Source: Clostridiales bacterium
Lineage (GTDB): Bacteria; Bacillota; Clostridia; Oscillospirales; Oscillospiraceae
Assembly: GCA_020859945.1 (NCBI GenBank)
Contig: JAJBVG010000069.1
Span: 1-46,319, forward strand
DNA length: 46,319 bases
Reading direction: 5' to 3'
Both the position numbers and the translations under genes were made by a program. Positions 1 through 46,319 of the stretch are shown here, one piece after another. The notes under the pieces were generated by a model, which saw only the letters and a list, made by a program, of their open reading frames with translations, did not search any database and was not told where the DNA came from. Each line of letters opens with the position of its first letter. Within the stretch, counting starts at the first letter, position 1.

Positions 1-136
1 TTATACCTCATCTACACCCATTTGTGCAATTTTTAGTTTTCAGATACGCCCTAGGAGAAATTTTGCCATCGGAGGCCGGTTGTCGCTTTTTGGGACAAAT
101 GGGGAAAACTGTGACACTTTCATGCAGCAAGGTGAG

Positions 137-180
137 AAAAGCCACATTGCGGCCTCGCTGTGGGACCTGCAATGTGGCTC
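137..180 (-). terminator. Rho-independent terminator of the first beta-glucoside operon
   Basis: A 10-bp perfect stem (gccacattgc at 141-150 paired with gcaatgtggc at 169-178) is followed on the minus strand by a short T-run (complement of 137-140). It lies about 50 bp past the stop of the GH1 gene and should end the antiterminator-PTS-GH1 transcript. The rest of 1-227 holds nothing I recognise. Confidence 0.75.
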
Positions 181-227
181 GTTTTGTCTGTTTTGGGTTG
201 GATTCTGCTTTTTCTTACCGTTCTCGC

Positions 228-1673
<1,446 letters not shown>

Positions 1674-1741
1674 TCAATTTGGAAAAGGGTCCCTGCCGCC
1701 CGTGGACGGCAGGGAATAGTTGCTTTTATACGGTGTAGTTG

Positions 1742-3625
1742 TTACTTTTTCAGGGTCAGCAGAGGATCGCCCACTTTGACGGTCCCGCTGGTCTTGATGG
1801 GGTCAACATCAGCGAAGTCCTCGGCGTTGGTCACCAGAACGGGGGTGATGGTGTCGAAGTCCTTGGCAATGGCGGCCAGGTCGAACTCGATGAGCAGATC
1901 GCCTGCCTTCACTCGGTCGCCGGCGCTGACCTTGGCGGTATAATACTTGCCGCCCAGGGAGACGGTCTCCAGGCCGATGTGGATGAGCATTTCCGCGCCG
2001 ATGTCGTTCTCCAGCGCGATGGCGTGCTTGGTGTCGAAGATGGAGGCGACGGTGCCGTCAAAGGGAGCGTACAGCTTGCCATCGGAGGGGACGATGGCTA
2101 CGCCCAGGCCCAGGATGCCGCCGGCAAAGGTGGGATCATCGACCTGCGCCAGCTCTTTGACCTCGCCATTCAGGGGAGCGTACACGGTGGCGGTGTCGCC
2201 CGCAGAGGCGGAGGAAGCAGCGGGAGCGGCGGGAGCGGGGGCTTCGTTGGCGGTCTCCGGCTCCTTTTCGTCGCAGCCAACTATCTGGACCAGAACGATG
2301 GTGATGACGATGGTGGCGGCAACGCCGATCATCATACCGGGGAAGGAGGTGGGGTTGTCGGCGCTGATAGCGTTGACGGTGGTCAGCAGGCCGGGCAGAC
2401 CGGCGTAGACATAGTACATGGTGTTGAACAGGCTGACGATAACAGCGCCGATGGCACCCGCGACACAACCGCAGATGAAGGGCTTCTTCAGGCGCAGGGT
2501 GACGCCGTAGATGGCCGGCTCGGTGATGCCGAAGATGCCGGTCAGACCGGCGGAGAGAGCCACGTTCTTGATGTCGCTCTTCTTGGTCTTGATGAACACG
2601 CCGAAGCAGGCAGCGGCCTGGGCGATGACGGCGCAGGTCTGGAACGCCTGGAAGGTGTCACAGCCGTAATTGGCAAAGTTGGCCAGAATCATAGGTGTGA
2701 CGCCCCAGTGGACGCCGAAAATCACGATGACCTGCCAGACGCCGCCGACGATGATGGCGGCCAGGACGGGGACGTGGTTCACCAGGAAGTTGTAACCCAT
2801 AGCGATGCCGTTGGCCAGTGTGTCGGACAGGGGGCCAATGACCAGAATAGTGGCGGGGACCATGATGATGGCGGAAATGAAGGGGACGCCCAGCGCCTTG
2901 AGCACATCGGGGATGTGCTTGTCCAGGAACCGCTCCAGATAGGACAGGACCAGCACCAGGAACAGCGGGGGCAGCACGGTGGAGGTGTAGGTGGTCTCGG
3001 ACATGTTGAAAATCAGGAACTTGATGGTCTCGCCGTTGGCGATCTGGTCAGCGATGGCGCTCCAGTCGGAGTTGACCAGCGCCAGACAGCACCACATGGC
3101 GATGTAGGTGTTGCATTTGAAGTGCTTGGAGGCAGTGACGGCGATGAACACCGGCAGGAAGGTGAAGGGGGTCCATGAGATGAAGCTCAGGACGGAATAG
3201 GTGCCGGTCTCCGCAAAGGCGGGGGCGAACTGGTTGATGATGATCAAGCAGCCCTGTACCAGACCGGCAGCCGCCAGGATGTAGACAAAGGGCGCAAAGA
3301 CGGCGGACATGGTGGCGATGACCCGGTTGATGAGGCTCTGCTTGACCTCCGGCTGCTCCGTCTCGTCAATGGACAAAATCTGGCTCAGCTCGTTATAAAC
3401 GTCCTTGGCGTGGGTACCAATGACGATTTGATACTGACCGCCCTTTTCCATGACCTGAATGACGGCGGGCATGGAGGAGATCTGCTTAGTGACCTCTTCG
3501 GACGGGCTTTGTTTCAGAACCAGGCGCAGACGAGTGGCGCAGTGGGTAGCGCTGATGATGTTGGACTCGCCAACGGCATCCCGGATGTCCTTGGCGAGTT
3601 TGGCGTAGTCTCTGACTGGTGCCAT
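1742..3625 (-). CDS. PTS beta-glucoside transporter subunit IIBCA
   Basis: A 627-aa three-domain PTS permease (BglF/BglP type). The N-terminal IIB domain has the phospho-Cys in ATHCATRLR (Cys29). A multi-span IIC domain fills roughly residues 100-450. After an Ala/Pro-rich linker, a C-terminal IIA domain carries the phospho-His in MLIHIGLETV (about residue 550). It imports and phosphorylates beta-glucosides at the membrane using HPr-P. It sits between the antiterminator upstream (94-bp gap) and GH1 downstream, a classic bgl-operon order. The ATG at 3625 has GGAGGAAAC upstream. It is a close paralogue in layout of the permease at 6540, so the two loci probably serve different beta-glycosides. 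Confidence 0.93.
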   Translation of the reverse strand: MAPVRDYAKLAKDIRDAVGESNIISATHCATRLRLVLKQSPSEEVTKQISSMPAVIQVMEKGGQYQIVIGTHAKDVYNELSQILSIDETEQPEVKQSLINRVIATMSAVFAPFVYILAAAGLVQGCLIIINQFAPAFAETGTYSVLSFISWTPFTFLPVFIAVTASKHFKCNTYIAMWCCLALVNSDWSAIADQIANGETIKFLIFNMSETTYTSTVLPPLFLVLVLSYLERFLDKHIPDVLKALGVPFISAIIMVPATILVIGPLSDTLANGIAMGYNFLVNHVPVLAAIIVGGVWQVIVIFGVHWGVTPMILANFANYGCDTFQAFQTCAVIAQAAACFGVFIKTKKSDIKNVALSAGLTGIFGITEPAIYGVTLRLKKPFICGCVAGAIGAVIVSLFNTMYYVYAGLPGLLTTVNAISADNPTSFPGMMIGVAATIVITIVLVQIVGCDEKEPETANEAPAPAAPAASSASAGDTATVYAPLNGEVKELAQVDDPTFAGGILGLGVAIVPSDGKLYAPFDGTVASIFDTKHAIALENDIGAEMLIHIGLETVSLGGKYYTAKVSAGDRVKAGDLLIEFDLAAIAKDFDTITPVLVTNAEDFADVDPIKTSGTVKVGDPLLTLKK

Positions 3626-3719
3626 GATGTTTCCTCCTTCTTGAATGGCATGGTTGATGTTTCCCTATATGATGATCCGGGACTGCGGCCGAACTGCCCG
3701 GATAACATCCAAATGCTTC

Positions 3720-4586
3720 TCAGATGTCCTCTTGTTCTGCGGCGCTCCGCTCTTTGCTGCTGGTGACCACCCGGACGATGTGGACGGTCAGGAAGGTCAT
3801 CTCTTCGTGGCCCACCTGGGCCTGATACTGGCGGTTCACATATTTTGCGATTTTCTCCGCGCATTGAAATTCCTTGGGGTAGGTGCTTTTCATCGTCTCA
3901 TACAACAGATCGCCCTGGTTTTCCAGCAGCTTGCCGCTCAGCACCCGCTGGGCGAAAAAGAGCAGATGGGTGACAAAGCGCTGATAGTCCAGCGAATCCT
4001 CGTGGAAGGGGGTGCCCGTCAGCAGGCGCACGATGCTCAGCGCGGTGGAGACGATGTCGATGGTGGACTCGGTATGGGTTATGTTGCCATCGTACTCAGC
4101 GTTGACCAGGTGGAGGGCAATGGACGCGGCCTCCTCCTCCGGCAGGGTGACGCCCATGTGTTTCTGAATCAGCTCCAATGCGTACTGGCCCACGTGAAAT
4201 TCCTTGGCGTAGAGGGTGCGGATCTCCCAATACAGCGGGGTTTGGAAGCTGATGCCCTTGGAACAGCGCTCCACGGCGAAGTCGATGTGGTCGGTCAGGG
4301 TGATGTAGATGTTTTTCTTCAGCTCCACATCCAGGTACTGCCGGGCGTAATCAACAATTTGGGAACTCACTCGAATGGACTCTACGTTGACCTCCAGGAA
4401 GAGCTGCTTTAACCGGGCAGTGGAGGTGGCGGTGTCCATGCGGAAAATCTTCTCGATTTTGGACCCGTCCACCGGCTCTCCTGCTTTCTGCTTCCAGCCG
4501 ATGCCGTTGCCGACGATGATAATCTCCTGCCCGTCCTCGCTGACGGAGGTGATGACGTTGTTGTTCAGAATCTTTTTGACGATCAT
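3720..4586 (-). CDS. BglG/LicT-family transcriptional antiterminator
   Basis: A 288-aa RNA-binding antiterminator. The N-terminal CAT domain starts MIVKKILNNNVI and continues through VVGNGIGW to about residue 55. Two PTS-regulation domains follow, with phosphorylatable His in LTDHIDFA (PRD1) and FLTVHIVRV (PRD2). In this family the PTS permease phosphorylates the protein when sugar is absent; with sugar it dimerises and holds a RAT hairpin so that a terminator cannot form. I chose the start at 4586 because the domain begins there and GCAGGA precedes it. A longer frame to 4709 would translate the terminator and RAT leader. It is the first gene of the operon and is probably autoregulated through its own leader. 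Confidence 0.9.
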   Translation of the reverse strand: MIVKKILNNNVITSVSEDGQEIIIVGNGIGWKQKAGEPVDGSKIEKIFRMDTATSTARLKQLFLEVNVESIRVSSQIVDYARQYLDVELKKNIYITLTDHIDFAVERCSKGISFQTPLYWEIRTLYAKEFHVGQYALELIQKHMGVTLPEEEAASIALHLVNAEYDGNITHTESTIDIVSTALSIVRLLTGTPFHEDSLDYQRFVTHLLFFAQRVLSGKLLENQGDLLYETMKSTYPKEFQCAEKIAKYVNRQYQAQVGHEEMTFLTVHIVRVVTSSKERSAAEQEDI

Positions 4587-4617
4587 AGCGTCCTGCATCC
4601 CTCTCTTCCCCGGAAAA

Positions 4618-4686
4618 CCAAAAAAACCAAACAAGGATGACGCTGCCAAAAGGAGCGCACCGCGCCCACAGTCATCTTTGTTTGGT
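4618..4686 (-). terminator. Leader terminator controlled by the RAT site
   Basis: On the minus strand ACCAAACAAAGATGAC (complement of 4671-4686) pairs with GTCATCCTTGTTTGGT (complement of 4626-4641), and a run of about seven T follows (4620-4626). The stem is about 16 bp with one mismatch. It lies in the leader of the antiterminator gene, and its 5' arm overlaps the end of the RAT sequence, the arrangement needed for mutually exclusive folding. Confidence 0.85.
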
Positions 4687-4713
4687 ATTGCCTGATTGAA
4701 CAGTAACAAGCCC
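4684..4713 (-). promoter_or_regulatory. RAT (ribonucleic antiterminator) target site
   Basis: The minus strand reads GGGCTTGTTACTG, TTCAAT, CAGGCAATACC. The known BglG/LicT targets have the form GGATTGTTACTG-loop-CAGGCAAAACC. Nearly all conserved positions match, and the site ends inside the 5' arm of the following terminator. It should bind the antiterminator encoded just downstream. Confidence 0.85.
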
Positions 4714-4733
4714 TGTATTCATTTCTTGTTCAT

Positions 4734-4762
4734 ATTTTAGCATTGTGGAAACGTGGACGCAA
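4734..4762 (-). promoter_or_regulatory. Promoter of the beta-glucoside operon
   Basis: Minus strand: -35 TTGCGT (complement of 4757-4762), a 17-bp spacer and -10 TAAAAT (complement of 4734-4739). The predicted start near 4727 is about 14 nt before the RAT sequence, so the leader would be RAT, terminator, then the antiterminator gene. Confidence 0.7.
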
Positions 4763-4922
4763 GAGAAATTTTGCCCATACGATTCTTTTTTCCGTTTTAC
4801 ACAGTTTTGACGGGCTTTTTTTGGCCATTATGCCCAAAAAAATCTCGTGTCGTACCAGGCAGCCGCGCAAGCAAACCGCATGGCGGTTTGTTCAGCAAAT
4901 GTTATGATAGAGCATAGAGTCA

Positions 4923-4958
4923 AAAAAGTTCTGAAATCTGATGGTTTCAGAACTTTTT
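4923..4958. terminator. Bidirectional terminator-like hairpin
   Basis: A 14-bp perfect inverted repeat (aaaaagttctgaaa / tttcagaacttttt) around an 8-nt loop, with A/T tails on both sides. It lies between the antiterminator promoter and the end of the AraC gene and could stop minus-strand transcription from the AraC side. Confidence 0.6.
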
Positions 4959-5024
4959 CAATGTAAATACATCTTAAAGATGTAAAAAAGAGAAATACGG
5001 CCCTGCCATGGCCCTGCATCACGA

Positions 5025-5060
5025 TTTTACCCCGGAGTAGCGCCCTACTTCGGGGTAAAA
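5025..5060. terminator. Second bidirectional terminator-like hairpin
   Basis: A 16-bp inverted repeat (ttttaccccggagtag / ctacttcggggtaaaa) with a 4-nt loop; only one A-C style mismatch is seen in the stem. It lies directly downstream (minus strand) of the open stretch that follows the AraC gene, so it probably terminates that transcript. Confidence 0.65.
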
Positions 5061-5084
5061 AAGTTCAAAATGCCGTTGCGCCTT

Positions 5085-5327
5085 CTACAGCACACACTGC
5101 ACCACAAATTGGCCTGGAGCAAGTTCAATTCCTATCAGCGGGCTGGTATTTGGCGAAAAGAGGTTGGTTGTCAACTCCACGTGAAGGCAGTTTGTAATTT
5201 GGGTAATTCCATTTTCTGCTGTGGAGGCTGTCAACTGTATCGCAGGAAAGTCAGGCGGCGCAAACGAATATCCCTCTGGTGTGGTGATACAGACTGTTAT
5301 ATTTTCGCAGCGTTCAACTGCACGTTG
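5085..5327 (-). other. Open stretch after the AraC gene, possible gene remnant
   Basis: Right after two in-frame stop codons at the end of the AraC gene, the same frame stays open for about 80 codons. It reads (from the minus strand) VCITTPEGYSFAPPDFPAIQ and later PLIGIELAPGQFVVQCVL before a TAG at 5085-5087. The composition looks protein-like, but there is no start codon or ribosome site and I recognise no family. It could be a fragment of a lost gene, a former extension of the regulator or chance. A hairpin terminator follows. Confidence 0.25.
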
Positions 5328-5330
5328 TCA

Positions 5331-6347
5331 TCACCTGTCCCGAAACTCCCCAGGCGAACACCCAAACTGCTTCTGGAACTTCTTATAGAAGAAGCTGATA
5401 TTCTCATACCCGGCTTCGCTGGCGATTTCCGTGATGGGGCGGTCTGTGTTTTTCAGCAGGTTGGCAGCGTATTTCAGTTTTTGCGCCTGAACCGTCTGGA
5501 TATAAGTTTTTCCCGTGTGTTTTTTTAGCAGGGTCGAAACGTAATTCTGGCTGATGTGAAATTGCTCCGCCACCGACGCCTGGGTGCAGGTGGCGAAGTT
5601 CTGCTCGATGTACCGCAAAATGCCCACGATGGGGTTGGTGGAAAAGGTCTCCTCCTGTGTCAAGTCGCTTTCGTACACGTTGATCAGCTCCGCCATGATA
5701 AGGGAGAACAGATACATCATGATGTCCCCGGAATTGACGGAGGGGTCCAGATATTCACAGAACAGCTCCTGAAAAAAGAGGGAGATGCGGCGGTCCTTCT
5801 CCGCGTGAAACAGCAGGAAATGGTTGTGGTCTGTCTGGACATTGATGGCGTTGATGAAAAAGTCGGAGAGGACGCTGCTTTGAGAAAACCGCAAAAACAG
5901 GTTGTCCCGCAAAAATCCCTTCGGAATGAGTACGCTGACCATAACATCTTCCATTCCCAAGGCAGCAATGGAATGAGGGCAGTCGGTGTCAATCAGCAAA
6001 ACCTGATTCTGTGTTAGGACAACAGGCGTACCGTCCACCACTTGCGGGCATCTACCCGAGTATACATAGTTCAATTCAATGTAAGAGTGGATATGCTCCG
6101 GTACGGGATTGAAGCGGGAATTGCGCTTGAAGGAGAGGTTTTCCTGTATCGTCCAAAGGTTCTGGCCTGCATTTGACAACGGCTCTCCGTGTCCAGCTAA
6201 AGGCTGGTAGGGGATTCGGATGACCTCCCTGCCATACACGAGTTCTTTCGGCATATCTTCCCAGCCATTAAAGTAAACCCCCGCCTGATAAGCCTGCTCG
6301 CTGTCAGAAAGCCGCGTCAGCCGCTCGTGCAATTCATTCAAATTCAT
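5331..6347 (-). CDS. AraC-family transcriptional regulator
   Basis: A 338-aa regulator. The N-terminal half (about 20-210) looks like a cupin-type sensor region, with IHSYIELNYVYSG and a PHSIA motif. The C-terminal 100 residues are an AraC HTH pair (SVAEQFHISQNYVSTLLKKH, then ITEIASEAGYENISFFYKKF) ending FGCSPGEFRDR. The start at 6347 has AAAGGGGGAG four bases upstream; the longer frame to 6377 lacks one. It is divergent from the IIBCA-glycosidase-GH1 operon, with 192 bp between, and probably activates that operon on sensing its sugar. Two stop codons in tandem end it. Confidence 0.9.
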   Translation of the reverse strand: MNLNELHERLTRLSDSEQAYQAGVYFNGWEDMPKELVYGREVIRIPYQPLAGHGEPLSNAGQNLWTIQENLSFKRNSRFNPVPEHIHSYIELNYVYSGRCPQVVDGTPVVLTQNQVLLIDTDCPHSIAALGMEDVMVSVLIPKGFLRDNLFLRFSQSSVLSDFFINAINVQTDHNHFLLFHAEKDRRISLFFQELFCEYLDPSVNSGDIMMYLFSLIMAELINVYESDLTQEETFSTNPIVGILRYIEQNFATCTQASVAEQFHISQNYVSTLLKKHTGKTYIQTVQAQKLKYAANLLKNTDRPITEIASEAGYENISFFYKKFQKQFGCSPGEFRDR

Positions 6348-6459
6348 CTTGCTCCCCCTTTCCGCAATGGAAACCACTTTGCAATAATGATAGCATTTTG
6401 TGTGGATTTGGTCAATGCCCTTTCGTCCTTTTGTTATATCGCCCCTTGCGCAAAAGAAG

Positions 6460-6465
6460 TATACT
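6460..6465 (+). promoter_or_regulatory. Candidate -10 of the second PTS operon
   Basis: TATACT at 6460-6465, about 75 bp before the permease start, with no credible -35 at the right spacing. An activator-dependent promoter would fit the divergent AraC gene. No clear direct repeats were found upstream, so this is weak. Confidence 0.35.
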
Positions 6466-6539
6466 TATCTCACCGGAAACGAAAGAGCATCTGTACAGTG
6501 CCAATTCACCCAACTTTTATCACATAGGAGGAGAATAAC

Positions 6540-8426
6540 ATGGCAAATGCGGATTACACGCAGTTAGCGGCGGACGTGGTCAAGGCCGTTGGCGGCAAAG
6601 AGAACATCATCGACGTGACCAACTGCATGACCCGGCTGCGGTTCGTCCTCAAGGATGACAGCATCCCCAACAAGGACCAGGTCATGGCGGTCAAGGGCGT
6701 CAAGGGTGTGATGAACCAGGGCGGACAGTACCAGGTCATCATCGGCACCCACGTCAACGAAGTGGTCAAGGACGTGCGCAAGGCCGCTGGAATCGGCGAG
6801 GGCGGCATTGACAAGGAGTCCATGAAGCTGGTGAAAAAGGACAGCCTGTGGAATCGCTTCTTCAAGACCATCTCCGGCTGTATCATGCCCATGCTTGGCC
6901 CGATGATCGCCGGAGGTATCATCAAGGGCGTCCTGACCATCCTGACCACGTTCGGGCTGCTGTCCAGCGACAGCGGCACCTATCTGGTGCTGTACGCGGC
7001 GGCGGACTCCATCCTGTACTTCATGCCCATCATCGTGGGCTTCACCTGCGGCAAGGTGTTTGACTGCAACCCCTACGTCACCGCCGTCGTCGGCGCAGCG
7101 CTGGTCTATCCCGACCTGGTCACGGCTGTCTCCGCAGAGGAGGGCATCAAGTTCCTGGGCATCACCGTGGCCTCCGCCTCGTATTCCAGCACCTTCCTCC
7201 CCATCGTTCTGGCGGGATTCCTGGCCAGTAAGCTGGAGAAGCTGGGTAAAAAGTTCATCCCCAAGATGTTGCAACTGATGCTGGTCCCCGCCTTTGTACT
7301 GGTCATCACTGTGCCTCTGAGCTGGCTGGTCATCGGCCCCATCATGAACGCTTTGTCCAATGCTCTGTCCATCGGCATGAACGCCATCTTCAACTTTAAC
7401 TCCGTGATCGGCGGCGCGGTGTTCGGCGCCTTCTGGCAGCTGATGGTGGTGCTGGGTCTCCACGCCGCCATGATTCCCATCCTGATGAGCAACCTGCTCA
7501 CCCAAGGTTCCGACCCCATCAACGGCGTCATGGGTCTGACCGTCTGGGCGCTTGCCGGTGTGTCTCTGGGCTACGCCCTGAAATCCAAAGACCCGGAGAA
7601 AAAAAGCATGGGCTTTGGCGACCTGGCCTCTACTCTCTGCGGCGTGACGGAACCCACCATTTACTCCATCGCACTGCCCAACATCAAGCTCTTTGCCTGC
7701 GCCTGGATCGGCGGCGGTCTGGCCGGTGCGATTTTTGGCGGCTTGGGTGGCAGGCTGTACTCCTTCGCCGGTGACGGCCTGTTCCGTATCCCCGGTATGA
7801 TCAACCCTGAGGGCCTGGACATCAGCTTCTACGGCTTCATCGCCTGCGCTCTGCTGGCCTTCGCGGTGTCCGGCATCCTGGCTTTTATCCTCACGGACGC
7901 CGGGGAAGCGCCTGTGGCGGAGCCTGCCGCGCCTTCCGAAGCAGCTGCGCCCTCCGCTTCTGCTTCTACCTCCACCAAGCCCATGACGATTTACGCGCCG
8001 GTGCAGGGCAAGGTCATCCCCCGCACGGAAATTCCCGACCTCACCTTTGCCGAGGGCATTCTGGGCGACGGCGTCGGCATCGACCCCACCGAGGGCCTGG
8101 TAGTCGCCCCCTTTGACGGCGAAATCACCTCTGTGGTGGATTCCAAACACGCAGTCGGTATCGCCTCCAGGGACGGCATGGAGCTGCTGATCCATGTGGG
8201 CGTGGACACCGTCAAGATGAACGGCAAGGGCTTCCAGACCCTGGTGAAGGAAGGCGACGAGGTGAAAGCCGGGCAGGAGCTGATCCGCTTTGACATCGAC
8301 GAAATCAAAAAGGCCGGATTCAGCCCCGTGACGGCGGTGCTGGTCACCAACAGCGATGATTACGGTTCCCTCCAGGTGCAGGAAACCTCCGGCAGCCGGA
8401 TGGAAGAACTGATTTCTGTCCGGTAA
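6540..8426 (+). CDS. PTS beta-glucoside transporter subunit IIBCA (second copy)
   Basis: A 628-aa PTS permease with the order IIB, IIC, IIA. The phospho-Cys is in VTNCMTRLRF (Cys29), the membrane domain spans about 100-460, an Ala/Ser-rich linker follows at about 465-485, and the IIA His is in LLIHVGVDTV (about 552). AGGAGG lies 8 bases before the ATG. It is the first gene of a plus-strand operon with a GH106-like glycosidase and a GH1 enzyme, so imported sugar-phosphates would be cut by those enzymes. The divergent AraC gene is the likely regulator. IIBCA proteins of this group take up beta-glucosides, but the exact sugar cannot be read from the sequence. Confidence 0.93.
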   Translation: MANADYTQLAADVVKAVGGKENIIDVTNCMTRLRFVLKDDSIPNKDQVMAVKGVKGVMNQGGQYQVIIGTHVNEVVKDVRKAAGIGEGGIDKESMKLVKKDSLWNRFFKTISGCIMPMLGPMIAGGIIKGVLTILTTFGLLSSDSGTYLVLYAAADSILYFMPIIVGFTCGKVFDCNPYVTAVVGAALVYPDLVTAVSAEEGIKFLGITVASASYSSTFLPIVLAGFLASKLEKLGKKFIPKMLQLMLVPAFVLVITVPLSWLVIGPIMNALSNALSIGMNAIFNFNSVIGGAVFGAFWQLMVVLGLHAAMIPILMSNLLTQGSDPINGVMGLTVWALAGVSLGYALKSKDPEKKSMGFGDLASTLCGVTEPTIYSIALPNIKLFACAWIGGGLAGAIFGGLGGRLYSFAGDGLFRIPGMINPEGLDISFYGFIACALLAFAVSGILAFILTDAGEAPVAEPAAPSEAAAPSASASTSTKPMTIYAPVQGKVIPRTEIPDLTFAEGILGDGVGIDPTEGLVVAPFDGEITSVVDSKHAVGIASRDGMELLIHVGVDTVKMNGKGFQTLVKEGDEVKAGQELIRFDIDEIKKAGFSPVTAVLVTNSDDYGSLQVQETSGSRMEELISVR

Positions 8427-8490
8427 ACAGCAACAGAACCCCGTATGGCAGGTTGCCATACGGGGCCTCGTGGAAAGGAGCGAAGTCCCA

Positions 8491-12500
<4,010 letters not shown>

Positions 12501-12575
12501 GCGATTAGCGTAAGTAAAATGACGTCGGTTTTGACTCTTATGATTTGGTGAAGCGTGGTTCGGTGTAAGAAATGC

Positions 12576-12607
12576 AAAAACGCCGCCGGGCAGAACTGCC
12601 CGGCGGC
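12576..12607 (-). terminator. GC-rich hairpin terminator
   Basis: Perfect 12-bp arms gccgccgggcag (12582-12593) and ctgcccggcggc (12596-12607). On the minus strand a TTTTT run (complement of 12576-12580) follows, so it best serves the minus-strand gene or remnant to its right. It may also slow transcripts leaving the GH1 gene. Confidence 0.6.
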
Positions 12608-12671
12608 TGGGAAAGGGGGAAAGCTCTATATCACGGCTTTTCAAAGTCGAATACAGCCGTTCGGTGGAGGG

Positions 12672-12884
12672 TCACGCCTCCACTTTTTTCATGCGGATCG
12701 CCATATATTGCTTTTCCGGCAAGTCAATGCGGATGCTGCGGCAGTTTGGTGACAGTCATATCCCAGGCGTAACAAGTGGCGCCGAAGGGCTGGAATCGGG
12801 CGCCGTCCTCGTAGGCAAAGTGAAATTTGTTTTCCTCTCTGGCAGCAGATTGGGGCCGGACCTCATTTCTGGGCAATACTCTGC
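12672..12884 (-). pseudogene. Remnant of a DUF5605/DUF4038-like glycosidase
   Basis: On the minus strand one frame reads NKFHFAYEDGARFQPFGATC followed by YAWDM. This matches the start of the catalytic domain in collagen-binding-domain glycosidases of the DUF5060/DUF5605/DUF4038 group (typically FHF-x-Y-x-DG-x-x-x-PFGTTCYAW). About 10 codons later the frame breaks. A shifted frame then gives RIDLPEKQYMAIRMKKVEA and a stop at 12672-12674, which looks like the end of such a protein. The middle, several hundred codons, is missing, so this is an internally deleted pseudogene. Its N-terminal Ig-like part is also gone (a stop lies at about 12894). The family call comes from memory of the motif. Confidence 0.5.
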
Positions 12885-12905
12885 CAGGGAATCACCAGCC
12901 GGCAC

Positions 12906-14972
12906 TTACCCTGCATCCTTAACGAAAACATAGGACATTTTAAAGGAGACGCCTCCGTCTGTCCGCTTGTTGATGACAACATAATAGCTGCCTTTGTCCA
13001 GTAAAATGCCCTCAAAATAGGAGTATTCTGCATTTGCAGTGTTATACCAAACTCGATTTCCGCTTGTGGTCAGGATCTCAATGTACGCTTCCTCCTCCGT
13101 GCCGACTGTCAGGTTGATTCTGCCGTCTGCCGATAACGTGAGGCCATATTGCACCGAGGTCTCCGTGGCGGCAACCATGCCTTTCAGCGTGCCTTCGCCC
13201 AAGGTATCCGCTTCGGAAATTTCACATTCAGCTGCGGACATGGAGAAAGAATAATTGCCGGTATTGGAGGCTTCCGTGTCATTTTCCCTTCCGGAGATCC
13301 TGAGATAATAGGAGCCTGGCTCCAGATAGATCACATATTTGTTCACGGTTTTTCCAAGAGATGCTGTTTTTTCCACATTTACTGCAGAGTAAAAACTGTC
13401 TGTTTCCGTCTCTGGATACAGCCACCAACTCAGATAATTGATATAGGAGGTGGTTTCAAATGTGATTTTTACACACTCTGTCACTTCAAAGCGATAAAAT
13501 CTGTTCCATTCCGTAAGGGAAATCTGATCGTTTATGTCGCAGTCAGCGGAAATTTCCAGCGCACTGTCTAAGGTCGTATGTCCTCCGGATTCTGTACAGT
13601 TTGCGGAGTCAAATTGCATAGTCAAGTTGTAGCTGCCAGTCGTAGATTCTCTGTCGCTGTACTGCTGCCCGGTGATTTTGATTTGGTAGATTCCTTTTGA
13701 CAGGTTCAATGCGAAATTCTTTTTCCACACGCCTACAGAACTATCATACTGATTGTCCTCGGAATACCAGACCGCCTCACTGCTTGAGGAAGCGTAGACA
13801 TAAATGGCCGTATATTCCATTTCGGATGTCACATTGATATTCAGGCAGCCAGACACAGAGAATGCTACTTCGTAGATGTCCACGTCTGAGGTGCTGCTGA
13901 TCTTCCCATCTATGCTGCAGGGGGCTGTGATTTTTGTGGCGGTACTGAAGTTGTTGTTTGGCTCCACCTCGTCGATTGGCCGTATTTCATCCTTGCTGTA
14001 AGCAGTGATTTTGCAGGTAGCTTTTTTTCCTTCATAAGTGACCGTTATCGTGTTAGCGCCTTCCGTCACCGTTTGCGGATCGATCTCAAACTGCCCCTCT
14101 TCCACGACCGACTCGCGGTCATCTGACCACTTTGCCGTTACAGTGAAATTTGCAGGGTCCAATTCTTCCCCATCCACCAGGTCGGGGCCAACATATTGGG
14201 CCGAAATGCTCTTTAATACGGCTTTTTCGGCCTCTACGGTCAGTTCGTATGTCGCTTTAACGCTCCCTTCTGTATAGGAGATCGTAATGATATTGTCTCC
14301 GCGCTGCTCCAATACCGTTGAGCTGGTGATTTGATATTCTTCCTCCGTAAGCTCCCGCTCGGATTGATCGGAATAGTATGCAACGACCTTGATGTCGCTT
14401 TTTTCCACTTTATCTCCGACAAAAAAACTTCCCTTTTTATTTGTTGCCGTGATCCGCTCCAATACGACCTCCTGCATCTGCTCAAGCGTCAGGGTTCCGG
14501 CCTGATACTCCGCAATTTTGTCATAGTCATAAGTGGTGTATAAAGTGATGGACGCTGTCTTTTTGATAATATCACCGGCGGACAGATACTTTCCGGAATC
14601 GGTAAGCATAACTTCAAACACATAGCTGTCGTCAGAGACGGCATATCCGTCGGCACGAGCAAACGTGCATTTATTATCTGATTCGTCAAGAAGCACCTTC
14701 TCCACCGTAGAATACTTGGAAAACACGATGTTGTCAGGGAACTGAAAATGGGAGGAATACACCATTCCGCATGTCAATATGACGATTACGAGGGCAGCTT
14801 CCAACACAATAAGCCTTGCTTTTCTCCTCCGGCTTAAATATTGATGCATCTTTACCAGCAACGTCGGAATTGGAACAAGCGTGATGAGAGCGGAGAGAAC
14901 AATACCTAAAACAAAATTATCAAATAAAAGTTCGCCCATCTTATAAAAAAGAGATAACATTAGAGATAACAT
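12906..14972 (-). CDS. Membrane-anchored protein with Ig-like and PPC-type repeats
   Basis: A 688-aa protein of unknown function. Two membrane segments lie near the N-terminus (VLGIVLSALITLVPIPTLLV and IVLEAALVIVILTCGMVY), and the rest is probably outside the cell. Residues about 200-340 contain two bacterial Ig-like stretches (ANTITVTYEGKKATCKITA type). Then come three pre-peptidase C-terminal-like modules; the first starts EVEPNNNFSTATKI and each ends in a GSYNLTM- or GNYSFSM-like strand. No protease or other catalytic motif is visible. The start at 14972 has AAAGGATGGTG upstream. It is visibly AT-richer than the flanking genes and lies among gene remnants, which suggests acquisition by transfer. 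Adhesion or surface sensing is only a guess. Confidence 0.75.
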   Translation of the reverse strand: MLSLMLSLFYKMGELLFDNFVLGIVLSALITLVPIPTLLVKMHQYLSRRRKARLIVLEAALVIVILTCGMVYSSHFQFPDNIVFSKYSTVEKVLLDESDNKCTFARADGYAVSDDSYVFEVMLTDSGKYLSAGDIIKKTASITLYTTYDYDKIAEYQAGTLTLEQMQEVVLERITATNKKGSFFVGDKVEKSDIKVVAYYSDQSERELTEEEYQITSSTVLEQRGDNIITISYTEGSVKATYELTVEAEKAVLKSISAQYVGPDLVDGEELDPANFTVTAKWSDDRESVVEEGQFEIDPQTVTEGANTITVTYEGKKATCKITAYSKDEIRPIDEVEPNNNFSTATKITAPCSIDGKISSTSDVDIYEVAFSVSGCLNINVTSEMEYTAIYVYASSSSEAVWYSEDNQYDSSVGVWKKNFALNLSKGIYQIKITGQQYSDRESTTGSYNLTMQFDSANCTESGGHTTLDSALEISADCDINDQISLTEWNRFYRFEVTECVKITFETTSYINYLSWWLYPETETDSFYSAVNVEKTASLGKTVNKYVIYLEPGSYYLRISGRENDTEASNTGNYSFSMSAAECEISEADTLGEGTLKGMVAATETSVQYGLTLSADGRINLTVGTEEEAYIEILTTSGNRVWYNTANAEYSYFEGILLDKGSYYVVINKRTDGGVSFKMSYVFVKDAG

Positions 14973-15003
14973 TTTATCACCATCCTTTTTCTTTTCAAAG
15001 TGG

Positions 15004-15067
15004 CTAAAAACTAAAATCCTGCCAACACAAGGCCATGCTTCTCCAACGTGGCGCAAAGGTTGACAGG
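15004..15067 (-). promoter_or_regulatory. Structured leader with a terminator-like hairpin
   Basis: Between the predicted start near 15173 and the ATG at 14972 there is a leader of about 200 nt. In it CCTGTCAAC (complement of 15059-15067) can pair with GTTGGCAGG (complement of 15018-15026), followed by ATTTTAGTTTTT. This could be an attenuator. I recognise no riboswitch class. Confidence 0.35.
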
Positions 15068-15180
15068 ACGGAAGCTATCATCTGATTTGTAGATAAACAA
15101 AACTTCGGTATCGCGTTATTCTTCTTTTTTAGTTGCTATTCTGTTTTCATACGCTTAGATGCTATCGCCCCTTTTGTAAA

Positions 15181-15209
15181 ATTGTAGCATAATAGTTCAG
15201 TTGTGTCAA
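15181..15209 (-). promoter_or_regulatory. Strong sigma-A-type promoter of the Ig/PPC protein
   Basis: Minus strand: -35 TTGACA (complement of 15204-15209), spacer of 17 bp, -10 TACAAT (complement of 15181-15186) preceded by TATGC, an extended -10. This is one of the best promoters in the window. The remaining intergenic DNA to 15385 holds no other feature I can name. Confidence 0.75.
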
Positions 15210-15385
15210 CCAATCACGTACCATTTTGTCGAATCATTATTGCATGCATAAAAAGTGACAAGCAATGAACCAGTGTGAAGTGTGTTTTGTCTGCGTTGTC
15301 TAAGCAAGACCGACTTGTAAAATATTTATAGCAACAATCAAAAAAGGTGACGCACTTGACAATGGGTATATAACAGTGCCAGGAG

Positions 15386-15624
15386 ATGAGGAAAAAAGCT
15401 TGTATTCGTCAGTGCCTTGACGAGAAAGCAGATATGACTATCGAAGAAATTCGGGAAGAGCCGCATCTGTCCGCCAGTTACGCAGCGGTGGACAATAGGA
15501 TACGCGCAGGGAAAAAGCGCTGTCTGCCACCGTTGAAACTGCACTGGCCCAGATTACCTGCGATGATGTTTTGGGATGGCTTCGGGCATCAAACTATCGT
15601 CATAGTTTTTTGGAGTTGCTATAG
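15386..15624 (+). pseudogene. IS630-type transposase remnant
   Basis: The start of the frame, DEKADMTIEEIREEPHLSAS followed by YAAVDNRI, resembles the N-terminal HTH of IS630-family transposases (LTLEEIRE... type). After about 35 codons the frame shifts by one. The new frame gives EKALSATVETALAQITCDDV then LGWLRASNYRHSF, like the end of IS630 enzymes (…ALGWFRHCGY). The DDE catalytic middle is missing. No terminal inverted repeats were found. It is a decayed element in the AT-rich island. Confidence 0.4.
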
Positions 15625-15782
15625 AATAATATCCAGCATTGTTCTTTGGTTCTTTTATTGGCATCGCAACATAAATGGAAATACAGGCTGAAAACAGGAA
15701 ACCCCGTACTTGTAATTGCTTTTTTTATTAAGAAGTATTATTATAGAATGTAGTCCCACAAAAGGACTCATTCTTTTTGCGG

Positions 15783-15971
15783 ACTATAAGACCTGAAATA
15801 CCGTTCCCGCACCGTGTTCTCGTTTCATCTGCCAGAAGCGCTGGTCAAATGGCCACCGGCGCGGGGGAAATTTACACGGCCACCACAGCCGCCTACCGGC
15901 TACTCAAGTATAGGCGAATGAACCGCGTCCTTTTCCTTTTGGATACAAAGAGCCTTGGAGCGCAGGTGTAA
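15783..15971 (+). pseudogene. Fragment of a type I restriction subunit (HsdR helicase)
   Basis: The frame reads QMATGAGEIYTATTAAYRLL then NRVLFLLDTKSLGAQV. This matches the Walker A region of HsdR (MATGTGKT-x-TA-x-x-x-x-YRLL...RVLFLVDR-x-x-LG-x-Q) with the key GTGKT changed to GAGEI, so it could not bind ATP normally. Only about 55 residues remain, with no ribosome site. It runs directly into a second fragment in another frame. Confidence 0.55.
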
Positions 15972-15973
15972 AT

Positions 15974-16159
15974 TCCCAGTGGAGGAAATTCTAGGGAGGG
16001 CCAAAACCAGCCTGGACATTTTCTGGATTAAGGCCAAATTCCTTGCCGATTTGGATGACCTGCTCTCTCCCGACGAACTGGCCAGCGACATCATCGAAAA
16101 TCTATGAAGCGCCGTGGAGAGTTTTCAGGAATTACAGGCGCAGCTGCACAAATCGTAAA
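15974..16159 (+). pseudogene. Fragment of a type I methylase subunit (HsdM C-terminus)
   Basis: A frame starting near 15974 reads VEEILGRAKTSLDIFWIKAK, then a run with SPDELASDIIENL. After an in-frame TGA it continues SAVESFQELQAQLHKS to a final TAA. This is the ending seen in type I N6-adenine methylases (KTSLDIFWLKD...LA-x-E-I-x-ENLEAALESF). The TGA replaces an acidic codon at the expected ENLE position. It is fused to the HsdR fragment, so most of an hsd locus has been lost here. Confidence 0.55.
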
Positions 16160-16174
16160 ACAGGAGGCAAAAAA

Positions 16175-16756
16175 ATGACCAACGTGGAAGAAATCATTCG
16201 GAACCGGCGTTCCGTCCGCAAGTTTAACAATACACCGCTCTCGGAGGAGGCGCTGTCCGCCATCGTGGAGGCGGGCCGGTGGGCGCCCACCGGCGGCAAC
16301 TGCCAGACCACCCACTTTCTCGTCATCACCAACGGGGAGGTGCTGGAAACCCTCCGCGTCCGGGTGAAAGAGGCTTTTGCCGGGATGGAGCTTGCCGAAG
16401 GGCAGTATCTCAGCATCCAAAACTCCATCAAGCAGTCGAAGCGGGGGGATTACGTCTATGATTATCATGCGCCCGCCCTCGTGGTGGTGTCGAACCGGCG
16501 CGGCTACCCCAACGCCATGGCGGATTCCGCCTGCGCCCTGCAAAATATGCTGCTCACGGCGGAGGCGCTGGGCGTCGGCTCCTGCTGGATCAATCAGCTC
16601 CACTGGCTGGATGAAAACCCGCTGGTACGGAACTATCTCGAACCCCTGGGCCTTGGCGGGGACGAGACGATCTGCGGGGCGGCTGCCTTTGGAAACTATG
16701 ACGGGACCTATCCAAGAAAGCCGAGAACGGGCATGAAGGTGGAGTATATCAGGTGA
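16175..16756 (+). CDS. Nitroreductase-family FMN oxidoreductase
   Basis: A 193-aa NAD(P)H/FMN oxidoreductase. The family start is IIRNRRSVRKF, with the FMN-binding RRSVR; APTGGNCQ follows at about 40 and the C-terminal half carries ALGVGSCWINQLHW. Such proteins dimerise around FMN and reduce nitro compounds, quinones or flavins in the cytoplasm. CAGGAGG lies 8 bases before the ATG at 16175, and upstream in-frame ATGs fall in the hsdM remnant. It lies between restriction remnants and the McrBC genes but has no known role in restriction, so the position is probably accidental. Confidence 0.88.
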   Translation: MTNVEEIIRNRRSVRKFNNTPLSEEALSAIVEAGRWAPTGGNCQTTHFLVITNGEVLETLRVRVKEAFAGMELAEGQYLSIQNSIKQSKRGDYVYDYHAPALVVVSNRRGYPNAMADSACALQNMLLTAEALGVGSCWINQLHWLDENPLVRNYLEPLGLGGDETICGAAAFGNYDGTYPRKPRTGMKVEYIR

Positions 16757-16805
16757 CGACAGACATTCTCAATTTTCCGGCATTGCCCCACGGGAGGAAC
16801 CGCTT

Positions 16806-18014
16806 ATGAGCAACACAAATCAATTCGATTGGGTCCCTTTCTATCGAAAGGTGGCCGACAGGCTGTTGGACTTCAAGGATGACCGCACAGAGTTGGTTTC
16901 TAAGGTCAAACAGATTTTCAAGAGAGCAAAGCTGAAACTGCCCACCTTGGAACAGGACAACGCCATTGTGGATATAGACCCCTTTACGTTCTTTGGGCTG
17001 TTCAACAAAACCTCTATGAAGCCAGCGAACAGAGTGAGTATCATTACGGCTGTGGCGGAGGTGCTGCCGGTGTCTCCTCCTATACCTGTCTCCTTTGACA
17101 GCGTCCCTGTTTTAAATCCGTTGAACGCCACGTTTTATTACTTTATTGATGAGCGCGGAGAACACGACATAGATGAACTCTGGGCGCTTTTTGCGTTCGC
17201 GCTCCGCTATGCGGACGACCCCACGGCAGAGAACAAGGCGGAAGTATCCAGGCTGTTTGACCTGGCCATCGGCAAAAAGGGAAACGGCAACAGCAAAATC
17301 ACCATGGCGCTTTACTGGATCGCCCCGGACACATTCCTGAATCTGGACAGTCGAAATGAGTGGTACATCTATCAGTCCGGAAAGATTCCCGCCAGTGTGG
17401 TGCAGTCGCTCCCCGCAGTGGAAACAAAAATTTCTGCGGCAAAGTATTTTGAGATTGCGGAGAAGTTGAAAGCGTATTTGCAAAGCGACGGCAGCAGGCT
17501 GAAAAACTTCCAGGAACTGAGCTTTGAGGCGTGGGTGCTTTCCCAGAAGGTCAACGATGCGGAAAAAGCGCAGAAGGCACAGGCGGAAAAGAAAACCAAA
17601 GGGGCTGCGGTGGCTGACGACAACGTGGAGACTGTACACTATTGGATGTTTTCTCCCGGCGACGGCGCGGCGAGTTGGGAGGAATTTTACGATGCGGGCA
17701 TTATGGCGATAGGATGGGATGAAATCGGCGATTTGAGCGTATTTCCCAGCAAGGATGCCATGAAACAGCGGATGAAGGAGTGCTACGACGCCAGCAAGTC
17801 CTATAAAAACTCCGCTCACGCCACGTGGCAGTTCGTACACGATTTGAAGCCTGGAGATATTGTATTTGCCAAGAAGGGCCTGCACCTGATTATTGGCAAA
17901 GGGGTTGTAGAATCAGACTACGAATTTAACGCTGACCGCAGCCATTATAAAAATGTCCGAAAAGTGAAATGGACGCACAAGGGCGAATGGGCCATCCCTC
18001 TCAAGGCCCTATGA
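16806..18014 (+). CDS. EVE-domain protein, N-terminal half of a McrB-type restriction factor
   Basis: A 402-aa protein. Residues 1-250 resemble the N-terminal region that precedes McrB motors in Firmicutes (ALYWIAPDTFLNLDSRNEWY). After a Lys/Ala-rich linker, residues about 278-400 form an EVE (PUA-like) domain: HYWMFSPGDGAASWEEFYDA, GIMAIGWDEIGDL and KPGDIVFAKKGLHLIIGKG. EVE domains read modified bases such as 5-methylcytosine derivatives. In homologues I remember, this part is fused to the AAA+ McrB domain. Here a TGA ends it and the motor starts in the -1 frame with an ATGA overlap. It is either two coupled subunits or a single-base frameshift in a fused gene. Bases AGGAACCGCTT precede the ATG. 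Confidence 0.75.
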   Translation: MSNTNQFDWVPFYRKVADRLLDFKDDRTELVSKVKQIFKRAKLKLPTLEQDNAIVDIDPFTFFGLFNKTSMKPANRVSIITAVAEVLPVSPPIPVSFDSVPVLNPLNATFYYFIDERGEHDIDELWALFAFALRYADDPTAENKAEVSRLFDLAIGKKGNGNSKITMALYWIAPDTFLNLDSRNEWYIYQSGKIPASVVQSLPAVETKISAAKYFEIAEKLKAYLQSDGSRLKNFQELSFEAWVLSQKVNDAEKAQKAQAEKKTKGAAVADDNVETVHYWMFSPGDGAASWEEFYDAGIMAIGWDEIGDLSVFPSKDAMKQRMKECYDASKSYKNSAHATWQFVHDLKPGDIVFAKKGLHLIIGKGVVESDYEFNADRSHYKNVRKVKWTHKGEWAIPLKAL

Positions 18015-18979
18015 AAACCCTGACAGACGTCACTCCTTATACGGAATATGTAGAAAAAGTGAAAGCCCTTTTTGTCGATACGGAGGAAGAAGAGGACACC
18101 GAGGAACAGGAGAGGACTTATCCCGCTTATGGCAGGGAGGAGTTTCTCTCTCAGGTCTACATGGATGAGGCGAGCTATGAGGTGCTGGTCGGCCTGCTAC
18201 ACTACAAAAAGAACGTCATTCTCCAGGGACCGCCGGGGGTGGGGAAAACCTACGCCGCCAAGAGGCTGGCCTATTCTATGATGGGGGTCAAAGACCCGAA
18301 TCGCGTGATGATGGTCCAATTCCACCAGAGCTATTCCTATGAGGACTTCATCATGGGGTTCCGCCCAACGGAGACGGGGTTCGAGCTGCGAAAGGGCGTG
18401 TTTTACAACTTTTGCAAGGCAGCGGAAGAGGACAGCGAAAACGACTACTTCTTTATCATCGACGAGATCAACCGAGGCAACCTGAGCAAAATCTTTGGTG
18501 AGCTGTTCATGCTGATTGAAAACGACAAGCGGGACATCCCCCTCCAGCTGCTCTACTCCAACGAAAAGTTCTCCGTTCCTGGCAACGTGTACCTCATCGG
18601 CATGATGAACACGGCGGACCGCAGCCTCGCCATGCTGGACTACGCTCTGCGCCGCCGCTTCGCCTTTTATGAGATGAAACCCGGATTTGACACGGAAGGT
18701 TTCCGCGCCTACCAAACGGAGCTGAACAGCGCCAAGTTTGACCGGCTGATTTCCTGCGTGGAGCGCTTAAATGAGGCGATTTCCGCAGACGATTCTCTGG
18801 GCGAGGGCTTCTGCATCGGCCATAGCTACTTTTGCAATTTTGATGGGGAGACCATGACAGACCAAACTCTTTCCGGTGTCGTGGAGTATGAACTGATCCC
18901 ACTTTTGAAGGAATACTGGTTTGACGAGCCTGCAAATGTGAGAGATTGGAGCCGCAATTTGAGGAGCGCCATCCAATGA
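18011..18979 (+). CDS. mcrB: McrB-type AAA+ GTPase/ATPase
   Basis: A 322-aa AAA+ motor of the McrB family. Walker A is GPPGVGKT (about 73-80), Walker B FFIIDEINRGNLSKIFGELF (about 146-165), and the sensor and Arg-finger region is MMNTADRSLAMLDYALRRRF (about 197-216). MNTADRS is diagnostic of McrB. It powers DNA translocation for cleavage by the McrC nuclease once modified DNA is bound. The start at 18011 overlaps the previous stop by ATGA, and its own stop overlaps the mcrC ATG in the same way, so the three genes are translationally coupled. It lacks any N-terminal reader of its own, so it depends on the EVE protein. Confidence 0.9.
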   Translation: MKTLTDVTPYTEYVEKVKALFVDTEEEEDTEEQERTYPAYGREEFLSQVYMDEASYEVLVGLLHYKKNVILQGPPGVGKTYAAKRLAYSMMGVKDPNRVMMVQFHQSYSYEDFIMGFRPTETGFELRKGVFYNFCKAAEEDSENDYFFIIDEINRGNLSKIFGELFMLIENDKRDIPLQLLYSNEKFSVPGNVYLIGMMNTADRSLAMLDYALRRRFAFYEMKPGFDTEGFRAYQTELNSAKFDRLISCVERLNEAISADDSLGEGFCIGHSYFCNFDGETMTDQTLSGVVEYELIPLLKEYWFDEPANVRDWSRNLRSAIQ

Positions 18980-20010
18980 TCCCGGTGCAGAATATCTATT
19001 ATATGCTTGCCTACGCTTTCCGGGTGCTGAAGGAGCAGGGGTATAAAAATATCGCAACGGAGCAGTTCGACAACGTGACGGAGCTGTGTGCGGCGATCCT
19101 GGCAAAAGGGGTCTCCGTACAAATCAAACGCGGCCTGGGGCGGGAATACATACAGGAAACAGAACCGCTGTCCGCTCTGCGCGGCAAAATCGAGGTCACA
19201 GATTCCATCAAAACGCAGACCATGCTGCGAAAGCAGATGGTCTGCACCTACGATGTATTTTCCGTTAACGCCTACCGAAACCGAATCCTAAAGACAACGA
19301 TGCTGCTCCTTCTGCGCTCTGACCTTTCAAAGCGTCGAAAGAAGGAGCTGCGCAAGCTGTTGGTCTATTTCGATGAGGTCGAAGTGCTGGATATCCACTC
19401 CATCAACTGGAACCTCCAATATGATCGCAATAACCAGACTTATCGTATGCTGATCTCCATTTGCTATCTTGTGGTGAAGGGACTACTTCAGACAAACGCC
19501 GATGGAACCACCCAGCTGATGGACTTTCTGGACGAGCAGCGGATGTGCCGCCTCTATGAAAAGTTTATCCTCGAATATTACAGGCAGGAGTTCCCTCAGC
19601 TGCACGTCTCCGCCTCACAAATCCCGTGGGCCTTGGACGATGGAATCGATGCAATGCTGCCCATCATGCAGAGCGACATCACACTCTCTCGTGGGAATAC
19701 GGTGCTGATCATTGACGCCAAATATTATCAGCAAACTATGCAAACCAGATGGGAGACACAAACCCTTCGCTCCGGCAACCTATATCAGATTTTTACTTAT
19801 GTCAAAAACAAGGATGCCGCTTTGTCAGGCACGCCGCACACCGTTTCGGGGATGCTGTTATACGCCCAGACCGACGAAGCGATTCAGCCGGACAACAGCT
19901 ATCAAATGAGCGGGAATCGAATCGACGTGAAAACGTTGAATCTGGGTTGCTCGTTTTCCAAAATCTCAGAGCAACTCAATGGTATCGCAAAAGATTTTTT
20001 TGGCGTATAG
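18976..20010 (+). CDS. mcrC: McrC-type restriction endonuclease subunit
   Basis: A 344-aa McrC-family protein. The N-terminus PVQNIYYMLAYAFRVLKEQG is characteristic. The PD-(D/E)XK nuclease core is near residues 220-250, with DDGIDAMLPIMQSD then VLIIDAKYY (Asp and Lys of the active site), and GNLYQIFTYV follows. It forms the nuclease partner of the McrB hexamer for cutting modified foreign DNA. The ATG at 18976 overlaps the mcrB stop (ATGA). All catalytic motifs look intact, so the restriction locus is probably alive unless the reader-motor split is harmful. Confidence 0.9.
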   Translation: MIPVQNIYYMLAYAFRVLKEQGYKNIATEQFDNVTELCAAILAKGVSVQIKRGLGREYIQETEPLSALRGKIEVTDSIKTQTMLRKQMVCTYDVFSVNAYRNRILKTTMLLLLRSDLSKRRKKELRKLLVYFDEVEVLDIHSINWNLQYDRNNQTYRMLISICYLVVKGLLQTNADGTTQLMDFLDEQRMCRLYEKFILEYYRQEFPQLHVSASQIPWALDDGIDAMLPIMQSDITLSRGNTVLIIDAKYYQQTMQTRWETQTLRSGNLYQIFTYVKNKDAALSGTPHTVSGMLLYAQTDEAIQPDNSYQMSGNRIDVKTLNLGCSFSKISEQLNGIAKDFFGV

Positions 20011-20282
20011 GATGACAACATTTTGATTTCTTAAAAATTGTTCCTATAATGGCGTATCTATGTGGGTTTGGAAAGCATTTTTAAGGCATTTATACGCAAT
20101 TTCTAATTCGTCGCAAACAACAGTGTTCCGGTTGGGGTAAAATGGGGGCAAGCAAATCTCGTTAAGCTCCCTGTATTCGTTCCATCTTTACACGGCACTT
20201 CTTCTTATAAAACGCAATGCCGTAGTGGAGGATCTCCGGCGGCACATCAATGCTGCGAAAAATTGACGCCCATAGAGATTAT

Positions 20283-20309
20283 CCCCCTTTTCCAATGCGG
20301 AAAAGGGGG
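20283..20309. terminator. Hairpin between mcrC and the NRAMP-fold gene
   Basis: An 11-bp perfect stem (cccccttttcc / ggaaaaggggg) with a 5-nt loop, 26 bp past the stop of the minus-strand transporter gene. There is no strong T-run on either side, so termination is likely but not certain. The rest of 20011-20334 is AT-rich with no gene I can support. Confidence 0.45.
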
Positions 20310-20334
20310 ACGTTTGCTCTCAAACGGGATTACA

Positions 20335-21612
20335 TCATCCGACAAACATAGCAATCAGCTTGGGAATGTACCCGGACAGGGCGGAAATGGTCATGACCAG
20401 CACAAATACGTAGCTGATGGTCATGCAAATCCGAAGCAGGGTGGGGCTTTTATAGCCTTCGTTCACATCCTTGCGCCAGATGAGCAGCAGGATAAACAGG
20501 CCGCCCACAGGGGTGGCAATGGAGGTGGCTACGTTCGCCATCAAAATCAGCTGGGTAGGGGAACCGCCGTAGCTGTAGCAGACAGCCATGGCGAACACCA
20601 GGCAGGCCAGGCAGCCCCAGCGGACGAACTTGCTCTCCAGGGCGGTGTCCTTGTTCAGACCGGCACCCAGCAGGACCATACCGCGCTGGGTGTTGGCGAG
20701 CAGCGAAGAGAAGCCCGCGCCGACCAGAGCGAGGCCCATAATATACTTGGCAGAGCTGCCCATAACGGGGACCAGCAGCTCCGCCAGCTGCGCGGGCGCG
20801 CTGATGGATTCTCCCTGGGGGTGCAGGACGATTGCGCCGACCAGGATGATGGCGCCGGAAATCAGGACCACGCTGAGCACATGAACCAGCGCGTCGGTGA
20901 ACATGACGCCATTGAAGAGATCCTCCCGGTTCCACTTTTTCTCCTTGCCGAGATAAGTGGCGTAAATACCGGCGGTGACAGCGGCGTTGGTGGAGATGAA
21001 GGCCAGCGCGGTAGCGAGGCTCCCCTCCGGGATTTGGAACCCAATCAGTCCCTTTCCCAGCTCGCCAGCGTCAGGGCCGCCGACGCCGATCAGGGTGGCA
21101 TAGAAGGAGACAACCATGACCACCAGACAGACAGTAATCAGTCGTTCGACCTTGGAATAGACGTTCTTTGCAAAATAGCAGTACAAAACCGCTGCAATCA
21201 GGATGAGGGAACCAATCTTCCAGTTGATGCCGAAAATCAGGTTCATACCGGCGCCGCTGCCGGAGATGTTGCCCATGGTGAAGAACAGACAGGCCAGGAA
21301 GGTGGCCACGCCCACGATACCGGAGGCCACGGGGCCGTAATATTTGCGGATAGCGTGAATGGTGGGCAAGCCGGTGACGATGGCAAGACGGTTGGTGACC
21401 ATCATGAACGTCATGCCCATGAAGATGATGGGGAAGATGAGCCAAATCAGGGCGTAGCCATAGTTTGCGCCCAGCATGGCGGCGGTGGTCACAGCGCCGG
21501 GACCGATGACAATGCCGGTGGCGATCAGGCCGGGACCAATGCGCTTGAGCAGGTCCTTCAAGGGCAGACGCTTTACATCAGAGCCGAAAACGGCGGTATT
21601 TTTTTCTCCCAT
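20335..21612 (-). CDS. NRAMP-fold transporter lacking the metal-site motifs
   Basis: A 425-aa membrane protein with about 11 helices. The opening RIGPGLIATGIVIGPGAVTT and YGYALIW match the first helix of NRAMP metal transporters, as does its overall length. In true NRAMPs this helix has DPGN and helix 6 has MPH, which hold Mn or Fe. Here the first motif reads IGPGAVTT and the helix-6 region reads TAGIYATYLGK, so neither is kept. A role in Mn/Fe uptake is therefore unlikely, and an organic or other substrate is possible. The start at 21612 has AAGGAGG upstream. It follows the DapA-family gene on the same strand, beyond a terminator, and may carry the substrate of that enzyme. Confidence 0.7.
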   Translation of the reverse strand: MGEKNTAVFGSDVKRLPLKDLLKRIGPGLIATGIVIGPGAVTTAAMLGANYGYALIWLIFPIIFMGMTFMMVTNRLAIVTGLPTIHAIRKYYGPVASGIVGVATFLACLFFTMGNISGSGAGMNLIFGINWKIGSLILIAAVLYCYFAKNVYSKVERLITVCLVVMVVSFYATLIGVGGPDAGELGKGLIGFQIPEGSLATALAFISTNAAVTAGIYATYLGKEKKWNREDLFNGVMFTDALVHVLSVVLISGAIILVGAIVLHPQGESISAPAQLAELLVPVMGSSAKYIMGLALVGAGFSSLLANTQRGMVLLGAGLNKDTALESKFVRWGCLACLVFAMAVCYSYGGSPTQLILMANVATSIATPVGGLFILLLIWRKDVNEGYKSPTLLRICMTISYVFVLVMTISALSGYIPKLIAMFVG

Positions 21613-21628
21613 AACAATGCCTCCTTGT

Positions 21629-21673
21629 GTTGGAATTTTCGCAGTTTTGCGCCTGCGGTGCGGAAGTTCCAAC
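21629..21673 (-). promoter_or_regulatory. Leader hairpin before the NRAMP-fold gene
   Basis: On the minus strand GTTGGAA (complement of 21667-21673) pairs with TTCCAAC (complement of 21629-21635), and an inner CGCAG pairs with CTGCG. It ends just before the AAGGAGG ribosome site. A TTGACT (-35-like) lies about 60 bp upstream. It could control translation or mRNA stability; it fits no class I know. Confidence 0.35.
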
Positions 21674-21752
21674 CAGGCGAAACAGCTGCGATTTGCGGAA
21701 AATAAGCTATCAAAACGGGCAAAACAGTCAAATATAGGACGTAAATGGACGC

Positions 21753-21786
21753 AAAAAGGGGCGCTGCGCTATCGCAGCGCCCCTTT
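21753..21786 (-). terminator. Terminator after the DapA-family gene
   Basis: A perfect 14-bp stem (aaaggggcgctgcg at 21755-21768 / cgcagcgcccctttt-like arm at 21773-21786) with loop ctat, followed on the minus strand by TTTTT. It separates the aldolase gene from the transporter gene, so the latter depends on read-through or its own promoter. Confidence 0.8.
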
Positions 21787-21801
21787 GCGAAGAAGGTTGG
21801 A

Positions 21802-22773
21802 TTACTGGAACTTGGACATATCGACCTTGGGCAGCTGGCTGCGCTCCAGGCCCAGAGCGATCCAGTCCTTTTCCTCCTGGTTCAGGGGGAGGACGGGCTT
21901 ACGCATCAGGCCGCTGCTGAAAATGCCGCGCTGCACCAGAGCCTCCTTCAGACGGGCGTGGGCCTCGCCGGAGGGCTGGCCGCCGCCATAGATGGCCTGG
22001 GAGATGTGATAGATCCGGTCGGACCAATCCTGGGCTTCCTTCAGGGTGTGCTGTTCGGGATGGGCAAAGACCTCGCGGGCCGGGCAAATCAGCTCGGGCA
22101 CGCAGCCGGCAAAGCCAATCAGAGCGCCGTCCATGCCGGGGAACCAGCTGACGCACAGGGTCTCGTCATGGCAGGTGATGAGGGAGATGTCGGGGCACTC
22201 CTGGCGCAGCAGGCGAACGTCGTGCTCATAGATGGAGGTCACGCGGGTGCCCATCTTGATGCACTTCACGTGCTCGATTTCCTTGCACATCTTAATCAGG
22301 GTCTCCACGGGGTAGAACGCCTTGCTGGTGGCGGGATAGAGGTGGATAACGATGTCGATGTCAGCACCCTCGGCCACGTCCTTCACATACTCAAAGGGAG
22401 CATCGGGGTGCATCCCGAAGCGCAGCCACATGTGGGGCGGCATCAGCAGGATGGCATCGGCGCCGGCGGCCTTGGCCTCGGCAGCCATCTCGATGGACTC
22501 GGCGGTGTTCTCACAGTTGACGCCGGACACGATGGTCATGATGTCGCCGCACTCCTCGGCGCAAATCTCCACGGCGCGCTTGCGCTCGGCGCGGGTCAGG
22601 CCGGTGATCTCACCGGTATGGCCGTTGACCACCAGGCCCTCGATGCCCTGGCTGTAGAAACTCTTGATCCAGCGCAGGTAGGCCCGGAACTCGGTCTCGT
22701 TGATGGAATAATCGTCGTTCAGAGGAACGGAAACCGCGGGGAAGATAGTCTTGAAATTCTTAACCTTAGCCAT
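21802..22773 (-). CDS. DapA/NanA-family aldolase
   Basis: A 323-aa class I lyase of the dihydrodipicolinate synthase / N-acetylneuraminate lyase family. Seen: FPAVSVPLNDDYSINETEFR, the NGHTGEITGLT loop (family G-x-TGE), a Tyr in IHLYPATS (about 145) and the Schiff-base Lys in CIKMGT (about 173). Such enzymes join or split pyruvate and an aldehyde in the cytoplasm. It lies under a LacI-type regulator, not in a lysine cluster, so it is probably catabolic for a sugar acid or similar compound. The substrate is unknown. AAAGGAG precedes the ATG by 8 bases. Confidence 0.88.
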   Translation of the reverse strand: MAKVKNFKTIFPAVSVPLNDDYSINETEFRAYLRWIKSFYSQGIEGLVVNGHTGEITGLTRAERKRAVEICAEECGDIMTIVSGVNCENTAESIEMAAEAKAAGADAILLMPPHMWLRFGMHPDAPFEYVKDVAEGADIDIVIHLYPATSKAFYPVETLIKMCKEIEHVKCIKMGTRVTSIYEHDVRLLRQECPDISLITCHDETLCVSWFPGMDGALIGFAGCVPELICPAREVFAHPEQHTLKEAQDWSDRIYHISQAIYGGGQPSGEAHARLKEALVQRGIFSSGLMRKPVLPLNQEEKDWIALGLERSQLPKVDMSKFQ

Positions 22774-22874
22774 GATGATAAACTCCTTTTTTTAGTGAAA
22801 TTATTGTTTAGCTTCGGAAAAAGAATGATCTTGCATCGCGCGCCTGCCGTCCCAACTCTCTTTCGCATTTCGCC

Positions 22875-22891
22875 TATACAATCGTTTGCAT
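22875..22891. promoter_or_regulatory. LacI-family operator 1 (aldolase promoter)
   Basis: TATACAATCGTTTGCAT, a partly symmetric site with the central CG typical of LacI-family operators. It lies just inside the predicted start of aldolase transcription, about +7 to +23, a repressing position. The identical 17 bp occurs at the regulator's own promoter. Confidence 0.75.
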
Positions 22892-22904
22892 TTGGCTTGA
22901 GTTA

Positions 22905-22934
22905 TTTATACCACGCGGGTCTTATCCTTGTCAA
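22905..22934 (-). promoter_or_regulatory. Promoter of the DapA-family gene
   Basis: Minus strand: perfect -35 TTGACA (complement of 22929-22934), an 18-bp spacer and -10 TATAAA (complement of 22905-22910). The start would be near 22898, giving a 125-nt leader. Confidence 0.7.
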
Positions 22935-23058
22935 CGGATTTGGACTTGCCTGCAATTTTTTGCATACATCGCGCAAAAAGTTGCATGGAAGTGAAAATTG
23001 CACAGTTTTGCGCCTTTTAAATTATGCAATATGACGAACCATAAATCCGCGCCTTTCC

Positions 23059-23087
23059 TTGCGTCCTGTAGTCGATTATGCTATACT
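23059..23087 (+). promoter_or_regulatory. Promoter of the LacI-family regulator gene
   Basis: -35 TTGCGT (23059-23064), 17-bp spacer and -10 TATACT (23082-23087). The start would be near 23094, exactly where the second operator begins. Confidence 0.75.
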
Positions 23088-23093
23088 AATGTG

Positions 23094-23110
23094 TATACAA
23101 TCGTTTGCAT
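23094..23110. promoter_or_regulatory. LacI-family operator 2 (autoregulation)
   Basis: TATACAATCGTTTGCAT, identical over 17 bp to the site at 22875-22891. It begins at the predicted transcription start of the regulator, so bound repressor would block its own gene. Confidence 0.75.
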
Positions 23111-23146
23111 CTCTATATAAAGAGAGAGTGAAAACAAATACGAACC

Positions 23147-23162
23147 GGAAAACGATTGCAGA
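23147..23162. promoter_or_regulatory. Possible third LacI-family operator
   Basis: ggaaaacgattgcaga carries the reverse complement of the core (GCAATCGTTTTC). It lies about 55 bp after the start of the regulator transcript, just before the ribosome site. Arms are less complete than in the two main sites. Confidence 0.5.
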
Positions 23163-23177
23163 ACGGAGGAAAACGAT

Positions 23178-24173
23178 ATGGCAACCCTGAAAGACGTAGC
23201 AAAGCTGGCCTGTGTGGATGTCAGCACCGTATCCAGAGCGCTGAACAATACCTCTTACGTTCACCCGGAGACAAAGGCACGTATCCTCGCCGCGGTGAAA
23301 GAACTCAGCTATCAGCCCAATGTGCTGGCCCAGGGACTGCGCCAGGGCAAGCGGCATACCATCGGTGTGGTGGTACCCCGGCTGAACTTCACCATTTTCG
23401 CCGAAGTGGTGCAGGGCGTCGAGGAAGCGGCGGGGAAGCGGGGATATGCCACCCTGATTTGCACCACCGAAGAGGACGCGCAGGTGGAGCGAGACCGCCT
23501 GAACCGGCTGCGCAACGGCTTTATTGACGGCCTGATCGTCACCGGCACGGGAAAAAATGGTCGGCTCATTCGGGACATCCACGCCAGTGGTCTGCCCATC
23601 GTCCAGGCGATTCGGTGTCAGGAGTCCGGCATCAGCAGCGTCATCGGCGATTACCAGAGCTGCGGCTACGAGGCCGTGTACTATCTGGCGCGGAAGGGGT
23701 GCAAGCATATTGGCCTCATCAACGGGACCGCCGAACTCAGCCCCTACCGGGAGCGGATGTACGGCTATCAGCGGGCCATGCAGGAGCTGCATTTGGAGGA
23801 GTGCAGCACGGTCCCCTTTGCTCAGGACAACAGCTTTGAATACGGCTACCAGAGGACCCAGGAACTGCTGGATGAGTGCCCGGAGCTGGACGGCATTATG
23901 GCGGCGGTGGATGTACACGGCCTTGGAGCCATCCGCGCGTTGAAGGAGCGCGGGCGGCGTGTCCCGGAGCAGGTCCGCGTCATCAGCCTCACCGGACATT
24001 CCGTGGGAGCCATGCTGGAGACCACTATGACCGCCATGGAGTTTCCCGCCCACGAGATGGGGATGCAGGCGGCCAACATGCTGATGGACGCGGTGGAAGC
24101 GCCGTCCGACGCAAAGCCCAGCCCTCAGCGGCTGGTGTTCTCGGCTTCGCTGGTGGAGCGGGAGAGCACTTAA
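23178..24173 (+). CDS. LacI-family transcriptional repressor
   Basis: A 331-aa regulator. The LacI HTH and hinge are clear: TLKDVAKLACVDVSTVSRAL, then PETKARILAAVKELSYQPN. From about residue 60 a periplasmic-binding-protein-like sensor follows (TIGVVVPRLNFTIFAEVVQG, GLINGTAELSPYRERMYGY). It probably represses the divergent aldolase and itself through the 17-bp operators described. Its inducer is presumably the substrate of the aldolase pathway. An AGGAAAACGAT ribosome region precedes the ATG at 23178. Full family length, nothing missing. Confidence 0.93.
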   Translation: MATLKDVAKLACVDVSTVSRALNNTSYVHPETKARILAAVKELSYQPNVLAQGLRQGKRHTIGVVVPRLNFTIFAEVVQGVEEAAGKRGYATLICTTEEDAQVERDRLNRLRNGFIDGLIVTGTGKNGRLIRDIHASGLPIVQAIRCQESGISSVIGDYQSCGYEAVYYLARKGCKHIGLINGTAELSPYRERMYGYQRAMQELHLEECSTVPFAQDNSFEYGYQRTQELLDECPELDGIMAAVDVHGLGAIRALKERGRRVPEQVRVISLTGHSVGAMLETTMTAMEFPAHEMGMQAANMLMDAVEAPSDAKPSPQRLVFSASLVEREST

Positions 24174-24318
24174 CACCGTAAGCGTCTTATTCGTTGACTC
24201 TTTGTGTGAACAGCCAGGAACAGATACAAATAAGCGGCGAACACAACTGCGGTCAGAGGGCTTCTTCGACCAATCGTTCGAGGCTTCTGAGCCGCCCCTT
24301 TATTGATTGTGCTTTCAT

Positions 24319-24373
24319 CAAAAAAAGAAGAAGCAGAGCCTTCAAAGCGTTTTTTCGCTTCAAATGCTCTGCC
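24319..24373 (-). terminator. Terminator left over from the alcohol dehydrogenase gene
   Basis: On the minus strand GCAGAGC-x-x-x-x-x-AAGCG pairs with CGCTT-x-x-x-x-x-GCTCTGC around an A-rich loop, then CTTCTTTTTTT (24319-24332 region). It lies just past the end of the dehydrogenase remnant and, in reverse, near the end of the LacI gene. DNA from 24174 to 24318 holds nothing else I can support. Confidence 0.65.
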
Positions 24374-24431
24374 TTTGTTACAATGACGATATGATGACGA
24401 TTTGACCAAGTTCCGTTGCTTTGCGGCAGCC

Positions 24432-24590
24432 TTACATCAGCTTGCGGAACAGGGTCTTGAAGTCCTCAATGCTGACCTCCTTGGGATTGCCGGGGCGCAG
24501 GCATTGGTGGCGGATTCGGCCAGAAAGTCCAGGTCCTCCTCCTTCATCTTCTCCAGTTTGGTGGGGATAAAGCTGGCTGGAATATTTTAA
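24432..24590 (-). pseudogene. 3' remnant of an iron-containing alcohol dehydrogenase
   Basis: From 24590 leftwards one frame reads IPASFIPTKLEKMKEEDLDF then LAESATNACAPAIPR. A one-base shift gives APGNPKEVSIEDFKTLFRKL-M and a stop at 24432-24434. Joined, this is the C-terminal ending of group III Fe-dependent alcohol dehydrogenases (…DL-x-x-LA-x-x-A-x-x-D-x-C-x-x-x-NPR-x-x). The shift fits loss of one G in a CCCGGG run (now ccccgg). All upstream sequence is absent; a small inverted-repeat element begins two bases later. About 50 codons of the gene are left. Confidence 0.65.
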
Positions 24591-24591
24591 A

Positions 24592-24683
24592 GTGTGTCCG
24601 AAACAGCGGCTTTTAGCAAGAAGGGGTTCATCAGAGGGGACAAAGTTAAAAAACAGAAGCAACGGCTGTCATTCCGGACACAC
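24592..24683. mobile_element. Small element with terminal inverted repeats (MITE-like)
   Basis: A 92-bp stretch begins GTGTGTCCG (24592-24600) and ends CGGACACAC (24675-24683). Beyond the perfect 9 bp the arms continue imperfectly (AAACAGC against GACAGCC on the other strand). It encodes nothing convincing. It sits exactly at the breakpoint of the dehydrogenase remnant. No clear target duplication is visible. It could be the deletion product of a larger insertion sequence. Confidence 0.5.
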
Positions 24684-24765
24684 AATAAAATTGATTTATT
24701 TCTTCGGCTGTTGTTTTACAGGAGACGCGTCAAAATGCCAGAACATTCCCGGCAAAAGGCGCTCC

Positions 24766-26886
24766 TCAGTTCGACGCGGCGTGCTTTCCAGCGATGTAGC
24801 CGAAGGTATAGCAGCGGCCAATGGACAAACCGGTCTGGTGGAACGGATAGTCGTTGCCGCCGTAGAACGGGCCGCCCAGGTTGCCGATGCAGTACAGGCC
24901 CTCGATGACCTCGCCGTCCGCGTTCAGCGCCTGACCGTTCGCGTTGATCATGACACCGGAGCAGAGAGCGGACACGCGGATGTGCTTGCGCACGCCCCAG
25001 AAGGGAGCGGTCTTGATGGGGTGCATATACTTGGCGGGCTTGCCGAAGTCAACGTCCTCCCCGTCCTCGCACAGCTCGTTGTAGCGGTCCACCGTTTCCT
25101 TCAGGGTGTCGTAAGGAATGTCCAGCTCCTCGGCCAGCTCTTCCAGGGTATCGCAGCAGTGGCTGTCGATGAGGTAATCGAACACGCCCTCCGGGTTCTC
25201 CACCGCGCCGGGGATGTACTTCTGCATGGCTGCCGCAGGAAACATGCCGCTGACGAACTCGTCCTCCGGCCAGTTCTCATAGTCGCTGTCATAAATGGTG
25301 CAGTACCAGCCCTTGGAGCCGTTCTCGTTGCTGACGGTCATGTTGTCACCGCTGTAACGGCGCTGGAATTTCAGCAGGTTGCCCATGTAGACGAAGCCGG
25401 TGTACTCGTTGGTGAAGCGCTCGCCGTCCATGTTGACGTAAAGGAAAGGCTCCTCGTACATCAGGCCAGAGTCGAAGTCGTGCATCATCTTGGTGTGACC
25501 CAGCGGCTCCATCTTGCCGCCCGCGCTCAGCGCCAGGATATGGCCGTCGCCGGTCTTGTGGTACTGCTTCTTGTCGAAGTCCAAGGTGTCGGGGCACCAG
25601 CGGGCCACCATCGCGTCGTTGTTCATATAGTCGCCGGTGGCGAGGATGACGCCCTTGGAAGCGTTGAACTGGATATACTTTCCGTCCGCGTCCTTGCCAA
25701 TCACGCCGGTCACTTTTTCGCCGTCCATGACCAGCTTGACGGCGGGGGTGCTGTAATGCACGTCTAGGTTGGAGTTGGCTGCCGCCACGTTGTCCAGCAC
25801 GTTCTGGAGGACGTTGCCCACGTTGGAGGGCTTGGGGCCGATCCAGGGTGCCATGAAGTAGCAGTGGTCGTCGCCGTAGTCATAGCTGTCCAGGCGGTCG
25901 CTCCACACACCGGTCAAGTCCTCGCTGGTACTCATGTAAGCGTACAGGCCGTTGCCATCGTTCAACAGCTCGGCGCAGTTGTCGTTGTCGTCCACCTTCG
26001 TGCCGTCGCCGTACTCCGTTTCCGAGGTCAGGCCGGCGCGGTTCAGATACCACATCAGGGCGTCCTCGGAATTGTCCGCATAGGCCCGGAGCAGGTTCGT
26101 GTCCGCACGCCAGTCGTCCAAGGCGTTGGTGTGGTGGATCCACTTGGCAATGCCGGCGTCCGTGGACTTGGATTTGATGATCGCGGAGGCGCAGTTGCCC
26201 TGGGATACCACGCTGGCCTCTTTCTGGAGCAGAGCGACGGAGACGCCTTCCTCCGCAACGACACCGGCAGCCACGACGCCTGCGGCGCCTGCGCCGACAA
26301 CGACTACGTCTACGTCCACCGTCTCGTCGGGGGTGATGTCGCCCAGTTCGCAACTGGAGGCTTCCACTTCCTCCGCGGTCAGTTCAGAGGGCACCTCATA
26401 ATCGGAGGAAGCCGTAGAAGCAGCCGCAGTTGCCTCGCCCTTCGCCTGGGCGATGCAGCTTTGCGCGGCCTTGATCGCGGCGGTGCTGGTAACGGTGGCG
26501 CTGGAAATGGTGTCGATGTCGGCGCTCTGGGCCTCCATGAACATTTCGGCCAGGTCTTCGCCGTACAGACCGCCGATGGTTTCGGTCTCCTCGGAGACGT
26601 CCACCTGCACGTCCGTAATGCTGTTCTCGTCGAAGGTCATCGTTACCGTAACGGTGCCGATGCCGGTTGCCGTCCCCGTGTAGATGCCGGGAACATAGGT
26701 CGCGCCGTCCGCAGGGGTGGCGGTCACAGTTGCGGCGGTGCTTCCGCTGCTGGACGCAGACGAATCTGCGGAGCTGGAGATTCCAGACTCACAGGCCTGA
26801 AGCACACCCAGGGTCACGACGCTGGCTGCACCGGCTGCCATGCCTTTGATGAAGTCACGGCGGGAAATGGGCTGTTTTTTTGCCAT
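24766..26886 (-). CDS. Exported FAD/FMN fumarate-reductase-type flavoprotein
   Basis: A 706-aa secreted reductase. The N-terminus SRRDFIKG is a Tat signal, followed by a hydrophobic stretch and a lipobox (GVLQAC, Cys32), so it is probably a Tat-exported lipoprotein. Residues about 63-145 form an FMN_bind domain with SSATVTS (128-134) at the place where ApbE attaches FMN to Thr. From about 200 an FAD-binding domain begins (VVVVGAGAAGVVAAG) and runs to the end (GLYCIGNLGGPFYGGNDYPF). Relatives reduce fumarate, urocanate, cinnamates or similar acceptors at the cell surface. The substrate here is unknown. AGGAGG precedes the ATG. No ApbE or membrane electron donor lies in the window. Confidence 0.88.
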   Translation of the reverse strand: MAKKQPISRRDFIKGMAAGAASVVTLGVLQACESGISSSADSSASSSGSTAATVTATPADGATYVPGIYTGTATGIGTVTVTMTFDENSITDVQVDVSEETETIGGLYGEDLAEMFMEAQSADIDTISSATVTSTAAIKAAQSCIAQAKGEATAAASTASSDYEVPSELTAEEVEASSCELGDITPDETVDVDVVVVGAGAAGVVAAGVVAEEGVSVALLQKEASVVSQGNCASAIIKSKSTDAGIAKWIHHTNALDDWRADTNLLRAYADNSEDALMWYLNRAGLTSETEYGDGTKVDDNDNCAELLNDGNGLYAYMSTSEDLTGVWSDRLDSYDYGDDHCYFMAPWIGPKPSNVGNVLQNVLDNVAAANSNLDVHYSTPAVKLVMDGEKVTGVIGKDADGKYIQFNASKGVILATGDYMNNDAMVARWCPDTLDFDKKQYHKTGDGHILALSAGGKMEPLGHTKMMHDFDSGLMYEEPFLYVNMDGERFTNEYTGFVYMGNLLKFQRRYSGDNMTVSNENGSKGWYCTIYDSDYENWPEDEFVSGMFPAAAMQKYIPGAVENPEGVFDYLIDSHCCDTLEELAEELDIPYDTLKETVDRYNELCEDGEDVDFGKPAKYMHPIKTAPFWGVRKHIRVSALCSGVMINANGQALNADGEVIEGLYCIGNLGGPFYGGNDYPFHQTGLSIGRCYTFGYIAGKHAASN

Positions 26887-26913
26887 TGTTTGTTCCTCCT
26901 TTTTTTATTTTAT

Positions 26914-26949
26914 GGTTAAATAACCTTAAAAATTTGCTTTTCTTGTCAA
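26914..26949 (-). promoter_or_regulatory. Possible promoter and operator of the exported flavoprotein
   Basis: On the minus strand a perfect -35 TTGACA (complement of 26944-26949) has no clear -10 at 17 bp. The near-palindrome GGTTATTTAACC (complement of 26914-26925) lies where the -10/start should be and may be an operator. The ribosome site follows about 10 bp later. Confidence 0.35.
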
Positions 26950-26980
26950 CGGGCCAGTGTGGCAGGGCACCCCACGGGAA

Positions 26981-27550
26981 CTAGAGCGTTTCCCGCTCGT
27001 CCATTGTCTCAAAGGCTGTGTTGGCAGCGTCCTGGCGGCAGCCAAACTCGTTGCCCTCCAACAGAATGCCCACACCGGGGCGGCGAATCACCTGAATGCC
27101 GCAAACCGAAAGCCAGTCGTTCAGAGCGTCCAGGTCGTGGGAGAGGGTGCCTCCGGAGATGTGGAACCGGGAGAGGAACACATAGGACTTCACCGGTTCC
27201 CTGGCGCACAGCAACTCGCCCAGCAGCTGTCGGCGGCGTTCCCGCCGACTGTAGGCGGGTTTGACCTGCTCGGCGTCCAGCAGTTCCTGAATCTGCCGAA
27301 TGGTTCCCGGCTTCTCCTGGAGCATCAGGCCCACACCGGGCTTGCGGACAAAGGTAATGTTGTTTTCCGCAAACCAGGCTTCGATGGCGGGCATATCCCG
27401 CAGAATGGTTCTGGAGGAGACGCCCAGTTTTTTCGCAATGGCACTGACTGTTATTGGCTCGGAGCCGGTCTTTGTCAGCATCTGAATGATGGAGACCTGT
27501 CGGGAGGTCAGCCGCCAGGGGCTGGAACCGGTAGAACTGCCTACAGACAT
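26981..27550 (-). CDS. Truncated BglG/MtlR-type HTH regulator
   Basis: A 189-aa protein with only the DNA-binding part of a PRD-type activator. Seen: RLTSRQVSIIQMLTKTGSEP, ITVSAIAKKLGVSSRTILRD (first winged HTH, about 30-60), FVRKPGVGLMLQ, and a second Mga-like HTH (GGTLSHDLDALNDWL, VIRRPGVGILLEGNE). Whole family members have about 500-700 aa, with two PRDs and EII-like domains. Here the chain stops shortly after the second HTH (MDERETL), and no frame after the stop resumes a PRD. It is either a gene trimmed by deletion or a minimal regulator without phospho-control. AAGGGAGG lies upstream of 27550. It precedes the exported flavoprotein by 94 bp. Confidence 0.75.
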   Translation of the reverse strand: MSVGSSTGSSPWRLTSRQVSIIQMLTKTGSEPITVSAIAKKLGVSSRTILRDMPAIEAWFAENNITFVRKPGVGLMLQEKPGTIRQIQELLDAEQVKPAYSRRERRRQLLGELLCAREPVKSYVFLSRFHISGGTLSHDLDALNDWLSVCGIQVIRRPGVGILLEGNEFGCRQDAANTAFETMDERETL

Positions 27551-27689
27551 TTTTGAATCGCCTCCCTTATCATAATGTCTGCTGAATAAACCGCCATGGG
27601 GCTTTTCGCTATCACGGAGGCGCAGAGCGGGCTGGCTTGTTGTACGCTTCTCTTTCCAGGTCAATCACAGAACAATGGTGCTTTGCGTT

Positions 27690-29636
27690 TCAAATATCCA
27701 GCGCGGCGTGGTAGCCCCAATACACGGCGTTGGTGATGGTGCTGACCCGGCTGGCATCGCCGATGACCCGAACGAAGGGGGCCGTTCCCTGCAACGCCGT
27801 CACCACGTCGGTGCGGGAGCGCTGACCCAGGGCGCAGATGACGCTCCTACCGGGGACGAGGACTTCCTGCCCAGACTGGTCGGCGCAGATGACACCCTCC
27901 TCCGTGACCCGAAGGGCACGATAGCCGGTGTGGACGTGAACATATTTGTCGATCTCCTTCAGCAGGAGAGGACGGTGCCGGACGTTGGCGTCGGGGGCCA
28001 GCGTGTCCCGCATTTCTACCAGATGGACGGTTTTGCCCTCTTGTCCCAGGTGGATGGCGCATTCGCTACCGGCCAGGCCGCCGCCCATGACCACTACGTC
28101 GTCGCCGACCTTGTCCTTTTCCAGGTAGTAGTTGTTGACCACCACCACGTTGTCCCCGTCCAGGCCGGGGATGGGCGGCACCAGCGGAGCGGAGCCGACA
28201 GCGATGATAAGGGCGTCCGGGGCTTCCTTCACCACGTATTCCTTCGTGACCTCAGTGTTCAGGCGAATTTCCACGCCCGCGTCTCTGGCGAACTTGGCGT
28301 AAGTGCCAGCAAGTTGGTACATCTCATACTTGAAAGGCAGGGCCTGCTCGCTCTTGAGGATGCCGCCCAGTTCGGCCTCTTTTTCGCAGAGAATGACCTG
28401 ATGTCCCCGGCGGGCGGCGGTGTAAGCGGCGTACAGACCGCCGGGACCACCACCAGCTACCAGCACCTTTTTGGAGAAAGGCGCGGGGCGCACCTCGTCC
28501 CCCTCGCACTCCCGGCCAATCAGGGGATTGACGGTGCAGCGGCGGGTGGAGGTAGCCGCCCGCTCCGCCATGCAGGTGAAGCACCGCAGACAGCGGACGA
28601 TGTCCTCGCTCTTATTTGCCATGACCTTGTTGGGCAGGAAGGGGTCCGCCAGCAGCGCACGGGCCATATAGACCACGTCCGCCTTGCCGGAGGCGATGAT
28701 TTCCTCCATCTGGGCCGGGTCGTTCAGGCCACCGATGGTGGCCACGGGGACCTGGACGTGCTTTTTGATTTCAGCGGCCAGATAGACGTTGCAGCCGTGT
28801 TCCTTGAACATACTGGGATGGGTGTCCCCGAAGCCCCGCTGATAGGTGCCTGCGGAGACGTGGAGCAGGTCGATGTACGGCTCCACCTGCTGGGCGATAC
28901 GGCAGCCCTCCTCCAGGTCATAACCGCCATCGAACAGCTCGGAGCCGGACATACGGAACTCGATGGGGAAGAACGGTCCCACCGCCGCCCGAACGGATTG
29001 CAGCACTTCGATAGCAAACCGGCAGCGGTTTTCCAGCGAGCCGCCGTACTCGTCGGTGCGCTTGTTGAAGTAGGGGGACAGGAACTGGTTGATGAGCCAG
29101 CCGTGACCGCCGTGGATCATCAACATCTCGAACCCGGCCCGCTTCGCCAGTCCTGCCACATGGCCGTAAGCGGCCACGATTTCGTCGATGAGGTCTTTGG
29201 TCAGGGCTTTCACCTCCACCCCGTCGGGACGAACGCAGGCGGAAGGTCCCCACTGGTGCATGGACTTCTGTTTAGACTTGTCGGTCATGTAGGTCCCGGC
29301 GTACATACCGGAGTGGGACAGCTCCAGGCTGGGAATGGCCCCGTGGCGGCGGATGGCGTCGGCGGTGTAGGTGGCGCAGGCCAGCGAGTTCAAAATACTC
29401 TCGTCCAGATGATAGGCGTGGGAGCCGTCGGTCTGGGGATGTACCATGCACTCGGACACCGTGACGGCCCCAGCGCCGCCCTTGCCCCGCAGCTCATAGA
29501 AAGCGGTGGACTTGGGACCGATGCAGCCATCGTTGGTGATGTCGGTGCCGCCCATAGGTGCGGAGAACATCCGGTTGCGGAAGGTGGTGCGGCCCAGGGT
29601 GATGGGGGCGCACAGGTGGGGATACTGATAAGCCAT
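27690..29636 (-). CDS. Old-yellow-enzyme/Fe-S flavoprotein (2,4-dienoyl-CoA reductase type)
   Basis: A 648-aa NADH:flavin oxidoreductase. Residues 1-340 form an FMN barrel of the old-yellow-enzyme family (LCAPITLGRTTFRNRMFSAP, HGGHGWLINQFLSPYFNKRT). Then come a [4Fe-4S] motif, CLRCFTCM plus a Cys 11 residues on (about 347-365), and a FAD/NADH domain (VLVAGGGPGGLYAAY at about 394, VVVMGGGLAGSECA). The layout matches 2,4-dienoyl-CoA reductase, BaiCD/BaiH and trimethylamine dehydrogenase relatives. In gut Clostridia such enzymes reduce C=C bonds of bile acids, enoates and flavonoids. AAGGAGG precedes the ATG at 29636. The substrate is not shown by the sequence; plant aglycones are inferred from the neighbours. 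Confidence 0.92.
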   Translation of the reverse strand: MAYQYPHLCAPITLGRTTFRNRMFSAPMGGTDITNDGCIGPKSTAFYELRGKGGAGAVTVSECMVHPQTDGSHAYHLDESILNSLACATYTADAIRRHGAIPSLELSHSGMYAGTYMTDKSKQKSMHQWGPSACVRPDGVEVKALTKDLIDEIVAAYGHVAGLAKRAGFEMLMIHGGHGWLINQFLSPYFNKRTDEYGGSLENRCRFAIEVLQSVRAAVGPFFPIEFRMSGSELFDGGYDLEEGCRIAQQVEPYIDLLHVSAGTYQRGFGDTHPSMFKEHGCNVYLAAEIKKHVQVPVATIGGLNDPAQMEEIIASGKADVVYMARALLADPFLPNKVMANKSEDIVRCLRCFTCMAERAATSTRRCTVNPLIGRECEGDEVRPAPFSKKVLVAGGGPGGLYAAYTAARRGHQVILCEKEAELGGILKSEQALPFKYEMYQLAGTYAKFARDAGVEIRLNTEVTKEYVVKEAPDALIIAVGSAPLVPPIPGLDGDNVVVVNNYYLEKDKVGDDVVVMGGGLAGSECAIHLGQEGKTVHLVEMRDTLAPDANVRHRPLLLKEIDKYVHVHTGYRALRVTEEGVICADQSGQEVLVPGRSVICALGQRSRTDVVTALQGTAPFVRVIGDASRVSTITNAVYWGYHAALDI

Positions 29637-29655
29637 AGGGATACCTCCTTGAATA

Positions 29656-29826
29656 GTTGTTAGCTATTAGCCGTTAGCTGTTAGTTACGCACTGCTGGAC
29701 AAAAGCGAACAGCGCTAAACATCGGTTGGTTGTTAGTGGTTTGTTTTGTATAGCGAACCCAAAGCGCAGCGTGAATCGTTGAGCAATGCCAAGCTAACAG
29801 CTAAGAGCTAAAAGCCAAAGGCTAAT
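29656..29826 (-). repeat. AGCTAA-ended intergenic repeat, copy A
   Basis: About 170 bp between the MFS and OYE genes. One end has heptamer-like TTAGCTATTAGCCGTTAGC and the other GCTAACAGCTAAGAGCTAA, so the ends are inverted. Read on the minus strand its end TGCGTAACTAACAGCTAACG is identical to the end of copy C (34548-34566 region). The repeat supplies the TAG stop of the MFS gene (29822-29824). Confidence 0.7.
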
Positions 29827-31096
29827 TTGTGGTTTTCTGATAGAGCAGCGCCAGCACGATACCAAGCACGGCCAGTCCCCCCGCGATGAGGAAAGCACCG
29901 CTGTAGCTGCCGGTGGAGGTGAGAACTTTTCCCACCACCGACGGTCCCAGGCACCCGGCCAGAGCAAAGCCGATAAACATAATGCCGTAGTTGACGCTGT
30001 TGTTCTTTGCCCCGAACTGGTCGGCGGTGAAGCCGGGATAGACCCCCATCAGCGCGCCGAAGCAGATGCCCATGATGGACACCCCGGCGATAAACTGAGC
30101 CACTCCGCCGGTGCCGGTGGTCAGCAGGATAACCAGCCCGACAATTTCCAGCAGAAAAGCGGCCAGAAGCACTGTCACCCGGCCAAACCGGTCCGAGAGG
30201 GAACCGGCCACCACCCGTCCGGCGGCGTTGAACAGCGCCAGGACGGAGACCACCATAGCCGCAAGCCCCGCGCCCATGCCGGTAATGGACTGGGCCATGG
30301 GGGACGCCTGAGAGGTGATCATCAGGCCGCTGAACGCACCGCACATCAGCATGAAGATCATCATGTAAAACGTGGGGTCGGCCAGCATTTCCCGCCAGTT
30401 TTTGTCGTTGGAGAGGACAGCCCCGCCCTGCGCCGTCTTGCAGGGAGGCACGGAGTGCCGGAAGTGCCGCTTGACGGCGGGCTGATACCCGGCGGGGCAG
30501 TAGTTTTCGGGGCATTTCAGGATGAACTGGGAGAACACGCCCACGATGAGGACAAACGCCACGCCCAGCACGATAAACGCCTGGCTGATGCCCGCGCCGG
30601 AGATGAGCAGGTTGGCGACGGGCGGTACCAGCACCGAACTGAGGCCATAGGTGGCGGTGGCGATGCCGCCGATGAGTCCCCGCTTGTCGGGGAAAAATTT
30701 GACCGAGTTGTTGATGGTGCAGCCGTAGGCCAGTCCCATGCCCAGGCCGCAGCCCAGGCCATAGGTGACGACGAGCATGGGGATGCTGGTGGCGAAGCCG
30801 CTGGCCAGCATCCCGCCGCCGAACAGCAGCCCACCGGCAAAGACCACCCACCGGGGACCCAGCTTGTCGTTGATGTAGCCGCCGGAAATCATGGTGATGG
30901 GGCCGACGGAGTTGGCCACGGTGTAGACGATGGAGAGGCTGGCGGAGGCCAGCTCCCCGCCGGAAAGGGCGCTGAGCTTCTCCGCCAGGGGCGAAGCGAA
31001 CACGCTCCAGGCGTAGATGGAGCCGATGCACAGGTTGATGAGACAGCTGGCCACCAGCACCAGCCACCGGCGGCTGTCCAGATTTTTCTCTTTCAT
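29822..31096 (-). CDS. OFA-type MFS transporter
   Basis: A 424-aa, 12-helix carrier of the oxalate/formate antiporter-like MFS family (SIYAWSVFASPLAEKL, GGYINDKLGPRWVVFAGGLL, CGLGMGLAYGCTINNSVKFF). It probably exchanges small organic anions across the membrane. The central loop (about 200-225) contains the odd stretch QPAVKRHFRHSVPPCKTA, encoded by a short repeat also found in two other genes here. AAGGAAAAG precedes the ATG. It lies between the GPH symporter and the OYE-type reductase on one strand, so a substrate or product of that reductase is a candidate cargo. The stop codon is provided by repeat copy A. Confidence 0.9.
   Translation of the reverse strand: MKEKNLDSRRWLVLVASCLINLCIGSIYAWSVFASPLAEKLSALSGGELASASLSIVYTVANSVGPITMISGGYINDKLGPRWVVFAGGLLFGGGMLASGFATSIPMLVVTYGLGCGLGMGLAYGCTINNSVKFFPDKRGLIGGIATATYGLSSVLVPPVANLLISGAGISQAFIVLGVAFVLIVGVFSQFILKCPENYCPAGYQPAVKRHFRHSVPPCKTAQGGAVLSNDKNWREMLADPTFYMMIFMLMCGAFSGLMITSQASPMAQSITGMGAGLAAMVVSVLALFNAAGRVVAGSLSDRFGRVTVLLAAFLLEIVGLVILLTTGTGGVAQFIAGVSIMGICFGALMGVYPGFTADQFGAKNNSVNYGIMFIGFALAGCLGPSVVGKVLTSTGSYSGAFLIAGGLAVLGIVLALLYQKTTN
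30440..30478 (-). repeat. Coding-embedded short repeat, copy 1 (in the MFS gene)
   Basis: Coding strand GCCGTCAAGCGGCACTTCCG (complement of 30459-30478) and, 11 bases on, CTCCCTGC. The 20-mer is identical to that at 42087-42106. It encodes AVKRHFR in the loop between MFS halves. Confidence 0.65.
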
Positions 31097-31121
31097 AAGA
31101 CTTTTCCTTCCTGCCTAGTAC

Positions 31122-31162
31122 AAAGGGTATCAGGAGTATTTCGTCCCCTGATACCCTTTTTT
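31122..31162. terminator. Hairpin between the GPH and MFS genes
   Basis: A 13-bp stem (aaagggtatcagg / cctgataccctttt) with a 12-nt loop. The T-run is on the plus strand (31157-31162), while transcription of both neighbours is on the minus strand, where only TTT follows. Termination of the GPH transcript is possible but weak. Confidence 0.45.
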
Positions 31163-31190
31163 GTTTTGATATGGCGATATTGGCGCACCT

Positions 31191-31300
31191 TTAGCTATTC
31201 GAGCGATTCGCTTTTATCCTGGTGATGCTACCCTTTCAGCTCTGCGCGTTTGGATTGCAACACCTGACTAACAGCTAACAGCTAATAGCTAATGGCTATT
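31191..31300 (+). repeat. AGCTAA-ended intergenic repeat, copy B (shorter)
   Basis: About 110 bp, starting TTAGCTATTCGAGC and ending GACTAACAGCTAACAGCTAA followed by TAGCTAATGGCT. The inside CTGCGCGTTTGGATTGCAAC matches CTGCGCTTTTGGTTTGCAAT of copy C. It ends 3 bp before the stop codon of the GPH symporter gene. Confidence 0.65.
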
Positions 31301-31303
31301 TAC

Positions 31304-32713
31304 TTACTTTTTCCGCTCTTCCAGGTCGGCGTGGATCTGAGGCATTTCCTTATCCAGCTTGTAGAACAGCATGATGATGAAGCAGACAACGATCATCGCC
31401 ACAGGCAGCCAGTTGTACAGGAAGGAGATGGCGCTCTGAGCGGAAGCGGACTGCACCTCGGCAGCACCGTCGTACCCGCCGAAGGCCAGCACCCAGCCCA
31501 GGACCACTTGGCCGATGCCCAGGCCCAACTTCTGAGCGGCGGAGATGGCGGCGTTGCCCATGCCCACGGACTTGACGCCGGTTTTCCACTCGCTGTACTC
31601 CAGCGTGTCGGCCACCATGCCGAAGGCCATGCCGCCGGCTGCGCCCAGACCGATACCCTTCAGGGCGTTAAAGACGATCAGCAGCATCACGTTGGGACCG
31701 CAGAGACCGGTGCCCGCAAAGCCCAGGAGCATTCCCACCAGGCCCAGCTGATAGGTGCGGTGTTTGCCGAACTTCTTCATGAAGAAGGGGGTGAAGAACA
31801 TGGTTGCAAACTGGGAGATGGAAAGGGCGTTGTTCACCGGAGTGTACAGGGAGTAATCGCCCAACACGTCCTTGCAGTAGTAAATGGCTCCGGCGGAGTA
31901 CATGACGATGATGAAAAAGATGACGAACATACAGAAGATCATCGTGACCCAGTACTTGTTGGTCACCAGAGATTTCAGCGCCACCATAGCGGGGATGTCG
32001 TCCTTGGGCTTTTCCTCCTCAGCGGCGGTCTGTACAGCGGTGCGCTCCTTGGTGCCCATGACGCAGATGAGCGCGGAAACTACTACAAAGATACCCACAA
32101 TGATGGTGGCCATGGTCCAGCCCTTCTGGGCCTCAGGGGTGTAGAGGGTGTCGGTCCCGGCGAACCAGACGACCCAGCCCATGAAGAAGGTGTTCATGGT
32201 GATGTTGGCCAGAGTCTGGAAAATCATGCTGATGTTGCCCAGCATACCGTGTTCGTAGCTGTCGTTGGTGGTCAGCGAGATCAGCGAGTTGAAGGGGACA
32301 AACATGGACGTGTAGAACACGGAGTTGACCAGGTTGTAGATGACGAAGATGTAGACGTACTTCACCATTCCGGTGAAGGAGGAGGGGATGCTGAACAACA
32401 GGATCACCGCGATAGCCATTGGTACGCACATCCGCACCAGCCAGACACGGGCCTTGCCCATTTTGGATTTGGTGCCGTCCACGATGCGGCCCATGATCAG
32501 GTCGGAGAACCCGTCAAACAACTTGGAAATGGCGATGATGGTGCTGGCGACCCCCGCGTCCACCAGGGACACGTCGGTCAGGTAGGACATGAAGAATGCG
32601 GACATCATGCCGTTGACCCACGCCATACCGAAGTTGCCGACGCCGTAGCCGATACGGTCGTTCCAGCCCAGTTTGGTGTTGGGGTCGTTGGTTTTGGACG
32701 CAAAATTAAACAT
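31304..32713 (-). CDS. GPH-family sugar:cation symporter
   Basis: A 469-aa, 12-helix carrier of the glycoside-pentoside-hexuronide family (MelB/YicJ group). Seen: LGWNDRIGYGVGNFGMAWVN at the N-terminus, then ISKLFDGFSDLIMGRIVDGT (the conserved D-x-x-D-x-x-M-G-x-x-x-D helix). It takes up a sugar or glycoside with Na+ or H+. AAAGGAG lies upstream of the ATG at 32713. Its promoter has the 21-bp-spaced GGTCGGA repeats shared with the esterase and the GH-A glycosidase, so it belongs to that regulon. The natural sugar may be rhamnose-containing, but that is inferred only from the GH78 nearby. Confidence 0.92.
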   Translation of the reverse strand: MFNFASKTNDPNTKLGWNDRIGYGVGNFGMAWVNGMMSAFFMSYLTDVSLVDAGVASTIIAISKLFDGFSDLIMGRIVDGTKSKMGKARVWLVRMCVPMAIAVILLFSIPSSFTGMVKYVYIFVIYNLVNSVFYTSMFVPFNSLISLTTNDSYEHGMLGNISMIFQTLANITMNTFFMGWVVWFAGTDTLYTPEAQKGWTMATIIVGIFVVVSALICVMGTKERTAVQTAAEEEKPKDDIPAMVALKSLVTNKYWVTMIFCMFVIFFIIVMYSAGAIYYCKDVLGDYSLYTPVNNALSISQFATMFFTPFFMKKFGKHRTYQLGLVGMLLGFAGTGLCGPNVMLLIVFNALKGIGLGAAGGMAFGMVADTLEYSEWKTGVKSVGMGNAAISAAQKLGLGIGQVVLGWVLAFGGYDGAAEVQSASAQSAISFLYNWLPVAMIVVCFIIMLFYKLDKEMPQIHADLEERKK

Positions 32714-32761
32714 TTCTTTCGCTCCTTTGTTTGATATTTTCGTTTTGCTTGCGCTGTATAC

Positions 32762-32825
32762 AGTATACGGATTGGTTGAGCTTTTTGACAGGCGTTATCC
32801 TACCAGAACTTGCCCTTTTCCGACC
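32762..32825 (-). promoter_or_regulatory. Regulon promoter 1: GGTCGGA direct repeats and -10 (GPH gene)
   Basis: On the minus strand GGTCGGA (complement of 32819-32825) and GGTAGGA (complement of 32798-32804) are 21 bp apart. The -10 TATACT (complement of 32762-32767) lies 31 bp from the nearer repeat. There is no good -35. The start near 32755 gives a leader of about 42 nt. Confidence 0.75.
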
Positions 32826-32838
32826 CGATGTGACCGTG

Positions 32839-34392
32839 TCAGTCCTCATAAAACCGGATGTCCTGCCAGGTGTCCATCAGCTCGGTGCGGTCCACCTGCT
32901 CGGTCCGGGTCTCCCGGTCGAAGATGCGCAGCTTGCAGTTGTACCCGGTGTAGCGGGGCCAGTCCTCGCCGGGCGCACCGGTCTTGATGAAGCGCACCCA
33001 ACTGCCGTGCATTTCGTCGATGATGCTGTCCACCAGGGCGTCGTCCTCGCCGTCGAAGATAAACCGGCTGAAATGGAAGTCCCGGTTGCCGAACATGGCG
33101 GGGAGGTCGAAGGCGTGGGAGGCTTTCAGGCCGCTGGCCTCGCCGGATTTCGTCACCAGGTCGTAGCGGTACATCCAAACGTCCGGGGTGTACTGGCGCT
33201 GTCCTTCAGCGACCTTGACGGCGGGGACCTGGAAAGCGTAGTCGGTGCCGAAGTTGATGAATGGCACCCCCACCTTCACCGGCCCCGGCGCGGTGGTCAC
33301 AGATGCGGCGCTGAACTTGTCCTGCCCGTCGAACTGCTTCAGCCAGGCGTCCGCGTTGGGGTGGTAGTAGCGTACAAAGTCAAAAAAGTGGTCGATGTTC
33401 CCGTTTTTCTCAAACATCTGGGCGATCATGCTCCAACTGTTGGGGAAACCGGTCTTTTCCGGGTGGACGAAGGTGGTGCCCTCGTGAGCGTTGCTGCCGA
33501 TGATGAGCTTCACCCCGGCGGCGCTGCCGCTACGGATGGCGTCGATGGGGCGGACGGGCAGCAAATCGTCCTGAATGGGGCCGGGGAGGAACATACCGGG
33601 GTTGCGGTACTGGTGGTGCTCCGCCACGTAGTCGTTTCCTTTCAGGAAGGTGAAGGGGTCGTCGGTGCGGAGCCGGGGCAGGTCGGCCTCCGTCCAGCCC
33701 ATGCCCTCCAGAAAGAGGTCGATGTTCCGCCGGGCCATCTCGTGAGTCACCACGCAGTTGGGCAGGGCGCTCTGGGAAATGGCCTGCTGGAAGGTCCCCT
33801 TGACGGCGGGGCAGGCCATCATATTGACCACCGAGGCGGCCCCGGCGGACTCGCCGCAGATGGTCACCCGCTCCGGGTCGCCGCCGAAGGCGGCGATGTT
33901 CTCGTGGATCCACTGCATGGCTAGAATTTGGTCGGAGAGGCCGCAGTTGCTCTCGAAGTCCTCACAGCCGGGATAGGTAGTGAAGTCGTAAAAGCCCAGC
34001 ACGTTCAGCCGGTACTGGAACACCACATAGACGATGCCCTCCTCCACGAAGGTCTTGCCGTTATAAAGCGGTACGTTGCAGCCGCCGGTGTTGTAGCCGC
34101 CCCCGTGGATGTACACGAAAACCGGGAGGTTTTCTCCCTCCAGCGGGCGCTGAACGTTGATGGTCAGGCAGTCCTCGGCTCCCTTGTACTGGCCCTCGTC
34201 GAACTGCACCGCCTCCGGGCCGTACTCCTTCGCGTCAAAGACGCCGTCCCAGGGCTGGACAGGCCGCGCCCGCTTGAACCGCAGCTCTCCCACGGGCGGC
34301 TGGGCGTAGGGGATGCCCAGGTACTCCATCATGCCGTTACGCTGGTAGCCCCGCACCTTTCCGCTGCTGATGGTGACAATTTGTTCACTCAT
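32839..34392 (-). CDS. Type-B carboxylesterase (PnbA-like)
   Basis: A 517-aa alpha/beta-hydrolase of the carboxylesterase type B family. Start: VRGYQRNGMMEYLGIPYAQP; YIHGGGY forms the oxyanion region; GESAG near residue 180 holds the nucleophile Ser. No signal peptide is seen, so it is cytoplasmic. Family members split esters of aromatic or other acids. Beside a rhamnosidase and ene-reductases it may release acyl groups from plant glycosides, which is inference. GGAGGCAAACGAG precedes the ATG at 34392. Its leader contains repeat copy C, which sits between the regulon promoter and the gene. Confidence 0.9.
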   Translation of the reverse strand: MSEQIVTISSGKVRGYQRNGMMEYLGIPYAQPPVGELRFKRARPVQPWDGVFDAKEYGPEAVQFDEGQYKGAEDCLTINVQRPLEGENLPVFVYIHGGGYNTGGCNVPLYNGKTFVEEGIVYVVFQYRLNVLGFYDFTTYPGCEDFESNCGLSDQILAMQWIHENIAAFGGDPERVTICGESAGAASVVNMMACPAVKGTFQQAISQSALPNCVVTHEMARRNIDLFLEGMGWTEADLPRLRTDDPFTFLKGNDYVAEHHQYRNPGMFLPGPIQDDLLPVRPIDAIRSGSAAGVKLIIGSNAHEGTTFVHPEKTGFPNSWSMIAQMFEKNGNIDHFFDFVRYYHPNADAWLKQFDGQDKFSAASVTTAPGPVKVGVPFINFGTDYAFQVPAVKVAEGQRQYTPDVWMYRYDLVTKSGEASGLKASHAFDLPAMFGNRDFHFSRFIFDGEDDALVDSIIDEMHGSWVRFIKTGAPGEDWPRYTGYNCKLRIFDRETRTEQVDRTELMDTWQDIRFYED

Positions 34393-34413
34393 TCTCGTTT
34401 GCCTCCTTATATG

Positions 34414-34577
34414 AGCTGTTGGCTTTTAGCTATTAGCTCTTAGCTTGGAAGTTCCTGGCCTTTTGCGCTGTGCTTTTTGTTTTCAGCGCTATGGCAGCTG
34501 GTAGCTAGCAGCTCTTTGTTCACAGCGCTGCGCTTTTGGTTTGCAATGCGTAACTAACAGCTAACGGCTAATAGCTT
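34414..34577 (+). repeat. AGCTAA-ended intergenic repeat, copy C, in the esterase leader
   Basis: About 164 bp. The left end is GGCTTTTAGCTATTAGCTCT and the right end GTAACTAACAGCTAACGGCT then AATAGCT, so the two ends are inverted and could fold into a long stem. The inside has CGCTGCGCTTTTGGTTTGCA, close to copy B. Removing it would put the esterase start about 30 nt from its transcription start, as in the two sister promoters. Confidence 0.7.
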
Positions 34578-34591
34578 ATTTACTGTAACTT

Positions 34592-34656
34592 ATTATACCA
34601 ACACCACCATTGGGAGAAATACCGCTTTCCCGACCACCTCTTACCCTAATCCGACC
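34592..34656 (-). promoter_or_regulatory. Regulon promoter 2: GGTCGGA direct repeats and -10 (esterase gene)
   Basis: On the minus strand GGTCGGA (complement of 34650-34656) and GGTCGGG (complement of 34629-34635), 21 bp apart. The -10 TATAAT (complement of 34592-34597) is 32 bp from the nearer repeat. The same site lies upstream of the divergent GH78 promoter and could serve both. Confidence 0.75.
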
Positions 34657-34673
34657 TGTTGCGCAAAAGGGCG

Positions 34674-34702
34674 GTGACAAGTGCGCCGCCCTCTGCTAAA
34701 AT
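34674..34702 (+). promoter_or_regulatory. Promoter of the GH78 gene
   Basis: -35 GTGACA (34674-34679), spacer of 17 bp, -10 TAAAAT (34697-34702). The GGTCGGA repeat pair lies about 50-80 bp upstream of the predicted start near 34709. Confidence 0.55.
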
Positions 34703-34754
34703 AAGAACAGACAGGAGCGCGGCTCCTGTAAGTACAAACAAAGGGGAGTTTCCT

Positions 34755-37376
34755 ATGCTGACGATTTCGCATTTGATGGTCAATGGACTGACCGAGCCTG
34801 TCGGCATTCGTGATTCGATTGAATTGAGCTGGGCGCTGGAATCCGACCAGCGCAATGTGAACCAGACAGGGTATCAAATCCAGCTTTTGGAGGCCGGAAC
34901 GCTGCTCTATGACAGCGGCAGCGTACCCAGCCGCCAGTCCGCACACGTTTCCCTCGCCTGGGACTGGAAAAGCATCACCCGCTACACTCTCCGGGTGCGC
35001 TCTGCCGCAGGAGAAGAACGCAGCCCGTGGGCGGAGACGAGTTTTGTCACCGCATTTCAAACCCCGGAGGAGTGGCGGGGCAGTTTCCGCTCCGCCGAGC
35101 CAGAGGAGGACAAAGACCAAAGCTACGGGACGCTGCTCCGCAGGAGGCTCACCATCTCAAAGGCTGTAAAAGAGGCGTGGCTGGTCTGCTCCGCTCATGG
35201 CATTTACCACGCCTTTCTCAATGGCCAGGCCGTTTCCCCGGACGAGCTGGCCCCCGGCTGGACCAGCTATCACAAGCACCTGCGCTACCAGACCTATGAG
35301 GTCACGTCCCTGCTCCGGCAGGGGAAAAACGCCCTGGGCGTTATGCTGGGGGCCGGGTGGTACAAAGGCATGATGGGCTACAAGCACACCCGCAACAACT
35401 ACGGCACCCGTACCGCCTTCGGCGGGCAGCTCATCCTTCGGTACACGGACGGCACCGAGGAATGGGTCTGCACCGACGAGGACTGGAAGGGCAGCAGGGG
35501 GCCGGTGCTGTTCAGCGAGATTTACGACGGCGAGGTCTACGACGCCCGGCTGGAGCAGCCGGGGTGGACTGAGCCGGGCTTTGACGACAGCGGCTGGTGG
35601 GCGACTGAACCTGTCCCCCGGCCGGTGGAAACGCTGGTGCCCCAGCAGGGTTGCCCGGTGCGGGAGATGGAATGTGTCTCCCCTGTCCGGCTGTTCACCA
35701 CCCCCACAGGCGAGCAGGTCCTCGACTTCGGACAGAATATGGCGGGGTGGTGCGCTTTTACGGTGGAAAACGCCGCCCCTGGCGACGTGGCGGAACTGCT
35801 GTTCTTCGAGACGCTGGACAGCCAGGGCAACGTCTACACAGAAAACCTCCGGGGCATCCGCCCACGGGTGCGCTATATCTGCAAGGGTGAGGCGCGGGAG
35901 CAATTTCGGCCACTGTTCACCTTCCAGGGGTTCCAGTACGCCCAAATCATCTCCTGGCCCGGTACGCCACGGCTGGAACAGTTCCAGGGAAGGGCAGTTT
36001 ACTCCGCCATGGAAGAGACCGCCGCCTTCCGCTGCTCTGACCCGCGGCTGAACCAGCTGTGGCACAACATCCTGTGGGGCATGAAAGGAAACTTTATCGA
36101 CATCCCCACCGACTGCCCCCAGCGGGACGAGCGGCTGGGCTGGACGGGGGACGTGGTGGCCTTTGCCCCCACTTCCTGTCTGCTGATGAACACCGATGCC
36201 TTTTACCGGAAGTGGCTGGCGGATGTCCGGGCAGACCAATTTGAAAACGGAGCCGTCCCCCATGTGGTGCCCGACCTGCTGACGGGTCACATGGAAGGGG
36301 ACTGGCTGCTGGACCAAGACGTTCAGGGCGGGGCCTCCGGCTGGGGAGACGTGACCGTGCTGCTGCCCTGGGCGCTGTACCTGGCCTACGGGGACAAAAC
36401 GGTTCTGGCGGAGCAGATGGACAGTATGCTTCGGTGGCTGGACTTTCTGGAGCGGCACAGCGAGGGCTGTCTGTTCCGGTTCGGGGCGCAGTTCGGGGAC
36501 TGGCTGGCGCTGGACGCCGCCGCAGGCAGCTACAAAGGGGCCACTCCCGACGAGTATTGCAGCGCCGCCTATTACTGTTATGTCACCCGGCTGGTGGGGA
36601 AAATGCTCCGGGTCCTGGGCCGGGAGACCGAGGCCGAAGCGCTGGAGCAAAAGGCCCGGACACTGACGGCGGACTTCCAGAGGCGGTTCTTCACCCCGGA
36701 CGGGCGGCTGACCGTCCCCACCCAGACCGCCCATGTGCTGGCGCTGCGGTTTGACCTGGCGCCGGAGGCGTGGAAACCCCAGGTGGTACAGGGGCTGAAA
36801 GACCTGCTGGCCCAGTCCGGCGGCCACCTGACCACCGGCTTTTTGGGGACGCCCCACATCGCTCCGGTCCTCAGTGAAAACGGCTGTCTGGAGGAAGCCT
36901 ATGCCCTGCTGCTGAAAGAGGACTGTCCCGGCTGGCTCTATCAGGTGAAGGCGGGGGCCACCACGGTCTGGGAGCATTGGGACGGAAAGAAACCCGACGG
37001 GACCATGTGGAGCGCCGATATGAACTCCTTCAACCACTACGCCTATGGGTCCATTGGAGAGTGGATGTTCCGCACCATCGGCGGGCTGGAGTTGGACGAA
37101 AATCGGCCCGGCTATGAACACTTTTTCATCCGGCCCCTGATTGGCGGAGGGCTGGACTTTGCGGAAATTGCCTACCAGAGCAGCTATGGAAAAATTGAAA
37201 TTCAGTGGCACAGAGATGGGGATGTTGTCACGCTGGATGTGACCATTCCACCCAACACCAGTGCCGAAATTCAGCTTGTGCAGGCCCGTGAGGCTCTGGA
37301 CGATGGTGGGCTGGTTTTTGCGGAGCATCAGGCCCGCGCCGGTTCCGGGCAGTGGCGGGTGCGGTATCGGATTTGA
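34755..37376 (+). CDS. GH78 alpha-L-rhamnosidase
   Basis: An 873-aa enzyme of glycoside hydrolase family 78. The N-terminal beta-sandwich domains (about 1-330) include the lectin-like region with APGWTSYHKHLRYQTYEVTS. The (alpha/alpha)6 barrel follows, with DCPQRDERLGWTGD near 455, which holds the catalytic acid region, and TTVWEHWDG near 738, whose Glu is the proposed base. A C-terminal beta domain ends the chain. It releases terminal L-rhamnose from plant glycosides such as rutinosides. There is no signal peptide, so it acts on imported glycosides, perhaps via the GPH symporter. AAGGGGAG precedes the ATG at 34755. It is divergent from the esterase. Confidence 0.93.
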   Translation: MLTISHLMVNGLTEPVGIRDSIELSWALESDQRNVNQTGYQIQLLEAGTLLYDSGSVPSRQSAHVSLAWDWKSITRYTLRVRSAAGEERSPWAETSFVTAFQTPEEWRGSFRSAEPEEDKDQSYGTLLRRRLTISKAVKEAWLVCSAHGIYHAFLNGQAVSPDELAPGWTSYHKHLRYQTYEVTSLLRQGKNALGVMLGAGWYKGMMGYKHTRNNYGTRTAFGGQLILRYTDGTEEWVCTDEDWKGSRGPVLFSEIYDGEVYDARLEQPGWTEPGFDDSGWWATEPVPRPVETLVPQQGCPVREMECVSPVRLFTTPTGEQVLDFGQNMAGWCAFTVENAAPGDVAELLFFETLDSQGNVYTENLRGIRPRVRYICKGEAREQFRPLFTFQGFQYAQIISWPGTPRLEQFQGRAVYSAMEETAAFRCSDPRLNQLWHNILWGMKGNFIDIPTDCPQRDERLGWTGDVVAFAPTSCLLMNTDAFYRKWLADVRADQFENGAVPHVVPDLLTGHMEGDWLLDQDVQGGASGWGDVTVLLPWALYLAYGDKTVLAEQMDSMLRWLDFLERHSEGCLFRFGAQFGDWLALDAAAGSYKGATPDEYCSAAYYCYVTRLVGKMLRVLGRETEAEALEQKARTLTADFQRRFFTPDGRLTVPTQTAHVLALRFDLAPEAWKPQVVQGLKDLLAQSGGHLTTGFLGTPHIAPVLSENGCLEEAYALLLKEDCPGWLYQVKAGATTVWEHWDGKKPDGTMWSADMNSFNHYAYGSIGEWMFRTIGGLELDENRPGYEHFFIRPLIGGGLDFAEIAYQSSYGKIEIQWHRDGDVVTLDVTIPPNTSAEIQLVQAREALDDGGLVFAEHQARAGSGQWRVRYRI

Positions 37377-37400
37377 CACTCTAATCCTTCCCAAAGGGCA

Positions 37401-37428
37401 AAAAAATCCGGGGGCTTCACGCCCCCGG
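37401..37428 (-). terminator. Terminator between the convergent GH78 and GH-A genes
   Basis: Stem CCGGGGGC / GCCCCCGG (37408-37415 with 37421-37428), loop of 5. On the minus strand TTTTTT (complement of 37401-37406) follows, so it mainly ends the GH-A gene transcript. On the plus strand only AAAA follows. Confidence 0.75.
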
Positions 37429-37444
37429 AAAATCATACGGTCGT

Positions 37445-38668
37445 TCAGTTTTTCTTTGGTACTAATTTGGTAATTTCCTTCCCCAGCGCCCACAAATCGC
37501 CGGTGCCGCCAGCCATCTCCTGAATGGCCAGCGCCCGCTTCCGGGGACGACAGCCCTCAGCGCCGGAGGGGTCGGTGAAGAGGCCGAAGTACACCTCGGT
37601 CAGCCCGCCGATCTGGTTCTGTTCGATGCCCGCCCGCTGGAGCATGGCCTCCTCGTTGAGCAGCCGGAAGTTGTGCAGCGTCCGCACATAGGGCATCTCC
37701 GAGGCCATTTGCAGGATCTTCTTGTTGTAGGCGGCGTACCGCTCCTCCAGCACCGGGTCGCCGCAGTCGGTGAAGCCCGTCTCGGTCAGGATGACCTGCT
37801 TGTGGCCGTCGCCGTACTTGCACATGACCTTGTAGGCGGCGTCGTTGTAGCTCCACCAAAGGCTGTCCGGCTCCTCCACGTTCAGGAACAGGTCTTTGTC
37901 CGAAGCCACCGGCTTGATGGTGAACACATAGGGGTGCCACGCCACGAGGTCGAAGTAGTCGTCGGTGTTGGTGGACCAGAAGCTGCCGGATTTGATGCGG
38001 CTGTACACCATATCCAGCGCCCAGGCTACGCCGTACATCACCGGCAGGAAGTCGGGCAGGCCCCCGCCCAGCCCCGGCGTGCTCAGCGCTGGAGAGAAGG
38101 AGGCCACTTTCGCTTTGGGGTTGCCCCGGCGGACGCCTCTGGCGGCGAAGTACATCATGTCCACCGCGATGTCCATCTTTTCCTCCGGAGAGAAGGGCTG
38201 GCTCATGTCGCTGTCCAGAAATCCGTCCGGGTGCAGAAAGGCGTTCAGGTTCCACTCGTTGCCCACCTCCCAGATGGTCACCTGGGGGAATTGCTTCGCC
38301 ATGGTGGTCCAGCTCTGTTCCAGCATTTCCAGCGCCTGCATATAGAGGCTGCCCGGGGTCAGGTCGCGGGGCTGCATGGCGTGGCCGGACTTCTGTTTGC
38401 AGCCGGCGGGCAGAAACCAGTCGTGGCTCATGCCGGTGACTTCGATGTCCAGCTCCGCGGCCCGGTCCAGCAGCTTGGTGTGCATGGCCACCACGTCCTC
38501 ATTGGGGGTGGTGGGGTCCTTCAGCACATCGGGAATGTGCATCCAGGAGCGGTAGGCGTTGCAGCCCATCCCCTTCACCAGGTCCAGATAGGCCGCGGCA
38601 GGGACGCCGATATCCCCCTCCCGCTGGATGAGCGGCTCTCCCACTCCGAAAAAGCGTTCTGAATACAT
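37445..38668 (-). CDS. Clan GH-A glycoside hydrolase (GH39/GH5-like)
   Basis: A 407-aa single-domain TIM-barrel glycosidase. The clan GH-A pair is visible: VTIWEVGNEWNLNAF gives the acid/base Glu (about 139, after Asn) and VILTETGFTDCG the nucleophile Glu (about 292). Before them, GVPAAAYLDLVKGMGCNAYR is a typical first barrel strand. I cannot place it in one family; GH39, GH5 and GH30 relatives are all possible. It has no signal peptide. AGGAGG lies 7 bases before the ATG at 38668 (another ATG is at 38671). Its promoter carries the GGTCGGA repeats, so it should be controlled together with the GPH symporter and esterase. Confidence 0.75.
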   Translation of the reverse strand: MYSERFFGVGEPLIQREGDIGVPAAAYLDLVKGMGCNAYRSWMHIPDVLKDPTTPNEDVVAMHTKLLDRAAELDIEVTGMSHDWFLPAGCKQKSGHAMQPRDLTPGSLYMQALEMLEQSWTTMAKQFPQVTIWEVGNEWNLNAFLHPDGFLDSDMSQPFSPEEKMDIAVDMMYFAARGVRRGNPKAKVASFSPALSTPGLGGGLPDFLPVMYGVAWALDMVYSRIKSGSFWSTNTDDYFDLVAWHPYVFTIKPVASDKDLFLNVEEPDSLWWSYNDAAYKVMCKYGDGHKQVILTETGFTDCGDPVLEERYAAYNKKILQMASEMPYVRTLHNFRLLNEEAMLQRAGIEQNQIGGLTEVYFGLFTDPSGAEGCRPRKRALAIQEMAGGTGDLWALGKEITKLVPKKN

Positions 38669-38721
38669 CATTTTACCTCCTGTAATACCAGTGTTGCCCA
38701 CTGTGGGCTTTTACTGCTGCC

Positions 38722-38785
38722 ATTATAGAAGAAATCCCCCCGTCAAAACAGCCGGAATCCTACCGGAAGTTCCCCTTTTCCGACC
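38722..38785 (-). promoter_or_regulatory. Regulon promoter 3: GGTCGGA direct repeats and -10 (GH-A gene)
   Basis: On the minus strand GGTCGGA (complement of 38779-38785) and GGTAGGA (complement of 38758-38764), 21 bp apart. The -10 TATAAT (complement of 38722-38727) is 31 bp away, with no good -35. The distal repeat touches the stop codon of the preceding gene. The leader is about 47 nt. Confidence 0.8.
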
Positions 38786-39213
38786 TACTCGCCCAGCACG
38801 TCAATGATCCGAATCTCTACGCCGCCCTCCGCATTGTGAACCTCGGCGCGGAAGCGGGGCTGGCACAGATAGGGGCACAGGGTCTCGCTGTCGGTCAGGA
38901 ATTTGGGGCAGGCGCTGATAAACGGAGCGGTGCCCTTTGCCGGGGCGTAATAGGCGTTGTTTTCCACAAAGAGCTGACACTCTGCCCCCGCGCTGTCCCG
39001 CCCCCGGAACAGGTATCGGGCGCACATATGCCGGGTCCCGGCGGGGTCCTCCACCTGCACGTCCACGCCGCCCGGCAGAATCTCCCCTGAAAACAGCTCG
39101 GACTCCACCCTTCCCGTGAAGGGAATCATCGTTACCGACCCACAAGGGCTTTTCAGGTCGGAGATTTGGGTTTTGTCAATAAAAATTTGGAAGGTCATGA
39201 TCTGCTTGTCCAT
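38785..39213 (-). CDS. DUF3237-like small protein
   Basis: A 142-aa soluble protein without signal or membrane segment. GRVESELFSGEILPGGVDVQ, then HMCARYLFRGRDSAGA, resembles the small beta-barrel DUF3237 family (G-x-x-x-G-x-L-x-x-G-x-x-LPGG-x-D...ARY-x-L). Its function is unknown. AGGAGG precedes the ATG. It starts 34 bp after the histidine kinase and is probably transcribed with it. DUF3237 proteins occur near catabolic and redox genes, which tells little. The regulon promoter of the next gene begins at its stop codon. Confidence 0.6.
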   Translation of the reverse strand: MDKQIMTFQIFIDKTQISDLKSPCGSVTMIPFTGRVESELFSGEILPGGVDVQVEDPAGTRHMCARYLFRGRDSAGAECQLFVENNAYYAPAKGTAPFISACPKFLTDSETLCPYLCQPRFRAEVHNAEGGVEIRIIDVLGE

Positions 39214-39247
39214 AGGTTCCTCCTTGCGTTGCTGTGTTTGATTTTCA

Positions 39248-40870
39248 TCATTCCTCGGCGTCCAGCGGGAAGCGGAACCGGCTGACAGCCCCGTTGTCGT
39301 TGTAGAACCGGCAATCTGCCCGGTCGCCGTAGAGCATCTGTATCCGAAGCATGGTGTTTTGCAGCCCCACCCGCTCCCGCAGGGCGTCGTAATCGTGTTT
39401 TTCCAGCGCCTCCAGCAGCCACGCCGGGTAGCCGCCGCCGTTGTCCCGCACCGTGATGACCGCGCACGGAACGCCGTCCGCTTCGTCGTAGTCCACGGTC
39501 AGTTGAATCAGCGTTTTGTGGTCGGGGCCGATGGAGTATTTCACCGAGTTTTCGATGAAGTTTTGAAGCACCATATTGGGGATGAAAATATCCTCCACAA
39601 AGGGGTCCACCGCCGTTTCATAGGTGAACTGTCCCTCGTAGCGCAGCTGCTGGATGTTGATGTAGTCCTGAATATGGGCCAGCTCCGCCTGGAGGGGAAC
39701 AAAGTCGTCCTCGGTTTTCAGAAGGTAGCGCATATAGCTGGCGGAGAAGCGCATCAGCTTTGCGGCAGTGTCGTACTCCCGGCTCAAAATCATGTTATAG
39801 GCCATGTTCAGGGAGTTGATCATAAAGTGGGGCCGCAGCTGATAGGACAGGTTTTTCAGCCGGGTCCGCTGGTTTTCCAACTGTTTCTCGTAGACCTCGA
39901 TTTTCAGTCCCTGTATCTTGCCCGCCATATGATTAAAGGTGTGTTCAATTTGGGCAAACTCCGTGGTGCGGGAGCCGTGGGTGATGAGCGCGTCAAAGTC
40001 GCTCTGCTCCAGCCGCTCCATAGCCGCCGTCAGGCGGCGCAGGGGCAGGATAATGAGCCGCCGCAGCACAAGATACACCAGAGGCAGCATCAGCACCATA
40101 AACAGGGTAACGAAGCGAAAATACCGCTGGAAGAAGGGCAGGGAGGACAGGGCCTCCTGCTGATTCAGCCGCTCGCAGACGGTGAGGGTACACTTGTCCG
40201 ATTGGACCGTGAGCAGCAGCTCGCCCTGCTCGGTTTCCAGCCCGTCTACCTGCTCCGCGTCAATAAAGAACACGTCGGCGTCCTCTATCTCCGACAGAGC
40301 GTTCAGCGCCACAAAGGAGCCACCATAGATGCCGTTGGAGCAGTACCCTTGCATGAGGTAGGGCGAACCGTCGATTTCTACATACTGCCATTCAGAACTT
40401 TCCTGAGAGAGGGCCGTGAAGGTCTCCGTGATGTACCCGGTCATCTCCTGCTGGCTCTCCGGCTGGGAGGTGTCCCGCAGATAGACGTACTGAAAGTCGC
40501 TCTCTGGGATGTAGAAGTAAAAGCCGGTGATGTACTGGTAATAGAGGGCTGTCTTTGCGATTTCCGTGTTGAGGGAGTTGGCCGAGTAGTAGAAGTGAGA
40601 GGAGCTGCGGTCCAGCAGATAGACGGTGCTGCTGCTGTAGAAGGTCATGGAGTTGACATAGTTCTCCGCCATGTCCAGTTCCCGGTCGATTTGGGACATA
40701 TAGCTTTCCAGCAGTTGAACATGGGCCTGCTCCACCTGCTCCATGCCGCTGCGCATATAGCTCCAGTTGATGTAGCAGGAGAGAAAAACCACCGGCAGCA
40801 TCAAAAAAAGGATGGTCAGGAATACCGGCATTGTGATAGAATGGACTATATTAAAAATTTTCTGTTTCAT
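39248..40870 (-). CDS. YesM-type sensor histidine kinase
   Basis: A 540-aa membrane kinase. TM1 is at about 12-38 (TMPVFLTILFLMLPVVFLSC), then an extracellular sensor domain of about 200 residues and TM2 near 250-270 (LFMVLMLPLVYLVLRRL). A HAMP segment and the His_kinase core follow, with the phospho-His in QLRPHFMINSLN (about 347), then VLQNFIENSVKYS and VRDNGGGYP for ATP binding. YesM-type kinases sense sugars, often with an extracellular binding protein, and pair with AraC-type response regulators. The start at 40870 is MKQKIFNIV with GGAGG upstream. It is head-to-head with the response regulator, only 42 bp apart. Confidence 0.93.
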   Translation of the reverse strand: MKQKIFNIVHSITMPVFLTILFLMLPVVFLSCYINWSYMRSGMEQVEQAHVQLLESYMSQIDRELDMAENYVNSMTFYSSSTVYLLDRSSSHFYYSANSLNTEIAKTALYYQYITGFYFYIPESDFQYVYLRDTSQPESQQEMTGYITETFTALSQESSEWQYVEIDGSPYLMQGYCSNGIYGGSFVALNALSEIEDADVFFIDAEQVDGLETEQGELLLTVQSDKCTLTVCERLNQQEALSSLPFFQRYFRFVTLFMVLMLPLVYLVLRRLIILPLRRLTAAMERLEQSDFDALITHGSRTTEFAQIEHTFNHMAGKIQGLKIEVYEKQLENQRTRLKNLSYQLRPHFMINSLNMAYNMILSREYDTAAKLMRFSASYMRYLLKTEDDFVPLQAELAHIQDYINIQQLRYEGQFTYETAVDPFVEDIFIPNMVLQNFIENSVKYSIGPDHKTLIQLTVDYDEADGVPCAVITVRDNGGGYPAWLLEALEKHDYDALRERVGLQNTMLRIQMLYGDRADCRFYNDNGAVSRFRFPLDAEE

Positions 40871-40912
40871 GGAGGCGCCTCCGTTGGGACATCGCAAAGG
40901 GAAAGGAGAAAC

Positions 40913-42530
40913 ATGAACCTGCTCATTGTTGACGATGAGATCAGCTCCATCCGGGCTGTCTCGCATATGTTGGATTGGGAAACGATTGGCATTGACCACT
41001 GTTTTACCGCCCTGAGCGCGGCCGAGGCCAGGCAGTACATGGAGGAAAACCAAATCGACCTGTTGCTCTGCGACATCGAAATGCCCCAGCAGTCCGGGCT
41101 GGAGCTGCTGGAATGGGTCAACAAGCAGCAGCTCCAAATCTCCTGCATCTATATGACCTGCTACGCGGAATTTTCCTACGCCCAGAAAGCCATTCAGCTG
41201 GGCAGCGAGGCTTATCTGCTCAAGCCCATCGATCCAGATGAGTTGAAATCAGTTCTGACCGCCGCCATTCAGAAACGGCAGGCCCTGCAAGCGGCCCAGT
41301 CTGCCAGCCGTCTGATGGAGGAGGACTGCGACAACCTGTGTCACCAGTTCTGGCAGGAGCTGTTCTACGAGGACATCCCCTCTAACCGTCCGGCCATCGC
41401 CGCACGCATCGGGCAGCTTGGGCTGCCGCTGGACCCGGCCTGGTATTACTGCACCTGTCTGGTGGTGGTGCGGAACTGGGGCAAGGACATGGAGACCACC
41501 CACCGGCTGAACCGGTACGCCGTCCACAACGTGGTGGCGGAGCTGTTCGAGGGGGCGGCGGGGCCGGCCAGTTCCTTTTTCACCGTCTTTCCCTTTGGGC
41601 AGCACGGGCAAATGTGCATCTGCGGCGGAGAGGACGGGGCGGCTCTGTTCCGGTGCTGCCGCAGCTTCGCGGAGCAGTATCTGGCCTCCGAGCGAAAATA
41701 TCTGGAGGTGCGCTCCGTCTGCTATCTGGGCCAGCCCACCCACATCGAGGACGCCGCGGAGGAAATGGAATGTCTCATGCGGATGGACAACAGTCACCTG
41801 AAAAACAACGGCATCTCCGTCCACGGCAAGGCGGAACCAGCCCTGCCGGTGGAGAGCGACTTGGAGGAACGGTTTCAGCGGTGGAACGGCCTGCTGGAGG
41901 ACGGGCAGCTGGAAAAGGCCCGGACGGAGATCGTTGCGTACCTCTCCAGCCAAGAGGACAACGTCTGGTTCAACAAAAAACGATTCCAGCAGTTTAACAG
42001 CCGCTACTCCGGCCTGTTGACCGCCTACGCCGAAAAACACCACTTCCCCCTGAACCAACTGACCGCCGACCCACAAAACGCCCACTGCCGTCAAGCGGCA
42101 CTTCCGCGCTTCGCGCTCCCTGTGCTTCGAGATGTCGGACCGGGGGCTGGACAATATGGCGGCGTGGGTGGAGCGCTCCCTGCTCCTGCTGGAGCAGCAG
42201 GCCGCTGCCAGCGACGACCCGGTGCAGGCCACCCAGCAGTTCATCGAAGAACACCTGTCGGAAAAGCTGGACATGGCGCAGATCGCGGAAAACGTCCACC
42301 TGAACCAGGATTACCTCACCCGCATTTTCAAGCGGGCCACTGGGACCTCCATCAAGGGCTACATCGTCAACCGCCGCATGGAGCAGGCCAAGCTGCTGCT
42401 GGAGACCAGCCACCTGCCCATTGCGGACGTGGCCTATCGGGTGGGGTATTACAACTACACCAGCTTCAACCGCATTTTCAAAAAGACCTACGGCGTTTCG
42501 CCCCAGAGCTGCCGGCGGGGAGCGGATTAA
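40913..42530 (+). pseudogene. AraC-type response regulator (YesN-like) with a frameshift
   Basis: An AraC-type response regulator split by a frame change. Frame 1 from the ATG at 40913 (GGAGAAAC ahead) gives the receiver domain: VDDE at 7-9, phospho-Asp54 in LLLCDIEMP and Lys in LKPIDPDEL. A middle region of about 250 residues follows. Near 42072-42087 the reading must move by one base to reach VKRHFRASRSLCFEMSDRGL and the C-terminal AraC HTH pair (LDMAQIAENVHLNQDYLTRI, IADVAYRVGYYNYTSFNRIF), which ends at 42530. Without the shift the protein runs on in the wrong frame with no DNA-binding part. A short repeat shared with two other genes sits at the break. It could be a real mutation, a sequencing error or a phase switch. 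Confidence 0.85.
42087..42123 (+). repeat. Coding-embedded short repeat, copy 2 (at the regulator frameshift)
   Basis: GCCGTCAAGCGGCACTTCCG (42087-42106) is identical to copy 1 in the MFS gene, with CTCCCTGT at 42116-42123. In the downstream (HTH) frame it encodes AVKRHFR; in the upstream frame it reads RQAALPR. The frame change lies at or just before its left edge. Confidence 0.65.
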
Positions 42531-42640
42531 CCTTAATTTAAGCATACCAGACACAGGCCAATATTGCAACCAATGCGGGCAAAGTGGTCGGAATTTGCAA
42601 GGATTTCTTACATAAAGCGACCTGAAAGGAGCGTGAGGGA

Positions 42641-44206
42641 ATGAGAAAGAAAAGCCTGATTTGCTTGCTCCTACCCTCAAGGGGTACTTCTGCCCTCAAG
42701 GGGCACTTCCGCTGCGCTCCCTGCGGGGCTTTGCCCCTCCTTGTGGCGGTGCTGCTGCTGGTTTGCTGCTCCTGCGGCGGGGAGACGAAGGAGGCAACCG
42801 GTTCGTCCTCGGCTTCCGACGAGCAGGAAGTTGTGACGCTGCGCTTTCCTTTAATCGTGGACGACGCTCTGCCGGAGAACATCGACCAGGTGGAAGACAC
42901 GCTGAACGACTACCTCAACGAACAAATCGGCGTGCAGGTTTCCTTTGTGGCGGTGTCCATCAGCTCGCTGGAGGACTATTATCTTCTCCAGTCCTCCAGC
43001 ACAGAAAAACTGGACTTTTTCTCGCTGCTGCCGGGAGAGGAGCTGCTCTCCACCATGGTGGACGCGGGGTTAATTCTGCCTCTGGATGACCTGCTGACGG
43101 AGTACGGGCAGGGGGTGCTGGACAGCGCTGACGAGGTCCTCTCCACAGGGCAGCTGAACGGCGTGCAGTATATGGTCCCGGCGGTACGGGACAACTACAC
43201 CATGGGGACCAGCCTGGAGTTCAACGCCGCGCTGGTGCGCAAGTACGGGTTTGACATCAGCTCCATTGAGACGTTGGCGGACGTGGAGCCGATGTTGGAG
43301 GTCATTCTGGAAAACGAGCCGGGCGTGGTCCCCTTCACGTCCTCCGGCTCTGCCAGCCTGACCCAGCTCCTGGGCGGCTACGACTGCCTAGGCGACACCC
43401 TGGGGGTGCTGAACCTCCGGGCCGACGACTCCCTGACGGTGGTGGACTGGTATGAGACCGAAGAATTTTTGGAGTTGACCCGGTTTCTCTACCAGTGGAA
43501 CCAAAAGGGCTATCTGTCCCAGGACGCGGTGGTCTCCCAGCAGAGCGGCACGTCGATGGTGGAGGAAGGGACGGCATTCTGCACCCTGAGTACCATTATG
43601 CCCACTGGGGACTACGGCAGCGAGGTGTCGGAATCCAGTGTGGTGGTGGAGGTACAGCTGAGCGACCAGCCCCAGCTGCTCACCAGCTACCAGATGGGAC
43701 TGGAGGGTATTTGTATCTCCGCCTCCTGCGCCGCGCCGGAAAAGGCCATGCAGCTGTTGAACCTGCTCTACACCGACGAGTGTGTGGTCAATCTGCTGGA
43801 GCATGGCATCGAGGATGTCAATTACACCCTGACCGAGGATGGGGCCGCGGACCACGGCGGTGGCTACTTCCTGCTCTACGGTCAGCCCCTGAACCAAACG
43901 CTGCGGTATCCTTCGGCGGACTACGGGGAGCATTACGAGGAAAAGTGCCTGACCTTCGCGGAAAACGACGTGGTTTCCCCGGCCTGCGGCTTTGTCTTTG
44001 ATTCCTCGCCCGTATCCAAAGAGGTGGCGCTGTGTCAGGCAGTGGTGGAGTATTACTTCCCGGTGCTGGACTGCGGCTGTGTGGACCCGGACGAGGAGAT
44101 TCCAAAGTTTGTGGAGGAATTAAAAGAGGCGGGCATCGACACCATTATCGCGGAGAAGCAGCGGCAGTTGGACCAGTGGGCGGCGGAGCAGACGGACGGG
44201 GCGTGA
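42641..44206 (+). CDS. Orphan sugar-binding lipoprotein (LipO/YtcQ type, DUF3502)
   Basis: A 521-aa extracellular solute-binding lipoprotein. After a long signal region (hydrophobic LPLLVAVLLLVCCSCG, lipidated Cys at 43 or 45) comes a family 1 binding fold (FPLIVDDALPENIDQVEDTL, MVPAVRDNYTMGT). A C-terminal DUF3502-type end follows (FVFDSSPVSKEVALCQAVVE, IDTIIAEKQRQLDQW). Relatives bind oligosaccharides for ABC importers, but no permease gene is near. It follows the AraC-type regulator, so it may serve the divergent kinase as sensor partner. The signal region is unusually long because residues 12-30 are encoded by a duplicated 19-bp repeat. GAAAGGAGCGTGAGGGA precedes the ATG. Confidence 0.85.
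   Translation: MRKKSLICLLLPSRGTSALKGHFRCAPCGALPLLVAVLLLVCCSCGGETKEATGSSSASDEQEVVTLRFPLIVDDALPENIDQVEDTLNDYLNEQIGVQVSFVAVSISSLEDYYLLQSSSTEKLDFFSLLPGEELLSTMVDAGLILPLDDLLTEYGQGVLDSADEVLSTGQLNGVQYMVPAVRDNYTMGTSLEFNAALVRKYGFDISSIETLADVEPMLEVILENEPGVVPFTSSGSASLTQLLGGYDCLGDTLGVLNLRADDSLTVVDWYETEEFLELTRFLYQWNQKGYLSQDAVVSQQSGTSMVEEGTAFCTLSTIMPTGDYGSEVSESSVVVEVQLSDQPQLLTSYQMGLEGICISASCAAPEKAMQLLNLLYTDECVVNLLEHGIEDVNYTLTEDGAADHGGGYFLLYGQPLNQTLRYPSADYGEHYEEKCLTFAENDVVSPACGFVFDSSPVSKEVALCQAVVEYYFPVLDCGCVDPDEEIPKFVEELKEAGIDTIIAEKQRQLDQWAAEQTDGA
42674..42723 (+). repeat. Tandem 19-bp duplication with coding-embedded repeat, copy 3
   Basis: CCCTCAAGGGGTACTTCTG (42674-42692) is followed directly by CCCTCAAGGGGCACTTCCG (42693-42711), then CTCCCTG at 42717-42723. 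The second unit is the third copy of the repeat (GCCCTCAAGGGGCACTTCCG, 18 of 20 identical to copies 1 and 2). It encodes ALKGHFR in the lipoprotein signal region. Confidence 0.65.
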
Positions 44207-44255
44207 CGGCGGCACTGTTCAATGGCCCCCATTTACTCTGATTCTTGCTCACGAT

Positions 44256-44296
44256 AAAAAACGGCCCTGGAACCCGGATGGTTTCAAGGCCGTTTC
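44256..44296 (+). terminator. Terminator after the binding lipoprotein gene
   Basis: Stem ACGGCC-x-TG-x-AACC (44261-44274) with GGTTTCAAGGCCGT, loop cggat, then TTTCTTGTTT on the plus strand. It lies 50 bp past the stop codon. Confidence 0.7.
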
Positions 44297-44373
44297 TTGT
44301 TTGAGCGCGCATTGAGGAAGCTGCGCTGCTTAGAAATTCTTTTTTAGAATAACCAGAAATAGAAACGAAATAT

Positions 44374-44402
44374 TTGCTTTTCCCCCTGTCCCTGTTTAAA
44401 AT
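44374..44402 (+). promoter_or_regulatory. Promoter of the aldo/keto reductase gene
   Basis: -35 TTGCTT (44374-44379), 17-bp spacer, -10 TAAAAT (44397-44402). The start near 44409 gives a leader of about 90 nt. Confidence 0.6.
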
Positions 44403-44501
44403 AAAGACAGGAGAAACCGGTCGTCAACGCCGAAATCCAACGGCGGAACCTGTGTTTTTACGAAACTCTCATTGACATCGGCAATCGAGCAGGAGGAACT
44501 T

Positions 44502-45596
44502 ATGGAATATCGTATCTTGCCCCACGGGGGCGAAAAAATCAGCGTCATTGGAATGGGGTCTTCCGTAATCGGGGAGCGCCCGGAGCAGGAGATCATTGCG
44601 ACTGTCCGTTCCGCGATGGAACACGGCGTCAACTATTTCGACATGGCGGGCGGCCATGCGACGATTTTTGACGCCTATGGCAAAGCGCTGGAGGGGAAAC
44701 GGGAGCAGGTCTATTTGCAGGTCCACTTTGGCGCAGATTACACGTCCGGGGAATACGGCTGGACGACCAGCCTGAAAAAAATCAAAAAATCCGTTCAGTG
44801 GCAGATGGAGAAGCTGCGGACGGACTACATCGATTTTGGCTTTATCCACTGCATGGATGAGGACAGTGATTTAGACACCTACATCAAAAACGGTGTGCTG
44901 GATTATATTTGGGATTTGAAAAAGCGGGGCATTGTCCATCACATTGGAATGTCCTCCCATACCCCGGCGGTGGCGCACCGGGTCCTGGACATGGGGATTT
45001 TGGATGTGCTGATGTTCAGCATCAATCCCCTGTACGACTACGGGCAGGGGGATTATGCCATCGGAACCAGCGGCGAACGGTATGCGCTGTACCGCCGCTG
45101 CGAAAAGGAGGGCGTCGGCATTGTCGTTATGAAGCCCTTCTGCGGCGGACAGCTTCTGGACGCGGAGCAGTCTCTCTTCGGCGTGGCGCTGGGAAAGCAC
45201 CAGTGTATCCAATACGCCCTGGATAAGCCGGGCGTGCTGACCGTCGTTCCCGGATACGGCAGCGAAGCGGAGCTGATGGAGGTGCTGGACTATTTCAATG
45301 CCCCGGACGAGCAGAAGGACTACTCTGTGATTGCAGGATATACGCCAAAAGAATCCGAGGGCGCTTGCGTCTACTGCAAGCACTGTCACCCCTGTCCCGC
45401 AGGGCTTGATATTGCGCTCATCAATAAGTATTATGATTTGGCGATGCTGGGTGATAATCTGGCACGGGAACACTACCTGACGCTGGAGAAAACCGCCGGG
45501 GACTGTATCGGCTGCGGCCACTGTGACAGCCGCTGTCCGTTCCATGTCCGCCAGAGTGAGCGGATGAAGCTGATTTGCGAGGCGTTTGGGAAATGA
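44502..45596 (+). CDS. Aldo/keto reductase with two [4Fe-4S] clusters
   Basis: A 364-aa oxidoreductase. The N-terminal 270 residues are an aldo/keto-reductase barrel (GVNYFDMAGGHATIFDAYGK, IDFGFIHCMDEDSDLDTY, HHIGMSSHTPAVAHRVLD). The C-terminal part adds two ferredoxin-like motifs, CVYCKHCHPCP (CxxCxxCxxCP) and CIGCGHCDSRCPF (CxxCxxCxxxCP), as in the Fe-S AKRs of anaerobes. It should reduce or oxidise a carbonyl with ferredoxin-type electron transfer; the substrate is unknown. The ATG at 44502 follows AGGAGG. Its stop overlaps the next start (ATGA). Confidence 0.9.
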   Translation: MEYRILPHGGEKISVIGMGSSVIGERPEQEIIATVRSAMEHGVNYFDMAGGHATIFDAYGKALEGKREQVYLQVHFGADYTSGEYGWTTSLKKIKKSVQWQMEKLRTDYIDFGFIHCMDEDSDLDTYIKNGVLDYIWDLKKRGIVHHIGMSSHTPAVAHRVLDMGILDVLMFSINPLYDYGQGDYAIGTSGERYALYRRCEKEGVGIVVMKPFCGGQLLDAEQSLFGVALGKHQCIQYALDKPGVLTVVPGYGSEAELMEVLDYFNAPDEQKDYSVIAGYTPKESEGACVYCKHCHPCPAGLDIALINKYYDLAMLGDNLAREHYLTLEKTAGDCIGCGHCDSRCPFHVRQSERMKLICEAFGK

Positions 45597-46156
45597 GAAA
45601 GCTGGTTTCGATAGCTCTGCTGTTTTGTATACTGCTTTCCATGAGCGGCTGTGCCGATCCGCAGGAAAGCAACGGGGATAGCTCCGGTTTTGAGGTCGTG
45701 GAATCAACCGATGAGGTAGAAACTGGAGCCGCTGCGTCAGTTTCTGGTGAGCAAGAAACGTCTTTTATGGATACAGTTCAGGATGGAGATTCAGAAACAG
45801 AGGAGGAAACGTTGAACATGAAGGTTCAAATCGGGAACAGCGTGTTTACTGCCACGCTGGAAGAAAATGAAGCGGTCAATGCGCTTATTGAAATGATGGA
45901 AACCCCTGTTGTGATTGAGATGAGCGACTATTCCGGCTTTGAGAAGGTCGGCCCGCTTGGAACCAGCCTGCCCACCAGCAACAGCCAGACGACGACTCAG
46001 GCGGGGGACATTGTCCTCTACAACGGCAATCAAATCGTGATTTTCTACGGCTCCAATTCCTGGAGTTACACCCGGCTGGGCCATATCAACGATTTGACCG
46101 GTTGGGAGGAAGCGCTGGGCAGTGGTGATGTGACAGTCACTTTTTCATTGGATTGA
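45593..46156 (+). CDS. Lipoprotein with a cyclophilin-like domain
   Basis: A 187-aa lipoprotein. The signal is MRKLVSIALLFCILLSMSGC with the lipid Cys at 20, then an acidic low-complexity linker. From about residue 80 a compact domain (MKVQIGNSVFTATLEENEAV, NALIEMMETPVVIEMSDYSG, GDIVLYNGNQIVIFYGSNSW) matches the bacterial cyclophilin_like (PF18050-type) fold. No isomerase activity is established for such proteins. It is translated with the Fe-S aldo/keto reductase by an ATGA overlap and acts at the outer face of the membrane. Cyclophilin-like proteins often accompany flavodoxin and AKR genes in anaerobes. Confidence 0.75.
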   Translation: MRKLVSIALLFCILLSMSGCADPQESNGDSSGFEVVESTDEVETGAAASVSGEQETSFMDTVQDGDSETEEETLNMKVQIGNSVFTATLEENEAVNALIEMMETPVVIEMSDYSGFEKVGPLGTSLPTSNSQTTTQAGDIVLYNGNQIVIFYGSNSWSYTRLGHINDLTGWEEALGSGDVTVTFSLD

Positions 46157-46319
46157 ATATTATCCCAGGCGGTATTTGCATCAGGGAAGGCATGACTCTC
46201 AATTCAGGGACATTGGATATCTGTGTCAAGGCTGCAACATCTCTAACACACTGTTCACATTTCAATAGCGGAATGTTTGTAAAGGGCACACATGAGCGGC
46301 AGTTCGCTTATGAAGCACA

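Follow-up and report, generated by a model that had tools for sequence, protein, structure and literature searches.

Three conserved tandem elements as predicted activator sites of a YesN-type two-component regulator in a clostridial sugar-use locus

Three minus-strand promoters in a 46,319-nucleotide stretch of the draft genome of a Clostridiales bacterium (the whole of which is called the window here) carry pairs of short direct repeats of one design, and the question they raise is which protein reads them and to what effect. The preliminary description took them for a new local regulon, probably activated by the response regulator encoded beside them. The genes concerned are the following.

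27690..29636, minus strand: OYE-family ene-reductase, possibly downstream in predicted transcription unit A
29822..31096, minus strand: MFS transporter, possibly downstream in predicted transcription unit A
31304..32713, minus strand: GPH-family sugar:cation symporter, target A (TIGR00792 above cut-off; PF13347)
32839..34392, minus strand: carboxylesterase-family protein, target B (PF00135, 314.7 bits)
34755..37376, plus strand: GH78 alpha-L-rhamnosidase, divergent from target B (PF17389 and related domains)
37445..38671, minus strand: GH-A-like glycosidase, target C (no Pfam or NCBIfam match)
38785..39213, minus strand: DUF3237 protein, upstream of site C (PF11578)
39248..40870, minus strand: sensor histidine kinase (PF06580, HAMP), which we take to be of the YesM type
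40913..42530, plus strand: response regulator of the YesN type (receiver and AraC HTH), its frame split in this genome
42086..42122, plus strand: 37-bp two-hairpin repeat element inside the regulator gene, shifting its frame
42641..44206, plus strand: extracellular solute-binding protein with a DUF3502 C-terminus (PF12010)

The glycosidase is presumed to belong to GH-A solely from its GNEW and TETG motifs; it was 73-97% identical to five aligned homologues, and a PDB sequence search returned no meaningful match. The solute-binding protein is lipoprotein-like, with its signal judged by eye, and is a possible co-sensor. No permease gene was present among the window genes scanned. On the basis of the gene content, a role connected with flavonoids was also entertained.

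A pattern search confirmed that GGTCGGA and GGTNGGR lie exactly 21 bp apart before each of the three target genes, at 32798-32825, 34629-34656 and 38758-38785, all on the minus strand. The full element measures 42 bp and consists of two 21-bp half-sites in direct tandem.

32784..32825, minus strand: site A, half-sites with a GGTCGGA core (32819-32825) and a GGTAGGA core (32798-32804)
34615..34656, minus strand: site B, 21-bp half-sites with GGTCGGA and GGTCGGG
38744..38785, minus strand: site C, 21-bp half-sites with GGTCGGA and GGTAGGA, beginning at the final base of the DUF3237 stop codon

The pattern GGTCGGA-N14-GGTNGGR occurred three times in the window compared to 0.01 expected, and none of 100 shuffles reached three. 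When one mismatch was permitted in GGTNGGR-N14-GGTNGGR, the same three were again the only matches in the window (1.28 expected), and 12 of 100 shuffles reached that number. Across the 2.67-Mb draft genome, all 3 copies of GGTNGGA-N14-GGTNGGR were located at the present locus; a reversed control pattern, however, had 5 matches genome-wide, so the signal lies in the clustering before adjoining genes and not in the genome-wide count. The six real half-sites scored 18.6-29.4 bits, and with leave-one-out scoring site B was barely above background (6.5 vs 5.3 bits). A lone GGTCGGA upstream of the solute-binding protein gene, at 42586, was considered as a fourth site and rejected, as it had no second heptamer downstream and its candidate half-site (7.1 bits) was outscored by 12 background places. 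No site was seen in the interval between the kinase and regulator genes.

From the observed sites, their spacing, their conservation and the gene content, we infer, with a probability of roughly three in four, that the three 42-bp elements are bound by a dimer of the YesN-type regulator encoded at this very locus (the gene at 40913), which would activate the local sugar genes upon a plant glycoside signal. A single monomer would recognize one 21-bp half-site, consisting of GGTMGGR and a G/C box about 10 bp further on; that distance would place the two contacts in two major grooves on one face of the DNA. The two monomers would sit on the DNA in head-to-tail order, the one closer to the promoter covering the -35 position and bringing in RNA polymerase where the -10 is good but the -35 poor. 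As the signal, a plant glycoside or oligosaccharide would be caught extracellularly by the neighboring solute-binding protein and relayed through the kinase to the regulator, which would then turn on the symporter, esterase and glycosidase genes and perhaps, by way of the shared site B, the divergent rhamnosidase gene.

Comparable systems have been described. The sites of the XylS activator at the Pm promoter have a 21-bp period and overlap the -35; XylS itself lacks a receiver domain and takes up its ligand directly. According to the excerpt of the work on this AraC/XylS-family protein, Pm contains a pair of direct repeats, and each repeat has two boxes that serve two recognition helices (PMC5481539), an arrangement like that of sites A to C, although the box sequences are unlike. 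In the accessible part of a study of Caldicellulosiruptor bescii, AraC-type two-component regulators are predicted activators with tandem-repeat sites upstream of sugar-use promoters and with local targets (PMC8579813). The present locus shares all three features; however, that is another organism with mapped transcription starts, the promoters here are predicted, and the likeness noted is one of layout. For the sensing side, the CuaDSR system of Ruminiclostridium cellulolyticum comprises, as the excerpted account has it, a solute-binding protein, a sensor kinase and a 538-aa YesN/AraC regulator that activates neighboring uptake and breakdown genes (PMC10384115). The same three kinds of protein are encoded together at both loci, and, with the solute-binding protein gene lying next to those for the kinase and the regulator, a three-component sensor resembling CuaDSR is suggested. 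In contrast to CuaDSR, where one operon acts on an ABC transporter operon (PMC10384115, same excerpt), the kinase and regulator genes here are divergent, and the putative targets, each with a promoter of its own, are the symporter, esterase and glycosidase genes.

We then considered which protein binds. The regulator has an N-terminal receiver domain (PF00072, 80.2 bits) and a C-terminal AraC HTH (PF12833 and PF00165, both matched in the downstream frame), and is paired with the His_kinase-family sensor (PF06580 and HAMP) at 39248-40870. In this genome the two domains are not in a single open reading frame: the 37-bp insert, whose 15-base core has 101 copies in the genome, precedes the DNA-binding domain and puts it out of frame, while the sites are intact. 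Orthologues in 4 relatives had no stops and matched over their full length. The preliminary description had missed this repeat. Its statement that the window encodes only one AraC-type response regulator is correct among the annotated genes, but there is a second AraC-type gene at 5331-6377, and the regulator gene itself is frameshifted. At an E of 1e-60 or better, the 5331-6377 gene was found in G000, G002, G004 and G028; it was absent from G015, G020 and G031, the genomes besides the window's own that bear the sites, and was rejected as the binder.

The sites were present in 4 of 98 genomes, the window's own included, and in 1 of 394 genomes of an order sample, namely the window's own; that sample did not contain G015, G020 or G031. 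Among 32 genomes of the genus, 5 had the regulator: the four with sites and G001. Neither sites nor the glycosidase were found in G001, which is 76% complete and in which the contig ends inside the kinase gene. G013 and G011 lack both the regulator and the sites and have kept the glycosidase and esterase genes, at about 74-76% and 68% DNA identity. This co-occurrence carries little evidential weight because the site-bearing genomes are close relatives, with aligned pieces over 1 kb being 87.8-96.5% identical. In a family sample, regulator homologues were found in 2 of 400 genomes besides the window's own, and at 30-32% identity they are too distant for site comparison.

The sites could instead be real activator sites for an AraC-family protein encoded elsewhere, the adjacent response regulator controlling other things. 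The genome contains 17 AraC-type domains, and 7 of the 16 other AraC-type genes have a counterpart, at 82% DNA identity or more, in each of G015 and G020, the two relatives compared (G031 was left out). The persistence of the sites beside a broken regulator gene would also fit a binder from elsewhere. Against this, every copy of the sites found in the genome lies in the locus beside the regulator, the only other AraC gene of the window has been ruled out, and sugar-use regulators tend to adjoin their targets, as the C. bescii excerpt indicates (PMC8579813). We regard an outside binder as unlikely. The claim that the regulator at 40913 is the activator is thus favored by its position next to the targets, by its co-occurrence with the sites across genomes, and by exclusion of the other AraC gene in the window, and this regulator is the likely binder of the three sites; it is not proved to be, because seven other AraC-type genes are common to both relatives compared.

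The direction of control was judged from the promoters.

32762..32767, minus strand: promoter A -10, TATACT (GPH symporter), invariant in 4 aligned genomes
34592..34597, minus strand: promoter B -10, TATAAT (esterase), invariant in 4 aligned genomes
38722..38727, minus strand: promoter C -10, TATAAT (GH-A-like glycosidase), invariant in 4 aligned genomes
34674..34702, plus strand: possible divergent GH78 promoter, GTGACA-17-TAAAAT (10 of 12 matches, TG before the second hexamer)

The nearer heptamer ends 30 (A), 31 (B) and 30 bp (C) from the -10. The uniform placement noted previously therefore holds, although the figures given for it, 31, 32 and 31, were each 1 too high. Likewise, the lack of a good -35 applied to two promoters, but promoter A has a weak CTGTCA with an 18-bp spacer. 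The esterase site had also been placed upstream of a divergent GH78 promoter, and a candidate was indeed found there, with site B pointing the opposite way; the scan yielded 3 such sites in the region vs 1.5 expected. This candidate looks good unaided and the direction of regulation is itself inferential, which leaves some room for the elements being a repressor target or another DNA or RNA element. However, the layout is tandem and not palindromic, and at 3 of 3 predicted promoters, positioned from sequence and all having a good -10 but a poor -35, the nearer half-site covers the -35 position, where an activator of the AraC family belongs. A repressor or other element is accordingly quite improbable.

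The locus is syntenic in the three further genomes of the genus, and there each site is nearly invariant with changing flanks. In alignments of the 4 genomes, sites B and C were invariant in 42 of 42 columns each, and site A was invariant in 27 of its 28 core columns (38 of 42 over its whole length). Core conservation exceeded that of the flanks at nominal p values of 2.9e-4 (B), 1.5e-6 (C) and 0.023 (A); for the whole 42-bp block of site A, conservation was not significantly higher (p = 0.09). That the site similarity is a functionless remnant of a duplicated intergenic segment is hardly credible: sites A and C do resemble each other outside the heptamers too, but site B has a different inner sequence with the same heptamers and spacing, and the cores are invariant or nearly so in 4 genomes while the flanks change. 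Taken together, the locus restriction, exact spacing and 4-genome conservation uphold a local regulon with AraC-type tandem sites; calling it new was generous, as the available portion of PMC8579813 already describes AraC-type two-component activators whose tandem-repeat sites lie upstream of promoters.

On our preferred reading, that the locus's own regulator binds these elements, the interruption of its gene by a small repeat means that the sugar regulon of the window's own genome has probably lost this control or has it in altered form. A far more speculative thought, which we consider a long shot, is that in one lineage the spread of a two-hairpin repeat rewired an entire sugar regulon: the AraC-type part, split from its receiver and perhaps made alone (its frame is open and has an ATG at 42132), would drive the three conserved promoters without a signal, and other copies at the locus would add in-frame peptides to other genes.

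The locus offers a ready-made promoter set and a predicted binding motif for an uncharacterized two-component sugar sensor linked to rhamnoside breakdown. With the regulator split by a tiny repeated element and its likely target sites intact, it also provides a natural before-and-after comparison among sister species.

The pattern GGTCGGA-N14-GGTNGGR was matched three times in the window, where the preliminary description had placed three repeat pairs:

32798-32825, minus strand: tandem site A, before the GPH symporter gene
34629-34656, minus strand: tandem site B, before the carboxylesterase gene
38758-38785, minus strand: tandem site C, before the GH-A-like glycosidase gene

Only 0.01 matches were expected, and three were reached in 0 of 100 shuffles. 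The draft genome (2,671,620 bases, 97 contigs) was searched with the looser pair GGTNGGA-N14-GGTNGGR; its 3 matches were sites A, B and C. The reversed control gave 5, so the salient feature is the clustering of the sites before adjoining genes. The -10 boxes were as described (TATACT for A, TATAAT for B and C), while the nearer heptamer lay 30, 31 and 30 bp from them, each one less than the 31, 32 and 31 bp first reported. The absence of a good -35 was upheld for B and C, neither of which was flagged by a promoter scan of the region (3 promoter-like sites versus 1.5 expected); a weak -35 (CTGTCA, spacer 18) is present at promoter A.

The element exceeds the heptamer pair and can be written as two 21-bp halves. 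The consensus of the six halves is GGT at positions 1-3, C/A at 4, GG at 5-6, A/G at 7, A/T at 8-9 and G/C at 11-13. In the AraC family, two helices of one monomer contact successive major grooves. We infer that each half would accommodate one AraC-type monomer, with its two helices in two successive major grooves. With a 42-bp model built from these same sites, their scores were 51-60 bits, and the next-best place in the window reached 7.3 bits. When each site was left out in turn, A and C scored 35 and 32 bits, and B scored 6.5 bits versus 5.3 for the best background place.

Pattern GGTNGGANNAGGGNNANNNNNGGTNGGR was matched in 4 of 98 genomes, all of one genus: this genome and its relatives G015, G020 and G031 (11 matches, control 0). 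When up to two mismatches were allowed in a similar pattern, a search of five genomes gave 12 matches (control 3), three in each of the same four and zero in the fifth, G001. The matches in the four genomes lie within a syntenic locus. Of 394 genomes drawn from across the order, a set without G015, G020 and G031, this genome alone matched, at 3 sites. Across the four genomes, the 28-bp core spanning both heptamers had 27/28 invariant columns at site A versus 76/96 outside (p=0.023), 28/28 versus 125/172 at B (p=2.9e-4) and 28/28 versus 50/89 at C (p=1.5e-6), and the 42-bp elements had 38/42 (p=0.09), 42/42 (p=2.7e-6) and 42/42 (p=1.9e-10), within intergenic alignment limits of our choosing; all p values take columns as independent and are nominal.

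A Pfam scan identified the following genes beside the sites:

39248-40870: kinase gene
40913-42530, plus strand: gene for a response regulator (receiver plus AraC HTH)
42641-44206: gene for a solute-binding protein ending in DUF3502

No ABC permease was found among the 22 window proteins or parts given to Pfam; the contig stops at 46319, so a permease may sit elsewhere. The gene after that of the solute-binding protein, at a place where one might have looked for permease genes, encodes an aldo-keto reductase with a 4Fe-4S segment (44472-45596).

The regulator at 40913 had been proposed as the likely activator. Of 32 genomes of the genus, 5 yielded its HTH part at E <=1e-20: G001 and the four that carry sites. 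G001 is 76% complete, its 6.7-kb contig breaks off within the kinase gene, and searches of this genome recovered no glycosidase gene and no tandem site. This genome has 17 AraC-type domains. Eight of them, that of the response regulator and those of seven other genes, have counterparts in G015 as well as in G020 at 82% DNA identity or more. None of the eight exceeded 70% in G010 and G017, which lack sites. Because the site-bearing genomes are close relatives, co-occurrence is unable to choose among these eight. The second AraC gene of the window (5331-6377) was rejected as binder, being present in 4 of 32 genomes and absent from G015, G020 and G031. We favor the response regulator because it is adjacent to the sites and because such systems tend to act locally.

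In the window, the receiver and HTH parts of this regulator lie in different frames. Alignment with G031, G015 and G001 revealed 37 extra bases at 42086-42122. The G020 regulator, missed by the alignment's locating string, has an open frame without stops and matches the G015 protein over residues 1-527. The insert consists of TGCCGTCAAGCGGCA, a spacer and a second small hairpin, and is predicted to fold into two hairpins. Its 15-base core, GTCAAGCGGCACTTC, occurred with at most one mismatch at 101 places in the genome (reversed control 0). Related copies lie within genes of the window:

30474, minus strand: copy within an open MFS frame
42672-42743: copy of 72 bases, a multiple of three, in the signal peptide of the solute-binding protein

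Others lie within the GH78 gene of G015 and G020. Copies in genes either keep the frame open or shift it, and they differ between sister species. By eye, both sides of the second hairpin vary together (GGGGC/GCCCC, GAAGC/GCTTC, GCGC/GCGC). Given the genome-wide copies, the related in-gene copies and these paired changes, the insert appears to be a mobile repeat rather than a sequencing error. Less probably, it reflects assembly from mixed strains. That the sites are still intact suggests that the event was recent or that some function persists. A separate family of short AT-rich repeats, with TTAGCTGTTAGC-like units, fills several intergenic stretches (window 34450-34590, and those of L015 and L016) and differs between relatives.

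A search of the 32 genomes recovered the glycosidase gene from six: the site-bearing four, plus G013 (two copies) and G011, with 74-76% protein identity in the latter two. An esterase relative (68% DNA identity) is retained at all three G013 and G011 loci. The first G013 locus has closely packed, co-oriented genes for the glycosidase, esterase and symporter, preceded by a DUF3237-like stretch recognized by eye; at the second, the esterase gene is oriented oppositely. The tandem site was absent from the three stretches (17.0, 12.2 and 5.3 kb) and, by pattern GGTNGGANNAGGGNNANNNNNGGTNGGR, from the rest of both genomes; regulator and sites are thus missing together in both. The window glycosidase (37445-38671) had no Pfam or NCBIfam match and no meaningful PDB sequence match, and perhaps represents an undescribed glycosidase family. 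The G031 match (L033, G031:C120:17841-19058) has one TAA and may be decaying or mis-assembled there.

The locus can be compared with known systems. CuaDSR of R. cellulolyticum comprises a solute-binding protein, a kinase and a 538-aa YesN/AraC regulator acting jointly (PMC10384115). In C. cellulolyticum, the effector domain of XydR, a 532-aa regulator of the same type, bound DNA lying upstream of the XydR target genes (PMC3572039). Three of five AraC-type two-component regulators of C. bescii have tandem-repeat sites upstream of promoter elements (PMC8579813), and the sites of XylS (PMC5481539) and MtlR (PMC4514859) each comprise two 15-bp direct-repeat blocks. On these accounts, the tandem-site regulon belongs to an already known kind of system.

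The window also has a second sugar locus (5331-11067) with an AraC regulator, a PTS transporter and a GH106-like rhamnosidase; three genomes of the genus that lack the tandem sites carry homologues of its AraC gene (82-84% identity). Among the putative targets of the tandem sites, the symporter is of the GPH family (TIGR00792, exceeding the cut-off), with MFS transporter and ene-reductase genes downstream on the same strand; the others encode a carboxylesterase-family protein and the GH-A-like glycosidase. As originally noted, site B also lies upstream of a divergent GH78 rhamnosidase gene, which has a possible promoter of its own (GTGACA-17-TAAAAT). Together these genes look suited to taking up esterified plant glycosides that bear rhamnose and stripping them.
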